Positions 1 to 64,000 of a stretch of DNA of 64,000 nt are shown here, piece by piece. The position numbers and the translations under genes are program-made. Every line of letters starts with the position of its first letter. The first letter of the stretch is position 1. The notes below the pieces were generated by a model, which was not told where the DNA came from, did no database searches, and was given only the letters and a program-made list of their open reading frames with translations. Source of the DNA: Eubacteriaceae bacterium (GTDB lineage Bacteria > Bacillota > Clostridia > Eubacteriales > Eubacteriaceae); assembly GCA_030156895.1 (NCBI GenBank), contig JASGLP010000004.1:1-64000 (forward strand). The letters run 5' to 3'.

Positions 1-5
1 GCCAT
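1..5 (-). CDS. Start of a leftward gene leaving the window
   Basis: Read on the minus strand, an ATG at 5-3 follows a GGAGGA Shine-Dalgarno sequence (13-18) at normal spacing. A gene therefore probably starts here and runs out of the window, divergent from the restriction-modification operon. Nothing can be said of its product. Confidence 0.45.
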
Positions 6-156
6 AATAATTTCCTCCGATATGAATTATTCTATCATCAATAGCTATCATATCAAAGAGTATTGATTAATTCAACTATCATCATGTCAGTACACTAGTT
101 ATGATCTAAAAGCTCGTAAACAATTTTTGCGGGTTTCATAGGTATGCATAAATTAT

Positions 157-197
157 GAAAAGTCTAGTTGGTACCTCGTCGACATAGACTTTTTTTA
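157..197 (+). promoter_or_regulatory. Leader hairpin with T-run before the R-M operon
   Basis: The arms AAAGTCTA (159-166) and TAGACTTT (185-192) form a stem followed by seven T residues. This is an intrinsic-terminator shape about 125 nt before the helicase start. No rightward gene lies upstream, so it may act as an attenuator for the operon. A weak promoter-like TTGCGG/TAAATT pair precedes it closely. The rest of 1-312 is AT-rich with no other clear signal. Confidence 0.45.
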
Positions 198-321
198 CTT
201 TAAAAAGATAAAATGTTTTTAGCCTTGTAATTGGAGAACAATCCATGTTCAAAATGCTTTGCATTAGCAAAATTTATATGCGACAATTAGAAAAAGAAAC
301 AATAATGAGGAGATGAATGAA

Positions 322-3300
322 ATGGAACTGATCGATAATATCAGCAAGACCCTGAAAGATGACCTGATTGTTGAAATAAATAAGGACAGCAAGTTATCAA
401 TAGCGGCGGCCTGCTTTTCGATTTATGCTTTTCAGGAACTGAAAAAGCAGCTCAAAAATATCGATGAACTGCGTTTCATTTTTACATCTCCAACCTTTAT
501 TACAGAAAAAACAAAAAAAGAAAAGCGGGAATTCTACATTCCTCGACTTTCCCGGGAACGCAGCCTCTATGGTTCTGAATTTGAGGTGAAACTCCGCAAC
601 GAGTTAACTCAGAAAGCGATTGCCAAAGAATGTGCTGACTGGATCCAGAAGAAAGTTGTTTTTAAATCGAATCGAACCAGCGAAAACATGATGGGTTTTA
701 TCAATGTCGACGAAAAAAGCTATATGCCCATCAATGGTTTTACCACCGTTGATCTGGGTTGTGAGCGGGGAAACAATGCTTACAGCATGATTCAAAAAAC
801 CGAACTGCCCTTTTCCAAAGCCTATCTTGATTTGTTCGAAACCCTCTGGCAGGATGAAACGAAGCTCCAGGTTGTGACCGAAGAAGTAATCGAAAACATT
901 ACCGCGGCTTATAATGAAAATGCCCCTGATTTTCTCTACTTTTTCACACTCTACAATATTTTTAGTGAATTTCTCGAAGATATTTCCGAAGATGTCCTGC
1001 CTAATGAAGCGACGGGCTTTAAAGAAAGCAAGATCTGGGAAATGCTCTATAATTTTCAGAAAGATGCCGCCCTGGCCATCATCAATAAGCTGGAGAAATA
1101 CAATGGCTGTATTCTGGCCGACAGTGTTGGGCTGGGTAAAACTTTTACTGCTCTGGGAGTCGTTAAATATTATGAAAACCGTAATAAATCGGTACTGGTG
1201 CTTTGCCCTAAAAAACTTTCCAACAACTGGAATACCTACAAGGATAATTACCTCAATAATCCCATCGCCTCTGACCGACTGCGTTATGATGTGCTTTTCC
1301 ATACGGATTTAAGTCGGACTCGGGGAAAATCAAACGGTCTGGATCTGGACCGGCTCAACTGGGGCAACTATGATCTGGTGGTCATTGATGAATCCCATAA
1401 TTTCAGAAACGGCGGTAAACTAAGCGGGGACGAGAACGAAAAAGAAAACCGCTATTTGCGACTGCTAAATAAAGTGATTCGACAGGGGGTTAAAACCAAG
1501 ATCCTGATGCTGTCAGCAACCCCTGTCAACAACCGCTTTAATGATCTGAAGAATCAGCTACAGCTGGCCTATGAGGGTGAGAGTAACCAGATCGATGATA
1601 TCCTTGATACCAGCCATTCCATTGAAGATATTTTCAGAAATGCCCAGAAAGATTTTAACAAGTGGAGTAAATTCGAACCAGAATACCGAACAACTGACGC
1701 CCTGCTAAAAATGCTTGATTTTGATTTCTTTGAAGTGCTCGACAGCGTTACCATTGCCCGTTCCCGAAAACATATTGAAAAATATTATGATACCGAAGCG
1801 ATTGGACGTTTTCCGACGCGTTTAAGGCCACTTTCATTACGGCCACCCCTGACTGATTTGGAGACGGCCATCAATTATAATGAAATTTTTGAGCAGCTGA
1901 TGCTCTTAAATTTAAGTATCTATACACCATCACATTTTATTCTTCCCAGTAAGGTTCAAAAATACGCTGATTTGTATGAAGACAATAAGGTAAACATTGG
2001 CTTTACCCAGGCCAACCGTGAAGAGGGGATTAAACGCTTAACTGCCACTAATCTGATGAAACGAATGGAATCTTCAGTTTATTCATTCAACCTGACTTTA
2101 AAGCGAATAGAGGCGCTGATTAACGACACGATTTCAAAAATTGATCTCTACAAGAAGCAGTCAAAAACCGTCCTGGATCTCACCGATATCGGTTCAGCAA
2201 AAGAATATGATGAGGACGACCAGAACTCTGATGATTTTTTTGCCATTGGCCGAAAGGTGAAAATTGATCTGGCTGATATGGATTACCAGTCCTGGCGACG
2301 GGATCTTAAAAAAGACAGTGAAGTGCTGTCCCTGCTTTCTTTAATGGTTGGGGATATTACGCCAGAACATGACAGCAAACTGCTGGAACTCAAAAAACTT
2401 CTCAAAGACAAGTTTAAAAACCCGATCAACCCGGGCAATCAGAAAGTCATTATTTTTACAGCCTTTGCCGATACCGCTGAATATCTTTATCAGCAGGTAA
2501 GTAAACACGTTAAAAAAGATTTTAACCTTAACACGGCAATGGTAACCGGTTCGGTGGAAGGGCGAACGACAATACCCAAATTGCGGGTCGATTTAAATAC
2601 AGTTCTGACCTGTTTCTCACCGATTTCAAAAGATAAAAAGCTTTTAATGCCGGATCAGAATCAGGAAATTGACCTGCTGATTGCCACTGATTGTATCTCT
2701 GAAGGGCAGAACCTCCAGGACTGCGATTATCTGATTAACTATGATATCCACTGGAATCCGGTCCGGATTATCCAGCGCTTTGGCCGGATTGATCGAATCG
2801 GCAGTCACAATGATGTAATCCAGCTGGTTAACTTCTGGCCGGATATTTCCCTTGATGAATACATCAATTTAAAAGCCCGGGTCGAAACCCGAATGAAAAT
2901 TGTCGATATGACCGCCACCGGCGATGACAATCTGATTAGCAACGAAGAAAAAGCGGATCTGGAATACCGTAAACAGCAATTAAAGCGCCTCCAGGAAGAG
3001 GTGGTGGATATTGAAGAAATGTCGACAGGGATCTCGATTATGGATTTGGGGCTTAATGAATTCCGATTGGATCTGCTGGAATACATTAAAAAGAACCCTG
3101 ACCTGGATAAAACCCCCTTTGGTCTGCATGCGATTGTGGAAAGTCAGCCGGATCTGCCGCCCGGAGTCATCTATGTATTAAAGAACCGCAGTGGCAAAAT
3201 CAATAAAGATAATCAGAATCGCCTGCACCCTTTTTATCTTGTTTATATTGACGATGACGGTCAAATGGTCTGTGACCATTTATCACCTAAAAATTTGCTG

Positions 3301-3558
3301 GATAAAATTCGCTATCTCTGCCGCAACAAGGTAGAACCGGTACCAGAGCTTTATCGCTCCTTTAATCTCGAAACCCAGGACGGCCGGGACATGAAAAAAT
3401 ATTCCAGCCTCCTGGGGGATGCCATTAGTGCCATTATGGATGTCAAAGAAGAAAGTGAACTGGATCTTTTTCTAAGCGGTCAGCCAGTGAGCTTTCTGGA
3501 AGAAAATATTTCCGGTCTCGATGACTTTGAACTAATCTGCTTTCTGGTAGTGAAATAA
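322..3558 (+). CDS. PLD-like/SNF2-family helicase of a type III-like R-M operon
   Basis: About 1078 residues. The N-terminal ~200 residues look like a phospholipase-D-like domain. A superfamily 2 ATPase follows, with Walker A ADSVGLGKT near residue 266, DESH near 355 and a SAT motif. The C-terminal RecA-like half has ATDCISEGQNLQ near 788 and QRFGRIDRIG near 818, typical of SNF2/RapA-like DNA translocases. GAGGAG at 307-312 abuts the ATG at 313 but sits nine bases before the ATG at 322, so 322 is preferred. It is the first gene of a tight operon with DUF4391, methyltransferase and Res genes. A role in target-DNA remodelling or defence is inferred from that context. Confidence 0.85.
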   Translation: MELIDNISKTLKDDLIVEINKDSKLSIAAACFSIYAFQELKKQLKNIDELRFIFTSPTFITEKTKKEKREFYIPRLSRERSLYGSEFEVKLRNELTQKAIAKECADWIQKKVVFKSNRTSENMMGFINVDEKSYMPINGFTTVDLGCERGNNAYSMIQKTELPFSKAYLDLFETLWQDETKLQVVTEEVIENITAAYNENAPDFLYFFTLYNIFSEFLEDISEDVLPNEATGFKESKIWEMLYNFQKDAALAIINKLEKYNGCILADSVGLGKTFTALGVVKYYENRNKSVLVLCPKKLSNNWNTYKDNYLNNPIASDRLRYDVLFHTDLSRTRGKSNGLDLDRLNWGNYDLVVIDESHNFRNGGKLSGDENEKENRYLRLLNKVIRQGVKTKILMLSATPVNNRFNDLKNQLQLAYEGESNQIDDILDTSHSIEDIFRNAQKDFNKWSKFEPEYRTTDALLKMLDFDFFEVLDSVTIARSRKHIEKYYDTEAIGRFPTRLRPLSLRPPLTDLETAINYNEIFEQLMLLNLSIYTPSHFILPSKVQKYADLYEDNKVNIGFTQANREEGIKRLTATNLMKRMESSVYSFNLTLKRIEALINDTISKIDLYKKQSKTVLDLTDIGSAKEYDEDDQNSDDFFAIGRKVKIDLADMDYQSWRRDLKKDSEVLSLLSLMVGDITPEHDSKLLELKKLLKDKFKNPINPGNQKVIIFTAFADTAEYLYQQVSKHVKKDFNLNTAMVTGSVEGRTTIPKLRVDLNTVLTCFSPISKDKKLLMPDQNQEIDLLIATDCISEGQNLQDCDYLINYDIHWNPVRIIQRFGRIDRIGSHNDVIQLVNFWPDISLDEYINLKARVETRMKIVDMTATGDDNLISNEEKADLEYRKQQLKRLQEEVVDIEEMSTGISIMDLGLNEFRLDLLEYIKKNPDLDKTPFGLHAIVESQPDLPPGVIYVLKNRSGKINKDNQNRLHPFYLVYIDDDGQMVCDHLSPKNLLDKIRYLCRNKVEPVPELYRSFNLETQDGRDMKKYSSLLGDAISAIMDVKEESELDLFLSGQPVSFLEENISGLDDFELICFLVVK

Positions 3559-3580
3559 AAGGTTAAAGAAGGTGTAGTAA

Positions 3581-4189
3581 ATGCTTGGTTTACCTGGAAA
3601 TACAGAAATAAAGCGGCGAATTCCTAAAGAAACCATTCAGAAGAAATTTCAAATGGATACCAACATCCGCAAACATTTTGATGATGAGATTAAAAGCATG
3701 ACCATTATCCATGAAATTTCCCCTAAAACCATGAATGTGACTGAAGGAGATGTTGTTAAAAATATATTTGTCATCAGGATCATCTTAAAAACAGATACTT
3801 ATGATGAAAAAAACATTGGTCTGATTGCCAGACTGATCAATCAGCCCATGCTCTTTGTTTTGACCTTTAATGACAAAGCCTGTCTGGCTGTCTATAATCG
3901 AAAGCTTTTTAGCAGCCCCTGGCAGCTCGAAGAAAAGCTTAAAATAAGTCTGACCGGTCAGAAACTGGATGAAATCTGGGATGATCTACAGGCCCAGGTA
4001 GGCAATATTAAAATAGAAAATGGCCGAAACCTGGACCAACAATTGGAGCTGGATGAAAAAAGAAAACAGCTGCAAATAAAGATTGAAAGGCTTGAAAAAC
4101 AGGTGAGAACAGAAAAACAGCCGAAAAAGAAGTTTGAGCTAGTTGAAGAAAAGAAAGCACTGGAAAAAAATTTGAAAACACTGATATAG
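3581..4189 (+). CDS. DUF4391 domain protein
   Basis: 202 residues, preceded by AAGGTG and lying 22 bp after the helicase gene. The N-terminal ~130 residues match my recollection of DUF4391, including the GLPGNTEI start and the PMLFVLTFNDKACLAVY stretch. The last ~70 residues are a Lys/Glu-rich helix likely to form a coiled coil. No catalytic motif is evident. It sits between the SNF2-type helicase and the methyltransferase with short gaps, so it is probably an accessory or bridging subunit. Its biochemical role is unknown to me. Confidence 0.75.
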   Translation: MLGLPGNTEIKRRIPKETIQKKFQMDTNIRKHFDDEIKSMTIIHEISPKTMNVTEGDVVKNIFVIRIILKTDTYDEKNIGLIARLINQPMLFVLTFNDKACLAVYNRKLFSSPWQLEEKLKISLTGQKLDEIWDDLQAQVGNIKIENGRNLDQQLELDEKRKQLQIKIERLEKQVRTEKQPKKKFELVEEKKALEKNLKTLI

Positions 4190-4214
4190 AAAATGAAAAT
4201 TAAAGGAGTAGTAC

Positions 4215-6110
4215 ATGGAAAAACTTAAAATGCATAGCCTCGACAAGGTTGATGAGAACGTTGAAAAAATTGGAACCCTTTTTCCTAATTGCGTTACCGA
4301 AGCCAAGGTTGACGGTAAAGTCACCAAAGTTGTGGATTTTGACAAACTGAAACAGGAATTGTCAGATTTTGTAGTGGAAGGGCGGGATGAGCGCTACCAG
4401 TTTACCTGGCCGGACAAGAAACAATCAATACTGCTGGCCAATGCCCCAATTTCCGAAACTTTAAGACCCTCCAGAGAAGAAAGTGTGAATTTTGACGAGA
4501 CCCAAAACCTCTATATTGAAGGGGATAACCTGGATGTACTAAAACTCCTTCAGGAAACCTATCTTAACAAAGTCAAAATGATTTATATTGACCCTCCCTA
4601 TAATACCGGCAATGACTTTGTCTATGAGGATGATTTTGCCCAGACAACCGGTGAATATCTGGAAAACAGCGGCCAGTTTGATGAAGCTGGTAATCGAATG
4701 GTTAAAAATCTGGACAGTAACGGCCGTTTCCATACCGACTGGCTGAATATGATCTACTCTCGTTTAAAATTAGCGCGTGATTTGTTGTGTGACGATGGGG
4801 TTATTTTTATTTCAATTGGTGATGAAGAGGGCGGCAATCTAATAAAAATTTGTAATGAAATATTTGGTGAATCAAATTTTAGAAACCAAATTGTTATTAG
4901 GCGCGGTGCAAAGTCGGTTCAAGCGCAGTTTGATACTTGGGATAAACTTGGACAGGGACTAGAGTATATTTTGCTATATACAAAGTGTTCTACATTTCGA
5001 TTTCCTAAACAAATGAAAATCCTTGATGAAGAAAAATCTGGAGGTTGGAATAATCATTGGCGCGGAACTGATAGACCAACAATGCGATATTCTATTTTTA
5101 ATATTACCCCAAACAGTGGTCAATGGCGTTGGGGAAAAGAACGAAGCGAAAAAGCAATTCAAAACTATCAAAAAATGCTAGATGAAATAGGTAAAACTGT
5201 AGAAACAATTGCAGAAGAAGAAATTGATAATTGGTATGTTAAACAAAACGACAATCAATTGGATTTATTGAGATTATCAAAAAATGGAAAACCTGAACAT
5301 TATATTGCACCAACAAATAAAACTTTACTTAACAGTTCATGGATAGATCTCTTGGTTGGCAGCTCATCAGAAATTAAAACCTTATTTGGTAGTGCAGTAT
5401 TCGACACAGCAAAACTAACTGAAATAGTTAAACGAATGTTAGGATTTGTAGATACTAAAGCTGTTGTCCTCGATTTCTTCTCTGGCTCAGCCACCACAGC
5501 CCATGCAGTCATGCAACTAAACGCCGAAGATGGCGGCAACCGTAAATTTATCATGGTCCAGCTTCCGGAAGAAACCGATGAAAAAAGTGAAGCCTACAAA
5601 GCCGGTTACAAAAATATCTGTGAAATTGGAAAGGAACGCATCCGTCGGGCAGGGGCAAAAATCAAAGAAGAGAATAAAGATAAAGAAGGAATCGAAAAAC
5701 TGGATACCGGCTTTCGGGTTCTGAAACTGGATTCAACTAATATGAAAGATGTTTACTATACGCCGGAAGACACCAATATCTCCATGTTTGATGAGCTGAC
5801 GGATAACATTAAGGATGACCGGTCACCAGAGGATCTCCTCTTCCAGGTCATGCTGGATCTGGGTATTCTGCTTTCAAGTAAAATCGAAGAAATGAACATT
5901 AAGGGCAAAACAATCTTTAATGTGGCCGATGGTTTCCTGGTGGCCTGTTTTGATAAAGATCTGACGGATGATACCATTACCGAAATTGCCAAAATGAAAC
6001 CCTATTATTTTGTCATGCGTGACCATTCTCTGGCTACAGATGCCGTGGCAGCCAATTTTGATCAGATTTTTACTTCTTTTAGTCCGGACACGGTTCGCAA
6101 GGTTCTGTAA
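4215..6110 (+). CDS. mod: Type III-like site-specific DNA methyltransferase (Mod)
   Basis: 631 residues with a good AAAGGAG site. Catalytic motif IV DPPYNTG is near residue 126 and the AdoMet-binding motif DFFSGSATT is near 418. This order (IV before I) is that of beta-class amino-methyltransferases, as in type III Mod subunits. The segment between the motifs (about 4750-5460) is the target-recognition region. It is visibly more AT-rich than the conserved ends and reads as a swapped specificity block. Mod would protect host sites and give specificity to the Res subunit encoded 11 bp downstream. Confidence 0.9.
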
Positions 6111-6121
6111 GGAGTGGTGGT

Positions 6122-9100
6122 ATGAAATTTACGTTTAAGATACAGCCTTATCAGACCGAAGCGGTTAACAATGTGGTTAAAGTTTTTGAAGGCCAACCTT
6201 TTCAGAGTCCGGTTTCTTATATTCGCGACCTGGGCAAGACTGAGCTTTTGCCGGAAGAACAGCTGACTCTCACTGGCTCGGATGCACTGGATGAAGCCGG
6301 CTTTAAAAATGAAGATGTTAACCTGAACGATGATAGACTACTGGGAAATATTAAAAAAATCCAGCGGGATAATAATATCAAAATTTCGCCTGAGCTGATT
6401 AAGGATTTCGGCTGCTGCAGTTTGGATGTGGAAATGGAAACCGGAACGGGGAAAACTTATGTCTATATCAAAACCATGTTTGAATTAAACCGTCAATACG
6501 GCTGGTCCAAGTTTATTGTGGTTGTTCCTTCCATTGCAATCCGGGAAGGGGTTAAAAAGAGTTTTGAAATGACACAGGATCATTTTATGGAACATTACGG
6601 TTTAAAAGCCCGTTTTTTTATCTACAACAGCAGTAATCTCCATCAGCTGGATGAATTTTCAAACAGTGCCGGTTTAAATGTCATGATTATCAATACCCAG
6701 GCCTTTGCCAGCTCTTTAAAGGAAGGGGCCAAGAATAAGGAAAGCCGGATTATCTATTCGGTCCGGGATGAATTTGCTTCTCGTCGCCCTATTGATGTCA
6801 TCAAGGCCAACCAGCCGATTATCATCCGGGATGAGCCCCAAAAAATGGAAGGACCAGCGACTCGGGCCGGGATTAAAAACTTTAATCCTCTGTTTACCAT
6901 CAATTACTCGGCAACCCATGTTAAACAGAACAATCTGATTTATGTGCTGGATGCCCTGGATGCCTACCATCAGCGACTGGTTAAAAAAATCCAGGTCAAG
7001 GGCTTTGAAGTCAAGCATTTTCGGGGGACAGACCAGTATCTCTATCTGGAAGAAATTATCCTCTCAAGTAAAAAGCCGCCCATGGCCAGAATCGAATTTG
7101 AAATTGCCTACAATAAGTCCATCAATCGGGAAACGCGATTGCTGGGAGTCGACAGCAATTTATATCATCTTTCCAATGAAATGGAGCAGTATAAAAACGG
7201 TTATACCATTTCAGAGATTGATCCGCTTGCCGGAACTGTTACCTTTGTTAATGGGGAGGTGATTGCCAAAGGGGAAGTGGTCGGGGATGTATCGGAACGG
7301 GATATGAGAAGAATCCAGATTCGGGAAACGATTCTGTCCCATTTTGAAAAAGAAGAAAAGCTTTTTAATCGGGGAATTAAAACACTGTCACTTTTCTTTA
7401 TTGACGAAGTTTCAAAATATCGACAATACGATGATGCCGGTAATGAATTGACCGGGGAATACGGAAAGATGTTTGAAGAAGAGTACACACAGATTTTAAA
7501 CACCTATATTAAACTCTTTGATACCCCTTATCAAAATTATCTGAAAAATATTCAAACGGCAAGTACCCACAATGGTTATTTCAGTATCGATAAAAAAACC
7601 AGCCGGATAATTGACAGTAAAATCAAACGGGGATCAGAATTTTCGGATGATATTTCCGCCTACGACCTGATTCTTAAAAATAAAGAACGGCTTTTGAGCT
7701 TTGAAGAACCCACCCGTTTTATCTTTTCCCATTCAGCCCTTCGGGAAGGCTGGGATAACCCCAATATTTTTCAGATCTGTACCCTGAAGCATTCGGATTC
7801 CACCACTGCCAAGCGTCAGGAAGTAGGCAGGGGCCTGCGGCTTTGTGTGGACCAGCAGGGTAGCCGGATGGATCAGCAGGTTTGCGGAGATGAAATCCAC
7901 CAGATAAACAAACTGACGGTTATTGCCAGTGAAAGTTATAAGGACTTTGTGGGAAAGCTCCAGAGCGATATCAAAGAGGTTCTTTACGATCGGCCGACCA
8001 AAGCCACCAGAGAATTTTTTGAAGGGCGAACCATATTGGTTAATGGCAACAAGCAGGCCATTGATCATCATCAGGCAGCACAAATTTACAGATACCTGAT
8101 CAAAAATGATTATGTGGATGACGACGATAACATTTCTGAAAACTATCATCAGGATCTGCAGAGTCAGACTTTGAAACCCTTACCGGATGATCTCAAGCCA
8201 ATAGAAAACGAGATCCATCAGGTAATACAGTCTATTTTTGATGAGCGCTTTGTGGCTGATATGTTTGAAGATGGTAATAAAACAAAAATTATGGAAAATA
8301 CCCTTAATGATAATTTCTACAAAGAAGAGTTTCAGACGCTTTGGAGCTATATCAATCATAAATATGCCTACACCGTTAATTTTAACAGCCAGGAGCTGAT
8401 TAAAAAAGCAATCAAGCATCTTGATGAAAAACTTATTGTGACAGAACTTCAGTATACAGCTTCAGTTGGCGAACAGAAAGATGCGCTGACATCCAAGTTA
8501 ATGGAAGAAAAAGCGGCTTTTACGACGGGTAAAACAAGGACTCAAACTCTCAAAAATGCCCAAAGCAGTCAGATTAAGTACGATCTGATCGGTAAGATTG
8601 CCGCTGGGACAATTTTGACGAGACGAACAGTGGCGAAAATTTTAAAAGGCCTCAACTCAGATACTTTCTATAAGTTTCGCTTAAATCCAGAAGAATTTAT
8701 TGCCAAAACCATTCGCCTGATCAATGAGCAGAAATCGACAATGGTTGTTGAACATATCCAGTATGACGAGATCGATGGTTCTTATGACAGTGGGATTTTT
8801 ACCGCTGAGAAACATGAACAAAGCATCGATAAAGCGTTTAAAGCACAGAAGCATATTCAGGATTATGTCTTTACGGATGGCCTTGCCAAAAACAGTGTCG
8901 AGAGCCGGTTTGCCACTGAACTCGATAATGCCGATGAAGTATGCGTCTATGCCAAACTTCCCAAAGGGTTTGCAATTCCCACGCCAGTTGGTAATTATTC
9001 TCCAGACTGGGCCATTGCCTTTAATAAGGGGGCGGTTAAACATATCTTTTTCATTGCCGAGACAAAAGGAACTATGAACAGCCTGCAGTTACGTCCGATT

Positions 9101-9217
9101 GAAAAGGCCAAAATAGACTGTGCAAAGCAACTGTTTAATGAGCTTTCGACCAGCCAGGTTAAATATTATGATGTGGATAGTTATCAGAGTTTACTGGATG
9201 TGATGGGGAAAGTTTAA
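6122..9217 (+). CDS. res: Type III restriction endonuclease Res subunit
   Basis: 1031 residues, start set by AAGGAGTGGTGGT just before ATG. It has a superfamily 2 translocase core with METGTGKT near residue 105, the DEPQ box near 237 and EVGRGLRLC near 566. The C-terminal nuclease has the PD-(D/E)XK pattern, with YSPDWAI near 960 and AETKG near 979. All key residues of a type III Res seem present, so the enzyme should be active. The extra helicase and DUF4391 genes upstream are not part of the classical two-gene type III system. Confidence 0.9.
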   Translation: MKFTFKIQPYQTEAVNNVVKVFEGQPFQSPVSYIRDLGKTELLPEEQLTLTGSDALDEAGFKNEDVNLNDDRLLGNIKKIQRDNNIKISPELIKDFGCCSLDVEMETGTGKTYVYIKTMFELNRQYGWSKFIVVVPSIAIREGVKKSFEMTQDHFMEHYGLKARFFIYNSSNLHQLDEFSNSAGLNVMIINTQAFASSLKEGAKNKESRIIYSVRDEFASRRPIDVIKANQPIIIRDEPQKMEGPATRAGIKNFNPLFTINYSATHVKQNNLIYVLDALDAYHQRLVKKIQVKGFEVKHFRGTDQYLYLEEIILSSKKPPMARIEFEIAYNKSINRETRLLGVDSNLYHLSNEMEQYKNGYTISEIDPLAGTVTFVNGEVIAKGEVVGDVSERDMRRIQIRETILSHFEKEEKLFNRGIKTLSLFFIDEVSKYRQYDDAGNELTGEYGKMFEEEYTQILNTYIKLFDTPYQNYLKNIQTASTHNGYFSIDKKTSRIIDSKIKRGSEFSDDISAYDLILKNKERLLSFEEPTRFIFSHSALREGWDNPNIFQICTLKHSDSTTAKRQEVGRGLRLCVDQQGSRMDQQVCGDEIHQINKLTVIASESYKDFVGKLQSDIKEVLYDRPTKATREFFEGRTILVNGNKQAIDHHQAAQIYRYLIKNDYVDDDDNISENYHQDLQSQTLKPLPDDLKPIENEIHQVIQSIFDERFVADMFEDGNKTKIMENTLNDNFYKEEFQTLWSYINHKYAYTVNFNSQELIKKAIKHLDEKLIVTELQYTASVGEQKDALTSKLMEEKAAFTTGKTRTQTLKNAQSSQIKYDLIGKIAAGTILTRRTVAKILKGLNSDTFYKFRLNPEEFIAKTIRLINEQKSTMVVEHIQYDEIDGSYDSGIFTAEKHEQSIDKAFKAQKHIQDYVFTDGLAKNSVESRFATELDNADEVCVYAKLPKGFAIPTPVGNYSPDWAIAFNKGAVKHIFFIAETKGTMNSLQLRPIEKAKIDCAKQLFNELSTSQVKYYDVDSYQSLLDVMGKV

Positions 9218-9267
9218 GAATAATTTAATTGGGATTTTTTAGTGATGAAAAATGAAAAGGTGAGGAA

Positions 9268-10653
9268 ATGGCAATATTTGTTTCTGATGAGTTTGATTTA
9301 GGTACTTTATTAGATGAGCTTGATGTTTTTGATTCTTTATTAGATGAGGACAGCAATTATTTTATTAATATAAAAAGGCTGAAAAATACAGATGTCTTGG
9401 AATTCAAAGAATCCTATTATAAAATCAATGATTACTTTAGAAATATAGGTATCTTGTTGAAAGCATCGAAAAATAAAGATGACAAAAATTATCGAACTGC
9501 GTTAAAAATGTTTAAATTTTCAGAAGTTAGAGGGATAAATTTAGGCTTTTCAAAAGGAAAGCGTGGTTCTGGATTTGGAAAAATATTAAGCACACAAATT
9601 ATTCAAGATGCCTTTGAAATCATAAAAAGCGGATCAGAACAGCCGGAAATCTTTCATCTTACAAGTTTGTTTGAAGAGAATGTTGGTCCCGATAGACTGA
9701 GCGATATGATTGCTACTTTGATTTATGAGGATATTGTTCAGTATACAAAAAATATTTTTAATAAAGTTGCTATTAATAAAGAGAATTATCCGGAGTATCA
9801 CTTTGAAAATGGATCAATAATAAATCCATATAAAGAATGCGAATTGCTATTATTACCGAAAGATGTTTTGCATGAGCTACCAATTGCAAAAGATTGGGAT
9901 GATATTGATAGAGTGATTAGAGAGAATGAAACTATTTGTCGAGAAATAAGTGAAATTGTAGGAGAAGAGTGGCGACGATTAACAGTCGGTAAGAAAAAAT
10001 ATTATATTAAGAAATATATTTTTATGAAGCCCAAAATACTAAGAAGCGTTGTTGACGATTATAATGCTGCTGTTGTCGAGAAATACGACATTTATCAAAA
10101 TATTGATTATCGAATTACAAAGATAATTAATGGATTAATTAATGCAGTTTCTCATACTTCGATGATCCAGAAAAATTCATTTGAAGCATCCATTGAAATA
10201 ATTGAAAACTTTAAAAATTGGATTGAAAACCAAAAAGGATATTCCGTTTTGGAGAATGTTGATACTAGAAATGCTGAGAAGATTATACAGAGAAGTTTGC
10301 ATGGTTATATTGAGTATTATTGTCATGTGCATGAGTTAGATATTAGTCCAGAGTCAAATACTGGCAGAGGACCAGTTGATTTTAAAATTAGTAGAGGACT
10401 GGATAAAACTGTTATTGAAATTAAATTGACAACAAATAGTCAGGTATTACATGGTTTTGAAGTTCAAATTGAAGAGTATGCAAAATCAGAAGGGACACAA
10501 AATAAAATATTTATGTTGGTTGATAATGGGGGTTCATCAATTTGCATAGATAAAGTATATGAAAGCTATGAAATGAGAAAGTTGAACAAGGAAAACCCGG
10601 CAACTATAATCGTAATTGATGCGAAGCCTAAGGCTTCTGCCAGTAAGTTTTAA
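9268..10653 (+). CDS. Uncharacterised protein with PD-(D/E)XK-like C-terminus
   Basis: 461 residues, preceded by AAAGGTGAGG. I do not recognise the N-terminal ~330 residues. Near residue 366 GRGPVDFK is followed by VIEIKL near 382, which fits the D-(X)n-ExK core of the PD-(D/E)XK nuclease fold. The gene is much more AT-rich than the R-M genes before it, which suggests separate acquisition. It lies 50 bp after res in the same direction and may be a defence nuclease, but function is inferred only from this motif and the neighbourhood. Confidence 0.65.
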   Translation: MAIFVSDEFDLGTLLDELDVFDSLLDEDSNYFINIKRLKNTDVLEFKESYYKINDYFRNIGILLKASKNKDDKNYRTALKMFKFSEVRGINLGFSKGKRGSGFGKILSTQIIQDAFEIIKSGSEQPEIFHLTSLFEENVGPDRLSDMIATLIYEDIVQYTKNIFNKVAINKENYPEYHFENGSIINPYKECELLLLPKDVLHELPIAKDWDDIDRVIRENETICREISEIVGEEWRRLTVGKKKYYIKKYIFMKPKILRSVVDDYNAAVVEKYDIYQNIDYRITKIINGLINAVSHTSMIQKNSFEASIEIIENFKNWIENQKGYSVLENVDTRNAEKIIQRSLHGYIEYYCHVHELDISPESNTGRGPVDFKISRGLDKTVIEIKLTTNSQVLHGFEVQIEEYAKSEGTQNKIFMLVDNGGSSICIDKVYESYEMRKLNKENPATIIVIDAKPKASASKF

Positions 10654-10754
10654 AATAGTGGTAACTAAAAGTAGAAGTTCTTATATTTATGGTTCTGAAA
10701 CTGTAGATAGAAAAAACAAACAACTAAATAACACAACCACAAGAGGTGATATAA

Positions 10755-12134
10755 ATGAACATACAATCAGAATTACACAAAATATCTATAGGTCAAATCT
10801 ATCAGCGAAACGGCAGCGATTGTGTGTTGGATCCTTTTAGAAAAAAGCTGCTCCAGATTACCCCAGAAGAAGTCGTCAGACAAAAGATTTCCCGCTATTT
10901 TATTGATGATTGTGGCGTTCCCAAGTGGTTAATGTCCACTGAAGAGCACCTGAAACATTACAATGGAAAGCGCGACGGCCGGATGGATATTGTCTTTGAT
11001 AAAATGATTGAAGGTGAGCGACAGGTCTTAGGTATTATTGAATGCAAGGCGGCGCATATTCCGCTGACTGATCAAACATATCGGCAGGTCAAAAACTATG
11101 CAGATGACATATCGGCAGAGTTTATCTTTATCACCAATGGGATTGAAATAAAAGGTTGGCGCTTTAATATCGAGATTAATCAGTTTGAAGCATTAAAAGG
11201 AATCCCGACGTATGAAAAAATGTTGGATGGCCGTTGTGAAATAGCCGAAGAAGAGGCCTTCAAATCCGAAAGAGGCGATTTTTTAGGTTTATTCGACATT
11301 GCTTATTTAAAAACACTGAATTTTCTGGGGGAAGATACGCCGGATCTTCTGATTCCGTCTATCTTTAATTTAGCGGAGTGTCTGATCGATTCAACGCACA
11401 TGTTTCCAGTAAAAGACTATGGTGATTTTGCAGTCGTTGAAGATATTGGCTGTCGCTACTTAGGTTACAATGATGCTTCCGGCAGCAACTTCGGAACCGG
11501 CTTATATCGGACGCTCTTAATCAAGGATGGTAATCAAAATCATCAGCTGATCAGCTTTTTAATATCGGTAGTAGGAAGAACGGTTGATGATCCCAAATAT
11601 GGCAATCGGAAAGGGAAGAATGTTTTAGTCGTTTCCCTGGATGATTATGAAAAGGATTCAATGGTTATCCAGATTGATTTTAATCAGTTTATGAAAATTG
11701 ATCAAAGCAAAACAATCATTACCCATAATGGCAGTGTGATGCAGAAGTCAGCAAGAAAAGCGGACTTAATCCAACGGATTTTTGAAAAATATCCCTATCT
11801 GATAAAAGGCGATAAGATTCAGCTTGGGGAATTACTGAATACTGGTCTTTTATATATGGATACGCCCTGTGTGATTGATTTGATTGTCAATTTAATCCGC
11901 TATACATTGATCCGGGATGACTATAAAAAATACTTGAATCAAAAAAATAAAAATGAAAAGGAAAGTAAGACAATGAACGAGAATAAAGAGGTTAGTGGAC
12001 TGGATATCACTAAAGAAATTAATATGTCTTTTTATGAAGCGGTTTCTGGGGCGGAAAAGAAGGTTAAACTTATACGGACAGAAAAATGTTCAGTCTGCAA
12101 TGGCACTGGAACGGATGAGAATTCTGTTGAATGA
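10755..12134 (+). CDS. HsdR_N-type nuclease domain fused to start of a DnaJ C-terminal region, ended by UGA
   Basis: 459 residues to the first stop, with AGAGGTGAT before ATG. Residues 1-140 resemble the type I restriction enzyme R N-terminal domain: RMDIVFDK followed by GIIECKA near 94, a PD-(D/E)XK core. Residues ~140-395 are uncharacterised. From about 413 the protein turns into a DnaJ C-terminal domain (SGLDITKEINMSFYEAVSGA) with zinc motif CSVCNGTG at 445-452. No J domain is present. The stop at 12132-12134 is a UGA at the place where the next zinc motif should begin, and the same frame stays open to 12662. An in-frame ATG at 11973 could also start the DnaJ part separately. Confidence 0.75.
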   Translation: MNIQSELHKISIGQIYQRNGSDCVLDPFRKKLLQITPEEVVRQKISRYFIDDCGVPKWLMSTEEHLKHYNGKRDGRMDIVFDKMIEGERQVLGIIECKAAHIPLTDQTYRQVKNYADDISAEFIFITNGIEIKGWRFNIEINQFEALKGIPTYEKMLDGRCEIAEEEAFKSERGDFLGLFDIAYLKTLNFLGEDTPDLLIPSIFNLAECLIDSTHMFPVKDYGDFAVVEDIGCRYLGYNDASGSNFGTGLYRTLLIKDGNQNHQLISFLISVVGRTVDDPKYGNRKGKNVLVVSLDDYEKDSMVIQIDFNQFMKIDQSKTIITHNGSVMQKSARKADLIQRIFEKYPYLIKGDKIQLGELLNTGLLYMDTPCVIDLIVNLIRYTLIRDDYKKYLNQKNKNEKESKTMNENKEVSGLDITKEINMSFYEAVSGAEKKVKLIRTEKCSVCNGTGTDENSVE

Positions 12135-12662
12135 AGCAATTGCCTAGGCACCGGACTGGAAGAAAAAGAACGAACGATCACGCTTAATATACCTGCTGGT
12201 GTTGATGATAAATCGGTTTTGCCGTTACGAGGAGAAGGTAATGCAGGGCCCAATGACGGTGAAAAAGGGGATTTATATATAAATATAAATGTCGCACAAA
12301 GCAATGTCTTTATCCGGAAAGAAGATGATGTTTGCTATGAGTTGCCGATTTCATTTACTCAGGCATTTTTAGGTTGCAGTGTGATTGTACCGACATTAAA
12401 CGGTAAAATCAACTTAAAAATTCCGAGTCATACAAAGGATGGCAGAACTTTTCGTTTAAAAGATAAGGGAATGTTGAATCCTAATACGAATGAGCCTGGA
12501 GATCAGTTAATAACCATCAAAGTTGAGATGCCACAAAATCTGAATGAAGAACAAATGAAGATGATTGAAGAACTGGATAATTGTTTAGGTTTAGACTGTT
12601 ATCCGGAGGCGAAAGATTTTCTGGCCCAGACTGAGGCGGAATATAAAATGCGGGAAATTTGA
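12135..12662 (+). pseudogene. DnaJ C-terminal continuation after in-frame UGA
   Basis: This is the same frame as the preceding gene, open for 175 codons. It begins SNCLGTGLEEKERTITL, the second half of a CxxCxGxG zinc motif followed by the usual DnaJ strand. It continues through IPAGVDD, a GDLYININV stretch, the LGCSVIVPTLNGKINL substrate-binding fold and a final helix. No convincing Shine-Dalgarno sequence precedes the TTG at 12219 or another in-frame start, so it is unlikely to be translated independently. It is either the lost 3' half of a nonsense-broken gene or is reached by UGA recoding. Confidence 0.7.
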
Positions 12663-12717
12663 TCAGCGGAAAAAGAAGTAAATGGTAGATTTTAGTTTAT
12701 GATAGTATGCAGGAGAG

Positions 12718-12950
12718 CCAGGTTAATAGTTTGCCGGTTGTTTGCAGAATGTGATGGATCGCTGATATCAACGAATAAAATTTTCAGACTGTGGGGTTAT
12801 GAAGAGAATGGAGGTGCAGACTCCGGGCCGGCCGGACTCCGCTGCATGCGCGACCTGCGACTACCCCCGGCCGCCCCTGAACGTTTGTTTACGAATTTTT
12901 ATAATAGAGTTGGGTTAGGTAATTGTTAAAACAAAGCGTATAATAGAGAT
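12718..12950. repeat. GC-rich non-coding repeat, short copy
   Basis: The left part (12731-12752, starting TTTGCCGGTTGTTTGCAG) and right part (12880-12949, with ACAAAGCGTATAATA) both recur near 15962 and 16709-16776. Between them is a GC-rich block (about 12826-12876) that, read on the minus strand, matches a structured motif seen twice more in the long copy. No credible gene overlaps it. The short reading frame here lacks coding character. Confidence 0.6.
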
Positions 12951-12978
12951 ACATAAAATGACAAAATGAAAAGTAATC

Positions 12979-13327
12979 GATTATTATGAAAAAGAAAATG
13001 GCAGTGTTTTTGTGAGGGGGATAAGTGGAAGAATTTAGAAAAGCACATAGAGCTAACTAAAGTATACTATGAAATTAATCGAACAAAGAAAAATACGGAG
13101 ATTATTATAAAAGCTCATTTCATTTACATTCACCAGCATCATATGATTATAAATTGTTGGAAAAAAAGCACAAAAGTAATGGTGGAAAACTTTATACAGA
13201 GTATACTGAAAAAGAGGTCCATGAAATTTGTCGAGAATATGAATTAATGCCTTCTTCAGAGAACTTTGATATGTCATGTCAAATGATCCGCGTTTTGAAA
13301 TATACTAAAATCAAAAGGAGGCTTTGA
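12979..13327 (+). pseudogene. Frameshifted fragment, possibly a PHP-domain protein
   Basis: Three frames must be joined to give a continuous protein of roughly 110 residues: one starting DYYEKENGSVFVRG, one with KWKNLEKHIELTKVYYEI, and one with SSFHLHSPASYDYK, ending at TGA 13325-13327. The HLHSPASYD stretch resembles the metal-binding start of PHP-family phosphoesterases, seen for example in large PHP-AAA proteins. At least two frameshifts and a missing remainder mark it as a remnant. Family assignment rests on one motif. Confidence 0.35.
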
Positions 13328-13332
13328 CTTAT

Positions 13333-13503
13333 TTGTTAATTGCACAAGTAATTGTTATGGAATCCAACAATTTTAATGGTTGGATAAGAAAAGAAGGTTA
13401 TCTGACAGAGAAATGTATCAAACAGTCTATTATTAACCTTCTTGAAGGTGGGAAGGAATCATTCAAGCATAAATGCTTTATCTATGAGGAATTATTAAAT
13501 TAA
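13333..13503 (+). CDS. Possible small protein of unknown function
   Basis: An open frame of about 56 residues ends at TAA 13501-13503, 17 bp before the next gene. AGGAGG at 13316-13321 could serve TTG at 13333; an ATG lies at 13357. It may instead be the end of the degraded gene before it. I do not recognise the sequence. Confidence 0.25.
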   Translation: MLIAQVIVMESNNFNGWIRKEGYLTEKCIKQSIINLLEGGKESFKHKCFIYEELLN

Positions 13504-13520
13504 GAGAAGGAGGTCGAAAA

Positions 13521-15224
13521 ATGCCAATGAAAGAAACGGCGAGTGAAAATAGTCAGTCGGAATATCTGGAAATTTTGGAGAACCTGATTCAAAATTGGGA
13601 ATCAGAGGTCGTTGAGTTTAAAGAAGCTAAATCACATATTGATGACGATAAGGTCGGGCGTTATTTTTCAGCCATCAGCAATGAAGCAAATTTAAGGGGA
13701 AAACAATACGGTTGGCTTGTACTTGGTGTTCGGGAAGCGGACCGTGAGATTGTAGGTTCAGCTTATAAAAATAATGCCTTATCTAAATTTAAAAAGCAGA
13801 TCTCCCGTGATACCACTGGTGAAATGACCTTTGTTGAGATAATTGAAATTTATCCCGAGGTAAATGAAAAACCAAAGCGCGTGATTTTATTTCGGATACC
13901 AGCTGCTGCTTCAGGCATTCCTACAGGCTGGAAAAACCGTTACTATGGGCGCTCAGGGGATGCCTTGATTCCATTGAGTCAGGACAAGATTGATGCAATT
14001 AGAAATCTGCAGCAAATCGACTGGTCAAATCAGGTTATTGAAAAGAGTGATCTATCTTTTCTGGATTCCCAGGCTATTAAGATTGCCCGGTCAAAATACA
14101 TTAAGTACATGAACAAGGATCATATCAAAACCGAAATCAATGGGATGAGTGATGCGGTTTTTTTAACAAAACTAAAACTGATGCGGGATGGAAAGCTTAC
14201 TAATGCGGCCATGCTATTACTTGGTAATCCAAGTTATGATTATGTATTCGATGTTCCCCCGCAAATTATGTGGCGGCTTTATGATGCCAATGGTCTGGAT
14301 AAAGATTACAAGATATTTGATATTCCTTTTATTACCGTTGTTGATCAGATCTATCAGAATGTTCGTAATTTAACCTATCGTTATTTGCCCGATCAGTTGA
14401 CCTTGTTTCCCGAGGAAACGCAACAATATGATCCGCAGTTACTACGTGAAATGCTCAACAATTGTATTGTTCATTCAAACTATACTTTAGGTAGTCGGAT
14501 CTATGTTAATGAATTTGATGATCGGATTCAGTTTATTAATCCCGGTAATTTTTTGCCAGGCAGTATTAAACCGGTTCTGGAACCGGGCTATGCTCCTCCG
14601 TCTTATCGAAATCCCTTGCTCGCCAATATTATGCGCCAGTTTTCCATGATTGACACGGCGGCGATGGGAATCAGAAAAGTCTACAAGATTCAAAAGGAAA
14701 AATACTTTCCCATGCCGGACTATAATTTTGAACGTTATAATACTGTCAGTGCAACAGTGTACGGTAAAATCATTGATGAAAATTATACCAAGCTTATTTA
14801 TGAAAATCCTGAATTTGATTTACAGACGATTTATTTAATCGACCGGGTTCAGAAACATTTGTCGATTGATGCAAAAGAGATCAGAACATTGAGAAATCTG
14901 AAAGTGATCGAAGGGAAGGCGCCAAACATTTACCTGACTCCATCGATCGCTCAGAGTATCGATGCCAAAGCGGAATACATTAGTAACAAAGGCTTTGATG
15001 ACCAGTATTATAAGGATATGATTGTGGAGTATCTTAAAACATTTGAACGTGCCCAGAAAAAAGATATTAGCAAACTGCTTTGGGATAAGTTGCCGGATGT
15101 GCTGAATGATAAACAGAAGAAATATAAAATTGGTAATTTATTGAGAGCACTACAAGATGCGGAGTTGATTGAGAGAAATAATAATAACAAACGGTCGGGT
15201 TACTGGGTGCTGGTGGTCAAATAA
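13521..15224 (+). CDS. AlbA_2 (Schlafen-like) DNA-binding/ATPase protein
   Basis: 567 residues, with AAGGAGG at ideal spacing. The N-terminal EFKEAKSHIDDD and YGWLVLGV segments are the AlbA_2/Schlafen-like fold. The middle has a GHKL-ATPase-like part around residue 309 (EMLNNCIVHSNYTLGS, then the INPGNF glycine region). The C-terminal ~70 residues look like a winged helix ending SGYWVLVVK. Such proteins are often called RecG-like or divergent-AAA regulators and are common in defence islands. It lies between the two GC-rich repeats and is followed by an array of short repeats. Confidence 0.8.
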   Translation: MPMKETASENSQSEYLEILENLIQNWESEVVEFKEAKSHIDDDKVGRYFSAISNEANLRGKQYGWLVLGVREADREIVGSAYKNNALSKFKKQISRDTTGEMTFVEIIEIYPEVNEKPKRVILFRIPAAASGIPTGWKNRYYGRSGDALIPLSQDKIDAIRNLQQIDWSNQVIEKSDLSFLDSQAIKIARSKYIKYMNKDHIKTEINGMSDAVFLTKLKLMRDGKLTNAAMLLLGNPSYDYVFDVPPQIMWRLYDANGLDKDYKIFDIPFITVVDQIYQNVRNLTYRYLPDQLTLFPEETQQYDPQLLREMLNNCIVHSNYTLGSRIYVNEFDDRIQFINPGNFLPGSIKPVLEPGYAPPSYRNPLLANIMRQFSMIDTAAMGIRKVYKIQKEKYFPMPDYNFERYNTVSATVYGKIIDENYTKLIYENPEFDLQTIYLIDRVQKHLSIDAKEIRTLRNLKVIEGKAPNIYLTPSIAQSIDAKAEYISNKGFDDQYYKDMIVEYLKTFERAQKKDISKLLWDKLPDVLNDKQKKYKIGNLLRALQDAELIERNNNNKRSGYWVLVVK

Positions 15225-15239
15225 CTAGTTTTGTTTTAC

Positions 15240-15765
15240 ATTAATTACGTCATGATTGATATTGTTGACGTGAATGACGAAATTAATCAATTGGTACAAA
15301 TTACTTGATGGAAATAGCATAAATAAAGGGGATTTTGAAGTTAAAAATCTGGTTGTTATAATGGTTGTGAATAAGTGATTACGTAATCAATCATGTAATT
15401 GACGAAATTGACGAAATCAGGAAATATTGAATAATGTGGTTTTTGTATCAGTATAAAAAGAATTGAATTGGCTTTATCATAGGGGGAAGAGGATAAAGTG
15501 GAAAAGTGAAACTGGCTGGATTAAGTAGATGATTAAGTAAATTGACGTAATTGACGTAATTGACGTAATCCGCAAAGATTGAATAATGAATTAAAAGGGG
15601 CATCAAGAAAATAGCTTTAGAATGGGGCTAAAAGAGGATAAAGCGCTTGCTTTTAGAGGAAGGCCAAAGCAGTTGGATTAAGTAAGGGATTAAGTAAATC
15701 AAGTAATTGATCAAGTAATTGATCAAGTAATTGATCAAGTAATTGACGTAATCAATGCTTTCTGA
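15240..15765. repeat. Tandem short-repeat array
   Basis: It contains three direct copies of ATTGACGTA (15541-15567) and four exact copies of TCAAGTAATTGA (15699-15746), plus degenerate versions near 15241-15300 and 15376-15420. A longer unit of roughly 150 bp is also visible: GAGGATAAAG followed by GGATTAAGTA and the short repeats occurs at 15489-15567 and again at 15634-15746. Translated on the plus strand the blocks give VIDQVIDQVIDQ- or IDVIDVIDV-type peptides, each soon stopped. They may derive from the repetitive tail of an ATPase like the one upstream. Confidence 0.7.
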
Positions 15766-15954
15766 AAATAAAAAGACTGGCATCAGCGCCAGCCTGGTCC
15801 CCGAACGGACGTAAAAACGACTCGGGCAACTCTGTTAAGCCTGTTATAGGATTGATAGGATTTGAAGCAAGGCGGGGATTGAAAATTATTAGCGCCGAGA
15901 ATAAACTATTTTTCTAAAAAAGATAGATTAACAGAAGAGGATGAGAACCGGATA

Positions 15955-16780
15955 AATTTGTTTGCCGGTTGTTTGCAGAATGAGTTGAACAGGTTAATAA
16001 TAAAGAGAAGAATGATGCCATAGGGGGTTTTTGAAGAGGTAGAGATTTGATTTTCTATCTGCCAATGACTTGAGGCCAGCGAAATTACTTTTGGGATTTA
16101 ACGTGTAACCGGGGTATCCGTACTCCGCCGCTGTAGCACCAGCGACTTCACCCGGCAGCCCCTTTACTGCTGAACACTGTTTCCGACAGCGATTGGACAC
16201 CCGGCGTTTTAGTTCGACGCAGACCCAGGGTACCTGCCCTCCTCCTCCGCTGATGCGTCGTCGTCACGCAGGAGCCCATCACGGCAGACCAATATAGCCG
16301 CCACCGGCTTTTGGACGGAGGCTTTACTTTAAATTGAATCGACAGGAGCCGTTTGACGTTCGCCTAGTCTTCGCTACCACTGCGACTGAGCTTAACCGGG
16401 GATCCTCTTCGCGCCTTCGTCCTGGCCTGGCAGCCAGAGCGGAGGCTTTTTTACTTTTTGGGTTCTGCGTGAAAGCCGGGGTGACCAGACTCCGCCACGC
16501 CTGCTTCCGCGACTTCACCCGGCCGTCCCTAAACGTTTGTTCATTATTTCCGGCAGCCCTTAAATTCCCGGCCTTTTGCTTCGATGAACGGTTCCGGACT
16601 TTCGGCCACCGCCACCGGCGCACCGGAGACTTTGGCCAAAAGCCCTGCGGCCTGCCTCAAAACCGCTCGCACTTACCTTTTCCTACCACACCCGCCCTGC
16701 CCCATGAAGGTTTGTTTACGGGTTTTTTAAATGAGTTGGGCTGGTTAATTATTGAGACAAAGCGTATAATAAAGAAAATA
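15955..16780. repeat. GC-rich non-coding repeat, long copy
   Basis: Its ends match the short copy at 12718-12950 (TTTGCCGGTTGTTTGCAG at the left; ACAAAGCGTATAATA at 16758-16772). Inside are two further GC-rich modules, at about 16108-16160 and 16474-16535. On the minus strand both share GCCGGGTGAAGTCGC, then GGCGGAGT, then ACCCCGG, so the ends of each module can pair as a hairpin. Long open frames on both strands here have no recognisable domain. The flank 15766-15954 holds only a short GC-rich patch near 15785-15840. Confidence 0.6.
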
Positions 16781-16868
16781 CTGTTTGAGAAATGCTTGAG
16801 GAATACTAAATATTGGCAGAAGTGATTAAGAAATCCTTTTTATTATAGATGGATCAAGGAGGGAATAG

Positions 16869-17633
16869 TTGGCTACCTATCTAATTGACTATGAAAATTC
16901 TGCAAGTTTCAAATTCTTTGATTTTGCCGATGACTATCGTATTGAAAATTGTCATCGTTTGACGGACTTTACCAGAGAGCGGTATCACAAAGAAGCCTGC
17001 CGGACATTCTGGGAAACGGTCAAAAGAAATGATCGGCAACAGCCATGTGTGTGCAATCAGGTGATATTGTTTTACAGTAAGAATTCACCTAAAACTAATT
17101 TGACTGAAATTAAAGAAAAATGTACTGATGCTTTTGAATATTTGCCTAATGGTATAAAAAACGGTTTGGACTTTCAGCTGACGACATACTTAGGGAGTCT
17201 TATCAATGGTGAAGACGGGTTGCCAACCGATTCACGATTTTACATTGTCAGCGGAGACAAGGGCTTTGGTTCAGCGATTCACTTCTGGGAAGAAAACAGT
17301 AATTTCAGTAATTTGATTTTTGCGCAACTTTCAAATAAGGCTGATTTTGGTAAAGCCTTTATAAGAGATGAACTCGAAAAGCTCAATATTTACAGTCTAC
17401 TCTATCGTCCCAATTCAGAAGAAAATATAAAACAGGCAGCCGGGCGGCGACAAGGCGCATTATTAAAAGTGGAAGAAATATTGTCGATGTTTTTTCGTGA
17501 ACCGAATAAGCGAAGGTTACACAATGGGGTTCAGCATATCATCGGAGGTGAAGAGCTGAGTAAAAATGTATATTATCTGATCCGCCCTTTATTTGACAAA
17601 TACAAAATCCTGGAAAAGAAGCTGCAGGAGTGA
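16869..17633 (+). CDS. PIN/NYN-like nuclease-fold protein
   Basis: 254 residues starting at TTG, chosen because AGGAGG lies six bases upstream and no nearby ATG fits. The pattern of acidic motifs suits PIN-like or NYN-like RNases: YLIDYEN at residues 4-10, a VILFYSKNS strand, GLDFQLTTYLGSL and FYIVSGDKGF. The C-terminal ~80 residues are unassigned. Other island genes nearby suggest a role in stress or phage response, but no partner is evident. It is probably an RNA-processing nuclease. Confidence 0.65.
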   Translation: MATYLIDYENSASFKFFDFADDYRIENCHRLTDFTRERYHKEACRTFWETVKRNDRQQPCVCNQVILFYSKNSPKTNLTEIKEKCTDAFEYLPNGIKNGLDFQLTTYLGSLINGEDGLPTDSRFYIVSGDKGFGSAIHFWEENSNFSNLIFAQLSNKADFGKAFIRDELEKLNIYSLLYRPNSEENIKQAAGRRQGALLKVEEILSMFFREPNKRRLHNGVQHIIGGEELSKNVYYLIRPLFDKYKILEKKLQE

Positions 17634-17718
17634 GTAATTAGATTAGTCAATATTTCCGGTGTCAGTCACCACTATACTAAGGACCACTTAACTTAAATCA
17701 AAACGCGAAGGAGTAAAA

Positions 17719-18729
17719 ATGGCAAAAGAATATAAATTTCAAAAGCTACTTAATTATTTACAAGAATGCGATGAAGATACAATTGAATTGACTTTTGGAG
17801 AAATTGAAAAAATTTTAGATTTTGAATTAGCAAAATCAGCATATAAATATGAATCCTATTGGCAAAGCACCCCTACGCATACGATTACAAAATCATGGGA
17901 GAATGCCGGCTATGAGATTGGTAAGTTGTCACTTTTTGAAAAGAAATTGATGCTTAAAAGAAGTACAAAAGATCAGTCTCTGATTTCAAGTTTCAATCCA
18001 CAGAAAAAAGGTACATCTATAAATGGGACTAAAGTGCTTTCCAATCAAGATGTGAATCAAATTATTGCTGGTTTCAATAATTATTCTGAAGTTTTAACAA
18101 AGGATCCACACGCCAGATATTTATCCTGGGAACACTGTTATAAGTCATTTTTATATTTTAAAGGAAAAGAAATTGATGAATACGCAATTGACTATCTTGC
18201 TTTACATTTGGGATTTTATTTGGCCAGCTGGGGAATGTATCGTGGATCTTCGTTTCTTCTCCAAAAGGACTATAAAGTCCATGGAGAAGCTGTTGCAGAG
18301 ATTTATCGATCAGAATATGAACCTTTGTGGGCAATTGAATGTCAGGCATATCATCAAAAGGAAAATCAGATTTTATTAAAAATTCTATATCAAAATTTAT
18401 CAAAAATCTATATTAAACAGCGAAACGATATTGATGGTCGGCAGGATGTCTCGAATACGTTGATTACTAAAATTTTAATGGGAACCATAGGATGTGTTCC
18501 GGCATATGATCGTTATTTTAGAAATGGAATTAAGAAGTTTAAAGTGGCTTCTTTAGATTTCAGTATAGACTCGATTATGGAACTTGTTTTATTCTATGAA
18601 AATAATCGTGAAGTACTTGAAAATTGCAGTAAAGAGATCGCAAGTAAAGATCTGGTTTATCCGCAGATGAAAATATTAGATATGTGTTTTTGGCAGGTTG
18701 GTTATGATTTAGAAAATTTACAGGTGTGA
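17719..18729 (+). CDS. Hypothetical protein with DUF7662-like N-terminus
   Basis: 336 residues, with GAAGGAG before ATG. The first ~75 residues (YLQECDEDTIELTFGEIEKIL, then SAYKYESYWQ and WENAGYEI) resemble DUF7662. The rest forms a second helical domain with LHLGFYLASWGMYRGSSFL and a conserved-looking DVSNTLITKILMGTIGCVPAYD. I recall similar proteins annotated only as hypothetical. No catalytic motif is identifiable. It stands alone between the PIN-like gene and a broken macro-domain gene. Confidence 0.65.
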   Translation: MAKEYKFQKLLNYLQECDEDTIELTFGEIEKILDFELAKSAYKYESYWQSTPTHTITKSWENAGYEIGKLSLFEKKLMLKRSTKDQSLISSFNPQKKGTSINGTKVLSNQDVNQIIAGFNNYSEVLTKDPHARYLSWEHCYKSFLYFKGKEIDEYAIDYLALHLGFYLASWGMYRGSSFLLQKDYKVHGEAVAEIYRSEYEPLWAIECQAYHQKENQILLKILYQNLSKIYIKQRNDIDGRQDVSNTLITKILMGTIGCVPAYDRYFRNGIKKFKVASLDFSIDSIMELVLFYENNREVLENCSKEIASKDLVYPQMKILDMCFWQVGYDLENLQV

Positions 18730-18790
18730 TTCGTTATCTAAGTCCAGTGCCTGGTATTATTTAACATAGTAGCAAACAAGGAGGTTTATT

Positions 18791-19075
18791 ATGCAATTCG
18801 AAATGATACGAAATGATATTACTAATATGTCCGTGGATGCAATTGTATTGCCGGCAAATTTACGATTAAAAGAAGGCAGTGGGACGTCGAAAGCTATTTA
18901 TGAAAGAGCGGGAAGAAAAGAATTAGAAAAAGCATGCAAAGCGGCTTTAAAAAAGTATGGGAAAATCTATATTGGTGGATCTGTTCCAACTTTGGCATTT
19001 AATCTTAACTCAGATTTTATTATCCATGCTGTTGTACCAAAATGGATCGATGGCCAACATACAAAAAATGAATAG
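18791..19075 (+). pseudogene. Truncated macro-domain protein
   Basis: 94 residues after AAGGAGG. The start MQFEMIRNDITNMSVDAIVLPAN, then the GTSKAIYERAG segment and IIHAVVPKWIDG follow the ADP-ribose-binding macro fold. Family members need a further ~70-100 residues, including the second phosphate-binding loop. Here TAG follows ten codons after IDG, and the downstream sequence in any frame does not resume the domain. The 3' half is therefore deleted, and an ADP-ribose hydrolase function is unlikely to survive. Confidence 0.7.
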
Positions 19076-19126
19076 TTCCGATCGCTTTGGCAACAAATAG
19101 ATATAACCATAAGGAGTATCTTTCCA

Positions 19127-20134
19127 ATGGAAGAGACAAAAATTAAATTATTAAGAACGCTGGATATTTTAAAGGGAACCGATGAAGAGCATCCGCTGAC
19201 CGCCAATCAAATCTGCGGGAAATTGGAGCTGGAAGGTTTTGAGGCAGAACGTAAATCGATCAGCCGAAATATCAACGCCTTAATTGAATATTATGATCAG
19301 TACAGTGATGAGAATTATGAAATCATGGGCTCAAAAGACAGCCGTAAGGGTTATTTCATGAACAGCCGCAATTTTGAGGACTGGGAGCTAAAAGTCCTGA
19401 TCGATGCGGTCTGGCAGGCCCGCTTTTTAACGGAAGAAAGATCAAAATCTTTATCGCAGCGTTTAAGGATGATGGCCAGTTGTGAAAGTCGTAAAGTTTT
19501 ACAGAATGTAACGCCGGTTAAATCGCATGCGAAAACCAGCAAGCACAAAGTTGCTGAACATATTGATAAACTGCTCCGGGCCATTAAAGAGGGCCGCAAG
19601 GTGGTCTTTGAATATGAATCCACTGATACCAATATGAAACGGCATAGCCGTTTTGACGGAAAAGAATATCTGATTAACCCCTACGCCCTAAAATGGAATG
19701 GAGACCGCTATTATTTGGTCTGCAATTATGACAAGTATGACGATCTGTCTTTTTACCGGCTGGATCGGATCGCCAACCTTCAGATCACTGACATGCCAGT
19801 CAAGCCGGCAAAAGAAGTTGTCGGCGACAATCCCTCGATGAAGATTGAAGCATTTGTTTCCAAGAGCCTCTACAGTTACGGCGGCGAGAGCATCCGCCTT
19901 GTTTTATGTATTAAGCCTTTTATGGTTGACGAACTGGTCGATTACTTTGGCGAAGATCTTAAATTTAGAGAGAACGGTTTGGAAGATGAGTTTGAAGTTC
20001 ATGTCAGCGTCAATAATGCTGATGGTCTGTATTACTGGCTATTGCAGCATGGCGAAAATGTGAAAGTTGTTTCCCCTGAGCCGGTGCGGGATGAATTGCT
20101 CAGACGGATTGATAAAATCAGAAGCCTATATTAA
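19127..20134 (+). CDS. WYL-domain transcriptional regulator
   Basis: 335 residues, with AAGGAG nine bases before ATG. It has an N-terminal winged helix (residues ~10-75), a WYL domain at ~150-230 with NPYALKWNGDRYYLVCNY and FYRLDRI, and a C-terminal WCX-type extension near 250-330. WYL proteins sense nucleic acid or nucleotide ligands and often control defence or DNA-damage genes. Its target is not evident; the next gene, a membrane protein, is a candidate. Confidence 0.85.
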   Translation: MEETKIKLLRTLDILKGTDEEHPLTANQICGKLELEGFEAERKSISRNINALIEYYDQYSDENYEIMGSKDSRKGYFMNSRNFEDWELKVLIDAVWQARFLTEERSKSLSQRLRMMASCESRKVLQNVTPVKSHAKTSKHKVAEHIDKLLRAIKEGRKVVFEYESTDTNMKRHSRFDGKEYLINPYALKWNGDRYYLVCNYDKYDDLSFYRLDRIANLQITDMPVKPAKEVVGDNPSMKIEAFVSKSLYSYGGESIRLVLCIKPFMVDELVDYFGEDLKFRENGLEDEFEVHVSVNNADGLYYWLLQHGENVKVVSPEPVRDELLRRIDKIRSLY

Positions 20135-20238
20135 GAAATGAACGTTTATAACAAATAGCAGTGATTAAAATGTTTACCTGTCCCAAATTTGTCCTGGTCA
20201 TCAGTGTATGATAGAAAAAAAGGGAAGAGGTAAGAAAA

Positions 20239-21261
20239 ATGAAAACTGCAAAATTGGTAATTGGTATTATTTCGATGGTTCTATCGGTCTTTGTTTTGTT
20301 CCAGTCCTGTGCGGCCGGCATGTACAACGCCCTGTCTTCAAATGGACAGGCCAGTGGAACAGGCGGTGTGTTTGTGGCCATCTGTCTGATGATTGCCGGA
20401 ATTGTTGGCGTGGCGACCCGGAATTCTGTCAAAAAAGGCGGAGCCCTGGCGGCCGCCGGTTTCTGTCTGGCGGGCGCTCTGGTTGGGGGCGTCCTGGCCG
20501 GTGATTATTCGGATCTCTATATCTGGTCATTTATCGCCTGGGCCTTTGGTGCTGTTTATCTGGTCGACGGATTTTACAGTGAGCCGGGTAAGCTGAATCT
20601 GAAAGCCTGGATGCTGGTGCTGGCTCTGATCATTCTGCCGCCAGTGGGTATTATACTGCTTTGGATTGACAGGCCTTTCAAACTGTCTTCGAGTATTATT
20701 ACAACGGTCATTGGGTCAGTCGCGATTCTGGTCATGGCAACAAATTTTATTGGAACGGACAGCGGATCGGTTACTAGCGATGAGGTCGCGACCCAGACAT
20801 CCCAGACTACTCAGGTGAGTAGTGAAAGCGCTGCAAACAGCAGTGAAACGCAAGTGGCAAAAACTTATGGCCTGAATGAAACCTGGACGGTGGATGGGGC
20901 TTTGTCTCTGACCTTTACAGCGGCAGCCGTAACGGATGATCGCAACCAGTTTGATGACAGCAATCCGGCCCAGGTCGTTATTCTAACCTATGATTATGAA
21001 AATCTGGGGATCGACAATGAATATATGGATCTTTATATCTCATCCAGCGATTTTAAAGTGATTGATAGCGCCGGCGTTATGGCAAGCACTTATCCGGCAA
21101 CAACAGACTATCCCCAGGAAACACCGGTCGGGGCCAAATGTATCGGTGCTCAGGAAGCTTATGGCCTGACGAATCCGGGTGGTGTAATTACTGTCCAGGT
21201 TGAAATTTACGGTAACGGTTTGGAAAAACATGAAGCGGTGTTTGAACTGCCGGTGGGATAA
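20239..21261 (+). CDS. Membrane protein with extracellular DUF5067/DUF4352-like domain
   Basis: 340 residues. Hydrophobic segments lie at about 5-27, 42-60, 70-90, 92-110, 122-142 and 148-170. A Ser/Thr/Gln-rich linker (~175-210) leads to a beta-rich domain from about 215 to the end. This domain contains the AQVVILTYDYENLG segment typical of the immunoglobulin-like DUF4352/DUF5067 families. The membrane part resembles a small sensor module. The last 105 codons are duplicated at 23948-24262. Confidence 0.65.
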   Translation: MKTAKLVIGIISMVLSVFVLFQSCAAGMYNALSSNGQASGTGGVFVAICLMIAGIVGVATRNSVKKGGALAAAGFCLAGALVGGVLAGDYSDLYIWSFIAWAFGAVYLVDGFYSEPGKLNLKAWMLVLALIILPPVGIILLWIDRPFKLSSSIITTVIGSVAILVMATNFIGTDSGSVTSDEVATQTSQTTQVSSESAANSSETQVAKTYGLNETWTVDGALSLTFTAAAVTDDRNQFDDSNPAQVVILTYDYENLGIDNEYMDLYISSSDFKVIDSAGVMASTYPATTDYPQETPVGAKCIGAQEAYGLTNPGGVITVQVEIYGNGLEKHEAVFELPVG

Positions 21262-21262
21262 T

Positions 21263-21304
21263 AGCCGCACACGCATCATATCATTGGTTGAAACAGGATT
21301 TCTT
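21263..21304 (+). pseudogene. Scar of an abiEi gene
   Basis: Directly after the stop of the membrane protein, a 40-base stretch encodes SRTRIISLVETGFL. It closely matches the SRTRIISLVKTGFL segment of the abiEi gene at 24529-24570. It shows that an abiEi copy once lay here and was deleted. Confidence 0.65.
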
Positions 21305-21318
21305 AGCAAAATAGTACA

Positions 21319-21352
21319 GTGTATTTACAATGCACGACTTATGAGCTATAAT
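21319..21352 (+). promoter_or_regulatory. Promoter and probable operator of the relB-yafQ pair
   Basis: TTTACA (21324-21329) and TATAAT (21347-21352) are 17 bp apart. The near-palindrome GTGTAT-N5-ATGCAC (21319-21335) covers the -35 box, a likely autoregulatory site for the RelB-type antitoxin. Confidence 0.55.
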
Positions 21353-21375
21353 TTAAGTGTAAGGAGGTGCTGATT

Positions 21376-21657
21376 ATGGCTACATCAAATGTTACAATCC
21401 GGATGGATTCTGAGTTAAAAAAACAGGCTGAGGAATTGTTTGCAGATCTGGGTTTAAATATGACGACAGCAATGATCGCTTTTACTAAACAGGCAGTAAG
21501 AGAGCAGCGGATTCCCTTTACACTTAAACGAAATATCCCTAATATAGAGACACTTGAGGCGATAGTAGAGGCTCAAAAAATTGCAACCGGTGAAATTGAG
21601 GCAAAGGAATATACCGATGTTGATGAGATGTTTGAGGATATCTTAAATGAAGTTTAG
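21376..21657 (+). CDS. RelB/DinJ-family antitoxin
   Basis: 93 residues. The ATG at 21376 is chosen because AGGAGG (21362-21367) is eight bases upstream; the longer frame start overlaps that site. The N-terminal ribbon-helix-helix (NVTIRMDSELKKQAEELFADLGLNM, then the TTAMIAFTKQAV helix) binds DNA. The acidic C-terminus would wrap the toxin. It overlaps the toxin frame by 11 bp. Because the toxin is truncated, the antitoxin may now act only as a regulator. Confidence 0.85.
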   Translation: MATSNVTIRMDSELKKQAEELFADLGLNMTTAMIAFTKQAVREQRIPFTLKRNIPNIETLEAIVEAQKIATGEIEAKEYTDVDEMFEDILNEV

Positions 21658-21922
21658 TATTAAGTCGACATCAAAATTTAAAAAAGACCTGAAGCGTGTC
21701 AATAAGCGCGGCTATAACCTTGAGTTATTAAAAGCAGTCGTTAGTTTATTGCAGCGCGGCGAAGAATTGCCGCCGGAGCATAAAGACCATCCCTTAAAAG
21801 GTGATTATCTAGGGTGTCGAGAGTGTCATGTTACACCAGACTGGTTGCTGGTCTACAAGTAGGTTGAAGAAACGCTGGTTTTGGTTTTATCTCGAACAGG
21901 TATACATAGTGATTTGTTTTGA
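21647..21922 (+). pseudogene. YafQ-family toxin with nonsense mutation
   Basis: The frame encodes a 91-residue RelE/YafQ mRNA interferase, but codon 72 is TAG (21860-21862). After the stop, the same frame continues VEETLVLVLSRTGIHSDLF to TGA 21920-21922. In YafQ the C-terminal His of the HSDLF-type ending is catalytic, so the truncated product should be inactive. Everything before the stop fits the family, including EHKDHPLKGDY and ECHVTPDWLLVYK. Confidence 0.8.
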
Positions 21923-21938
21923 TGTCTGATTTGACAAG

Positions 21939-21974
21939 CGGGTGGTAAGCTCTTTTGAGCCTGCCACCTCTTTT
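21939..21974 (+). terminator. Hairpin after the relB-yafQ pair
   Basis: GGTGG (21941-21945) pairs with CCACC (21964-21968) and an inner GCTC pairs with GAGC. CTCTTTT follows. It is a plausible intrinsic terminator 17 bp after the ancestral toxin end. Confidence 0.55.
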
Positions 21975-22057
21975 GGTTGTCAAATTTATTGCTTTTTCAG
22001 TGAAGAGTCCGGAAGAAGAGAACGCCCGATTTTGGGATTTAAAAAGATAGGTTCAAA

Positions 22058-22216
22058 TTACTGGCTTGTTAAAAAGAGTTTCTTCCGGATGCTATCGATT
22101 GATTCGTATAAATCAATGACCTGGCCGGCTTCCATTTGATCAATGGCTCGATCAAGTTTTTTAAACAGATTTTTTTCCTGATCACTTAGTTCAAGTTCTT
22201 TGGGTGTCTGTGACAA
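22058..22216 (-). CDS. Small antitoxin-like protein
   Basis: A 52-residue frame on the minus strand starts at TTG (22216-22214), nine bases after AGGAG, and stops at TAA (22060-22058). The protein is helical and highly charged, with LSDQEKNLFKKLDRAIDQME then IDLYESIDSIRKK. It resembles short antitoxins or addiction-module proteins in composition, though I cannot name a family. It is divergent from the AbiE operon and no toxin gene follows it on the minus strand. Confidence 0.45.
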   Translation of the reverse strand: MSQTPKELELSDQEKNLFKKLDRAIDQMEAGQVIDLYESIDSIRKKLFLTSQ

Positions 22217-22325
22217 ATAAATCAACTCCTTTTAAAAATATAATCTTATGATAACCGCATTTCCGGCAAGTTTCAATGACAAGATGGACTGCTATTGCTT
22301 TTAGGCTTTGACTTCCATTATTTAC

Positions 22326-22361
22326 TTTCGTGCTAATTTAAGTTACAATATTAGCACGAAA
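22326..22361 (+). promoter_or_regulatory. Inverted-repeat operator of the abiE operon
   Basis: TTTCGTGCTAAT (22326-22337) and its exact complement ATTAGCACGAAA (22350-22361) are separated by 12 bp. They overlap the likely -10 region (TTGACT at 22308 as -35). AbiEi antitoxins are known to bind inverted repeats in their own promoters, so this is the expected autoregulatory site. Confidence 0.65.
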
Positions 22362-22373
22362 GGAATTGTAAAG

Positions 22374-22967
22374 ATGAAGCGATATGAAAAGTTAGATAAA
22401 CTAATTGAAGAGCATGAAGGAATTATTAAAACAGCTCAAATTGTTGCGGCGGGTATTTCAAAAGCTCTTCTCTATGATTATGTAAAAGAAAAGAGACTAT
22501 CGCAGGTGGCCCATGGCATCTATGCCGCGGCGGAGGTCTGGATCGATTCGATGTTTTTGATCCATCTGCGCAGTGAACAGGCAATTTTTTCGCATGAAAC
22601 GGCTTTGTTTCTTCACGATTTGACAGATCGCGAACCGTCACCCTACTCAATTACAGTGAAGACAGGTTATAATCCTTTTCGGCTCAAAGAAGATGGCCTA
22701 AAAGTCTATACTGTTAAAAAGGAACTTCACCCGGTCGGATGTATCACGGCAGCAACGTCTTTTGGTCATCAAGTTCCGGTCTATGATATGGAAAGAACGA
22801 TTTGCGATCTGATTCGCAGTCGCAGGGATATTGAAATCCAAACCTTCCAGACGGCCATGAAACTCTATAGCCGGCGCCAGGATAAGAATCTGCGGACCCT
22901 CATGCAGTATGCCTCACTGTTTCGGGTCGAAAAAATCCTCAGACAATATCTGGAGGTGCTCTTATGA
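22374..22967 (+). CDS. abiEi: AbiEi-family type IV antitoxin
   Basis: 197 residues from the ATG at 22374, which follows AAAGGA; the longer frame start would overlap the operator. It has an N-terminal winged helix (residues ~1-50, with GIIKTAQIVAAGISKALLYD) and a C-terminal antitoxin domain (HETALFLHDLTDREP, YDMERTICDLIRSRRD). It counters the nucleotidyltransferase toxin encoded next, with which it overlaps by 4 bp (ATGA), and represses its own promoter. The pair looks intact. Confidence 0.9.
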   Translation: MKRYEKLDKLIEEHEGIIKTAQIVAAGISKALLYDYVKEKRLSQVAHGIYAAAEVWIDSMFLIHLRSEQAIFSHETALFLHDLTDREPSPYSITVKTGYNPFRLKEDGLKVYTVKKELHPVGCITAATSFGHQVPVYDMERTICDLIRSRRDIEIQTFQTAMKLYSRRQDKNLRTLMQYASLFRVEKILRQYLEVLL

Positions 22968-23809
22968 TTAAGACGTCTAAACAATTGAAAGACCTGATCC
23001 GTAATCTGTCAAAGAAAAAATCAGCAGATGCTCAGCTTCTGATGCGACATTATATGATGGAACGCTTCCTGGAGAGAATTTCTCTTTCTCAGTACAAGGA
23101 TCAATTTATTTTAAAAGGCGGCATTCTGGTAACGGCGATGATTGGTTTAAATGCCCGTTCAACCATGGATCTGGATGCCACAATAAAAGGTCTTGATGTG
23201 ACGATTGATGAGGTCGAGCAGATCATTTCCATGATTGCTGCGGTTCCCTTGGATGATGGGGTAACGTTTCTTATAAAAAGCATTGGCGAAATAATGGATG
23301 AAGCGGATTATCCGGGAATACGGGTGTCTATGGAAACTCGCTTTGATGGCGTGGTCACACCGTTTAAGATTGATATTTCTACTGGTGATATTATTACTCC
23401 AAAAGCAGTGCGTTATCAATTACACTTGATGTTGGAAGCGCGATCGGTAGATATTTGGGCCTATAACCTTGAGACAATTTTTGCCGAAAAGCTGGAAACA
23501 ATAATTTCTCGCAATACAACCAATACCCGGATGCGAGATTTTTATGATATTTACAGCCTGCTCCAATTGTACGGTGAAAATCTGAATGTTGAAATTTTAA
23601 AAAACGCCTTGCTGGCAACGGCAAAAAAGCGCGGTTCAGACTATCATTTAAAAGATGTTTATGAAATTCTTGATGAAGTGAAAAATAGTCAAGTGATGGT
23701 AAAGCTTTGGCAGGCTTATCAGAAAAAGTTTTCCTATGCCGCCGATATTAGCTGGGAAAATGTTATGAAAGCGGTTCGATACTGTATGCAAATGATAAAT
23801 ATCGGTTAG
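22964..23809 (+). CDS. abiEii: AbiEii-family nucleotidyltransferase toxin
   Basis: 281 residues, starting at the ATG overlapping the antitoxin stop. The DUF1814/AbiEii nucleotidyltransferase core has LKGGI near residue 48, STMDLDATIKG near 66-76, and the downstream KIDISTGD and FAEKLETIISRN segments. Such toxins pyrophosphorylate or nucleotidylate targets such as tRNA and cause growth arrest during phage infection. No truncation is seen, so an active type IV toxin-antitoxin module is likely. Confidence 0.9.
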   Translation: MIKTSKQLKDLIRNLSKKKSADAQLLMRHYMMERFLERISLSQYKDQFILKGGILVTAMIGLNARSTMDLDATIKGLDVTIDEVEQIISMIAAVPLDDGVTFLIKSIGEIMDEADYPGIRVSMETRFDGVVTPFKIDISTGDIITPKAVRYQLHLMLEARSVDIWAYNLETIFAEKLETIISRNTTNTRMRDFYDIYSLLQLYGENLNVEILKNALLATAKKRGSDYHLKDVYEILDEVKNSQVMVKLWQAYQKKFSYAADISWENVMKAVRYCMQMINIG

Positions 23810-23947
23810 ATAGAATCCCAGGGTCTTTATCGTGAAAAAGTGGTCTAAACAGCTTATTTTGAAAAATAGTCGTTGGTAGTAAAAATTTTATAGTTAAATT
23901 TAGTTTATGATTTGAGATAAGCAGGCGGAAAAATAAAATCACTGTAC

Positions 23948-24262
23948 CAGTTTGATGACAGCAACCCGGCCCAGGTCGTTATTCTAACCTATGATTATGA
24001 AAATCTGGGGATCGAAAATGAATATATGGATCTTTATATCTCATCCAGCGATTTTAAAGTGATTGACAGTGCCGGGGTTATGGCAAGCACTTATTCGGTA
24101 ACAACGGAGTATCCCCAGGAAACACCGGTTGGCGCCAAATGTATCGGTACTCAGCAAGCTTATGGCCTGATTAATCCGGGTGGTGTGATTACTGTTCAGG
24201 TTGAAATTTATGGTAACGGCCTGGAAAAACATGAAGCGGTGTTTGAACTGCCGGTGGGATAA
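23948..24262 (+). pseudogene. Duplicated C-terminal fragment of the DUF5067-like gene
   Basis: Nearly identical to 20947-21261. It encodes the last ~104 residues of the membrane protein (FDDSNPAQVVILTYDYENLG through the ending FELPVG) with only scattered substitutions. The membrane part is absent and no ribosome site precedes it; the first ATG (24026) starts mid-domain. It is a product of local duplication rather than a working gene. Confidence 0.75.
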
Positions 24263-24302
24263 AGTTGGATGGCTGGTAGCTGGATTTAATCCACTAATTA
24301 GT

Positions 24303-24332
24303 TTAAAGGGTCATATGTAATGGCCCTTTTTA
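24303..24332 (+). terminator. Intrinsic terminator
   Basis: AAAGGG and CCCTTT arms, with an inner CAT/ATG pair, are followed by a T-run. It ends transcription before the orphan abiEi promoter. Confidence 0.65.
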
Positions 24333-24372
24333 GCTTACAGTTGCAAGCAATGGAAACTAGCATTGTTTTCTG

Positions 24373-24418
24373 TTTACAATCGTGCTTTAATAATCTATAA
24401 TTAAAGCACGATTGTAAA
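24373..24418 (+). promoter_or_regulatory. Perfect palindromic promoter-operator of the second abiEi
   Basis: Two 19-bp arms, 24373-24391 and 24400-24418, are exact complements with an 8-bp spacer. The left arm begins with the -35 TTTACA (24373-24378) and the -10 TATAAT (24396-24401) reaches into the right arm; the spacing is 17 bp. The CGTGCT core is shared with the operator at 22326-22361. Binding of AbiEi would block RNA polymerase directly. Confidence 0.75.
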
Positions 24419-24441
24419 TGATGGGAAAGTGGGGTGCTTTA

Positions 24442-25032
24442 GTGGATGAGACAGTTCAGTTGATCAGAGATATTGCCAAAAATTCTGATGGAATTATTAT
24501 GACTAAGCAGATTGAAGAAGCTGGTATTAGCCGCACACGCATCATTTCATTGGTTAAAACGGGATTTCTTCACAAAGAAGCCAAGGGCATTTATTCACTG
24601 GAGGATATACTGGTAGATGAATACAAATTAATCCAGATTCGGAGCGAGAAGAGTATCTTTTCTTATGGGACAGCCCTGTATTTGCAGGACATGTCCGATC
24701 GGGTGCCTCATACAATTGATATGACAGTTCCCCAAGGTTATAATGTGTCACGAATAAAAAAAGATTATCCGGAAATTCGTTTTCATTATGTTAAAAAAGA
24801 ATTGTGGGAGATTGGAATTATATTAATTACTTCACCAAAAGTAAGGGTATATGACAAAGAACGCTGCATTTGTGATTTGATTCGAGATAAAAAAGCGATG
24901 GATATGCAGCTTTATATCCAGGCTATCCAGGAATATTTTAAATCAGAAAAAAATACCAGAAAATTACTGAAGTATGGAAAAAAGTTTGGCATTGAAGAGA
25001 AAATTCGAACTTACATGGAAGTCTTAAGTTAG
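24442..25032 (+). CDS. Orphan AbiEi-family antitoxin/regulator
   Basis: 196 residues from GTG at 24442, preceded by GGGAAAGTGGGG. The ATG at 24418 lies inside the operator, only ~10 nt from the predicted transcript start, so it is less likely. The winged helix (GIIMTKQIEEAGISRTRIISL) and antitoxin domain (SIFSYGTALYLQDMSDRVP, VYDKERCICDLIRDKK) match AbiEi. No AbiEii toxin follows; a thioredoxin-like gene starts 10 bp later instead. It may be a solo regulator or an antidote to the neighbouring toxin. Confidence 0.85.
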   Translation: MDETVQLIRDIAKNSDGIIMTKQIEEAGISRTRIISLVKTGFLHKEAKGIYSLEDILVDEYKLIQIRSEKSIFSYGTALYLQDMSDRVPHTIDMTVPQGYNVSRIKKDYPEIRFHYVKKELWEIGIILITSPKVRVYDKERCICDLIRDKKAMDMQLYIQAIQEYFKSEKNTRKLLKYGKKFGIEEKIRTYMEVLS

Positions 25033-25042
25033 GAGCGTACTT

Positions 25043-25426
25043 ATGAAAACACCAGAGCAGTTAATCGGAAGCAGACATCTAACTGCTTGGAAAGAAGAAA
25101 TGAAGCAAATAACTTCAATAGAAGAAATAAATAATTTGAAAAATAAGTCTGATATGCTATTGCTGTATTTTTCTGGGGAAATGTGTAGCGTTTGCCAGGA
25201 TTTAAAACCCAAGATTGAAGTAATGATAGACAACTATCCGGGTATTTTAACTGCGCAGGTAGATATCCAAAAGAATTCGGCGCTGGCAGCCAGCTATCAG
25301 GTTTTTACAGTCCCGGTTGCAATACTGTTTGTAAAAGGCCAGGAGACCATTCGTGAAGCGGGTGTTTTTAGTTTGATTCAGCTTGAAGAAAAAATTGCGC
25401 GATATGATGCCTTGTTGCATGACTAA
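25043..25426 (+). CDS. Thioredoxin-fold protein
   Basis: 127 residues, with TTAGGAG before ATG, 10 bp after the orphan abiEi. A central thioredoxin fold has the redox motif CSVC at about residues 48-51 in place of CGPC, and the cis-proline strand VFTVPVAILFV. The N-terminal ~40 residues are an extension. It lacks a signal peptide and is probably a cytoplasmic disulfide reductase. Co-transcription with the abiEi gene is suggested by spacing, but the functional link is unclear. Confidence 0.8.
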   Translation: MKTPEQLIGSRHLTAWKEEMKQITSIEEINNLKNKSDMLLLYFSGEMCSVCQDLKPKIEVMIDNYPGILTAQVDIQKNSALAASYQVFTVPVAILFVKGQETIREAGVFSLIQLEEKIARYDALLHD

Positions 25427-25439
25427 TTGAAATAATTGA

Positions 25440-25487
25440 CAAAGACACTGTATGGCCATTATAGGGGGGATGCAGTGTCTTTTATAT
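25440..25487 (+). terminator. Intrinsic terminator
   Basis: AAAGACACTG and CAGTGTCTTT pair around a ~20-base loop, with TTTTATAT following. It closes the abiEi-thioredoxin unit. Confidence 0.65.
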
Positions 25488-25589
25488 GAATTTTATGATG
25501 AAAGGTTGCTTTCATTGTTAGGTGAATATGGACGCCAACTATGTTAAAATATACTAATATCTACTATTATATGCTGGAAAGGAAAGATA

Positions 25590-26741
25590 ATGAAATTGAT
25601 GCATCTCTCAGATCTCCATATCGGGAAAAGGGTTCACGAATTTTCGATGCTTGAAGATCAGAAATATATATTAAACGAAATACTTAAAATAGTCCAAAAT
25701 GAAAAAGTTGAAGGGGTAATCATTGCCGGTGATGTTTATGATAAAGCAGTTCCTTCAGCAGAGGCGGTGGACTTGTTTGATGATTTTCTGACCGATCTGG
25801 CGAAGATGACGGTTCCAGTTTTAATGATCAGCGGCAATCATGACAGCCCGGAACGTTTAGATTTTGGCAGTCGGATCATGGCTAATCATCAGGTTTATAT
25901 AGCCGGACAGTTTAACGGAAAAATTTCAAAAGTAAATTTTGATGATGAATATGGGAGAATCAGCGTCTTTTTGATGCCATTTTTAAAGCCAGTCGTGGTT
26001 AACCGCAAACTGTCTTTAGATACTAAAAGTTACGACGAGTGCGTCAGAGAGGCACTAAAAACAGCTGAAGTTAATTCAGAAGAAAGAAACATCCTAGTGG
26101 CTCATCAGTTTGTCACTGCCGGGGGAAGCGATCCAGAACGATCTGATTCGGAAGTAAAGTCGCTGGGTGGGTCAGACAATGTGGATGCATCAGCTTTTGA
26201 AGCATTTGATTACGTGGCTCTGGGGCATATTCACCGCCCCCAGAAAATGGGGCGAGAAAGTGTCCGCTATAGCGGCTCGCCATTAAAGTATTCATTTTCG
26301 GAGGCGAGCCATCACAAGTCGGTTACGATTATTGATTTAAAGGAAAAAGGTGATTTAAAGTTATCACAGATCGATTTAATTCCGCGTCGCGATTTGAAAG
26401 AAATTCGTACATCTTTGCTGGAATTAAAAGCCGGAAAGACCCTTAATGGTGCTTCTGCAGATTGCTACGTCCATGTTATTCTGACGGATGAAGAAGAAAT
26501 TATTGATGCCATTGGCAAGGTGAGAGATATTTATCCCAACGTGATGATCTTAGATTTTGATAATCAGCGAAATCGAGAAAGTGAACATTCTGGCCGACTG
26601 ACTGGGGAGGATATCAAGCAGAAATCGCCCTTACAACTTTTTTCAGACTTTTACCTCAGTCAAAATAATATTGAGATGACTCCTGATCAGAAAAATATAT
26701 TTGCTGAAATCGCCGAAAAGCAGGAGGAAAGGACACAATGA
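25590..26741 (+). CDS. sbcD: Exonuclease subunit SbcD
   Basis: 383 residues, with AAAGGAAAG before ATG. Metallophosphoesterase motifs run in order: DLHIGKR near residue 8, GDVYDKAVPS near 48, GNHDSPERL near 84, HQFVTAGG near 173 and GHIHRPQ near 215. The C-terminal capping domain is present. With SbcC it forms the Mre11-Rad50-like complex that cleaves hairpins and blocked DNA ends. Its stop overlaps the sbcC start (ATGA). Confidence 0.95.
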   Translation: MKLMHLSDLHIGKRVHEFSMLEDQKYILNEILKIVQNEKVEGVIIAGDVYDKAVPSAEAVDLFDDFLTDLAKMTVPVLMISGNHDSPERLDFGSRIMANHQVYIAGQFNGKISKVNFDDEYGRISVFLMPFLKPVVVNRKLSLDTKSYDECVREALKTAEVNSEERNILVAHQFVTAGGSDPERSDSEVKSLGGSDNVDASAFEAFDYVALGHIHRPQKMGRESVRYSGSPLKYSFSEASHHKSVTIIDLKEKGDLKLSQIDLIPRRDLKEIRTSLLELKAGKTLNGASADCYVHVILTDEEEIIDAIGKVRDIYPNVMILDFDNQRNRESEHSGRLTGEDIKQKSPLQLFSDFYLSQNNIEMTPDQKNIFAEIAEKQEERTQ

Positions 26742-29700
26742 AACCTCAAAAACTGATAATGAGTGGCTTTTGCCCCTATGCTGGAGAGGTCGAGATTGAT
26801 TTTTCTTCTTTTAATGGCGCTGGACTTTTTCTGATTACGGGGGAAACTGGAGCCGGTAAGACGACGATTTTTGATGGAATCTCTTACGCATTATTTGGTG
26901 AAGCAAGTGGCGAAAATAGAGGGATTGATACCCTGCGAAGCGATTTTGCCAAGCCTGAAACGCAGACCTTTGTAAAACTGGTCTTCGAAGACAAGGGAAG
27001 CAGCTATGAAATTGAACGTAACCCCCGCTATTATCGTCCCAAAAAACGTGGCGACTCAGGGGAAATGACCTTGCAGAACGCCAACGCCAGCATATTGCTG
27101 CCGGGGAATGCGGTGATCACGGGCAGCAGAGAGGTAACGGATAAAGTGATTGAACTGTTGGGAATCAATCATCAGCAGTTTAAGCAGATTGCCATGATAG
27201 CCCAAGGCGAGTTCCTGAAACTTCTGTTTGCCGGCAGCGAAGATCGTGGCAAGATTTTTAGAAAGGTTTTTGGGACACAAGTTTTTGAAAAGATTCAAAA
27301 GGATCTGAAAAATAAGGTGATTAGCTTAAAAAAAGAGCTGGATGATATTGATAAAGGGATTTTGCAGTATTTTGATGGCATTATTGTTGACGGTGACCAG
27401 GAGAGTGACTATTTTTTTCTAAAAGACAGCGTTCACAGACTGCCGGAAATGATTAATATGCTCGAGGAAGAATTAAAAAAATACAGCAGCGAAAAAAAAG
27501 CGAAATCAGATCAGATTAAAAATCTACAGGACAGACTGAATGAGGTGTCCCTGAAAATCGGAAGTGGACAACAATTGAATACTTTATTTGAAGAATTGGA
27601 AGCTGAGAAAAAGAAGTCTACGTTTCTTGCTGCTGATGCTGGCCGGATAGAAATTTTTAAAAAGGAGCTGGAGACGGGTAAGCAGGCTCTTTATTACGTC
27701 AAGCCGAAATATGATGAGAAAGTCAGACTGGAAAAAGAAAAGCATCATCTGGAGGAAGCACTTAAAAAAAATCTTCAGACCATTGACTCTGGTGCGGTCG
27801 TTAAAGTGGAAAGGAAGCTTGAATTGACAAAGCGTCAGGCAGAAGAAGCCCAACGAGAAGCTTTGGCAACGGAAATCAAAAATCTTGAAGCCACTTTACC
27901 GGAATATGAAAAATTAGAAAAGCGGCTGATAGATGATAAAAAATTTCAACATGAAAAAGAAAGCCTGGAAGAAAAGCTGCTTAAAATTAGCCATGAACAA
28001 AATCGGCAGAAGGCCAAGAAGCTGGACATTGAAGAAAAACTGCAGGCCTTAAAAAATGTCCAAACAGATCAGCTGAAACTTGAGCAGAAGTGGGAGACCC
28101 TATCAAATGAAAAGCATGAGCTGAGCGCTTTATATAAAGCGGTTAAAAGCAGTCTTGAGCTGGCCAAAGATTTGCATTTGCGACAGGAGGATTGTCGAAA
28201 AAAAGAGACCGACTATCAAATTGTCAAGGATGATTATGATCGCCAGGAAAGTCTGTTTTATCGGGAACAGGCGGGTATTTTGGCAGAAAGTTTAAGTGCT
28301 GATAAGCCGTGTCCGGTTTGCGGATCGCGCAGCCATCCGGATAAAGCCAGAAAGTCGACAGATGCGCCATCCCAGGACATGCTTGAGCGAAAGAAAAAAG
28401 AAGTGGAAACATTGCGGTTAGGCTGGCAAAAATCCAGCGAAGACTGCAAAGCCCTGTCAACGCAATACGAAACACGCTTGGAACAGCTTAAGATTGATGC
28501 TGACAGGTTGGCCTTTATCGATCCGAAAAGCTTGACAGATCTTCTAAAAGCGGTGCAGGATCGGGGAACAGAGCGAGCCGAAAACATTAAAAAAATTGAA
28601 GCTGACTTGGCGATTACTAAACAGCTTTGTATCGAAAAAGAAATACAGGAAAAAGATTTAATGCTGCTAGAAAATAAAATTAATTCGAGCGATGAAGCGC
28701 TATTGAAAATGCGCGATGATCGTTCGCAGATTGAGGTGGGGCTTGCGGCTTTACAGGCCGAAATCGTAAGTTTGAAAGATAAGCTGCAGTTTGCCGATAA
28801 AAAGCAGGCCGAAGAGGAGATGCAGGGAAAAAATGAAATTCTCAATGAGTTAAAAGCTCTGTTGCAAAGGGCCCAAAGGGAGTATCAGGAAGTTTGTGAC
28901 CAGATTAATGAAGCAGTCACCTTAAAGCTTTCTAATCAGGAGCAACTTGAAAAAATCAGCCAGGAAGAAGAAAAGGCGAAAAAAGTTCTGATGCAAGCTC
29001 TTGAGCAATATAGATTTATAGATACAGAGGCTTATATAATGGCTCTTCTGTCGGATCAGGAAATAAAAAAACGCGAGGATGAAATCGAGAGCTTTATGCA
29101 GGCGGTGCAGGCAACAGAGACTAAAATAAGTCAGCTCGAAAAACAGATCAATGGCCGTGGCAAAGAGGACATTTCAGCACTGGAAAATGATAAAAAAGAA
29201 CTGGTGAACAGGTCAAATAGTTTACAGCTTGAGCAGGAAAATATTGAGCATGGCATCAAAAATAACCAGGGAATTTTAAAATCGTTAAAAGGTAAAGGAA
29301 AACAAAGAGACCAGGTCGAAAAAATTTATCAGGATATCAAACCCCTTTCCGATACGGCCAATGGTGAGTTGAGCGGCAAACAGAAAGTTGCTTTTGAGCA
29401 GTATGTTCAGGGGGTCTATTTTGATATGGTTTTACAGGAAGCCAATAAACGCTTTGGGATCATGAGCGGTAACCGCTATAGTTTGGTCAGAAACGAAGGC
29501 GGCGTGGATAAAAGAAGTAAATCAGGACTGGAAATTGATGTCAAGGACCGCCATACCGCCAAAACCCGTAGTGTAAAATCCCTATCTGGGGGAGAATCTT
29601 TCAAGGCATCCCTATCATTGGCCTTGGGACTTTCCGATGTTGTTCAGAATTTTTCCGGCGGTGTCCAGGTGGATACCATGTTTATTGACGAAGGATTTGG

Positions 29701-29872
29701 AACATTAGACAGTGAATCACTGGAAACAGCGATGGACATACTGGCTGAACTGACAGAAGGAGACCGCCTGGTGGGAATTATTTCGCATCTGGAAGAACTA
29801 AAAAGCAGGATCGATAAAAAAATCATAATTAGCAGAGATCCTCAAGGCAGCAGCGCCCTGGTGCAGGCTTAG
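26738..29872 (+). CDS. sbcC: Exonuclease subunit SbcC
   Basis: 1044 residues. The N-terminal ATPase half has Walker A GETGAGKTT near residue 36. Two long coiled coils flank the zinc hook CPVCGS near residue 525. The C-terminal half has the signature KSLSGGESFKASL and Walker B TMFIDEGFGTLD. The length and order match Rad50-like SbcC. It acts with SbcD, encoded immediately upstream. Many palindromes in this window would be substrates of this complex if they extruded. Confidence 0.95.
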   Translation: MKPQKLIMSGFCPYAGEVEIDFSSFNGAGLFLITGETGAGKTTIFDGISYALFGEASGENRGIDTLRSDFAKPETQTFVKLVFEDKGSSYEIERNPRYYRPKKRGDSGEMTLQNANASILLPGNAVITGSREVTDKVIELLGINHQQFKQIAMIAQGEFLKLLFAGSEDRGKIFRKVFGTQVFEKIQKDLKNKVISLKKELDDIDKGILQYFDGIIVDGDQESDYFFLKDSVHRLPEMINMLEEELKKYSSEKKAKSDQIKNLQDRLNEVSLKIGSGQQLNTLFEELEAEKKKSTFLAADAGRIEIFKKELETGKQALYYVKPKYDEKVRLEKEKHHLEEALKKNLQTIDSGAVVKVERKLELTKRQAEEAQREALATEIKNLEATLPEYEKLEKRLIDDKKFQHEKESLEEKLLKISHEQNRQKAKKLDIEEKLQALKNVQTDQLKLEQKWETLSNEKHELSALYKAVKSSLELAKDLHLRQEDCRKKETDYQIVKDDYDRQESLFYREQAGILAESLSADKPCPVCGSRSHPDKARKSTDAPSQDMLERKKKEVETLRLGWQKSSEDCKALSTQYETRLEQLKIDADRLAFIDPKSLTDLLKAVQDRGTERAENIKKIEADLAITKQLCIEKEIQEKDLMLLENKINSSDEALLKMRDDRSQIEVGLAALQAEIVSLKDKLQFADKKQAEEEMQGKNEILNELKALLQRAQREYQEVCDQINEAVTLKLSNQEQLEKISQEEEKAKKVLMQALEQYRFIDTEAYIMALLSDQEIKKREDEIESFMQAVQATETKISQLEKQINGRGKEDISALENDKKELVNRSNSLQLEQENIEHGIKNNQGILKSLKGKGKQRDQVEKIYQDIKPLSDTANGELSGKQKVAFEQYVQGVYFDMVLQEANKRFGIMSGNRYSLVRNEGGVDKRSKSGLEIDVKDRHTAKTRSVKSLSGGESFKASLSLALGLSDVVQNFSGGVQVDTMFIDEGFGTLDSESLETAMDILAELTEGDRLVGIISHLEELKSRIDKKIIISRDPQGSSALVQA

Positions 29873-29952
29873 ACTAATATGGTAAATTTTAAAATTGAAG
29901 TTTTCAATTAATTCTCAACTCGAAGGATTGCGTTTCAATAAGGAGGCATAGC

Positions 29953-31503
29953 ATGTACGGATTAACTCGGAAAGTATTTAGACAGATCAGGCCACCGGGG
30001 AATGGTGATATTAAAGGTGATAGAGAGCGAATAATTGATGCCCTGGCTGATGAATTTGGACGCCCTGTTTTTTCAAACGAACTGCTCCAAAAAATATATC
30101 CACTTTGTCGGGATGCAAACTGGGAAATTACCCTAACCCTAATAAATGAATTCGGAAAATGGCGGATTATTGAACTGGGACCCGGCAATCAATGTCAGCG
30201 GCAGTTGGCTTTTGCCCTTGATTTGGGAAGCACATCGCTTGCTATGAGATTACTTGACCTGAATAGTGGAGAAATCCTGGGTGAAGACAGTCTTCTAAAT
30301 AAGCAGATTCAGTTCGGAGATGATATTCTGACCCGCATTTTTCATGTTAAAAATCGAGCAGATCAGCTAAAAAAAATTCAGGCTGTTACCGTCGAAACGA
30401 TCAATCTACTTATGACTAAACTTGCGGCAAACAATCAGATTAAGCCAGAAGATGTAACAATGACGACCATTGCTGGTAACACAACCATGATTCATTTTCT
30501 GATGGGGGTCGATCCCTGGCCGATTTTTGAGCATCCTTTTGCACCGGTTTTTAATGATACTGGCTATTTGACCGCTTCGGAAATGGGGCTTAAAAGTCGC
30601 GGCCTTGTTTACTGTTTACCATCGGTAGCCAACTATCTTGGGGGAGATACTCTAAGTGGCCTTTTAGTTGCAGGCTTACATCAAAAGGAAGAATTGGGAT
30701 TATTTATCGATATTGGCACCAATGGTGAAATGGTTTTGGGAAATAAAGATTTTCTAGTGGCTGGAGCCGGGGCGGCTGGGCCAGCACTGGAAGGCGGAAT
30801 CAGTCAGACCGGTATGAAGGCTACAGCAGGCGCTGTTGATTCAGTTTTAATAAAAAACGATCATTTGCGCTTTACGACAATAGCTGGCGGCAAAGCCTTG
30901 GGAATATGCGGATCAGGAATTGTTGATCTGATTGCTCAGATGCTTTTAAATGGTTGGATTGACTTTTCGGGTCGTTTCAACGCAAATGCCTCTGATCGTA
31001 TAGTAAAGCGGGAAGGAGAACTTGGCGTCTGTTATGCCAGGGGCTCGGAGACTGGCAGTGGTAAAGACCTTTTATTTACCGAAACAGACCTGAAACAATT
31101 TATTGATACAAAGGCAGCAGCAGGAACTATGGTATCTTATCTGCTGGAACGCGTAGGTGTTGAGGCTGCTGACCTGGATCGGATTTATGTATCCGGTGCT
31201 TTTGGTACCTATATCAATCTGGAATCGGCAATTACCATTGGTTTGTATCCGGATCTGCCAAGGGAGCGTTTTGTTTTTCTTGGTAACAGCTCGCTTGAAG
31301 GTGCCACGCGGCTTATATATGATCAGCGTTTAATGGATGAATTGATTGATCTGCAAAAAAGGATAGAATATCTGGAGTTTGGTGCGGCAATTGATTTTCT
31401 GTCACGTATGTATGCAGCCCGCTTCCTGCCGCACACAAATTTAAATGATTATCCTTCGGTTAAAGCAAATCTGATTAAAAGAGGAATTTTAGCAGCCCGT
31501 TAA
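29953..31503 (+). CDS. ASKHA/DUF4445 corrinoid-activation-like protein without ferredoxin domain
   Basis: 516 residues, with AAGGAGG before ATG. After ~85 unassigned residues comes an ASKHA ATPase-like fold: FALDLGSTSLAMRLLDL near 90, IAGNTTMIHFLMG near 176 and FIDIGTNGEMVLGN near 251. This is the RACo/RamA-type domain that drives ATP-dependent reduction of corrinoid proteins in acetogen methyl transfer. The usual N-terminal [2Fe-2S] ferredoxin with its four Cys is absent. It may use another reductant or act on the corrinoid proteins encoded about 12 kb downstream. Confidence 0.8.
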   Translation: MYGLTRKVFRQIRPPGNGDIKGDRERIIDALADEFGRPVFSNELLQKIYPLCRDANWEITLTLINEFGKWRIIELGPGNQCQRQLAFALDLGSTSLAMRLLDLNSGEILGEDSLLNKQIQFGDDILTRIFHVKNRADQLKKIQAVTVETINLLMTKLAANNQIKPEDVTMTTIAGNTTMIHFLMGVDPWPIFEHPFAPVFNDTGYLTASEMGLKSRGLVYCLPSVANYLGGDTLSGLLVAGLHQKEELGLFIDIGTNGEMVLGNKDFLVAGAGAAGPALEGGISQTGMKATAGAVDSVLIKNDHLRFTTIAGGKALGICGSGIVDLIAQMLLNGWIDFSGRFNANASDRIVKREGELGVCYARGSETGSGKDLLFTETDLKQFIDTKAAAGTMVSYLLERVGVEAADLDRIYVSGAFGTYINLESAITIGLYPDLPRERFVFLGNSSLEGATRLIYDQRLMDELIDLQKRIEYLEFGAAIDFLSRMYAARFLPHTNLNDYPSVKANLIKRGILAAR

Positions 31504-31677
31504 GAAATGTCCTGCAGAGCTTGAATACGTGATTTGCTGGATAACAATAAGCTAGCTTTGCTTCGCCTTATACTATTTGTAGAGAGGCATAAGTGATGCA
31601 TATAGGTGAATGCGTTTGCACTGTTTCCATATTAATAGCGCTAATAGATGAAATATTGCTTTATATGCAAATTTTTC

Positions 31678-31773
31678 TTGACATTAGAAAAAAAATTCTG
31701 ATACAATAAAGGCAATTAATGGTAGTGAAGTCACAGAGACCGCAGCGAAAGTTTGTGGTCTCTGTTTTTTTTT
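31678..31773 (+). promoter_or_regulatory. Promoter and leader terminator hairpin of the MATE gene
   Basis: TTGACA (31678-31683) and TACAAT (31702-31707) are 18 bp apart. About 20 nt into the transcript a 12-bp stem forms from ACAGAGACCGCA (from 31733) and TGTGGTCTCTGT, followed by nine T residues. The gene begins 37 bp later. This promoter-terminator-gene order suggests transcription attenuation. The remainder of 31504-31677 is AT-rich without a gene. Confidence 0.65.
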
Positions 31774-31810
31774 GACTTAAGACCAAAAAATATATTCTAA
31801 GGAGTTTTAT

Positions 31811-33199
31811 ATGAACAAAGAAGCAAATCATTATTTGGGGGAAGCACCCATCGGGAAGCTGATGATGAAATTTTCGATTCCCTGTATTGTGTCATTATTG
31901 GTATCGGCACTTTATAATATTGTCGATCAGATTTTTATCGGTCATGGCGTAGGTTATCTGGGCAATGGGGCGACCAATGTGGTTTTTCCCATAACGATTA
32001 TAGCCCTGGCGATTGCGCTCCTGATCGGTGATGGGGGAGCGGCCTTTTTAAGTATTTGTCAGGGTAAAAATGACCGGGAATCGGCGCATAAAAGTGTGGG
32101 TAATGCACTGGTGCTTTTTATTGGCAGTGGGATTTTACTGACGATTTTATTTGTCGTTTTTAAGAATCAGATTTTATGGGGCTTCGGTGCAACTGAAAAT
32201 AATATTGCCTATGCCATGGAATATTTTGATTACCTGGTGATTGGTATCCCTTTCTCCATGTTTGGTAATGGCCTGAATTCACTGATTCGTGCTGATGGCA
32301 GTCCACAGTTTGCCATGCTATCAATTTTTAGTGGCTGTATAATCAATGTGATTCTCGACCCAATTGCCATTTTTGGTTTAGGGATGGGGATGAAAGGGGC
32401 AGCGCTGGCAACCATCGCCGGCCAGATCATTTCGGCTCTAATCGGAGCATCCTATCTGTTTCGGACAAGATCATTTAAATTTAAAAAAGAGAGTTTTGTG
32501 CCAGATGCGGCTATATTAAAACAGATCCTACCTTTGGGCATCAGCAGTTTTCTGACCCAGATGTCGATTGTAATAGTGATGGGTGTCATGAATAATATCA
32601 TTGTCCAGTATGGTGCGCTTTCTCGTTTTGGTGCAGATATCCCTCTTACAGTAATTGGGATTGTCATGAAAGTATTTCAAATCGTCATTGCTTTTGTTGT
32701 GGGTGTTGCCGCCGGTTCGCAGCCTATTGTCGGTTATAATTATGGCGCCGGAAACAATGATCGGGTCATTAAGATCTATAAAACGATGATGTTGGCTGAG
32801 ATCGCAATCGGATTGGTGGCAATGATTCTGTTTGAATTTTTCCCGCTTCAGATTATTGCAGCCTTTGGCAGCGAAAGTGCGCTCTATAATGAATTTGCCG
32901 TAATGGCCTTTCGAATCTATCTTTCCACAATTGTTATATGTTGTATTCAAAAATCAACCAGTATTTTTCTTCAGTCTTTGGGAAAACCCTTCATGTCAAC
33001 AGGGCTTTCATTGCTGCGTGACTTTATCTTAAGTGTTCCCCTGATTATTATTCTGCCGCGGTTTTTCGGTCTGGAAGGGGTGCTTTATTCAGCGCCAATT
33101 GCCGATGTTTTATCGATGGTGGGCGTTGTAATTATGATGTTGATTGTTATAAAAGAATTGCGGGCGCAACCGATGAAGCTGCAGACACAGGAGCGCTAA
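31811..33199 (+). CDS. MATE-family efflux transporter
   Basis: 462 residues, with AAGGAG before ATG. About 12 hydrophobic segments are visible. The N-terminal GKLMMKFSIPCIVSLLVSAL and IVDQIFIGHGVGYLG motifs, and the GAGNNDRV region midway, fit the MepA-like branch of MATE exporters. It would export cationic drugs or metabolites using Na+ or H+. Expression is probably attenuated by the leader hairpin upstream, as is common for exporters induced by their substrates. Confidence 0.9.
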   Translation: MNKEANHYLGEAPIGKLMMKFSIPCIVSLLVSALYNIVDQIFIGHGVGYLGNGATNVVFPITIIALAIALLIGDGGAAFLSICQGKNDRESAHKSVGNALVLFIGSGILLTILFVVFKNQILWGFGATENNIAYAMEYFDYLVIGIPFSMFGNGLNSLIRADGSPQFAMLSIFSGCIINVILDPIAIFGLGMGMKGAALATIAGQIISALIGASYLFRTRSFKFKKESFVPDAAILKQILPLGISSFLTQMSIVIVMGVMNNIIVQYGALSRFGADIPLTVIGIVMKVFQIVIAFVVGVAAGSQPIVGYNYGAGNNDRVIKIYKTMMLAEIAIGLVAMILFEFFPLQIIAAFGSESALYNEFAVMAFRIYLSTIVICCIQKSTSIFLQSLGKPFMSTGLSLLRDFILSVPLIIILPRFFGLEGVLYSAPIADVLSMVGVVIMMLIVIKELRAQPMKLQTQER

Positions 33200-33380
33200 G
33201 TTTTTAATGTAAATTAAATGTGGTCAGAATAAAAATGTCCAGGATTATAGTTCTTTAAAAATAGAAAAAAAGTTTCCATGATTTCTTCATGTTAACTGGC
33301 TTTTACAGAGTGGTCTTTAAATCAGCGTTTCTCCATAAGTAATGATAATCTTAATTTAAGTACTTCGTGATTGATAATAC

Positions 33381-33457
33381 TTGTTAAATAAGCAAAGTTC
33401 GGTTATAATTTAGAAAGCATAAATGGCTGTATCTTCTTTTTGCAGATACAGCTTTTT
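33381..33457 (+). promoter_or_regulatory. Promoter and leader terminator hairpin of the DEAD-box gene
   Basis: TTGTTA (33381-33386) and TATAAT (33404-33409) are 17 bp apart. GCTGTATC (33426-33433) pairs with GATACAGC (33445-33452) and TTTTT follows. The helicase starts 32 bp later. The hairpin could attenuate transcription. The rest of 33200-33489 shows nothing else. Confidence 0.6.
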
Positions 33458-33489
33458 AATTTGAAATTTTTTAAAGAAAGTGAAGAAAA

Positions 33490-34977
33490 GTGATAAATAA
33501 TCAATTCAATCAATATCAGCTCAGCGAGTCAATTCTTAAAGCAATTGAGAAACTGGGCTATCAAGAAGCAACCCCAGTGCAACAGGCGGTGATTCCGACG
33601 GCGCTGGAAAAAAAAGATATCTTGTGTCAGGCTCAAACTGGGAGTGGGAAAACGGCAGCCTTTGCAATTCCCATTTGCCAACAACTGGATTGGGAGGAAA
33701 ACAGTCCCCAGGTGCTGGTGCTGACCCCAACCAGAGAGCTGGCCTTGCAGGTGCATGAGGATATTTTTAATATTGGCAGATTTAAAAGAGTGAAAGTATC
33801 TGCTCTTTACGGAAAATCGCCGATTAAACGGCAGGAGCGGGAGCTGAAACAGAAAACCCATGTGGTGGTGGGAACACCTGGTCGGGTTATGGATCATATC
33901 GATCGGGGAAATCTAAAAACAGATCAGATTAAATGGCTGATTTTGGACGAAGCGGATGAGATGTTGAATATGGGCTTTATCGATCAAGTTGAGGAAATCA
34001 TTGAGACTCTGCCTAAAGAGCGTGTGACCATGCTGTTTTCGGCAACGATGGAAGAGGCAGTAATTAGACTTTCTAAAAACTACATGAAAGATCCCCAACT
34101 GATTGAGATTAAATCTCAAGTCAGCAACCAGGCAACTATTAAGCAGATGATTTGTCGAGGAAGTCAAAAATTGGAGCTTCTCTCGGATCTATTAATTACT
34201 GAGAATCCTGAATCGGCTATTATTTTTTGCAATACCCGTGAAGTGGTCAATGCCATTTACAATGAGCTTGGAAAAAGTAATCAGGCTTTTGGAAAAATTC
34301 ATGGGGGCATGGAGCAGGATGAGCGAACCCTGGTGATGAATCGTTTTAAAAAGGGTGAATTCCGTTATCTGATTGCAACCGATGTGGCAGCACGGGGGAT
34401 TGATGTCCATGATATTGAATTAGTCATCAATTATGATGTACCCTGGGAAACTGAAACCTATGTTCACCGAATTGGCCGAACCGGCAGAAGGGGAACAAAC
34501 GGAAAGGCTATTACCTTAGCTTCGAATAGGGATAGTAGACTAGTCGAAGAGATTATCCAATTCACTGGACAGGAAATGATCGAAAAAGATGCGCCAAAAG
34601 ATGAAGAAGTGGCATTGCAGAAAGCTGCTTATCTGGAAAAATTAAACCGCAAACCTGAAGAAAAGCTGGACAAGGCCCACGCACTGACTAAGGAGATCAC
34701 CAAACTCCATATTAATGCTGGTAAAAAGACTAAAATGCGACCAGTCGATATTGTCGGAACCCTTTGCTCATTGGAAGGGATGTCGGCTGACGATATTGGG
34801 GTGATTACGATTCTGGATGTTTCGACTTTTGTGGAGATTCTAAACAACAAGGGCGACCAGGTTTTAAAAGCGTTGCAGACAAAAGAAATCAAGGGTCGGC
34901 TCAGAAAAGTTTCACTGGCAGAAGATAAGCCGGTGGTGTCCAGGCGTCGGAAGAACAATTTCCGAAAAAGACCTTAA
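33490..34977 (+). CDS. DEAD-box RNA helicase
   Basis: 495 residues, starting at GTG. All core motifs are present in order: the Q motif LGYQEATPVQ, AQTGSGKT, PTRELALQ, the GG-type TPGRVMDH, DEAD, SAT, IIFCNTREVVNAIYNEL, ATDVAARGID and HRIGRTGRRG. A C-terminal RNA-binding domain like that of DbpA/CshA follows near residues 405-480, ending in a basic tail. It likely acts in ribosome assembly, mRNA decay or cold adaptation. Confidence 0.93.
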   Translation: MINNQFNQYQLSESILKAIEKLGYQEATPVQQAVIPTALEKKDILCQAQTGSGKTAAFAIPICQQLDWEENSPQVLVLTPTRELALQVHEDIFNIGRFKRVKVSALYGKSPIKRQERELKQKTHVVVGTPGRVMDHIDRGNLKTDQIKWLILDEADEMLNMGFIDQVEEIIETLPKERVTMLFSATMEEAVIRLSKNYMKDPQLIEIKSQVSNQATIKQMICRGSQKLELLSDLLITENPESAIIFCNTREVVNAIYNELGKSNQAFGKIHGGMEQDERTLVMNRFKKGEFRYLIATDVAARGIDVHDIELVINYDVPWETETYVHRIGRTGRRGTNGKAITLASNRDSRLVEEIIQFTGQEMIEKDAPKDEEVALQKAAYLEKLNRKPEEKLDKAHALTKEITKLHINAGKKTKMRPVDIVGTLCSLEGMSADDIGVITILDVSTFVEILNNKGDQVLKALQTKEIKGRLRKVSLAEDKPVVSRRRKNNFRKRP

Positions 34978-35020
34978 CTTTTGTTTAACGATAGATATTT
35001 TACAACTGAGGAGTTTAGCA

Positions 35021-35446
35021 TTATAATGCCTGTTTAGCCTGACCACCCAGCAAATCGATCATTTGGGAAAAATCGTGGATTTCTCTGTTTGTCAGTGGTG
35101 ACAGCACTTGCTTTGCCCAACTAAGATGCAATTCTAAAACTTGCTGATAAATGATTTGACCTTCAGCGGTCAGGTAAAGCCGTTTGCTTCGTTTATCCGT
35201 CTCTAATTTTTTAACAAGCAGATAATTTTTTTGTTCCAGACTTTTAACACTTCTGGCCACAGCCGCTTTGTCGATAGCCAGATTGCCGGCAATTGTGTCC
35301 TGATTAACCCCTTCATTTTCGCCGATATTGATTAAAAAGATGCTTTCAGAAAAAGATAAATCAATTGCCGACATGGCTTTTGAAAGCGAGCTGATAAATG
35401 TTCGTGATAGAATCCCGATGTTTCTGATAATTGTTAGTTCCTCCAT
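35021..35446 (-). CDS. MarR-family transcriptional regulator
   Basis: 141 residues. The winged helix covers about 25-105, with NQDTIAGNLAIDKAAVARSV as the recognition helix region and DKRSKRLYLTAEG as the wing. It lies 46 bp downstream of the hydrolase gene on the same strand, so it may be co-transcribed and control that unit. A palindrome TTGACTGAGTCAA at the hydrolase promoter is a candidate binding site. The start lacks a clear Shine-Dalgarno sequence. Confidence 0.88.
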   Translation of the reverse strand: MEELTIIRNIGILSRTFISSLSKAMSAIDLSFSESIFLINIGENEGVNQDTIAGNLAIDKAAVARSVKSLEQKNYLLVKKLETDKRSKRLYLTAEGQIIYQQVLELHLSWAKQVLSPLTNREIHDFSQMIDLLGGQAKQAL

Positions 35447-35492
35447 AGTCTATAAATGATTTAATAATCATTCTTCCTTTCATTGAAATTTG

Positions 35493-36569
35493 TTAATTAC
35501 TTAGAAAAAAGTCTTCGAGAATTTGCGCATACTGATCTGGGGTTTCCAGGTTGGTAACATGACTGGCATCAACTCTGACATAGGTGCAGTCACTGATTAA
35601 AGAAATTGCGCGATCGGCCATTTCCTGAGACATAGCGCCATCTAGCGTGCCATCCTCTTTATAGGAAAAATTGGACTGAATTAAAAGGACTGGGCACTTG
35701 ATAGTTGATAAAGCCTCGGCATGGTCAAAACCATTATTCCAACTACCGGTATAGAAAGCGTCGCCGAAGCTGGGATCATAATAATTGAGTCCCCTCAGTA
35801 TTTCCTGGACGCTAGCAGGTACAAAAGCGATCTCAACCGCTTCACCGGGGTTGGCCTTCTTGTAGCTGTTAACGGCAAACCGAATCAGTTGCTGGGAAAA
35901 AGGACCAGTGCAGGTTTTGAAAAACTGCGTTGAGTTGGCAATCCAGTAATCAAGAAAATCACCCTGATAGCCTTCTTCAATGGCGCTGTGGCTGGTCGAA
36001 AAAGACTTATAGGCAATGGTCTCGCTGATTTGCGGATATTCTGAGGCAAACAAGGGGGGATCTTCAAGGACGATGGCCTTAACCAGATCAGGACGATTGG
36101 CAGCCAACCAGGCGGTTAAAAGGCCACCGGAGGAGTTTCCCACGACATAAGTCGGTTGACCAATGACCGTTTCAATAAAAGCTGCAAGATCACCGCCAAT
36201 CTGATTGGCATCCATGGTGTAACCTTTCGGATAAGTGGTCTTGCCATGGCCGGGATAATCGACTGCATAGACGTGGAAATATTGCGATAATTCAGGTAAA
36301 ACAAGACTGTAGCTATACCAATCCAGAAGTTGAGCATGCAGCAGTAAAAGCGGTGGGCCATTATCCGGGCCTTCGGCGTAATTAAAATTAACTGCACCAA
36401 CTTGGGCGGTTTTCTCCACAATTCCTGCTTCTGCAAGGATTTCAACGGCAGGGTTCTGATACTGTTGAAAATAAATAATCAGGCCGCCAATGATGACAGT
36501 TATAATTATCAATAGAAGGCCAATACTTAACAAAATAATTTTTATTTTTGAATTGAAAATCGAATCCAT
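35493..36569 (-). CDS. Membrane-anchored alpha/beta hydrolase
   Basis: About 358 residues from the ATG at 36569, chosen because AAAAGGAG precedes it at good spacing. An N-terminal hydrophobic segment (~10-33) is a membrane anchor or signal. The alpha/beta hydrolase fold has the nucleophile elbow GNSSGG, the oxyanion-region LLLHAQLLDW, VYAVDYPGHGKT, and a late DASHVTN carrying the catalytic His. The substrate is unknown. Its promoter overlaps a 13-bp palindrome, probably a MarR site. Confidence 0.85.
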   Translation of the reverse strand: MDSIFNSKIKIILLSIGLLLIIITVIIGGLIIYFQQYQNPAVEILAEAGIVEKTAQVGAVNFNYAEGPDNGPPLLLLHAQLLDWYSYSLVLPELSQYFHVYAVDYPGHGKTTYPKGYTMDANQIGGDLAAFIETVIGQPTYVVGNSSGGLLTAWLAANRPDLVKAIVLEDPPLFASEYPQISETIAYKSFSTSHSAIEEGYQGDFLDYWIANSTQFFKTCTGPFSQQLIRFAVNSYKKANPGEAVEIAFVPASVQEILRGLNYYDPSFGDAFYTGSWNNGFDHAEALSTIKCPVLLIQSNFSYKEDGTLDGAMSQEMADRAISLISDCTYVRVDASHVTNLETPDQYAQILEDFFLSN

Positions 36570-36588
36570 AAACACTCCTTTTAAATAG

Positions 36589-36628
36589 TTGACTGAGTCA
36601 ATTATAGTATGGATTTTATATTTGTCAA
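36589..36628 (-). promoter_or_regulatory. Promoter and palindromic operator of the hydrolase-marR unit
   Basis: On the minus strand TTGACA (36628-36623) and TATAAT (36606-36601) are 16 bp apart. The palindrome TTGACTGAGTCAA (36589-36601) sits just downstream of the -10 box, where a repressor would block initiation. The adjacent MarR protein is the obvious candidate. Confidence 0.65.
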
Positions 36629-36640
36629 GCAAAAGCTAAG

Positions 36641-37462
36641 CTAAACAAGGATCAGGCGATCAGCATAATGTTTTTTTTTAAGAAGATTCATGTAATGACC
36701 GGGTGAGGTGTTGGAGAATTCATTGAAATCCTTATACATGTGTGACTGATCAAAGTAGCCGGCATCTTGCGCGATATTAATCAGACTGTTGTCATTTGTT
36801 TGACGGCTGTTTTGATTCAGCTCAAATAAGACATGTTGAAAGCGGATGATTTTGCTCAATATTTTGGGGGTGATTCCAAAAAAATCGGCAAATTTCGTAT
36901 TGACAGATCGTTGACTGTAGCCTACTTCTTGTGCCAGTTCCCTGACTTTGACCTGGCCTTTGCTTTCAAGTATCCGTTTAAGCAGGTAGTCTTTTAGTTC
37001 ATTTTGATTACAGGACAATTCAGTTCGTTTGAGGACGGATAGGTGGAAATTTAAAAAAATTGCGACCTGATCATTAAAATCATTACTGTTTACTATTGAC
37101 TCTAAAAGCTCTCTTGCGTCGAAAATTTCCAGCAGGCTGATTTGTTGGCCGATAATTTCTTTGATACTGAGATCCTTATTCATCGTCCATTGCCCGGGCT
37201 GGAATCTGACCCCGAAATAAGTGCAGGGACGATCCAAAACAGTTTGAGGCTGTAAGACCGTACCACAGATTTCAGCCAGTGGCTTTTGTTGATCACAGGT
37301 AAAAAGAATATCGATACAGCCGTCAGGAACGGCAATAATTTTCTGTCCCGTGTGGGCATTTTTAGTAAAAGAATAAAAATGGGAAATACCCAATTGATTA
37401 ATGACCAATTTTAGATATTTTTCTGTGGATAAAACAAAATAGGGCTGCAGCATTGAATGCAT
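36641..37462 (-). CDS. AraC-family transcriptional regulator
   Basis: 273 residues from the ATG at 37462, with GAGGTG six bases before it; the GTG at 37471 is part of that site. The N-terminal ~150 residues include the DUF6597-like PDGCIDILF and VRFQPGQW motifs. The C-terminal helix-turn-helix pair occupies about 165-265 (VRELAQEVGYSQRSVNTKF and IAQDAGYFDQSHMYKDF). A leader hairpin precedes the gene. Its targets are not evident. Confidence 0.88.
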   Translation of the reverse strand: MHSMLQPYFVLSTEKYLKLVINQLGISHFYSFTKNAHTGQKIIAVPDGCIDILFTCDQQKPLAEICGTVLQPQTVLDRPCTYFGVRFQPGQWTMNKDLSIKEIIGQQISLLEIFDARELLESIVNSNDFNDQVAIFLNFHLSVLKRTELSCNQNELKDYLLKRILESKGQVKVRELAQEVGYSQRSVNTKFADFFGITPKILSKIIRFQHVLFELNQNSRQTNDNSLINIAQDAGYFDQSHMYKDFNEFSNTSPGHYMNLLKKKHYADRLILV

Positions 37463-37483
37463 GATAAACACCTCAGGGTTAAA

Positions 37484-37569
37484 ATTAAAAAAGCAGGCCG
37501 AGAGAAAAATAAGATTAGGCCTCTCTGCCTGCTTTGAATCTATTATATAGTAAATAAGACAAATTGCAA
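37484..37569 (-). promoter_or_regulatory. Promoter and leader terminator hairpin of the araC-type gene
   Basis: On the minus strand TTGCAA (37569-37564) and TATAAT (37547-37542) are 16 bp apart. AAGCAGGC and GAGAG then pair with CTCTC and GCCTGCTT around a ~16-base loop, and TTTTTTAATTTT follows. The gene begins about 20 bp further on. This is another promoter-terminator-gene leader. Confidence 0.6.
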
Positions 37570-37628
37570 GAAATTTTCGCGTCAGGCATCATTTCCGATT
37601 TTTACAAGAAAGACAGTAGGTTGGCATT

Positions 37629-37707
37629 TATAATGAAGTCAAATGAAAAATGCAAGCGGCAAAGGTGCCATTACAAGTAATCGGTAATAGCGTCTTTGCC
37701 TATTTTT
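37629..37707 (+). promoter_or_regulatory. Leader hairpin before the ornithine-cyclodeaminase-like gene
   Basis: A -10-like TATAAT (37629-37634) is followed by a two-level hairpin. GGCAAAG (37658-37664) pairs with CTTTGCC (37694-37700), with an inner ATTAC/GTAAT pair, and TATTTTT follows. A good -35 box is not seen at standard spacing. The gene starts about 60 bp later. Confidence 0.5.
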
Positions 37708-37768
37708 ATGTCTGGCGCGGGAATCCTAATGGGTCAGACAATGGATTGCAAAGCAAAAGGAGAATAAC

Positions 37769-38902
37769 ATGAATGCTCAAATCGATTTTTTATATTTAAA
37801 TGAAGAGGATATGATCAAGGCCGGCGTCAAAGATATGGCTGGCTGCGTTGAAGCCATGGATGAGATGTTTCGTTTGCTTAAAATGGGAGATTATCGGATG
37901 GGTGGTGCCAATGGTAATTCCCACGGAGTGATGATGACTTTTCCACTGGAATCCCCCTTTCCTAATATGCCGCTTGATGGACCGGATCGCCGCTTTATGG
38001 CTATGCCGGCCTATCTGGGCGGAGATTTTGATATGGTAGGTATGAAATGGTATGGCTCCAATACTGAAAACAAACAAAAAGGATTACCGCGTTCAATTTT
38101 AATGCTGACCCTTAACGACAAGGATACCGGTGCCCCCCTGGCTTACATGTCGGCCAATATCTTAAGTGCTTATCGAACCGGTGCGGTACCTGGTGTCGGG
38201 GTTAAATACTTCGCCAAAGAGGCTGCCAAAGTGATTGGTATTATCGGCCCCGGCGTGATGAGTAAAACAGCACTGGCTGCCAGCATTGCAGTTCGACCGG
38301 GAATTGATACTGTCAAGATTAAGGGACGCAGTCAAAAATCACTGGATGATTTTGTAAAATATATCGAAAGAGAACTACCAGGAATAAAAAAAGTGGAAAT
38401 TGTAGAAGATATTGAGTCGGCGGTTAGAGGTTCAGATGTCGTCGTTATTGCAACTTCAACCGAAACAGGCGATCCCAGTCTTTACCCCTATATAAAAGAA
38501 GAATGGATTGAGCCGGGAACGGTCATTTGCTGTCCGGCTTCAGCCCGTTTTGATGAAGACTTTATCATAAATAGAGCGCATAATGTGGCTGATAATATTG
38601 AACTCTATGAAGCCTGGGCTGATGAAATGCCATATCCGGCCTATCATACAATTCCAATTCCGGCAGTACACTGTATGGATTTGATTGCCGATGGCAAACT
38701 TTCACAAGAAGGCATCGATGATTTAGGGGATATTATGGTCGGCAAAAAACCATGTCATAAAAAGGAAGATGAAATTGTTATTTTTTCGGTTGGGGGGATG
38801 CCCATTGAAGATGTGGCATGGGGAACGATTGTTTACCGCAATGCGCTAAAAGCAAACATCGGCCTAAAAATTAATCTTTGGAATGAACCCCATCTGGCGT
38901 AA
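37769..38902 (+). CDS. Ornithine cyclodeaminase/mu-crystallin family protein
   Basis: 377 residues, with AAAAGGAG before ATG. The N-terminal oligomerisation/substrate domain carries RFMAMPAYLGG and MKWYGSNTENK. The Rossmann fold has IGIIGPGVMSKTAL near residue 151 and DVVVIATSTE near 223. The family includes ornithine cyclodeaminases, alanine dehydrogenases and imine reductases; related proteins are annotated as tyramine oxidase subunit B. The substrate cannot be settled from sequence. It appears monocistronic, with a leader hairpin and its own terminator. Confidence 0.82.
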   Translation: MNAQIDFLYLNEEDMIKAGVKDMAGCVEAMDEMFRLLKMGDYRMGGANGNSHGVMMTFPLESPFPNMPLDGPDRRFMAMPAYLGGDFDMVGMKWYGSNTENKQKGLPRSILMLTLNDKDTGAPLAYMSANILSAYRTGAVPGVGVKYFAKEAAKVIGIIGPGVMSKTALAASIAVRPGIDTVKIKGRSQKSLDDFVKYIERELPGIKKVEIVEDIESAVRGSDVVVIATSTETGDPSLYPYIKEEWIEPGTVICCPASARFDEDFIINRAHNVADNIELYEAWADEMPYPAYHTIPIPAVHCMDLIADGKLSQEGIDDLGDIMVGKKPCHKKEDEIVIFSVGGMPIEDVAWGTIVYRNALKANIGLKINLWNEPHLA

Positions 38903-38928
38903 AAAAAGCCCCGAGATGGGGCTTTTTA
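38903..38928 (+). terminator. Bidirectional intrinsic terminator
   Basis: AAAAAGCCCC and GGGGCTTTTT pair around a 5-base loop between two convergent genes, with A-runs and T-runs on both sides. Confidence 0.85.
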
Positions 38929-38932
38929 AGTT

Positions 38933-39460
38933 CTAGCGGATGGTGTGAGTGGACATGACTTCAGCAAAAAGGGCAATTCCACCGACAATCAGGTAGATCC
39001 CAGCGACGAAGCCAAAGCCTAGCAGAGCGGTAATGGGAGCAAAAATCAGGAAAAATGATAACAGAATATTGATTACACCGGAAGCAATCAGCCAGCCGCT
39101 GCCTTCGGCGCCGGTTTTCTTGATGGTAATTCCGGCAGTTAACTGGTTAATTCCGGCTGACATAGCCAGGAAAGCCAGCATAAATGCAAAAGTGCCAGCA
39201 GTCTGCAAGGTGTCTGACATCACTAAAAGAATCCCCAGGATAACCGCCATAATCCCTGTGACCAGGTTCCAGCCGTTTTTGACTGTACTACGGGCATAGG
39301 TTACGATGCTGAAGATCCCATAGGCCAGGATTCCAACTTCAAACAGCCAAAAAATGACCTCAGCGGCGAACATGGGTTTAATAAACACAAGCAGGCCCAT
39401 GATAATCATGAGAATGGATACAATAATACCAAAAATTTTCATAGATTTTAAAAATTCCAT
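38933..39460 (-). CDS. DUF308/HdeD-like membrane protein
   Basis: 175 residues, with AAGGAG upstream. Six hydrophobic segments in three pairs match the HdeD/DUF308 architecture, including a MGLLVFIKP turn and the repeated small-residue helices. The function of the family is poorly known; E. coli HdeD is linked to acid resistance. It is transcribed alone, convergent with the ornithine-cyclodeaminase-like gene. Confidence 0.82.
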   Translation of the reverse strand: MEFLKSMKIFGIIVSILMIIMGLLVFIKPMFAAEVIFWLFEVGILAYGIFSIVTYARSTVKNGWNLVTGIMAVILGILLVMSDTLQTAGTFAFMLAFLAMSAGINQLTAGITIKKTGAEGSGWLIASGVINILLSFFLIFAPITALLGFGFVAGIYLIVGGIALFAEVMSTHTIR

Positions 39461-39540
39461 CGTATTCTCCTTTTTTAAAATGCTTATATTTCATTGTACA
39501 TGATAATCTTTCTCTAGACAAGTAAAGAGGAGGATAAATT

Positions 39541-39664
39541 ATGCTAATTATTGGGCCACATTTATCAATTACCGGAGCTTTTACAAAGGCTGGAAACTTC
39601 TCATGAAAGTGATCAGGCTTATGTTAAGGAGATTTCCTGGCTGCGAAGCCTTGATAAACTGTAA
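39541..39664 (+). pseudogene. Deletion remnant of an endonuclease IV (nfo-like) gene
   Basis: A strong GAGGAGG site precedes ATG and the codons MLIIGPHLSITGAFTKAG, which resemble the start of endonuclease IV. The frame soon stops at TGA. In a second frame, ETSHESDQAYVKEISWLRSL ending in TAA resembles the endonuclease IV C-terminus. The two ends meet within CTGGAAAC, so about 250 central codons seem to have been deleted. Family identity rests on short end segments. Confidence 0.55.
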
Positions 39665-39677
39665 GAAACCGCAGCAG

Positions 39678-39722
39678 CCGACGAAATCCAAATGGTCGGT
39701 GCGGGGTTTGTCTACGCACTGG
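39678..39722 (+). repeat. Solo right end of the terminator-associated element
   Basis: CCAAATGGTCGGTGCGGGG followed by TTTGTCTACGCACTGG matches the right end of the three full elements (for example 42594-42625). The left end is missing, and the fragment lies 14 bp after the nfo remnant. Confidence 0.65.
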
Positions 39723-39766
39723 AAGGAATCCACTTGAAATTTTTTGTCTTTTTAGATGTTTTAGGA

Positions 39767-39816
39767 TTGACAAATCAGTCAATGGATGTATAATTAATAT
39801 GTGAATAAGTGTTCAC
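39767..39816 (+). promoter_or_regulatory. Promoter and ArsR-type operator
   Basis: TTGACA (39767-39772) and TATAAT (39789-39794) are 16 bp apart. The imperfect palindrome GTGAATAAGTGTTCAC (39801-39816) directly downstream resembles SmtB/CzrA operators. It should mediate zinc-responsive control of the regulator-ATPase pair. Confidence 0.75.
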
Positions 39817-39838
39817 GTATTTGCGAATGGAGGGTGTC

Positions 39839-40150
39839 ATGGCTAAAGAAGAACGTGTGAGTCAGAATGATGATCTTTTATTTACAGTGGCTGAATTTTT
39901 CAAGGTGCTGGGTGATTCGACCAGGATCAAAATTGTATCCATGTTATTTGAACAGGGTGAACTATGTGTTAGTGATATTGTTGATCAGGTTCAGGTTTCC
40001 AGAACTGCCGTATCACATCAGTTGCGGGTTTTAAAAGATAACCGGATTGTGTCTTTTAGAAAAGAAGGACAAATGAAGTATTATCGACTGGATGATCATC
40101 ATATTGAAGAAATTGTCCGGTTGAGTATTGTTCATTTAGAGCATCAGTAA
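39839..40150 (+). CDS. ArsR/SmtB-family metal sensor
   Basis: 103 residues from the ATG at 39839, preceded by GGAGGG; the longer frame start would run through the operator. Its winged helix includes LGDSTRIKIVSML and VSRTAVSHQLRVL. The C-terminal helix has D-x-H then H-x-x-H eleven residues later (DDHH and HLEH), matching the alpha-5 zinc site of CzrA. The alpha-3N region has only one Cys (ELCVSD), so cadmium/lead sensing as in CadC is less likely. It is encoded 18 bp before the P1B-ATPase. Confidence 0.9.
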   Translation: MAKEERVSQNDDLLFTVAEFFKVLGDSTRIKIVSMLFEQGELCVSDIVDQVQVSRTAVSHQLRVLKDNRIVSFRKEGQMKYYRLDDHHIEEIVRLSIVHLEHQ

Positions 40151-40168
40151 TAGAAAAGAGGTGGAGTC

Positions 40169-42430
40169 ATGAAATTATACTTGGAAGGTTTGACCTGTGC
40201 CAACTGCGCAGGTAAAATTGAACGATTGGTGGCAAAAATGCCCAATGTCAATGATGCCAGTTTTTCGATGGCGACAGGGACTTTAAATATTGAAGAGGAT
40301 ATAGATTTTTCTGAGGAGACGACCTTTGAAGCGGTGGTTAAACTGGTTAAATCATTAGAACCCCATGTCGTGGTCAGAAAAACCAAAGGGCATAAGATCG
40401 ATAAAACAGCATCTCATTGTCACGATGGCAGTTGTAATATTGTACATGGAGAAAAAGAAGGCGCACACGAAGGACAGCATCATGATCATGAAGCGCATCA
40501 CCAGCATGGACATGAGCACGGGGGGATGGAAAAGCGTGAAAAAATTGAACTGCTGATTGCCATGATATTATTTGTTGGAGGTTTTTTTGCCAAGGCCTTG
40601 CTGCCATCTTCATTAGCACTTGTTTCCATGGGCATCTTTCTGGGGGCATATTTATTGGCCGGTTACCATGTCATCATTATGGCTTTAAAAAACATTGGCC
40701 ATGGCCAGATCTTTGACGAAAACTTTTTGATGGCTATTGCGACGGTTGGCGCCCTTATCTTAGGGGAATGGCCGGAGGCAGCCGGGGTTATGATATTTTT
40801 TGGAGTTGGCGAATATTTTCAGGCTAAAGCGGTGGATAATGCCAGAAACGCTATTTCTGAAACAATTCATTTCAGTGCTGAAAATGCCCATCTGATTGAT
40901 GGTGAAAACACACGAACCATCGAAGCCAGCAAAGTAAAGGCCGGCGACCAGATTTTAGTCAAGCCAGGGGAAAAAATTCCGGCTGATGGCCAGGTGGTCG
41001 AAGGCCTTTCCTATCTTGATACGTCACCATTAACTGGAGAATCATATCCGCGAAAGGCAGAGCTTGGAGATCCAGTCCTCAGTGGCATGATTAATGGTAA
41101 TGAAGTTCTAAAAATAAAAGTCACAAAAGATTACGAAGATTCAACAGCTGTTAAAATTATGCATCTGATTGAAGAGGCCAGCGATAGAAAAGGGAAAACA
41201 GAAAAATTTATTACCAGGTTTTCCCGTTATTACACACCGACAGTCGTTATCTCAGCCCTAGTTTTGGCGATTTTACCACCCCTTTTAATAGAGGGTGCGA
41301 GTTTTGAAACATGGATTTATCAAAGTCTGATCTTTTTAGTTGTATCATGCCCCTGTGCGCTGGTTTTATCGATCCCGATTTCATATTTCGGCGGAATCGG
41401 ACGTGCCTCCAAGGAAGGGATTCTAATCAAGGGCGGGAATTATCTTGATGTATTGTATCAGGCTGATACCTTTGTTTTTGATAAAACCGGAACTTTGACA
41501 TATGGTGAATTTAGCGTTTTACAGATGCTGCTGGCGGATGACGTCTCTCAGGAAAGCTTCTTTCAGGCAGCAGCAGCGGGTGAGTTTTTCTCTAATCACC
41601 CAATTGCAGAGGCGGTGCGAAATTACACAAAAACACAGATTCAGGAATCGGCTCTGAGTGATTATAAAGAAATACCGGGAAAAGGAACCCAGGTAAAATT
41701 CAATAATCAATATATCCAAGTGGGAAATCAGGCCTTTTTTAATGAATCTGATATTAAAACACCTACTTGGGAGGGGCAGGGAACAGTCGTTTATGTTGCG
41801 ATTGACAATCAGTATGCCGGGATGTTGATTTTGGGTGATCAGATTAAAGAAAACGCGGCAGATATGGTGAGGGGCCTTAAGAATCTGGGAATTAAAAATA
41901 CCGTAATGCTGAGCGGTGATAACCAGAAAACCGCAGATCGGGTTGGACAGGTGCTAGGTCTTGATCAGGTTATAGGTGATTGCCTGCCCCAGGATAAGGT
42001 TTCTGAATTTGAGCAGATAAAAGAAAAAAGCCGAAAAACGGTTTATGTTGGTGATGGCATGAACGATGCGCCGGTTCTGGCCATATCCGATGCCGGTATC
42101 GCAATGGGTGGTTTAGGATCAGATGCGGCTATTGAAGCTGCTGATATCATTTTGATGAAAGACGATCCGTTGGATATTTTGAAATCTGTTGATATTGCAA
42201 AATATACCCGGAAAATTATGATTCAGAATATCGTCCTGGCACTGGGCATAAAATTTCTGGTGCTTGGCCTGACGGTCTTGGGATACGGTGAAATGTATAT
42301 GGCTATCTTTGCCGATGTAGGCGCGGCAGTCATTACCATTCTAAATACCACTCGCATCCTCAAGTACAAAGGACGGGCGAGTCGGTCAAGCGTTTCTGAT
42401 CCGAGTCTAAGACCTAAAGAAGTGAACTAG
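40169..42430 (+). CDS. Zn/Cd/Pb-exporting P1B-type ATPase
   Basis: 753 residues, with AGAGGTGG before ATG. The N-terminal heavy-metal domain has LTCANCAGKIE, and a His-rich linker (residues ~85-125) follows. The core has the transmembrane SCPCAL motif, the phosphorylation site DKTGTLT, the HP motif FSNHPIA, and GDGMNDAPVL. The CPC metal site with the His-rich linker and a CzrA-like regulator point to Zn(II) or Cd(II) export. Its stop codon lies in the loop of the terminator next to a repeat element. Confidence 0.93.
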   Translation: MKLYLEGLTCANCAGKIERLVAKMPNVNDASFSMATGTLNIEEDIDFSEETTFEAVVKLVKSLEPHVVVRKTKGHKIDKTASHCHDGSCNIVHGEKEGAHEGQHHDHEAHHQHGHEHGGMEKREKIELLIAMILFVGGFFAKALLPSSLALVSMGIFLGAYLLAGYHVIIMALKNIGHGQIFDENFLMAIATVGALILGEWPEAAGVMIFFGVGEYFQAKAVDNARNAISETIHFSAENAHLIDGENTRTIEASKVKAGDQILVKPGEKIPADGQVVEGLSYLDTSPLTGESYPRKAELGDPVLSGMINGNEVLKIKVTKDYEDSTAVKIMHLIEEASDRKGKTEKFITRFSRYYTPTVVISALVLAILPPLLIEGASFETWIYQSLIFLVVSCPCALVLSIPISYFGGIGRASKEGILIKGGNYLDVLYQADTFVFDKTGTLTYGEFSVLQMLLADDVSQESFFQAAAAGEFFSNHPIAEAVRNYTKTQIQESALSDYKEIPGKGTQVKFNNQYIQVGNQAFFNESDIKTPTWEGQGTVVYVAIDNQYAGMLILGDQIKENAADMVRGLKNLGIKNTVMLSGDNQKTADRVGQVLGLDQVIGDCLPQDKVSEFEQIKEKSRKTVYVGDGMNDAPVLAISDAGIAMGGLGSDAAIEAADIILMKDDPLDILKSVDIAKYTRKIMIQNIVLALGIKFLVLGLTVLGYGEMYMAIFADVGAAVITILNTTRILKYKGRASRSSVSDPSLRPKEVN

Positions 42431-42447
42431 TGTTCGCTTCTTTTAAA
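42419..42447 (+). terminator. Terminator, left copy, at the end of the P1B-ATPase gene
   Basis: GAAGTGAAC and GTTCGCTTC pair around TAGT, followed by TTTTAAA. The gene's TAG stop lies in the loop. A copy with one base difference occurs at 42629-42657. Confidence 0.75.
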
Positions 42448-42628
42448 CTGAAGATAAAGTTAATTTTGAATACCTGAGCACCGACAATTGGCTTTTCAGC
42501 TGTCTGCCTCGGGGCGAACAGTTGCTTGAAAATGCTGTTTATTAGTACTTTCAAATTGGGCAACTGTACGAATCCGCGTGCAGACTGCGAAATCCAATTG
42601 GTCGGTGCGGGGTTTATCTACAAACTGA
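42448..42628 (+). repeat. Terminator-associated inverted-repeat element, copy 1
   Basis: It starts ACTGAAGA and ends CAAACTGA. Terminal inverted repeats are GCACCGACAATTGG (42478-42491) and CCAATTGGTCGGTGC (42594-42608). Inner arms CAGTTGC and GCAACTG also pair. No protein is encoded. Near-identical 29-bp terminators lie on both sides. Related copies are at 47595-47856 (inverted) and 50585-50733. Confidence 0.85.
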
Positions 42629-42657
42629 GAAGTGAACTAATGTTCGCTTCTTTTAAA
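42629..42657 (+). terminator. Terminator, right copy
   Basis: The same stem as 42419-42447 (GAAGTGAAC/GTTCGCTTC) with loop TAAT, followed by TTTTAAA. Confidence 0.75.
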
Positions 42658-42673
42658 ATCTGGAAGCGTTTAC

Positions 42674-42737
42674 TTGACAAGGCAGACGGAAACGTGTATG
42701 ATACCATCATAAACATGTACACACAAGATAAACATGT
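42674..42737 (+). promoter_or_regulatory. Promoter and repeat-type operator of the first corrinoid gene
   Basis: TTGACA (42674-42679) and TATGAT (42697-42702) are 17 bp apart. Just downstream the direct repeat ATAAACATGT occurs at 42709-42718 and 42728-42737, each containing the palindrome ACATGT. It may bind the GntR-type regulator encoded nearby. Confidence 0.6.
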
Positions 42738-42767
42738 TATTCTGACTGTAAAAAGGAAGGTAAAGCT

Positions 42768-43397
42768 ATGTTGGATTTAAAAGTGTTAACTCAAGCGGTG
42801 GGGGATTTGGAAGAAGAAGAGGTAATTGATCTTTTAAATGAGTTTGTTGAATCAAACCCTTCTGAGGATGAAGCGCAGGAAGCCGTTGCAGCATGCCAGG
42901 GAGGAATGGCAATTGTTGGCGACCTGTTTGAAAAAGGCGAATATTTTGTGGGAGACTTAATTTTTGCCGGAGAATTACTGACAGAAGCAATTAATACCTT
43001 AAAACCTGTTTTAGGTGGGAATGGATCAGGTTCGACCGGGACGATTATCATTGGAACTGTTCATGGCGATTTACACGACATTGGAAAAAATATTTTCAAG
43101 AGTATGTGTGAAGCGGCTGGATTTGAAGTTGTTGATCTGGGAATTGATGTGGCACCGGAAATTTTTGTGGAAAAAGCCAGAGATATTAATCCTGATATCA
43201 TTGGCATGAGTGGTGTCTTGACCTTGGCGATTGATTCGATGAAAGATACCGTTGAAGCTTTAAAGGCGGCAGGGGTTAAAGCGAAAATTATTATTGGCGG
43301 TAATCCTGTGACCAAAGAAGCGAATGATCTTGTTGGGGCGGATAATTATACTACCAATGCGGCTGAGGGCGTAAAAATGTGTCAGGCTTGGGTGTAA
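42768..43397 (+). CDS. Corrinoid (cobalamin-binding) methyltransfer protein
   Basis: 209 residues, with AAAAGGAAGG before ATG. The N-terminal helical cap (1-~85) and the C-terminal B12-binding Rossmann fold match MtaC/MtbC/MttC-type proteins. GTVHGDLHDIGKNIF near residues 98-112 holds the DxHxxG motif whose His is the lower cobalt ligand. It would accept a methyl group from a substrate-specific methyltransferase and pass it to tetrahydrofolate. No such methyltransferase gene is adjacent. Confidence 0.92.
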   Translation: MLDLKVLTQAVGDLEEEEVIDLLNEFVESNPSEDEAQEAVAACQGGMAIVGDLFEKGEYFVGDLIFAGELLTEAINTLKPVLGGNGSGSTGTIIIGTVHGDLHDIGKNIFKSMCEAAGFEVVDLGIDVAPEIFVEKARDINPDIIGMSGVLTLAIDSMKDTVEALKAAGVKAKIIIGGNPVTKEANDLVGADNYTTNAAEGVKMCQAWV

Positions 43398-43408
43398 TTT
43401 AAAATCAG

Positions 43409-43437
43409 AAAGGCATCTGTTGGGATGCCTTTTTTTG
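43409..43437 (+). terminator. Intrinsic terminator
   Basis: AGGCATC (43411-43417) pairs with GATGCCT (43424-43430), followed by seven T residues. Confidence 0.85.
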
Positions 43438-43499
43438 ATTTTTGCTGAAGAAAGTCGTCAATGTATTAGAAAATTGGTGATTGCTTAATAAAAAATTAA

Positions 43500-43854
43500 G
43501 TAGTTTTGAGGATAATTGTATATACAGGTCGATATAAGTATGCTATAATTTATCAAACGATTTCAAATGATAATAGAGTCAAATTAAAAAAGAACAATTT
43601 TTTTTCAGGATATTTGAATTATGTAAATGATTTAATAAGCAGATACTATTTGGACTTGTCTTTTTTTTATATGAAAAATGTTTGACGGTCCGCTAGAAAG
43701 TATTCTTTATATAAATAAATACTGAAAGAGTTGTTTTTGCAAAATAAATACATTATACTCAAAGAAGAATACAAAATCAGAAAGAACTTCGGTTGGCAGA
43801 TCTGACTCTGTACCTGAGGTTTTATTGCATGTTAGGATAAATGGAGCGAAAAGA
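43500..43854 (+). promoter_or_regulatory. Long promoter/leader region of the second corrinoid gene
   Basis: An AT-rich non-coding stretch. TATACA (43521-43526) and TATAAT (43544-43549) are 17 bp apart. Further -10-like sequences occur near 43709 (with TTGACG at 43681) and at TATACT near 43755. If the first promoter is used, the leader is about 300 nt. I see no cobalamin riboswitch core in it. Confidence 0.4.
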
Positions 43855-44499
43855 ATGAAACAGAGTATCGTTAGATCAATTGAAGGATTATATGAAGATC
43901 GGACTCTGGAACTTGTAAGAATCGCCATTCGAAAAGGATTTAAACCCATAGATATTTTTAACTGGTTGCAGGTGGGGATGGAGCGAGTGGGCAAATTATA
44001 CGAGACCAGCGACTATTTTATTGCCGATCTGATTTTTGCCGGTATTATTTTTCAGGAAGCAATGGAACTGGAAGAATTAGTCGCTTTTAATAATGCTGCC
44101 CCGGAAAAAACAATTGGCAAGATGTTATTATTGTCAGTTTTTGGCGATTGTCACGATATTGGTAAAAATATCTTTGGTTCATTTTCGCGGACAGCTGGTT
44201 TTGAAATCATTGATATTGGTACAGATGTTCCGATGGAAACGGTTGTTGATGCAGCCGAAAAAAATAAACCGGACATCATTGCCCTCAGCGGAATGCAGCA
44301 GGAGACGCTCTATGAAATGCGGGCAATTGTCTGCGAACTGATCAATCGGGGTATTCGTGATGATTTCAAAATCATTATTGGTGGCGCGGTGATCGATGAA
44401 AAGGCTGGTCAGATCGTTGGCGCAGATTTTGCAACGAAAGATGTAACCCTTGGGGTTGATAAATGTAAGCTGTGGATGCTTGAAAAATCAGGAAATTAA
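43855..44499 (+). CDS. Second corrinoid protein
   Basis: 214 residues from the ATG at 43855, which follows GGAG; the longer frame start at 43825 lacks a ribosome site. It has the same two-domain layout as the first corrinoid protein but is clearly diverged. The cobalt-ligand motif is VFGDCHDIGKNIF near residues 100-112. It is grouped with a GntR regulator and a DUF1638 gene (gaps 29 and 15 bp), so probably one operon. It is likely a carrier for another methyl donor. Confidence 0.9.
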   Translation: MKQSIVRSIEGLYEDRTLELVRIAIRKGFKPIDIFNWLQVGMERVGKLYETSDYFIADLIFAGIIFQEAMELEELVAFNNAAPEKTIGKMLLLSVFGDCHDIGKNIFGSFSRTAGFEIIDIGTDVPMETVVDAAEKNKPDIIALSGMQQETLYEMRAIVCELINRGIRDDFKIIIGGAVIDEKAGQIVGADFATKDVTLGVDKCKLWMLEKSGN

Positions 44500-44528
44500 T
44501 GTAACGAGTGGACCGAGGTGGTGAGTAA

Positions 44529-45233
44529 ATGGGATCTCCCGAATATTTAAGAATTGTAGAAGCGATAAAACAAAAGATTACCAGCGAAGAAATTAAGCCG
44601 GGTGATGCCATACAATCAGAGAATCTTCTGTGTGAGGAATTCAACGTGAGTCGGATGACTGTTCGAAAAGGCTTAGCGGTTCTGGTCAACGAAGGCTATA
44701 TCTATTCGATTCCCGGAAAAGGCAACTATGTTTGTGAACCGGATCTGGATCTATATACCCTGCATTTTGATGAGATGCTGCCCAGCGAAAAAAAGGGTGA
44801 AGAAATCCGTTTAATGGAAGTAAATGTTATCAAACCCAGTTATGAAGTTGGCTTTAATCTGGAAATTCCTGAAAATAAACATGTCATTGTGGTTAAGCGT
44901 GTCTTTGTTACGGATGGCGAAGTAAAGGCCTTTGACATAAAATACATTCCTTATTATCGTGGCATACCAATTGTTGAAAAGGAAATCCGTTATGCGACAT
45001 TTCCGGAAATGGTTGCCAAGAAAAATTCAATCTTTGCCATGACCAAGAAACTGAAGATTCGTGCGGCGGCAGCAAAAGGTGAAGTCAGTCAGGTGCTTGA
45101 TATTATGGAAGGTGATCCGGTGCTAGTAGTGGAACAGAAACTGCTCGATGAAAAGGATCATCCGATTGGATGGGGCTTGATGTATTTTTCTGGTGATGAT
45201 TCTGGACTGGAAGCGGTCGCGTCATTTGATTAA
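44529..45233 (+). CDS. GntR/HutC-family transcriptional regulator
   Basis: 234 residues, with GAGGTGG before ATG. The N-terminal winged helix (residues ~5-70, with NLLCEEFNVSRMTVRKGLAV) is followed by a UTRA ligand-binding domain (~90-230). It lies between the second corrinoid gene and DUF1638 and probably controls this cluster in response to a methylated substrate or intermediate. The ATAAACATGT repeats at 42709-42737 are candidate operators. Confidence 0.9.
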   Translation: MGSPEYLRIVEAIKQKITSEEIKPGDAIQSENLLCEEFNVSRMTVRKGLAVLVNEGYIYSIPGKGNYVCEPDLDLYTLHFDEMLPSEKKGEEIRLMEVNVIKPSYEVGFNLEIPENKHVIVVKRVFVTDGEVKAFDIKYIPYYRGIPIVEKEIRYATFPEMVAKKNSIFAMTKKLKIRAAAAKGEVSQVLDIMEGDPVLVVEQKLLDEKDHPIGWGLMYFSGDDSGLEAVASFD

Positions 45234-45248
45234 ATAAGAGGGGAGATC

Positions 45249-45956
45249 ATGAGAGATAAAGTTTTACTGATTGCCTGTGGGATGATTAAAGATGAATTGA
45301 ACCTGGCCATGGAGAATTCTGGCTTTTTTTATGATACCATTTGGATGGATGCAGAACTACATATTAATCCGGATCTACTGCGAAGTGAACTGCAAAAAGC
45401 AATTAATCAAAACCAGACCTATGAGCAGATTTTACTGGCTTACGGGAACTGTGGTAATGGCCTGGTGGGACTAGTCAGCGAAAAGACAAAGTTAGCCTGC
45501 CTGCGGCTGGAGGATTGCATACATGTGCTTTTGCACAATGAAAAAAATCTGAAAAATATTCAGGGTGAAACTTATTTTATTACCAAAGCATGGATAAACA
45601 GTAAAAAATCACTAAAGGAAGAATATCATTATGCCATGACTCGCTATGGCGCCAAACGTGCCGAAGCAATTATGGGAATCATGTTTAAACATTACAAATC
45701 GATGGTCTTAGTCGATACTGGCGCTTATGCTACGGATAGTTGGATTTATTGTGCAAAACATTTAAGTCAGGTTTTACATCTTGATTTTAAAACCATGTCT
45801 GGTGATGTGGGTTTGCTGGAAATGTTTTTATCCCTTAAATGGGATCGCCAGGTGGCCGAGTTTGAGCCAGGCAGAGTGATCAGCAAGGATGATTTTGGGG
45901 TTGAATGCGTACTGGGAAGTTTTTCCAACGCGGGACCTGTATTTTCACAGCAATAA
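45249..45956 (+). CDS. DUF1638 domain protein
   Basis: 235 residues, with AGGGGAG before ATG. The start (VLLIACGMIKDELNLAME), the YGNCGNGLVGL segment and the LRLEDCIHVLL segment are characteristic of DUF1638. This family often accompanies corrinoid methyltransferase genes in methanogens and acetogens, and its conserved Cys residues suggest metal or corrinoid handling. The biochemical role is not established. It is the last gene of the corrinoid cluster. Confidence 0.85.
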   Translation: MRDKVLLIACGMIKDELNLAMENSGFFYDTIWMDAELHINPDLLRSELQKAINQNQTYEQILLAYGNCGNGLVGLVSEKTKLACLRLEDCIHVLLHNEKNLKNIQGETYFITKAWINSKKSLKEEYHYAMTRYGAKRAEAIMGIMFKHYKSMVLVDTGAYATDSWIYCAKHLSQVLHLDFKTMSGDVGLLEMFLSLKWDRQVAEFEPGRVISKDDFGVECVLGSFSNAGPVFSQQ

Positions 45957-45978
45957 TCATAAACGTCTACAAAAACCT

Positions 45979-46022
45979 AAAAACCTTTATGCCAAGTCCC
46001 TGGATGGCATAAAGGTTTTTCT
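45979..46022 (+). terminator. Intrinsic terminator
   Basis: AACCTTTATGCC (45982-45993) pairs exactly with GGCATAAAGGTT (46006-46017), followed by T residues. It closes the corrinoid/GntR/DUF1638 cluster. Confidence 0.9.
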
Positions 46023-46039
46023 TTGCCTTTTGTGGGAAG

Positions 46040-46068
46040 TAGACAAAAAAAAGATCAAGAAGTATAAT
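46040..46068 (+). promoter_or_regulatory. murE promoter
   Basis: TAGACA (46040-46045) and TATAAT (46063-46068) are 17 bp apart, about 30 bp before the start codon. Confidence 0.6.
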
Positions 46069-46096
46069 GATATGAGAAAAAGAGGAGATGGTAAGG

Positions 46097-47572
46097 ATGG
46101 AGCTTAAAAAAATTTTAAATAATATAACAATAGTGAGTACAAAAGAATTTAGGGAGGGACTCGATATTTCGGGAATTGCCTATGATTCAAGAAAGGTTGT
46201 TGGAAATGGATTGTTTGTTGCGATTGAAGGCTATGTCACCGACGGACACCTTTATATCGATCAGGCAATAGAAAAGGGGGCTGTTGCGGTTGTACACGAA
46301 AAAGAACTGGACAACTATCATCAGAATGTCTCTTATATCAAAGTGAAAGATTCCCGATACGCTCTGGGCTTGCTGGGAAGTGCCTTTTATAACGACCCAT
46401 CAAAAGATATGCTGGTGGCTGGAGTGACCGGAACAAACGGGAAAACAACCGTAACGACGATGCTTAAACATATATTTGAAACCACCGGCGACAAATGCGG
46501 ATTGATTGGGACGATTCATAATCTGATTGGGGATACGGTGCTTGACAATAAAGGCCGAACCACCCCCGAATCGCTTGAGGTGCAGGAAACCATCGCTGAA
46601 ATGAAAAATGCGGATTGCACCTGTCTGTTTATGGAGGTTTCCTCTCATGGCCTGGCGTTGGACCGCGTAAATGGAGTGCACTTTGATTATGGCGTTTTTA
46701 CAAATCTGACCCAGGATCATCTGGATTATCATAAAACCTTTGAAAATTATTTCGAAGCAAAAGCAAAACTTTTTTTTCAAGCCCAAAAAGCCGCGGTTAT
46801 TAATACTGATGATAAATATGGCGAAGTTTTAAGAGATAGCCTGGAAGAAAAAACTAATTTGCCAATCATCAGCTATGGTATGGATAAAAAATGTGATTAT
46901 TTTGCCACAGAAATTGAAATGACTAAAGAAGGTTCGCATTTCACGTTGATTACCCCAACGGGCCAAGAAGGAATTTTTATTAATATTCCTGGCGAGTTTA
47001 TGATTTATAATGCCATGGCGGCGATTATTGTGGCAGTTCAGGAAAATATCCCAATGCAGGAGATTAAAGAAGCGGTTGCCCACTTTCCGGGTGTGGAAGG
47101 CCGCATGGAGATTTTGGAAACCGAGGCGCCTTTTGGTGTGGTTATCGATTATGCCCACTCGCCGGATTCGCTGGAAAAACTGCTTCTATCAGTACGTAAG
47201 ATTTTTCCCGGAAGGATTATTCTGGTTTTTGGCTGCAATGGCGACCGCGATAAAGAAAAACGGCCTATTATGGGACGAATTGCCGGATCGTTGGCCGATT
47301 ATATTGTCGTTACCTCCGATAATCCGGCCAGTGAAGAACCAAGGGCGATTATTGATGCGGTGGTTGCAGGCGTTATGGAAAAAACTGATCAGTTTGTTGT
47401 TGAAGAACTTCGTCAGGATGGGGTTTTTCACGGAGCTCGTTTGTGTCGGCCGGGGGATGTTCTGGTTTTAGCTGGTAAGGGGCATGAAAAGCAGGAAATC
47501 CTGAAAACTGAAACCCTCTATTATAATGAATGGGATACAGCCAAGCAAGCATTATCAAAGCTGGGATACTAA
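46097..47572 (+). CDS. murE: UDP-MurNAc-tripeptide synthetase (MurE)
   Basis: 491 residues from the ATG at 46097, nine bases after GAGGAG. Mur ligase motifs are present: VTGTNGKTTVTTML near residue 111, the EVSSHGLALDRV region, DYAHSPDSLEKLL, and LAGKGHEKQE near the end. It adds the third amino acid to UDP-MurNAc-L-Ala-D-Glu. The specificity motif reads DNPA rather than the DNPR of meso-diaminopimelate enzymes, so another residue (Lys- or Ser-type) is likely at position 3. Confidence 0.92.
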   Translation: MELKKILNNITIVSTKEFREGLDISGIAYDSRKVVGNGLFVAIEGYVTDGHLYIDQAIEKGAVAVVHEKELDNYHQNVSYIKVKDSRYALGLLGSAFYNDPSKDMLVAGVTGTNGKTTVTTMLKHIFETTGDKCGLIGTIHNLIGDTVLDNKGRTTPESLEVQETIAEMKNADCTCLFMEVSSHGLALDRVNGVHFDYGVFTNLTQDHLDYHKTFENYFEAKAKLFFQAQKAAVINTDDKYGEVLRDSLEEKTNLPIISYGMDKKCDYFATEIEMTKEGSHFTLITPTGQEGIFINIPGEFMIYNAMAAIIVAVQENIPMQEIKEAVAHFPGVEGRMEILETEAPFGVVIDYAHSPDSLEKLLLSVRKIFPGRIILVFGCNGDRDKEKRPIMGRIAGSLADYIVVTSDNPASEEPRAIIDAVVAGVMEKTDQFVVEELRQDGVFHGARLCRPGDVLVLAGKGHEKQEILKTETLYYNEWDTAKQALSKLGY

Positions 47573-47575
47573 AAA

Positions 47576-47594
47576 GAAACGGCTAGTCCGTTTC
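47576..47594 (+). terminator. murE terminator hairpin, proximal copy
   Basis: GAAACGG and CCGTTTC pair around CTAGT, directly after the murE stop. A second copy is at 47857-47886, beyond the repeat element. Confidence 0.65.
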
Positions 47595-47856
47595 TTCAGT
47601 GTGTTAACAAACCCCGCACCGACCAATTGGATTTCGTAGTCCGCGCGCGGCCACAGGAACTACGTTCCTTTTGGCTCGCGGGTAGTCGCCAAATATAAAT
47701 GAATTTTTTTGGCTCGTTGCCTTCGCGAAGATTCGTACAGTTGCCTAAGAAAGTGCTAATTATTGGCGCTTTTAAGCCAACTGTTCGCCCCGAGGCGGAA
47801 AACTGAAAAGCCAATTGTCGGTGCTCAGGTATTCAATATTAACTTTCTCTTCAGTC
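47595..47856 (-). repeat. Terminator-associated inverted-repeat element, copy 2 (inverted)
   Basis: In the opposite orientation to copy 1. Terminal inverted repeats are GCACCGACCAATTGG (47616-47630) and CCAATTGTCGGTGC (47811-47824). The ends ACTGAAGA and CACTGA are conserved. Its centre carries about 80 extra bases (roughly 47650-47735) not found in the other copies. It lies between two versions of the murE terminator. Confidence 0.85.
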
Positions 47857-47886
47857 AGAAAAAACAGCGAGTCCGTTTCTTTTTTT
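47857..47886 (+). terminator. murE terminator, distal copy
   Basis: A degenerate version of the hairpin at 47576-47594 (CAGCGAGTCCGTTTC), followed by a run of seven T residues. Confidence 0.6.
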
Positions 47887-47958
47887 GTGTACAAACTGAA
47901 TGTTCGACGACATTTAGGGGAAATTCGATGAGAAACTGGTCAATTGTTTGATTGATCA

Positions 47959-49833
47959 TTATTTTAGTGCCTCAAGCGCCTCGAGACGCTCCATTGCTTC
48001 CAGATAGCGGTTTTCCAGCTGGTCTTTTTCAGTGCTGAGATTTGAAAGTTTTACATAATCACTGAGATCTTCGCCCATTTCCAATTCGATCTGATCCAGC
48101 CTATCTTCGATCTCCGGGATCTCCTTCTCAAGCGCTTCGCATTCACGCTTTTCTTTATAGGTCAGGCCTTTACGATTGTTTTCCCGAGGTTGACGGCTAG
48201 CGGTTTTTTTAAGCGCCTTTTCAGCCGCTTGATCAGGGACCGATTTTTTGGCAAGATAATCGGAATAGTTGCCGGTTTGAATGCTTGTTTGACCACTTCC
48301 CGTAAAGGCAATGATCTTATCGCAGGTACGATCCAGAAAATAGCGGTCATGAGAAACAGTGATAACAGAGCCGGGGAATTCATCGAGATAGCTTTCGAGA
48401 ATGGCAAGGGTTTCCAGATCAAGGTCGTTGGTCGGTTCATCAAAAAGCAGGACATTTGGCTTTTGAATCAGAATACCCATCAGGTAAAGCCGCCTTTGCT
48501 CACCACCGGAGAGTTTTTTTATATAAACCCATTGCTTGTCGCGATCAAACAAAAAAGTTTCCATCATCTGAGCGGCGCTGATTTGTTGTCCGCTTGAATC
48601 GGTAACCGTTTCAGCCAGCTCGCGAATATACTCGATGGCTTTTAAGTTTTGATCCATTGTTTCTGATTTCTGAGAAAAATAACCGATTCGAACCGTTTCG
48701 CCAATGTCTATTTGTCCCTGATCAGGCTTTATACGGCCGGTGATCAGGTTTAAGAGGCTTGATTTTCCCAGACCGTTATTACCGATAATGCCAATGCGTT
48801 CCCCCTGGCCAATAATCATACTAAAATCGTCAAGAACTGTTGTTTCGGCAAATGATTTTGAAACATGGTCGAGTTCAATGACTTTTTTTCCTAAGCGGGA
48901 TGTGGCAAGACAAATATCAAGCTTTTGCTGTGTCAGGTCTACTTCCTGGTTTTGCAGGTCTTCAAAACGCTGAATTCGTGCTTTCTGCTTGGTGCTTCTG
49001 GCTCGGGCACCCCTTCTGATCCAGGCTAGTTCCTGACGGTAGAGGTTTTGTCTTTTTTGCTCACTGGCGATGGCCATTTCTTCACGAACCGCTTTTTGTT
49101 CTAGGAAAGCGGCGTAATTTCCGGAGTATTCATAGAGATTCCCCTGTGTCAATTCAAATGTTTTAGAAACAATGCGGTCAAGAAAATATCGGTCATGGGT
49201 AACCATTAATAGAGCCCCTTGTCGATTCATTAAGAATTTTTCCAGCCAGTCAATGGTTTCGTTGTCCAGATGATTGGTCGGTTCATCAAGGATTAAGAGA
49301 TCGCAGTCGGATAATAGCGCGGCTGCCAAAGCAACGCGTTTTTTTTGTCCGCCGGAACAGTCGCTGATTTTGTGGTGCAGGTGATTGATGCCCAGTTTTG
49401 ATAAGATGGTCTTAATCTGCGCCTGAAAATCCCAGAGGCTTTTATCATCAATGGACTGGGAAAGGGTTAGCAGTTTTGCTTCCAGATTTTTATCATGCGG
49501 ACTTTCGTTCAGTTGATCCAGGGTCTCTTCGTAGTCCCGAATCAGAGATATCTCGGGTGAATCCATTTTGAGAACCGCATCCAGAATCGGTAAAGATTCA
49601 TCAAACACGGGATCCTGGGGGAGGTATTCGATGCGTTTATTTCCGAAAAAAGTCACGGTTCCGGAATCAGCCGGGGCAATCCCGGCAATGACTTTAATCA
49701 GTGAGGTTTTTCCAGTTCCGTTTAAGCCAATCAGGCCGATTTTATCTTTTTCATCTATTCCGAAGTTAAGGTTAGAGAAAAGTGTTTTTTCGCCATAAGT
49801 TTTGGTCAGATTTTCTACTTGTGCAATATGCAT
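47959..49833 (-). CDS. ABC-F family ATPase (Uup-like)
   Basis: 624 residues with two ABC domains. The first has Walker A GLNGTGKTSL and signature SGGQKKRVALA; the second has GNNGLGKSSL and LSGGEQRRLYLM. The linker helix region lies between them (~235-310), and a C-terminal coiled coil of the Uup type covers about 540-624. It has no membrane segments. ABC-F proteins act on ribosomes; the Uup subgroup is also linked to branched-DNA metabolism. Antibiotic resistance activity is not indicated. Confidence 0.9.
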   Translation of the reverse strand: MHIAQVENLTKTYGEKTLFSNLNFGIDEKDKIGLIGLNGTGKTSLIKVIAGIAPADSGTVTFFGNKRIEYLPQDPVFDESLPILDAVLKMDSPEISLIRDYEETLDQLNESPHDKNLEAKLLTLSQSIDDKSLWDFQAQIKTILSKLGINHLHHKISDCSGGQKKRVALAAALLSDCDLLILDEPTNHLDNETIDWLEKFLMNRQGALLMVTHDRYFLDRIVSKTFELTQGNLYEYSGNYAAFLEQKAVREEMAIASEQKRQNLYRQELAWIRRGARARSTKQKARIQRFEDLQNQEVDLTQQKLDICLATSRLGKKVIELDHVSKSFAETTVLDDFSMIIGQGERIGIIGNNGLGKSSLLNLITGRIKPDQGQIDIGETVRIGYFSQKSETMDQNLKAIEYIRELAETVTDSSGQQISAAQMMETFLFDRDKQWVYIKKLSGGEQRRLYLMGILIQKPNVLLFDEPTNDLDLETLAILESYLDEFPGSVITVSHDRYFLDRTCDKIIAFTGSGQTSIQTGNYSDYLAKKSVPDQAAEKALKKTASRQPRENNRKGLTYKEKRECEALEKEIPEIEDRLDQIELEMGEDLSDYVKLSNLSTEKDQLENRYLEAMERLEALEALK

Positions 49834-50083
49834 AATTTTTCCTTTTATATTGAAGTAAAACTATTTTAACATAAGAGTGACCGTCAATAAAATTAATTTT
49901 GCAATTCTAAAGCGATAAAACCAAATTTAACAGATAAAGATATGATTTAGCCACTTAATTTGAACAAGACTTGTGATACAATAAAAAAATAAATATTGCA
50001 GTATAAGAAGAAGGTTAGTTTAAGTAATTGATGAGATATACATGAAGATAATTTATGTCTTAATGTTCTAGGAGGTAGAAAAA

Positions 50084-50557
50084 ATGATGCTTGGTAAAAC
50101 GGTTTTTATTGCTAAAAGTGCGGATGTGGTCGGTCGGGTTAAATTAGGGAATTTTGTGAGCATCTGGTTTCAGGCGGTTCTGCGTGGAGATGTTGATAGC
50201 ATAACCATCGGGGATCGTACTAATATTCAGGATGGCACAGTGGTGCATGTAGCACCAGGGCATCCAACCGTCATTGGTGATGGTGTCAGTGTTGGCCATA
50301 ATGCTATTATTCACGGCTGTAGCATTGGCGATAACGTCTTAGTTGGGATGGGTGCTATCGTATTAAATGGCGCTCAAATAGGTGATAACTCGATTGTCGG
50401 GGCGGGGGCTCTGGTAACTCAAGGCAAAGTTTTCCCACCCAATTCGCTGATTATCGGCAGTCCGGCCAAAGCGGTTAGAGCGCTATCTGAAGAAGAAATT
50501 CAATCAATCAGAGATAATGCTGAAGAATACCTGGATACAATGAAGGGCTATATGTAA
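50084..50557 (+). CDS. Gamma-carbonic-anhydrase-like hexapeptide protein
   Basis: 157 residues, with AGGAGG before ATG. Left-handed beta-helix hexapeptide repeats run from about 10 to 125, then a C-terminal helix. Metal-ligand histidines occur in TVVHVAPGHP and VGHNAIIHG, as in gamma-carbonic anhydrases. Acetogens need bicarbonate/CO2 exchange, but many family members have no proven activity. The gene's terminator is duplicated around a repeat element. Confidence 0.85.
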   Translation: MMLGKTVFIAKSADVVGRVKLGNFVSIWFQAVLRGDVDSITIGDRTNIQDGTVVHVAPGHPTVIGDGVSVGHNAIIHGCSIGDNVLVGMGAIVLNGAQIGDNSIVGAGALVTQGKVFPPNSLIIGSPAKAVRALSEEEIQSIRDNAEEYLDTMKGYM

Positions 50558-50584
50558 AAAAACCGATGAAAATTCATCGGTTTT
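50558..50584 (+). terminator. Terminator of the gamma-CA-like gene, left copy
   Basis: ACCGATGA (50562-50569) pairs with TCATCGGT (50574-50581), followed by TTTT. It is repeated at 50734-50759. Confidence 0.8.
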
Positions 50585-50733
50585 AGACTGAAGAAAAAGC
50601 ATGTTTAAGCGCCTGAGCACCGACAATTGGCTTGCAAACGCTTATAATTAGCGATTTCAAATTGGGCAACTGTACGAATCCGCGCGCGGACTACGAAATC
50701 CAATTTGTCGGTGCGGGGTTTGTCTGCACACTG
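50585..50733 (+). repeat. Terminator-associated inverted-repeat element, copy 3
   Basis: It begins with ACTGAAGA and ends CACACTGA. Terminal inverted repeats are GCACCGACAATTGG (50617-50630) and CCAATTTGTCGGTGC (50700-50714). It is the shortest copy, lacking part of the central region of copy 1. It is flanked by two copies of an ACCGATGA/TCATCGGT terminator. Confidence 0.85.
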
Positions 50734-50759
50734 AAACCGATGAAAGATCATCGGTTTTT
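50734..50759 (+). terminator. Terminator, right copy
   Basis: ACCGATGA (50736-50743) and TCATCGGT (50748-50755), followed by TTTTT. It also lies just past the end of the convergent minus-strand gene. Confidence 0.75.
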
Positions 50760-50763
50760 GAAG

Positions 50764-51387
50764 CTAGCTGATTTGTTCGATATAGATGCTGGCGGCGCTG
50801 TTGCCCGGCAGGTCGGTTTTCTCCTGAATGTTTGGAGAAATCGAGACGCGAATGGAGTAAGCACCGGATGTGGCTGTGAAGTTGGTGGTTTCAGTAACGG
50901 TTTCTTCACTAAAGCCTGTCAGGTTTGACATTAAACTGCGATAAAAAGTTGTCAGTTCTTCAGTGGTGTTTTGCGATACAAAGGAAGTCAGCCAGCCGGG
51001 ATTGCCAGAAGCGCTGGTAATTAATTGGGATTCGGAAACCATTGTCGCATTGTATAATGGAATCAGATTGCTGGGATAACCGGTAGCTAAAAGATTTGAA
51101 CTGTCTTCATACATAGCATCCTGATTGTCGGCAATGATCTGCTGCACCGCTTGAGGTACTTCAATTGCAGCGGTAGGGGTTTCGTCAGGAATATTGGAGG
51201 TGTCAGGAGTTTCGGTTGTGTCTTCTGTTGTGTCCTGACTTTCGTCTGTTGTGGTATCATTTGTTGATTGATCAGTTGTCTGTCCAGTGTCGCTGTTATC
51301 GTCTTTCAGTTTTGGAACCAGAAAGACCGTTGCAGCAATCAGGGCAACAACCAGGATCACTGCTATAATAATCGAACTTTTTTTCAT
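50764..51387 (-). CDS. Secreted or membrane-anchored protein of unknown function
   Basis: 207 residues, with AAGGAGAT before ATG. A hydrophobic N-terminal segment (~5-25) serves as a signal or anchor. A Thr/Asp/Glu/Ser-rich spacer (~30-78) is followed by a globular ~125-residue domain with no motif I recognise. There is no lipobox Cys. It is probably exported and attached by its N-terminus. It is convergent with the gamma-CA-like gene. Confidence 0.7.
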   Translation of the reverse strand: MKKSSIIIAVILVVALIAATVFLVPKLKDDNSDTGQTTDQSTNDTTTDESQDTTEDTTETPDTSNIPDETPTAAIEVPQAVQQIIADNQDAMYEDSSNLLATGYPSNLIPLYNATMVSESQLITSASGNPGWLTSFVSQNTTEELTTFYRSLMSNLTGFSEETVTETTNFTATSGAYSIRVSISPNIQEKTDLPGNSAASIYIEQIS

Positions 51388-51481
51388 AAGGATCTCCTTC
51401 TTGTAAGTACGGATAGGTTTTTCCGTTTAACATTCATTATAAACGAAAACCTTAAAGTTTCAAATAAAGATTTCAAAAAAC

Positions 51482-51790
51482 TTGATTTTACAGTTGATTT
51501 TGGTTAGAATATGAGTCAGTAATAAAGAAAGCTTAAATGTTTTGATAAGGATGTTCAAAAGCAATTTTTATCCAGAGAATTAATCAGATGGTGGAAGATT
51601 ATTAAAAAGGCTTTTGGAGGATCACCTTTGAACAGGGTACCTGAAATGTGAATTTCAATCTTGAAGTTCTGAAACTAGGGTATCACGGGGAACCGTTATC
51701 TTCATAAATGAGTGGGCATCAATGTCAACTTGGGTGGTACCGCGATCTTTTCGTCCCTTGATTTTATCAGGGGACTTCTTTGCGTTTTAA
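51482..51790 (+). promoter_or_regulatory. ileS promoter and T-box riboswitch
   Basis: TTGATT (51482-51487) and TAGAAT (51505-51510) are 17 bp apart. The leader contains the T-box core TGGGTGGTACCGCG (51731-51744), then a terminator (GTCCC and GGGAC-type arms from 51752, T-rich tail to about 51790). An ATC triplet near 51680 is a candidate isoleucine specifier. Uncharged tRNA-Ile would stabilise the antiterminator and turn ileS on. Confidence 0.88.
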
Positions 51791-51793
51791 TGA

Positions 51794-51921
51794 GGCCGTG
51801 CGAAGTTTTGCAAAATGACTTTGCTTTGGAAGCTCGCTTACAAAGCACAGTCATTTTGCAAAACTTCATAGGGCGTTAGCCCGCGACGAGGTGGCGCGGC
51901 AGCGACACTGAGTGCACGGCC
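51794..51921. repeat. Palindromic insertion between T-box and ileS
   Basis: The outer arms GGCCGTGC (51794-51801) and GCACGGCC (51914-51921) enclose a 27-bp stem with one mismatch (51802-51828 with 51841-51867, loop 12 bases) and a GC-rich remainder. It looks like a small MITE-like or REP-like element. It lies in the ileS leader after the T-box terminator and would form a strong hairpin in the mRNA. Confidence 0.65.
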
Positions 51922-52074
51922 GAGGGTACGTCTTTGTGAATAAAAAGAGGCACCAAAAGCGACACCTATCAAGGACTAGGTTTTTAACCACCATGGAAAC
52001 GACAGCATTGGTAACACTTAAGCTAAAAAGAAATCATTAATCAGTCATGAGTGAATCAGACGAGGAGGAATAAA

Positions 52075-55000
52075 TTGTTTAAACAATTATCAGAAGAAAA
52101 AGTTGGTGTAAAAGAGGCCGCAATTGCCGAAAAATGGGAGGACATGAATCTTCTCAAAAAAACCATTGACAATCGAGAAGGAAAAGAAAGCTATGTCTTT
52201 TACGAAGGACCGCCTACAGCCAATGGTCGGCCGGGAATTCATCACGTTCTGGCCAGAACCCTAAAAGATACCGTTTGTAAATATAAGGTGATGGATGGTT
52301 ATCGAGTGGTTCGAAAGGCTGGATGGGATACCCATGGGCTACCGGTTGAAATCGAAGTGGAAAAATCTCTGGGGTTGTCCAGTAAACCTGAAATCGAAGC
52401 TTACGGAATCGATAAATTTAATCAGAAATGTAAAGACTCAGTTTTCAACTACGAAAGTCAGTGGAAGGAAATGAGTAAAAAAATGGGATATTTCATCGAT
52501 ATGGAAGATCCTTATATTACCTTGGATAACAACTATATTGAATCTGTCTGGTGGATTCTGAATAAATTCCACGAAGAAGGCTTCTTATATGAAGGCCATA
52601 AAATCCTGCCATATTGCCCAAGATGTGGAACAGGTCTGGCATCCCACGAGGTGGCCCAAGGTTATGAAGAAATCAAGAGCAATACGGTTGTGGCAAAATT
52701 CAAACGTAAAGATGCTGATGAGTATTTCCTGGTTTGGACGACAACTCCCTGGACTTTGGCTTCGAATGTTGCCTTAGCGGTTCATCCGGAGGCAGATTAT
52801 ATTAAAGCCAAAGTGGATGATCAGGTCGTGATTTGTGCCAAGGTGCTGGCACCAAAACTTTTAGCTGAAGGATACGAAGTACTGGAAGAAATGAAAGGTC
52901 GTGATCTGGAATACATCGAGTATGAACAGTTGATGCCTTTTGTGCCAGCCGACAAAAAAGCTTTTTATGTAACCTGTGCTGATTATGTTACCACTGAAGA
53001 TGGAACCGGGATTGTTCATATTGCACCAGCTTTTGGTGAGGATGATTACAAGGTCGGACGACAATATGACTTGCCAGTACTCCAGCCGGTGGCTGAAGAT
53101 GGAAAATATACAGATACTCCCTGGAAGGGTCTCTTTGTGATGGATGCCGATGTAGAAATCATCAAATGGCTTAAAGAAGAAGGCAAACTTTTCAAAAAAG
53201 AAAAAGTGGCCCATAATTACCCCCATTGCTGGCGCTGTAAGACCCCATTGCTTTATTATGCAAAACCCAGCTGGTATCTGGAAATGACAAAGATCAAGGA
53301 TCGGTTGATTGAGAATAATAACGGGGTCGAGTGGTACCCGGATTTTGTCGGTGAAAAGCGTTTTGGTAACTGGTTGGAAAACTTAAATGACTGGGCAATT
53401 TCCCGTAGCCGTTACTGGGGAACCCCTTTAAATATCTGGCGTTGTGAGGAATGTGGCAAGCTTGAATCCATTGGTTCCCGCAAAGAACTGGTTGAAAAAG
53501 CGGTCGAAACAATCGACGAATCCATCGAGCTCCACCGGCCCTATGTGGATGATGTCCACCTGACCTGTCCGGATTGTGGAAAGACCATGACCCGAGTTAA
53601 AGACGTCATCGACTGCTGGTTTGATTCCGGTTCCATGCCTTTTGCCCAGTATCATTACCCCTTTGAAAATAAGGAGCTTTTTGAAGAACAATTTCCCGCT
53701 GATTTTATCTGTGAGGGAATCGATCAGACCCGCGGTTGGTTCTATTCACTGCTGGCTATTTCTTCCTTTGTAACCGGTAAATCTCCCTATAAACGGGTGC
53801 TGGTAAATGACCTGATTCTTGATGCGGATGGTCACAAGATGTCAAAATCAAAGGGCAATACGGTAAATCCTTTTGAAATGTTTGAAGAATATGGTGCAGA
53901 TGCCCTGAGGTGGTATCTCTTATACGTTTCACCAGCCTGGACACCAACTCGTTTTGATATTAAGGGTTTAAAAGAAGTACAGAGCAAGTTCTTTAATACC
54001 TTAAAAAACACCTATCAGTTTTTTGCCATGTATGCCAATACTGATTCGATTGATCCGCGAGACTTTTTCGTGCCTTATGAAAAGCGTCCCAATATCGATG
54101 CCTGGATTCTATCCAAATATAATCGACTGGTCAAAGAGGTACGGGCGGAAATGGATATTTTTGATCTGACCAAAGCAGTTCGAAAAATTCAAAATTTTGT
54201 TAATGAAGATCTGTCCAATTGGTATATCAGAAGAAACCGTCGTCGCTTCTGGGCGACTGACCTGACCGAAGACAAACAGGCAGTTTATAACACAACCTGG
54301 GAAGTGCTTGAAGGGGTGGTTAGACTGTGTGCGCCCTTTGCCCCTTACGTAACGGAAGAATTGTTTAAGAATTTAACAGATGGAGAATCTGTCCATCTGG
54401 CCGATTATCCGATAGTCAATGAAGCACTGATCCAGGATGAGATCGAAGAACCCATGGATCTGGTTAGAGATTTGGTTTCACTGGGTCGATCAGCCCGCGA
54501 AGATGCCCAGATCAAGGTGCGTCAACCCCTGTCTAAAATGATCGTTGACGGTAAATATAAGGAAACCATTGGTGGTCTGACTGATCTCATTGAAGAGGAA
54601 CTCAACCTGAAAGAAGTGGTTTATGAAGACAATCTTTCTGATTTTATGAACTACTCCTTAAAGCCTGATTTTAAAGTAGCAGGTCCAGTTCTGGGCAAAA
54701 ATGTCAAGCTTTTGGGTAAGGCTTTAGCGACTGTTGATCCTATGGAAGTGGTGTCTAAACTGGAAACAGACGGCCAAATGACAATTGAGTTTGAAGGGGA
54801 AACCTTGCCGATTAAAAAAGATTTTATCGATGTACGAATTTCTGCTAAGGAAGGCTTTAATGTCCAGATGTTTAATAATCAGTTTATTATCCTGGATACC
54901 AGTCTGAATCAGGATCTTTTGGATGAAGGCTATGCCCGCGAGCTGGTTTCAAGAATTCAGCAGTTGCGAAAATCTAGCGGTTTTGAAGTGATGGATCGTA

Positions 55001-55173
55001 TTAAAGTCAGCTATTCGGCCGATGATGAATTCAGTGCAGCGGTTAAGAAATATGAAGACTTTATTAAAGTGGAAACACTGACAGATCAGATGATGGTCGC
55101 TGACAATGGTGAGACGTTTAATTTGAATGGTCACGATGTTAAGATTGATGTCGAAAAGACGCAGTCAATTTAG
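52075..55173 (+). CDS. ileS: Isoleucyl-tRNA synthetase
   Basis: About 1032 residues starting at TTG 52075, chosen because GAGGAGG (52062-52068) is correctly spaced; the GTG at 52051 would lie upstream of that site. The HIGH-type motif is GIHHVL near residue 48 and KMSKS occurs in DGHKMSKSKGN near 590. The editing domain and C-terminal anticodon-binding region are present. The length and CRRC-type zinc motifs suit the ileS2-like long form. It is controlled by the T-box upstream. Confidence 0.95.
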   Translation: MFKQLSEEKVGVKEAAIAEKWEDMNLLKKTIDNREGKESYVFYEGPPTANGRPGIHHVLARTLKDTVCKYKVMDGYRVVRKAGWDTHGLPVEIEVEKSLGLSSKPEIEAYGIDKFNQKCKDSVFNYESQWKEMSKKMGYFIDMEDPYITLDNNYIESVWWILNKFHEEGFLYEGHKILPYCPRCGTGLASHEVAQGYEEIKSNTVVAKFKRKDADEYFLVWTTTPWTLASNVALAVHPEADYIKAKVDDQVVICAKVLAPKLLAEGYEVLEEMKGRDLEYIEYEQLMPFVPADKKAFYVTCADYVTTEDGTGIVHIAPAFGEDDYKVGRQYDLPVLQPVAEDGKYTDTPWKGLFVMDADVEIIKWLKEEGKLFKKEKVAHNYPHCWRCKTPLLYYAKPSWYLEMTKIKDRLIENNNGVEWYPDFVGEKRFGNWLENLNDWAISRSRYWGTPLNIWRCEECGKLESIGSRKELVEKAVETIDESIELHRPYVDDVHLTCPDCGKTMTRVKDVIDCWFDSGSMPFAQYHYPFENKELFEEQFPADFICEGIDQTRGWFYSLLAISSFVTGKSPYKRVLVNDLILDADGHKMSKSKGNTVNPFEMFEEYGADALRWYLLYVSPAWTPTRFDIKGLKEVQSKFFNTLKNTYQFFAMYANTDSIDPRDFFVPYEKRPNIDAWILSKYNRLVKEVRAEMDIFDLTKAVRKIQNFVNEDLSNWYIRRNRRRFWATDLTEDKQAVYNTTWEVLEGVVRLCAPFAPYVTEELFKNLTDGESVHLADYPIVNEALIQDEIEEPMDLVRDLVSLGRSAREDAQIKVRQPLSKMIVDGKYKETIGGLTDLIEEELNLKEVVYEDNLSDFMNYSLKPDFKVAGPVLGKNVKLLGKALATVDPMEVVSKLETDGQMTIEFEGETLPIKKDFIDVRISAKEGFNVQMFNNQFIILDTSLNQDLLDEGYARELVSRIQQLRKSSGFEVMDRIKVSYSADDEFSAAVKKYEDFIKVETLTDQMMVADNGETFNLNGHDVKIDVEKTQSI

Positions 55174-55188
55174 AAAATATAGAAAAGA

Positions 55189-55326
55189 TTGAAACGATTG
55201 CTAGATCTATGTGAGGATGGTCATTTTCGCCTGTGCGCCAAAGCCCGTTGCCCTAATTGTGGCTCAGATGCCTATACAATGGCGACAGATCATACGGGCA
55301 AAGTAAAGATAGTCTTTTACGATTAA
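55189..55326 (+). CDS. Possible small zinc-ribbon-like protein or remnant
   Basis: A 45-residue frame from TTG 55189 to TAA 55324-55326 contains CEDGHFRLCAKARCPNCGS, with paired Cys that could bind a metal. The upstream Shine-Dalgarno sequence is weak. It lies 15 bp after ileS and directly before a terminator, so it would be on the ileS transcript. It may be a real small protein or the tail of a lost gene. Confidence 0.35.
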   Translation: MKRLLDLCEDGHFRLCAKARCPNCGSDAYTMATDHTGKVKIVFYD

Positions 55327-55332
55327 AATGAT

Positions 55333-55378
55333 AAAACCCAGCTATATGACCGTTTTGGTCAGGCAAGCTGGGTTTTTT
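55333..55378 (+). terminator. Intrinsic terminator of the ileS unit
   Basis: AAAACCCAGCT and AGCTGGGTTTT pair, with further T residues following. Confidence 0.85.
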
Positions 55379-55447
55379 GAGATTAGTTGTATGGTTCTAA
55401 CTGTTTGAAATTTTAATAATCAGTTTTATGTATTAAAGCGCGGTTGA

Positions 55448-56329
55448 TTAATTCTCATATTGAGGATAATAACCCAGAAACTGAAACGTCTCTACTTTCT
55501 CTTCGATGATTGGCAAAACATTTTTCAGGGTATTTTCCGAAATATTGCCGGTGAAATCCATAAAAAATAGGTACTCCCAATTTTCTTTAAGCAGTGGTCG
55601 GGATTCGATTTTACATAGATTTAAGGAAAATACCGAAAAAACCCCAATGATTTCATATAATGCCCCGGGACGGTGGGGAAGATGAAAGACAATACTAACC
55701 CGGGAAGGGTTTTTTCTGAGTTTCATTTTTTTGGAAACCACCACAAAGCGGGTGACATTGGTCTGAGAAAAACTAATGTCGTCAGCTAATACTGCCAGGT
55801 CATAGAGTTGACTGGTTCGCTTGCTGGCAATTGCTGCTTTACTGATATCTTTCTGATCGGCGACAAAAGCGGCGGCGATAGCCGTATTGTGATAGGGGAT
55901 ACAAATCCAGTCTGGATGATCCTTTAAAAACAACTGAGACTGAGAAAAGCCTTGAGGGTGGGAATAGACCTCACGGATATCCTTAAGGGTGGCACCGGGT
56001 GGAGCCAGAAGGCAATGTTTAACCCGGACTTCTTCTTCGCCGATTATGTAATAGTGATAGCGCGATAAAAGATCATAAACACTGGCAATGGAACCAGTGG
56101 ATGAATTCTCGATCGGTAAAACACCATAATCGCACTGACCCTCTTCCAGGCATGCAAAAACCTCATCAAAGTTTTGAAAAGCTGAAAGACTGCATTTGTT
56201 TTTAAAAAAAGAAAGTGCAGCCTGTTCTCCGTAGGAACCGGCTGTTCCGGCAAAGGCAACTTTAGGGTTTTCCTCCAGTGGGTAAGGATAGGTAGAAAAA
56301 GCCTGATTTAAATCATCGAGATAGCCCAT
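55448..56329 (-). CDS. pheA: Prephenate dehydratase
   Basis: 293 residues. The periplasmic-binding-like catalytic domain (~22-200) includes GTAGSYGEQAAL, PIENSSTGSIASVYDLL and the catalytic NVTRFVVV motif. A C-terminal ACT domain (~208-290) has HRPGALYEIIGVFS and the ESRP motif for phenylalanine feedback. It converts prephenate to phenylpyruvate. It is stand-alone, with no chorismate mutase domain, and starts 1 bp after the LUD-protein gene. Confidence 0.93.
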   Translation of the reverse strand: MGYLDDLNQAFSTYPYPLEENPKVAFAGTAGSYGEQAALSFFKNKCSLSAFQNFDEVFACLEEGQCDYGVLPIENSSTGSIASVYDLLSRYHYYIIGEEEVRVKHCLLAPPGATLKDIREVYSHPQGFSQSQLFLKDHPDWICIPYHNTAIAAAFVADQKDISKAAIASKRTSQLYDLAVLADDISFSQTNVTRFVVVSKKMKLRKNPSRVSIVFHLPHRPGALYEIIGVFSVFSLNLCKIESRPLLKENWEYLFFMDFTGNISENTLKNVLPIIEEKVETFQFLGYYPQYEN

Positions 56330-56330
56330 T

Positions 56331-56966
56331 TTAATAACCTAGGTCCTGACCTGCCAGAATAATCTTAATTCGGCCGGGAATCCCTGATTGACGGGTAATA
56401 ACGATATTTGAGCACATACAGTCTTCCGAGTAGCAATTAAAGCATTGCCCTTTATCATAACAGGGTGTTTTGCGATTTAAACGAATGGCGTTTACAGGTG
56501 CTGCAGTGTTTTGCGCCCGGTAAATGCCAGCATCGACGTTGGCGACGACTTTGTTTATTCCGGCCAGGACAATGACCTGTTCCGGACCGAAACACAAAAG
56601 ACTGACCCGGTTACTGATTCCGTCCACGTTGACCAGTTCGCCATCCATGGTAATGGCGTTAGTTCCCATTAAAAAAGTATGAGAAAGCATGCCCCTGGCG
56701 ATGACTTCCCGTCTTTCCTGATGGTTTTTAGCCAGACTTCTGTCGATATATTCGTAATTGCCGTTTTTTATAGCATCCAGCAGACCGATCTCCTTGATTG
56801 ATTCAGATCCGCCATGGGTGACCGATACCCCTTGTGGAATAAGTGATAAAGAAAGCTCCAAAGCCTCGGCCTTGGTTTTACAGTAATAACCTTCAAATTT
56901 TCGCTTTTCGAATCGTTTAATCAGTGATTGAGCCAGATTTTGATAATTTTCGTCTTTGTACCCCAA
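56331..56966 (-). CDS. LUD-domain protein (LutC/YkgG-like)
   Basis: 211 residues, with GGAGG upstream. The DUF162/LUD fold includes GVSVTHGGSESIKEIG, NAITMDGELVNVDGISNRVS and VANVDAGIYRAQNTAAP. The C-terminal CYDKGQCFNCYSEDCMC cluster could bind an iron-sulfur centre or zinc. LutC homologues serve lactate oxidation, but the lutA/lutB partners are absent here. Its tight pairing with pheA suggests co-transcription rather than a shared pathway. Confidence 0.85.
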   Translation of the reverse strand: MGYKDENYQNLAQSLIKRFEKRKFEGYYCKTKAEALELSLSLIPQGVSVTHGGSESIKEIGLLDAIKNGNYEYIDRSLAKNHQERREVIARGMLSHTFLMGTNAITMDGELVNVDGISNRVSLLCFGPEQVIVLAGINKVVANVDAGIYRAQNTAAPVNAIRLNRKTPCYDKGQCFNCYSEDCMCSNIVITRQSGIPGRIKIILAGQDLGY

Positions 56967-57201
56967 AAGATTTACCTCCGTTTTGTGACTGCTTAGTAAA
57001 AAAATAATAAAAATTCAATGGTTCTTCTATACTTTTCGTATGAGCAAATGACTATGAATATTATAAACGAAAAGTTAGAAAAAAACAAAATTTTATCATG
57101 AAAATTGGGTATAATATTTCTATAAGATGCATCAGACAGCTTTACAAAGGCGTATGGCTTGTTTTGATCATTTAAACTAGGATAAATGAGGAGGAATCAG
57201 A

Positions 57202-57951
57202 ATGCATCGTTATAAAGGCGTAGTTTTTGATTTGGATGGCACATTGGTTGATTCACTGCATGATTTGATAGATTCATGTAATGAAATCATGAAATATCAT
57301 AATTTTCCGCAGCACAGCTATGAAGAAGGAAAAGCATTGATTGGCAGAGGTTTGAAAAATTTAATGAGAATGGCTGTCCCGGAAGAATATCAGGACGATG
57401 AATATTTTCTGAACGAACTGACAGACATGTTAAGAGCCGAGTATGGAGATAACTATACAAAAAAGACAAAAGCATATCCGGGAATTGAAAAACTGTTGGA
57501 TTATCTGACTTTTCATAAAATTCCTTTTGGGGTTTGTACCAACAAACCGGATCCAATGGCAAAGTCATTGGTAAAAACCGTTTTTAAAAAATACCACTTT
57601 GTGGATGTTATTGGTGAAACAGACCAGGAACCGCGAAAACCAGACCCCGCTATCGTTAATAAGCTTTGTGGTGAAATGGGACTAAAAGCATCTGAATGTT
57701 TATACGTGGGTGATTCGATAGTTGATTATGAAACAGCTAAAAATGCCGGGATGCTTTGCGTCTTGTGTACCTGGGGTTTTGAAAAGATTGACACCATAAC
57801 TGCTCTGGATGATGCCCTTTGGGTGCATAACCCGATGCGAATTGTGGATGCCCTTCGATATGGCAGGGAAATGTACGAAGTTTTTAATGAAAAGCCGGAA
57901 AAACACCCTCATGATGAAAAAAAGAGTTACTGGGAAAGCCATAAATTGTAA
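57202..57951 (+). CDS. HAD-family phosphatase (phosphoglycolate phosphatase-like)
   Basis: 249 residues, with GAGGAGG before ATG. HAD motif I is FDLDGTLVDS near residue 10, motif II is CTNKP near 113, and motifs III and IV occur at KPDP and VGDSIVDYETAKNAG. The helical cap (~20-85) is of the Gph/PGP type. It probably dephosphorylates phosphoglycolate or a related small phosphate ester. A -10-like TATAAT lies about 90 bp upstream. The last 30 residues are an unusual charged tail. Confidence 0.88.
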   Translation: MHRYKGVVFDLDGTLVDSLHDLIDSCNEIMKYHNFPQHSYEEGKALIGRGLKNLMRMAVPEEYQDDEYFLNELTDMLRAEYGDNYTKKTKAYPGIEKLLDYLTFHKIPFGVCTNKPDPMAKSLVKTVFKKYHFVDVIGETDQEPRKPDPAIVNKLCGEMGLKASECLYVGDSIVDYETAKNAGMLCVLCTWGFEKIDTITALDDALWVHNPMRIVDALRYGREMYEVFNEKPEKHPHDEKKSYWESHKL

Positions 57952-57988
57952 ACGAAAACATTTTGAAAATAAAAAGGCTATTTTCATA

Positions 57989-58053
57989 TTGACAAAGAAT
58001 AGGCAGGTTGTTATAATAAAAAATTTTACATTTTACCGATCTTGTGTTATACT
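57989..58053 (+). promoter_or_regulatory. Tandem promoters of veg
   Basis: TTGACA (57989-57994) and TATAAT (58012-58017), and then TTTACA (58025-58030) and TATACT (58048-58053), each show 17-bp spacing. In Bacillus subtilis the veg promoter is famously strong; here two sigma-A-type promoters in a row suggest high expression. Confidence 0.7.
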
Positions 58054-58085
58054 AGTCTAGAGAATACCACAGAGAGGTGAAGTTT

Positions 58086-58358
58086 ATGCCAAAAGCTACG
58101 ATTATGGACATTAAACGCGAGGTGGAACACTATCTGGGCAGACGAGTCAAACTGGAAGCACATAAAAGCAAGAAAAAGCTCTACCAAAAAGAAGGGGTAA
58201 TTGCTGAAGCATATCCCAGCATTTTTACAGTTCGAATCCAGGAGGATAAGCGAAAAGAACAGAAACTGTCTTTCAGCTATTCAGATTTACTGACCCAAAG
58301 TGTCAAAATTGTATTACTAGACGAGAATGGAATCGATCAGTCGGTACTGGCATCCTAG
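58086..58358 (+). CDS. veg: Veg family protein
   Basis: 90 residues from the ATG at 58086, with GAGAGGTGA before it; the upstream GTG lies inside that site. The sequence matches Veg throughout: IKREVEHYLGRRVKLEAHKSKKK, EGVIAEAYPSIFTVRI and SFSYSDLLTQSVKI. The fold is a small Sm-like beta barrel. Veg is linked to biofilm regulation and spore-related functions in Bacillus; the role in anaerobes is unclear. Confidence 0.92.
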   Translation: MPKATIMDIKREVEHYLGRRVKLEAHKSKKKLYQKEGVIAEAYPSIFTVRIQEDKRKEQKLSFSYSDLLTQSVKIVLLDENGIDQSVLAS

Positions 58359-58373
58359 TAATAAATAAAGAGG

Positions 58374-58415
58374 CAATCATCAATATTTTAAATTTTGATG
58401 ATTGTTTTTCTTTTT
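58374..58415 (+). terminator. Intrinsic terminator of veg
   Basis: CAATCATCAA (58374-58383) pairs with TTGATGATTG (58395-58404), followed by a T-rich tail. Confidence 0.85.
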
Positions 58416-58489
58416 GCAGAAAGTTTGTATTTTCGAAAGATATTCAAAATAAAAATCTTTTGTTGGTGGCTGGTTAAGGATATTTTGAT

Positions 58490-58518
58490 TTGGGAAGTTT
58501 TGAAAAAAATGGTATAAT
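58490..58518 (+). promoter_or_regulatory. arcA promoter
   Basis: TTGGGA (58490-58495) and TATAAT (58513-58518) are 17 bp apart, about 28 bp before the start codon. Confidence 0.6.
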
Positions 58519-58546
58519 ATTTAAAAGCTGTGGAATGGGGAAATAA

Positions 58547-59776
58547 ATGGAGACTTTTTTAAATATACATTCAGAAATTGGAACCCTTAAACGGGTTCTT
58601 CTACACCGACCGGGAAAAGAGCTGGAACGAATTGTACCGGATTCTTTAAAGGAACTTTTGTTTGAAGATATACCCTGGCTTAAACGTATGCAGGAAGAAC
58701 ATGATGAGTTTGCGGGAATCCTAAAAAATCGTGGCGTAGAAGTCTTGTATGTGGAAGATCTGCTCAAGGATGTACTCAAAGATAAGGCGGTTAGAGAAGG
58801 GTTGATTCTAGAAGTTATCGATCAAAATCCTTCATCGGGAAACTATATCGATGGTTTTTTGACTGAGTATCTGATGGGAATGGAGAGTGATAAGCTTTCC
58901 GAAGCTTTAATTGCCGGAGTCCTGCAGAAGGAATTAGATCACGTCAAGCGCCATCTGGTCTTAACCGATTATTTAAAAGATCCCGAACCCTATGCCTTTT
59001 ATTTAAACCCCTTGCCGAATCTGTATTTTATGCGTGATCCGGCTGTAACTATTGCTAATGCCATGAGTATATCGTCAATGGCCACAAAAACCCGAAAAAG
59101 AGAAAGTCAGTATTTGGATGCCATTTATTCGCATCATCCTTTATTTGGCGATCTAAAACGCGAAAAATATTATAAATATCAGAATTTCTTTTCACTTGAA
59201 GGTGGGGACTTGCTGGTTTTAAGTGAAAAGGTAGTAGCTGTAGGTTGTAGTGAGCGTACTCGGGTTCAAGCCGTCGAAGAATTGGCTAAAAATCTTTTTG
59301 CCGCGGATCAAGGGATTGAACAGGTGCTGGCTGTACGAATTCCCAACAATCGGGCCTTTATGCATTTGGACACCGTATTTACAATGGTGAATTGTGATCA
59401 GTTTATCGTTTTTCCCGGTATTCTGGATCAGATTGAAACGGTGATTATCAGCCGGGGAAAAGAGGGTGGACTGTCATTCCAAAGAGCTGAAACCTTAAAG
59501 GCAGCCTTGGCCAGGGTGCTGGGGTTAAAGCAGGTACAGCTGATTGAAAGCGGCGGCGGTAATCCAGTGGTAGCAGCTCGGGAACAATGGAATGACTCTA
59601 CCAATACCCTGGCGATTGCGCCGGGCGTTATTGTAGCCTACGCCAGAAACGAACGTTCCAACGAAGTGCTTGAAGATAATGGGGTTGAAGTAATCGGTAT
59701 TGAAGCTTCTGAGCTGGTGCGAGGACGCGGTGGCCCGCGCTGTATGACCATGCCTTTGTATCGGGAGAAAATCTAG
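58547..59776 (+). CDS. arcA: Arginine deiminase
   Basis: 409 residues. Guanidine-modifying enzyme motifs are present: FYLNPLPNLYFMRDPAV near residue 148, FSLEGGDLLVL near 217, FMHLDTVFTMV near 270, and the catalytic Cys in GGPRCMTMPL near 400. It hydrolyses arginine to citrulline and ammonia, the first step of the ADI pathway. Ornithine carbamoyltransferase follows; no carbamate kinase or arginine-ornithine antiporter lies in the window. Confidence 0.95.
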   Translation: METFLNIHSEIGTLKRVLLHRPGKELERIVPDSLKELLFEDIPWLKRMQEEHDEFAGILKNRGVEVLYVEDLLKDVLKDKAVREGLILEVIDQNPSSGNYIDGFLTEYLMGMESDKLSEALIAGVLQKELDHVKRHLVLTDYLKDPEPYAFYLNPLPNLYFMRDPAVTIANAMSISSMATKTRKRESQYLDAIYSHHPLFGDLKREKYYKYQNFFSLEGGDLLVLSEKVVAVGCSERTRVQAVEELAKNLFAADQGIEQVLAVRIPNNRAFMHLDTVFTMVNCDQFIVFPGILDQIETVIISRGKEGGLSFQRAETLKAALARVLGLKQVQLIESGGGNPVVAAREQWNDSTNTLAIAPGVIVAYARNERSNEVLEDNGVEVIGIEASELVRGRGGPRCMTMPLYREKI

Positions 59777-59863
59777 TTGGATTGTAGGCTTTGAATAAAT
59801 AAGACTGTTAAAATGTAAGAATATCAGTTAAAATAGAGAAAAGATTAATTGCGGAGGACCACA

Positions 59864-60850
59864 ATGGATTTAAAAGGACGTCATTTGCTGACATTAAAGG
59901 ATTATAGCCCGGAGGAAATTCAATACTTAATTGATTTTGCCGGACGACTCAAAAAGAAAAAACAATCAGGAGAAATTGGACAGCTGTTAAAAGGTAAAAA
60001 CATTGTACTGCTTTTTGAAAAAACCTCAACTCGAACACGATGCGCTTTTGAGGTGGCGGCCTTTGATGAGGGTGCTAATGTTACCTTTTTGACCAACAGC
60101 CAGATGGGTAAAAAAGAATCGATTGAAGATACAGCAATCGTCCTGGGACGATTCTACGATGGCATTGAATTTCGGGGGTTTAAGCAGGAAACCGTCAATT
60201 TGTTGGCTCAACATTCTGGGGTGCCGGTCTGGAGCGGTCTGACGGATTTATATCATCCAACTCAGGTGTTGGCTGATCTTTTAACAGTTCAAGAAAATTT
60301 TGGCGAATTAAAGGGGCGTAAGCTCGTTTATGTTGGCGATGCCCGAAACAACATGGGGAATTCTTTGATGATTGGCTGTAGCAAGATGGGTATGCATTTT
60401 GTGGCTGTGGCGCCTAAATCCTTATTCCCGGAAGACCAGCTGGTTGATGAAATGAAAGAGCTTTGTCAAAAGACTGGCGGTTCGATTACACTGACGGAGG
60501 ATATTAAAGCAGGGGTTGCCGGAGCGGATGTCCTTTATACAGATGTTTGGGTATCTATGGGTGAAGAGGCTCAAATGGCCGAACGGATTAAACTTTTGTC
60601 TGACTATCAGGTCAACATGGAAATGGTTAAAGCAACCAACAATCCAGATGTGATTTTTTTGCATTGCCTGCCTTCTTTTCATGACCTGGAAACTCAAGTG
60701 GCACAGGATGTGAAAGCGCGCTTTGGGCTTTCTGAGATGGAAGTGACCGATGAAGTTTTCAGAAGCCGTCACTCGGTGGTTTTTGATGAAGCGGAAAATC
60801 GGATGCATACCATCAAAGCGGTTATGTGCGCCACCCTGGTGGGAGAATAA
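59864..60850 (+). CDS. argF: Ornithine carbamoyltransferase
   Basis: 328 residues from the ATG at 59864, preceded by GGAGGACC. The carbamoyl-phosphate site STRTRCAFE is near residue 53, [11 protein letters not shown] near 133, and the ornithine-binding motif HCLPSFHD near 267. Next to arcA it probably works catabolically, splitting citrulline to carbamoyl phosphate and ornithine, but a biosynthetic role cannot be excluded. It could equally be called arcB. Confidence 0.93.
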
Positions 60851-60864
60851 AAGGAACAGATTTA

Positions 60865-62349
60865 ATGGAAATAAAAGAAATCAGAAAACTTCAGAACGGC
60901 TCTGATGTAAGAGGGATTGCCATCGAAGGCGTTACGGGGGAAGCGGTGAATTTCACCCAGGATATGGCCATGAAAATTGCCTATTCATTTGCTTTGTGGT
61001 TATCAAAAAAACTGGGTAAAGAAAAACTGACTTTCGCCATAGGCAGAGACAGCCGAATAACTGGCGAGCACCTGGCCCAGGCAGCGGCGCTTGGCTTGGT
61101 TAGTCGTGGCTCAAAGGTTTATCAGTGCGGAATTGCAACCACACCGGCCATGTTTATGACAACAGTGGATGATAATCTAAAAGTTGACGGGGCGATTATG
61201 GTAACAGCCAGTCATTTGCCCTTTAACCGCAATGGCCTGAAATTTTTTGACCGCGATGGTGGGCTCAATAAAGAAGATATTGCCGAAATTCTAGAAACAG
61301 CTGAAAGGGTAATGACTGATTTTGTGCCGGGTGGACAGACTGAAGAGATAGATTTTATCTCAATTTACGCCCAAGGGATCGTTGAGATTATCAGAAAGCA
61401 GACCAATCAGGTTCAGCCTCTAAAAAACAGCCGGATCATCGTGGATGCTGGCAATGGCGCGGGTGGTTTTTTTGCCGACAAAGTTTTAAAACCCCTGGGT
61501 GCCAATACCCAAGGCAGTTTATATCTTGATCCCGATGGCCATTTTCCCAACCACGTGCCTAATCCTGAGGATAAAACTGCTATTGCCCATATTACCGAGG
61601 CAGTGCTTAAGAACAAAGCTGATTTGGGCATTATCTTTGACACCGATGTTGATCGGGCGGCGGTGATCGATGAGACCGGCAAAGCGATTAATAGAAACGG
61701 ATTTATTGCTTTTATTGCAGCAATGCTTTTAAAAGACTATCCGGGAACGACCATTGTGACGGACTCGGTGACTTCCACCGGATTGGCTGAGTACATAAAA
61801 TTTTTAGGTGGCAAGCATTATCGCTTTAAACGTGGGTATAAAAATGTTATCAACGAAGCGATACGTTTAAATGAAGCCGGAATTGAAACCCATTTAGCAA
61901 TGGAAACCAGTGGTCATGGGGCAATCAAAGAGAATTATTTTCTTGATGATGGCGCTTATCTGGTAACCATGGTATTAATCCGTTATGCGCAACTTATTAA
62001 AGAAGGAAAAACAGTGAGCTCTGTACTGAAAGATTTGAAAGAACCGGTTGAAGCCCGGGAAATCAGGTTAAAAATTCAGGATAGTGATTTTAAGACTTAC
62101 GGCCAAAAGGTTCTGGATGCCTTTACAGTCTTTTCCAAAGAACAGCCAGGCTGGAGCCTGGAAGAACCAAATTTTGAAGGGGTCAGGGTAAATTGTAACC
62201 CGAAAGCTGGTAATGGCTGGTGTCTGTTAAGATTATCGCTTCATGATCCGATTTTACCTTTAAATATTGAATCAGACGAAACCGGCGGATGCGATTTTAT
62301 CGAAGGAAAAATTCGCGGTTTTTTAAAGGATTTCCCAGAGATTAAATGA
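60865..62349 (+). CDS. Phosphomannomutase/phosphoglucomutase family enzyme
   Basis: 494 residues from the ATG at 60865, with AAAGGAA before it and a gap of 14 bp after argF; the longer frame start overlaps argF. The phosphoserine loop is TASHLPFNRNG near residue 120, where most relatives have TASHNP. The magnesium loop DTDVDR is near 260, and the sugar-binding METSGHGAIKEN is near 345. It interconverts hexose 1- and 6-phosphates. Pairing with the ADI genes is probably fortuitous. Confidence 0.88.
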   Translation: MEIKEIRKLQNGSDVRGIAIEGVTGEAVNFTQDMAMKIAYSFALWLSKKLGKEKLTFAIGRDSRITGEHLAQAAALGLVSRGSKVYQCGIATTPAMFMTTVDDNLKVDGAIMVTASHLPFNRNGLKFFDRDGGLNKEDIAEILETAERVMTDFVPGGQTEEIDFISIYAQGIVEIIRKQTNQVQPLKNSRIIVDAGNGAGGFFADKVLKPLGANTQGSLYLDPDGHFPNHVPNPEDKTAIAHITEAVLKNKADLGIIFDTDVDRAAVIDETGKAINRNGFIAFIAAMLLKDYPGTTIVTDSVTSTGLAEYIKFLGGKHYRFKRGYKNVINEAIRLNEAGIETHLAMETSGHGAIKENYFLDDGAYLVTMVLIRYAQLIKEGKTVSSVLKDLKEPVEAREIRLKIQDSDFKTYGQKVLDAFTVFSKEQPGWSLEEPNFEGVRVNCNPKAGNGWCLLRLSLHDPILPLNIESDETGGCDFIEGKIRGFLKDFPEIK

Positions 62350-62424
62350 TTAATTTTTCGGTGAAATGAGGGTATATTGCTTTTCTCTTTTAGGGAAAAG
62401 CCTTTGACGATAAAGGAGGAAAAG

Positions 62425-62874
62425 ATGAAAAAAATACTTGTCCCCATTGATGGTTCTGTGTTGTCGCAAAAAGCTGTCATTGAGTCTCAAAAAATGGCTG
62501 AAGCTTTTAAAGCAGATCTTATCTTCTTGAGTGTGGCAAGCGGGTCAACACCGCCTGAGAAGGAAAATGCCAATAAGGTTATTAAAGAAGGTCTGGAAAT
62601 GCAGGAATACGTTTCTAAATTTAAAAGTAATGCTCAAATGTATCTGGAGGACGCCAGAAACAGTGTCAGCGATTTTACAGGTGAAGTTGAGACTGTGCTT
62701 TTGTACGGCGATCCAGCCGAGCGAATAGAAGATTACCTGGACGAACACGAAATAGACATGATCGTAATGGGATCGCACGGAATTGGGGTTTCAATGCTGC
62801 AACAATTGTTAATTGGCAGTGTCACCTCAAAAATTTTAAAATTTGCTACACAACCAGTATTGATCGTAAAATAA
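62425..62874 (+). CDS. Universal stress protein (UspA family)
   Basis: 149 residues from the ATG at 62425, with AAGGAGG before it. A single Usp domain has KKILVPIDGSVLSQKAV at the start and the ATP-binding loop MGSHGIGVSMLQQLLIGSV at about 118-136. It is probably a nucleotide-binding cytoplasmic stress protein. A good terminator follows. Confidence 0.92.
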   Translation: MKKILVPIDGSVLSQKAVIESQKMAEAFKADLIFLSVASGSTPPEKENANKVIKEGLEMQEYVSKFKSNAQMYLEDARNSVSDFTGEVETVLLYGDPAERIEDYLDEHEIDMIVMGSHGIGVSMLQQLLIGSVTSKILKFATQPVLIVK

Positions 62875-62885
62875 ATTTCACATTT

Positions 62886-62938
62886 AAAAAAGCGTCTCTT
62901 CCTTAAAATGCAAAGTGAAGAGGCGCTTTTTATTTTTT
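62886..62938 (+). terminator. Intrinsic terminator
   Basis: AAAAAGCG and CTCTTC pair with GAAGAG and CGCTTTTT, followed by a T-rich tail. It lies between the usp gene and the convergent regulator gene. Confidence 0.85.
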
Positions 62939-63026
62939 GAACTTAGCCTTGATCTTGATCCGGCGATTTCCAGTGAAAACAAGTCAAAACAATGAATTAG
63001 TTAAGTAACCTGCAATTTGTTTGATG

Positions 63027-63740
63027 CTAGACCTGCTCTGAACTAATCTGTTTCACAAATTGATCAATCATATCCATATGTGTAGACATCGCCTGAGCGG
63101 CTTTTAGTGGCTCATTTTCCCGCAGGGCATTTAAAATACTACGGTGGTGGACATCAATCACTGAGAAATTATCAGGATCTCTAAGAATTGCTATTCGAAT
63201 ATCTTTGATCAGTGCTTCTATCAGATCAGAAGCAGAAGACAGAATGTTTTTGATCAGTTTATTATCGGATATTATCGCAATTTCATAATGAAACTGTTTG
63301 TCATAGTTTGCTCGCGCAGACTCATTAGTTTCAATCTCAATAGCAGTACAGAGTTTTTCGAGACTTTCATATTGCGCATCCGTCATTTTGGAAGCTGCTA
63401 GCATGGCGGATTCAATTTCCAGAGCTCGGCGCAGTTCCTGAACTTCGCGAATTTCGCTGCGATTTAGCCAGAACATAATTGTCAGTGGCTGCGTAAAGGT
63501 ATCTTCAAACTGGTCAGAAATGAAATTACCTTCACCCTGTTGACAGCGAACTAAACCTATCATTTCCAGGGCTCGGATCGCTTCCCGAATGGTTGCTCTA
63601 GAGACCCCTAACTGTTCAGCCCATTGTCTTTCTGAGGGAAGACGATCGCCGATCTTTAAATTCCCGCTAATAATATTTTCTTTAATCTGCTCCAGGATCT
63701 GTAGATATATTTTAGTTTGAGTGATTTCCTTAAACATCAT
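63027..63740 (-). CDS. FadR/GntR-family transcriptional regulator
   Basis: 237 residues, starting at ATG 63740 or the next codon, also ATG. The N-terminal winged helix (~10-75) has IISGNLKIGDRLPSERQWA and GVSRATIREAIRALEMIG. A C-terminal FCD domain (~90-225) carries acidic and His residues for a metal-bound carboxylate ligand (ESAMLAAS, HHRSILNAL). It is divergent from a strong promoter with a palindrome at 63892-63908, its likely operator. Control of an organic-acid pathway is plausible. Confidence 0.92.
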   Translation of the reverse strand: MMFKEITQTKIYLQILEQIKENIISGNLKIGDRLPSERQWAEQLGVSRATIREAIRALEMIGLVRCQQGEGNFISDQFEDTFTQPLTIMFWLNRSEIREVQELRRALEIESAMLAASKMTDAQYESLEKLCTAIEIETNESARANYDKQFHYEIAIISDNKLIKNILSSASDLIEALIKDIRIAILRDPDNFSVIDVHHRSILNALRENEPLKAAQAMSTHMDMIDQFVKQISSEQV

Positions 63741-63852
63741 TTTTCACATCATTTCTTTTAATTTACTGATTTATTTTAACATAGCAAACAAAAAAATCAA
63801 AATTATCAAAATCAAAAAAATATTTTTCTTTTGAAAACGTTATTTTTTATCC

Positions 63853-63908
63853 TTGACAGAAATTTACGAAAAGCATATAATGGCAACAGGTTAGTGGACT
63901 GACCACTA
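63853..63908 (+). promoter_or_regulatory. Promoter and FadR-type operator of the next gene
   Basis: TTGACA (63853-63858) and TATAAT (63876-63881) are 17 bp apart. The palindrome TAGTGG-N5-CCACTA (63892-63908) lies at the expected transcript start. GGAGGAGG near 63991 at the window edge is the ribosome site of a gene that starts just outside. The rest of 63741-64000 shows nothing else. Confidence 0.75.
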
Positions 63909-64000
63909 GACCAATGGCAAAATTTATCGAAGTCAAGTGGTATTGAATGGGTTTTTAAGGGGTTTTATAATCAAGAGACGTTTAAAACTGGAGGAGGAAA

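Follow-up and report, generated by a model that had tools for sequence, protein, structure and literature searches.

ISfinder gives direct repeats of 0–60 bp for the IS1182 family, and part of the rule described in the present study, duplication of the target hairpin, may already be noted there. The target duplications of DDE transposons are usually taken to mean that two active sites stand a set distance apart. Within the IS1182 family, IS1272 and TnSha1 of staphylococci are directed to hairpins irrespective of sequence, and several of these hairpins are confirmed terminators (PMC4923244, PMC5678879). As described in the excerpts of these reports, IS1272 deletes or replaces the stem-loop without a target duplication, whereas the element reported here duplicates the hairpin. 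The model of Wan et al. 2017 includes an alternative (Fig. 13, pathway b) in which the entire stem-loop would be duplicated if the element were joined at the 5′ feet of that structure; duplication is the outcome observed here, and no example of it was found in the excerpts of that paper. Another family member, ISPse1 of Paracoccus, is listed with 16-bp terminal repeats and a 4-bp direct repeat (PMC3281130). Since IS1272 deletes its hairpin and ISPse1 is listed with a 4-bp repeat, hairpin duplication is, as far as these partial accounts go, not a property of the whole IS1182 family.

Duplications of variable length are likewise found for IS1634 and IS1549, with direct repeats of 8 to 514 bp, but these belong to another family; PMC2266710 states that a mechanistic model is lacking, and its excerpts make no link to hairpins. 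IS1202 and IS481EU duplicate about 15 and 25 bp of target, which is also long, but the lengths are discrete and the transposases are of other families (PMC10045372). RUP, BOX and SPRITE-like repeats are short, fold-back, intergenic and present at high copy, as is the MITE described here. In the excerpts of a review (PMC10969869) no MITE duplicating a terminator hairpin was found, and ‘IS1182’ is absent from its main text. Neither the excerpts of PMC10045372, PMC2266710, PMC5678879, PMC4923244, PMC9208149, PMC3281130 and PMC10969869 nor a literature search that was thin on subscription journals yielded a report that IS1182 elements duplicate hairpins. What is new here is a MITE of the IS1182 family, together with a variant of hairpin-directed transposition in which the hairpin is duplicated. 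A first-pass annotation of this DNA had called the target duplication uncommonly long and structure-specific; hairpin targeting as such was already published for the family, though with deletion of the hairpin.

The element and its boundaries

The window, a 64,000-nucleotide stretch of a contig from an acetogen of the Eubacteriaceae, contains three copies of the element (184, 262 and 150 bp) and a truncated fourth (39657..39721, + strand) comprising only the right part. Copy 1 (42444..42627, + strand, 184 bp) has a degenerate left end (TAAACTG instead of CAGACTG) and lies between the hairpins GAAGTGAACTAGTGTTCGCTTC (42419..42440, +) and GAAGTGAACTAATGTTCGCTTC (42629..42650, +), the latter followed by TTTT. 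Its direct repeat extends on the left through TTTTAAA and thus includes a TTTT, so that the left hairpin copy may still work. Copy 2 (47597..47858, − strand, 262 bp) is inverted and of a long form that includes an additional hairpin module; it is flanked by AAGAAACGGCTAGTCCGTTTCTT on the low-coordinate side (47574..47596, +) and by AAAAAACAGCGAGTCCGTTTCTT and then a T run on the high-coordinate side (47859..47881, +). Copy 3 (50584..50733, + strand, 150 bp), a short form, lies between AAACCGATGAAAATTCATCGGTTT (50560..50583, +) and AAACCGATGAAAGATCATCGGTTT (50734..50757, +). By alignment, the direct repeats at copies 1, 2 and 3 are 30, 23 and 28 bp long respectively.

The three copies, each between two copies of its own hairpin, had been noticed in the first-pass annotation and are indeed present, but the boundaries given there had to be corrected: the true termini are CAG...CTG, and the next base beyond CTG is already part of the duplication. 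In the repeats that align directly after CTG (42 of 63), this base is A in 35/42 and C, T or G in 7/42, the informative cases being these seven, as alignments always start on a match. The left repeat copy carries the identical base, including in the seven non-A cases, and the base was therefore assigned to the duplication.

A pattern for the inner arms matched at 127 places in the same assembly, and the reversed control pattern at none. Among the matches listed, 96 copies with both arms were analysed; 12 of these had no recognisable ends and were dropped, leaving 84 with both ends, of which 70 are 180–189 bp long and four are located within open reading frames of 90 codons or more. The number of arm matches, the short length and the IS1182-type ends bear out the description as a MITE-like element. 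An Rfam search of positions 38000–52000 returned only a T-box (51533–51761) above the gathering score, and the sole match overlapping a copy of the element was Qrr (24.9 bits, below the gathering score of 50; E 0.64).

The duplication tracks the hairpin

Among the matches listed, a direct repeat abuts both ends in 63 of the 84 copies with ends, and 21 have no clean repeat. Pairing the flanks of different copies gave a mean of 0.17 repeats and a maximum of one (30 pairings), so the abutting repeats are not due to chance. The 63 repeats are 63 different sequences, and 62 of them are 16–30 bp long (genome-wide, among the matches listed). A clear hairpin (stem score at least 12) was found in 54/63, and no clear stem in nine, such as TATGGTAATATGTTT at locus L101. 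For the 54 repeats with a clear hairpin, the position of the repeat end correlated with that of the hairpin end at r = 0.93, compared with 0.55 for the largest of 10,000 permutations; the repeat ended at the hairpin end +1 in 33/54 and at most 3 nt away in 52/54. Over all 63 repeats r was 0.64 (stem start within 3 nt). Looser picking of hairpins gave values below 0.93, namely 0.18 at first and 0.76 when the stem start was limited to 6 nt, since at some sites a stronger hairpin nearby was chosen instead; the scoring and the stem-start limits (3–6 nt from the junction) are our own. Stems scoring at least 16 begin no more than 3 nt from the right end in 42/84 copies and no more than 3 nt from the left end in 43/84, against 2% on average and at most 4.8% in the control.

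As read from these alignments, repeat and hairpin end together, so that the duplication varies in length with the hairpin instead of having a fixed base count. The earlier claim that the entire hairpin is duplicated thus holds, but not the length of about 25–30 bp given with it. A transposase that cuts with a constant, wide stagger of about 15 or 25 bp and simply prefers terminators, comparable with IS1202 and IS481EU, would be in keeping with the IS1202-group duplications of 15–17 and 24–29 bp (partial account in PMC10045372); however, the lengths found here spread over 16–30 bp for the MITE and 20–38 bp for the related insertion sequences, they track the hairpin site by site, and the parent type is IS1182, which makes this explanation very improbable.

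Single hairpins at empty sites

The flanks of 15 of the 84 copies were located in a related genome, G012, in a comparison covering 24% of it, and 13 of these 15 sites were without the element. Inspection by eye recognised one orthologous hairpin at 8/13 empty sites and none at 5/13; two copies of one hairpin were found at 0/13. All three window sites are empty in G012 with one hairpin each, and at the site of copy 3 the alignments of the two flanks share 25 bases, which correspond to one hairpin. At L011 and L054 the duplicated hairpin, the same or nearly the same, occurs once in G012, and at L080 a second, unrelated hairpin lies beside the orthologous one. At the first-listed L090 site the element is present in G012 at the same place, as seen by eye, although the exact-match test missed it; at L101 G012 has an element at a different spot nearby. 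The single hairpins at the window sites agree with the reading of the first-pass annotation, which would have been refuted by empty sites with two terminators.

These sites bear on two other explanations. If the element had inserted into, or been retained only at, tandem terminator copies that already existed, the empty sites should carry the same hairpin twice, but 0/13 do; the repeats moreover abut the element ends to the base. Nothing was found in favour of this explanation, and we regard it as extremely unlikely. In the second, the element would act as IS1272 does, removing the target stem-loop, and the flanking hairpins would belong to something else. IS1272 is of the same family and has the same kind of target (PMC4923244, PMC5678879, both in part), but here the same hairpin stands on both sides of the element and once in the empty site, and we give such a replacement very little credence. 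Duplication of a single target hairpin remains the preferred reading.

Terminator-like hairpins as targets

A T-tract after the hairpin or an A-tract before it, as in intrinsic terminators, was found at 61/63 sites, in agreement with the earlier proposal that insertion is at terminator hairpins; both tracts were present at 32 of the 63 copies, the T-tract only at 11, the A-tract only at 18 and neither at two. This distribution shows no strong strand bias and the duplication is symmetric about the palindrome, both of which would suit a transposase dimer that reads the palindromic B-form duplex and cuts at the palindrome edges without a cruciform. However, the arm lengths vary widely and the arms have no common sequence, so that recognition at such variable spacing would be hard to achieve; we consider this reading unlikely, although it deserves more weight than the two above.

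At least four T residues were found in the 8 nt after the right hairpin copy in 43/63 cases, but in only 3/63 after the left copy, where the element begins; the repeats themselves carry a mean of 1.8 T in their last four bases. Judged from these junctions, insertion is between the hairpin and its T-tract; the outer A-tract remains beside the left copy and the outer T-tract beside the right one. Since the T-tract is mostly only at the right, a rightward transcript would usually continue beyond the left hairpin, read through the element and end only at the right copy, and the earlier suggestion that each upstream gene is terminated twice is mostly wrong. On paper, one complete predicted terminator is kept per direction of transcription, and the element would join the 3′ untranslated region of genes running into it.

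Autonomous relatives of the IS1182 family

Full-length transposons with the same ends, for which the first-pass annotation had proposed a search, were found in other genomes. L196 is 1488 bp long, has the ends CAGACTGTCAAAGAAC and CAGACTGTCAAAAAAG, and encodes a 474-aa transposase that scored 362.5 bits against the NCBIfam IS1182 model NF033551 (cut-off 270) and was also above the cut-off for PF13751 and PF05598. A variant of the MITE within the genus has the left end CAGACTGTCAAAAAAG, identical with one L196 end at 16/16 positions, and a variant from the same assembly as the window, CAGACTGAAGACAAA, is identical at 15/15 with an end of an element of the IS1182 family carried by Streptococcus phage YS387; this phage-borne element sits between two copies of AAGAGCCGCGAAAGCGACTCTT. 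The ISEfa7-type transposase is 45% identical with that of L196, and the ISEfa7 left end CAGACTGTAGACAAAG agrees at 15/16 positions with the MITE left end CAGACTGAAGACAAAG; unlike the MITE, ISEfa7 is autonomous, and the copy examined yielded no recognisable right end. The sequence shared by MITE and insertion sequences comprises the terminal 15–16 bases only, the fold-back interior being absent from the insertion sequences examined.

Autonomous loci were taken from the best 80 of 442 relatives; 13 had no ends and seven too short a flank, leaving 60. The hairpin is duplicated at 43 of these 60, over 20–38 bp, representing 42 distinct duplications (one sequence occurs in two records); nine of the autonomous loci come from one Chakrabartyella chromosome. 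Duplication and hairpin length correlated at r = 0.993 (largest of 10,000 permutations, 0.57), and the repeat end was at most 2 nt from the hairpin end in 43/43. A stem scoring at least 16 abuts both ends in 54/60 loci. Two different hairpins stand at the two ends in 13/60, and 4/60 were classed as ‘other’, neither group being counted as duplications.

The element has terminal inverted repeats in common with an autonomous IS1182-family element, is short and present in many copies, and shows the same target and duplication behaviour. It is very probably a high-copy MITE that derives from an insertion sequence of the IS1182 family, is mobilised in trans by a DDE transposase of the IS1182 type and duplicates its target hairpin. 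As the sequences show, its target is as a rule a hairpin of any sequence that resembles an intrinsic terminator, and the autonomous relatives obey the same hairpin-duplication rule. No transposase had been seen in the window, and none of the IS1182 type was found even in the whole assembly (85% complete, 101 contigs); we therefore infer the helper from the relatives.

Group IIC introns are also located downstream of terminators, which counts for an RNA-based, intron-like insertion at transcript 3′ ends. Against this, the element has terminal inverted repeats and a copy of the hairpin on either side, and its autonomous forms encode a transposase of the DDE type; we find such an origin scarcely credible.

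Other parents were considered and rejected. L140, an IS5-type element of the same assembly, has GGGCTT-like ends and a transposase that scores as IS5. Eight loci of the IS1634 family (L221–L224, L235, L244, L248 and L249) had neither these ends nor hairpin duplication in an end search with thresholds of our own. IS1202 had been suggested by the duplication lengths, but the parent type is IS1182.

Proposed mechanism and implications

For the IS1182-type MITE, the sequences show that the element enters at the foot of the hairpin and that the whole stem-loop is duplicated. We suggest that a cruciform would be cut at both 5′ feet, and gap filling would then copy the hairpin to both sides. More tentatively, and with slightly more doubt than confidence, we propose that transposition set by target structure extends across a large part of the IS1182 family. 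Where a terminator is extruded as a cruciform, the DDE transposase would join the element to both 5′ feet, the target would fix the duplication length, and one complete terminator would be kept per flanking gene. On this view a single enzyme architecture would lead either to deletion, as in IS1272, or to duplication, as in the present group, depending on the foot that is attacked, and the MITE interior would be a functional module. In that case the fold-back interior, kept by compensatory changes across the genus, would form a structured 3′ untranslated module in about a hundred genes.

In these elements the target's own hairpin sets the distance at each site, over a range of 16 to 38 bp, and recognition and cutting of a DNA cruciform by a transposase becomes testable with natural elements. 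The arrangement also suggests a route to high copy number with little harm, in which terminators serve as landing sites and each neighbour keeps a hairpin and a tract. For annotation, the rule locates the ends and empty sites of these IS1182 elements and MITEs exactly. An insertion sequence of Cetobacterium that had been read as lying in the centre of a palindrome turned out, in a wider view, to be flanked by a full hairpin duplication.

Hairpin duplication at the ends of the element

Three full copies of the element, a miniature fold-back element ending CAG...CTG, lie at 42444–42627 (copy 1), 47597–47858 (copy 2, inverted) and 50584–50733 (copy 3), each with one copy of a local hairpin on either side, as the first-pass annotation had observed; the hairpin sequence differs at each of the three loci. 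In addition, a truncated copy at 39657–39721 comprises the element's right part and ends TTTGTCTACGCACTGG, with no left half seen adjoining, and a lone right-end-like TTTGTGTACAAACTGA lies at 47884–47899, immediately past the terminator copy of element 2, and is perhaps a relic of an earlier insertion into the same terminator.

The inner arm GAGCACCGACAATTGGC gave 127 matches with at most two mismatches in the same assembly (GCA_030156895.1; 3.0 Mb, 101 contigs, 85% complete), and its reversed control gave none. From these places, 96 copies with both inner arms were examined, and both ends were found in 84. The length variants with extra inserted modules included L018, L040, L042, L050, L057, L065 and L084, with a core of 215–219 bp; L078 and L083 (core 156–157 bp) were listed among them. 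The inserts were hairpin modules of ~80 bp, GGCAACGAGCCAA...TTGGCGACTGCC, and also a short insert like ACCCAAGGGGGCAGACCC; comparable inserts were present at two loci of other genomes of the genus (L154 in G002 and L153 in G004).

With the element delimited as 5'-CAGACTG...CACTG-3', a direct repeat adjoined both ends in 63 of the 84 copies, whereas control pairings of flanks from different copies yielded a mean of 0.17 repeats and a maximum of 1 (30 pairings). Seven of the 42 repeats starting directly after CTG had a first base other than A, and five of the 43 ending directly before CAG had a last base other than T. Since the identical base recurred in the left or right copy respectively, the bases next to CTG and CAG are part of the duplication. 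The 63 repeats were 63 different sequences of 12–30 bp (16–30 bp in 62). A clear stem was present in 54 and not in the other nine; among the former, 33 had a repeat ending one base beyond the hairpin, and 52 had one ending no more than three bases from the hairpin's end. The positions of repeat end and hairpin end were correlated with r = 0.93 for these 54 repeats and r = 0.64 for all 63.

Empty sites in a related genome

G012, from a relative of the same genus, shares synteny with the window region (76–82% identity). At all three window sites the element was absent from G012 and one hairpin was present; at the copy 3 site the flanking alignments overlapped by 25 bases, approximately the duplicated stretch. 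The reading of the hairpin as a target duplication, proposed in the first-pass annotation, was borne out. In the wider comparison, which covered 24% of G012 and aligned both flanks for 15 of the 84 copies, the element was absent at 13 sites. Judged by eye, a single orthologous hairpin was present at eight of the 13 (L001, L011, L024, L050, L051, L054, L080 and the third-listed L090 site), and no orthologous hairpin was recognised at the other five; two copies of one hairpin were found at none of the 13. The L054 site carried the hairpin of the left copy itself, once, and the L011 site nearly the same hairpin as its left copy, also once.

Terminator tracts and neighbouring genes

At least four T within eight bases followed the hairpin in 43 of 63 right copies and three of 63 left copies, the left copy being followed by the element's own first bases. 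Conversely, at least four A within eight bases preceded 50 of 63 left and 13 of 63 right copies. These counts indicate that the element separates the hairpin from the tract on each side, leaving one hairpin per tract. Both tracts were present at 32 of the 63 sites, only T at 11, only A at 18 and neither at two, with no strong orientation bias seen in this distribution. Neighbouring genes of the 84 copies were tandem at 28 + 17, convergent at 26 and divergent at five; for four, at a locus edge, no neighbour was found, and four copies lay inside an open frame. Gene 3' ends pointing at the element were a median of 26 bp away (86 of 97 within 120 bp), and insertion may affect transcription. Likewise, IS1182 elements are over-represented between convergent genes, as stated in a large survey (PMC9208149).

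Autonomous relatives

The IS1182 domain PF13751 was present in 15 of 19 genus genomes. It was not found in the element's own genome, where a profile built from five relatives also gave no match; a helper would probably act in trans. The parent-type element L196 (G015), delimited by automatic end search, is 1488 bp long with ends CAGACTGTCAAAGAAC and CAGACTGTCAAAAAAG, lies within a duplicated hairpin and encodes a 474-aa IS1182-family transposase, 100% identical to that of A. wieringae DSM 1911, so the genus is probably Acetobacterium. In other members of the genus, the MITE variant also begins with CAGACTGTCAAAAAAG, like the L196 end. L195 (G016) is an element like L196, with a copy of CACTAATATATATATTAGTT on each side, and L193 (G012) is flanked by two similar, diverged hairpins. 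The element in the window represents a new IS1182-family MITE. A separate IS5-type element occurs in the same assembly (L140, 1390–3026); its ends are GGGCTTGCTGAAC, and CTACATAGG repeats flank it.

A single scan across bacterial and archaeal genomes yielded 442 relatives, of which the best 80, mostly from Clostridia with some from Thermoflavimicrobium, were analysed. Ends and flanks were available at 60 loci of these 80. The hairpin was duplicated at 43 of the 60 (20–38 bp), and duplication and hairpin length were correlated with r = 0.993 in these 43. Among countable loci, 30 of 40 had at least four T after the right copy, and 31 of 37 had at least four A before the left one. Thirteen loci (L260, L270, L286, L290, L291, L294, L298, L306, L314, L321, L326, L328 and L332) had a different hairpin at each end, suggesting recombination between two IS copies and genome rearrangement, and four showed another pattern. 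Hairpin duplications of 22 bp were also found at elements of a Cetobacterium somerae plasmid and of Streptococcus phage YS387, and one of 18 bp at an element of a Providencia rettgeri plasmid; the YS387 end CAGACTGAAGACAAA matches the left end of the MITE consensus exactly. No convincing ends were found in Streptococcus phage Javan87 and an E. hirae plasmid, and the Thermocaproicibacter record ends at the IS.

IS1272, of the IS1182 family, is described in two reports as targeting hairpins and removing them without duplication (Furi et al. 2016, PMC4923244; Wan et al. 2017, PMC5678879), whereas the MITE and its autonomous relatives duplicate the hairpin. Wan et al. also depicted hairpin duplication as an alternative in their model. 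A review cited by both is quoted for palindrome targeting by some IS1182 members. ISPse1 of Paracoccus is listed with a 4-bp repeat (PMC3281130), so, with IS1272, it shows that hairpin duplication is not common to the whole family. For IS1634 and IS1549, long variable repeats are described in a passage that offers no model (PMC2266710). No paper describing hairpin duplication by the IS1182 family was found in the literature searched. The tie between duplication and hairpin, across MITE and autonomous forms, is a new form of hairpin-directed transposition, for which we infer a cruciform mechanism.

The fold-back interior

A near-consensus sequence of 186 bases was predicted to fold with an energy of −43.4 kcal/mol (z −7.5) for DNA and −73.7 kcal/mol (z −6.7) for RNA. 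Pair-keeping changes on both sides occurred in four of 40 predicted pairs among 38 copies of the same genome, one of them in 17 of the 38 sequences, and in eight of 36 pairs among 20 genus sequences. These compensatory changes indicate that the fold-back is kept across divergent copies, and both gene conversion between the arms and selection on DNA or RNA structure could maintain it. None of the IS elements examined showed the MITE interior. Across the genus (L143–L159 interiors; alignments A2 and A3), interior conservation with compensatory changes was greater than expected for a decaying MITE.

Elsewhere in the window, a T-box leader at 51533–51761 (101.7 bits against an Rfam gathering score of 93) lies upstream of an open frame at 52051–55173 that resembles an isoleucyl-tRNA synthetase.
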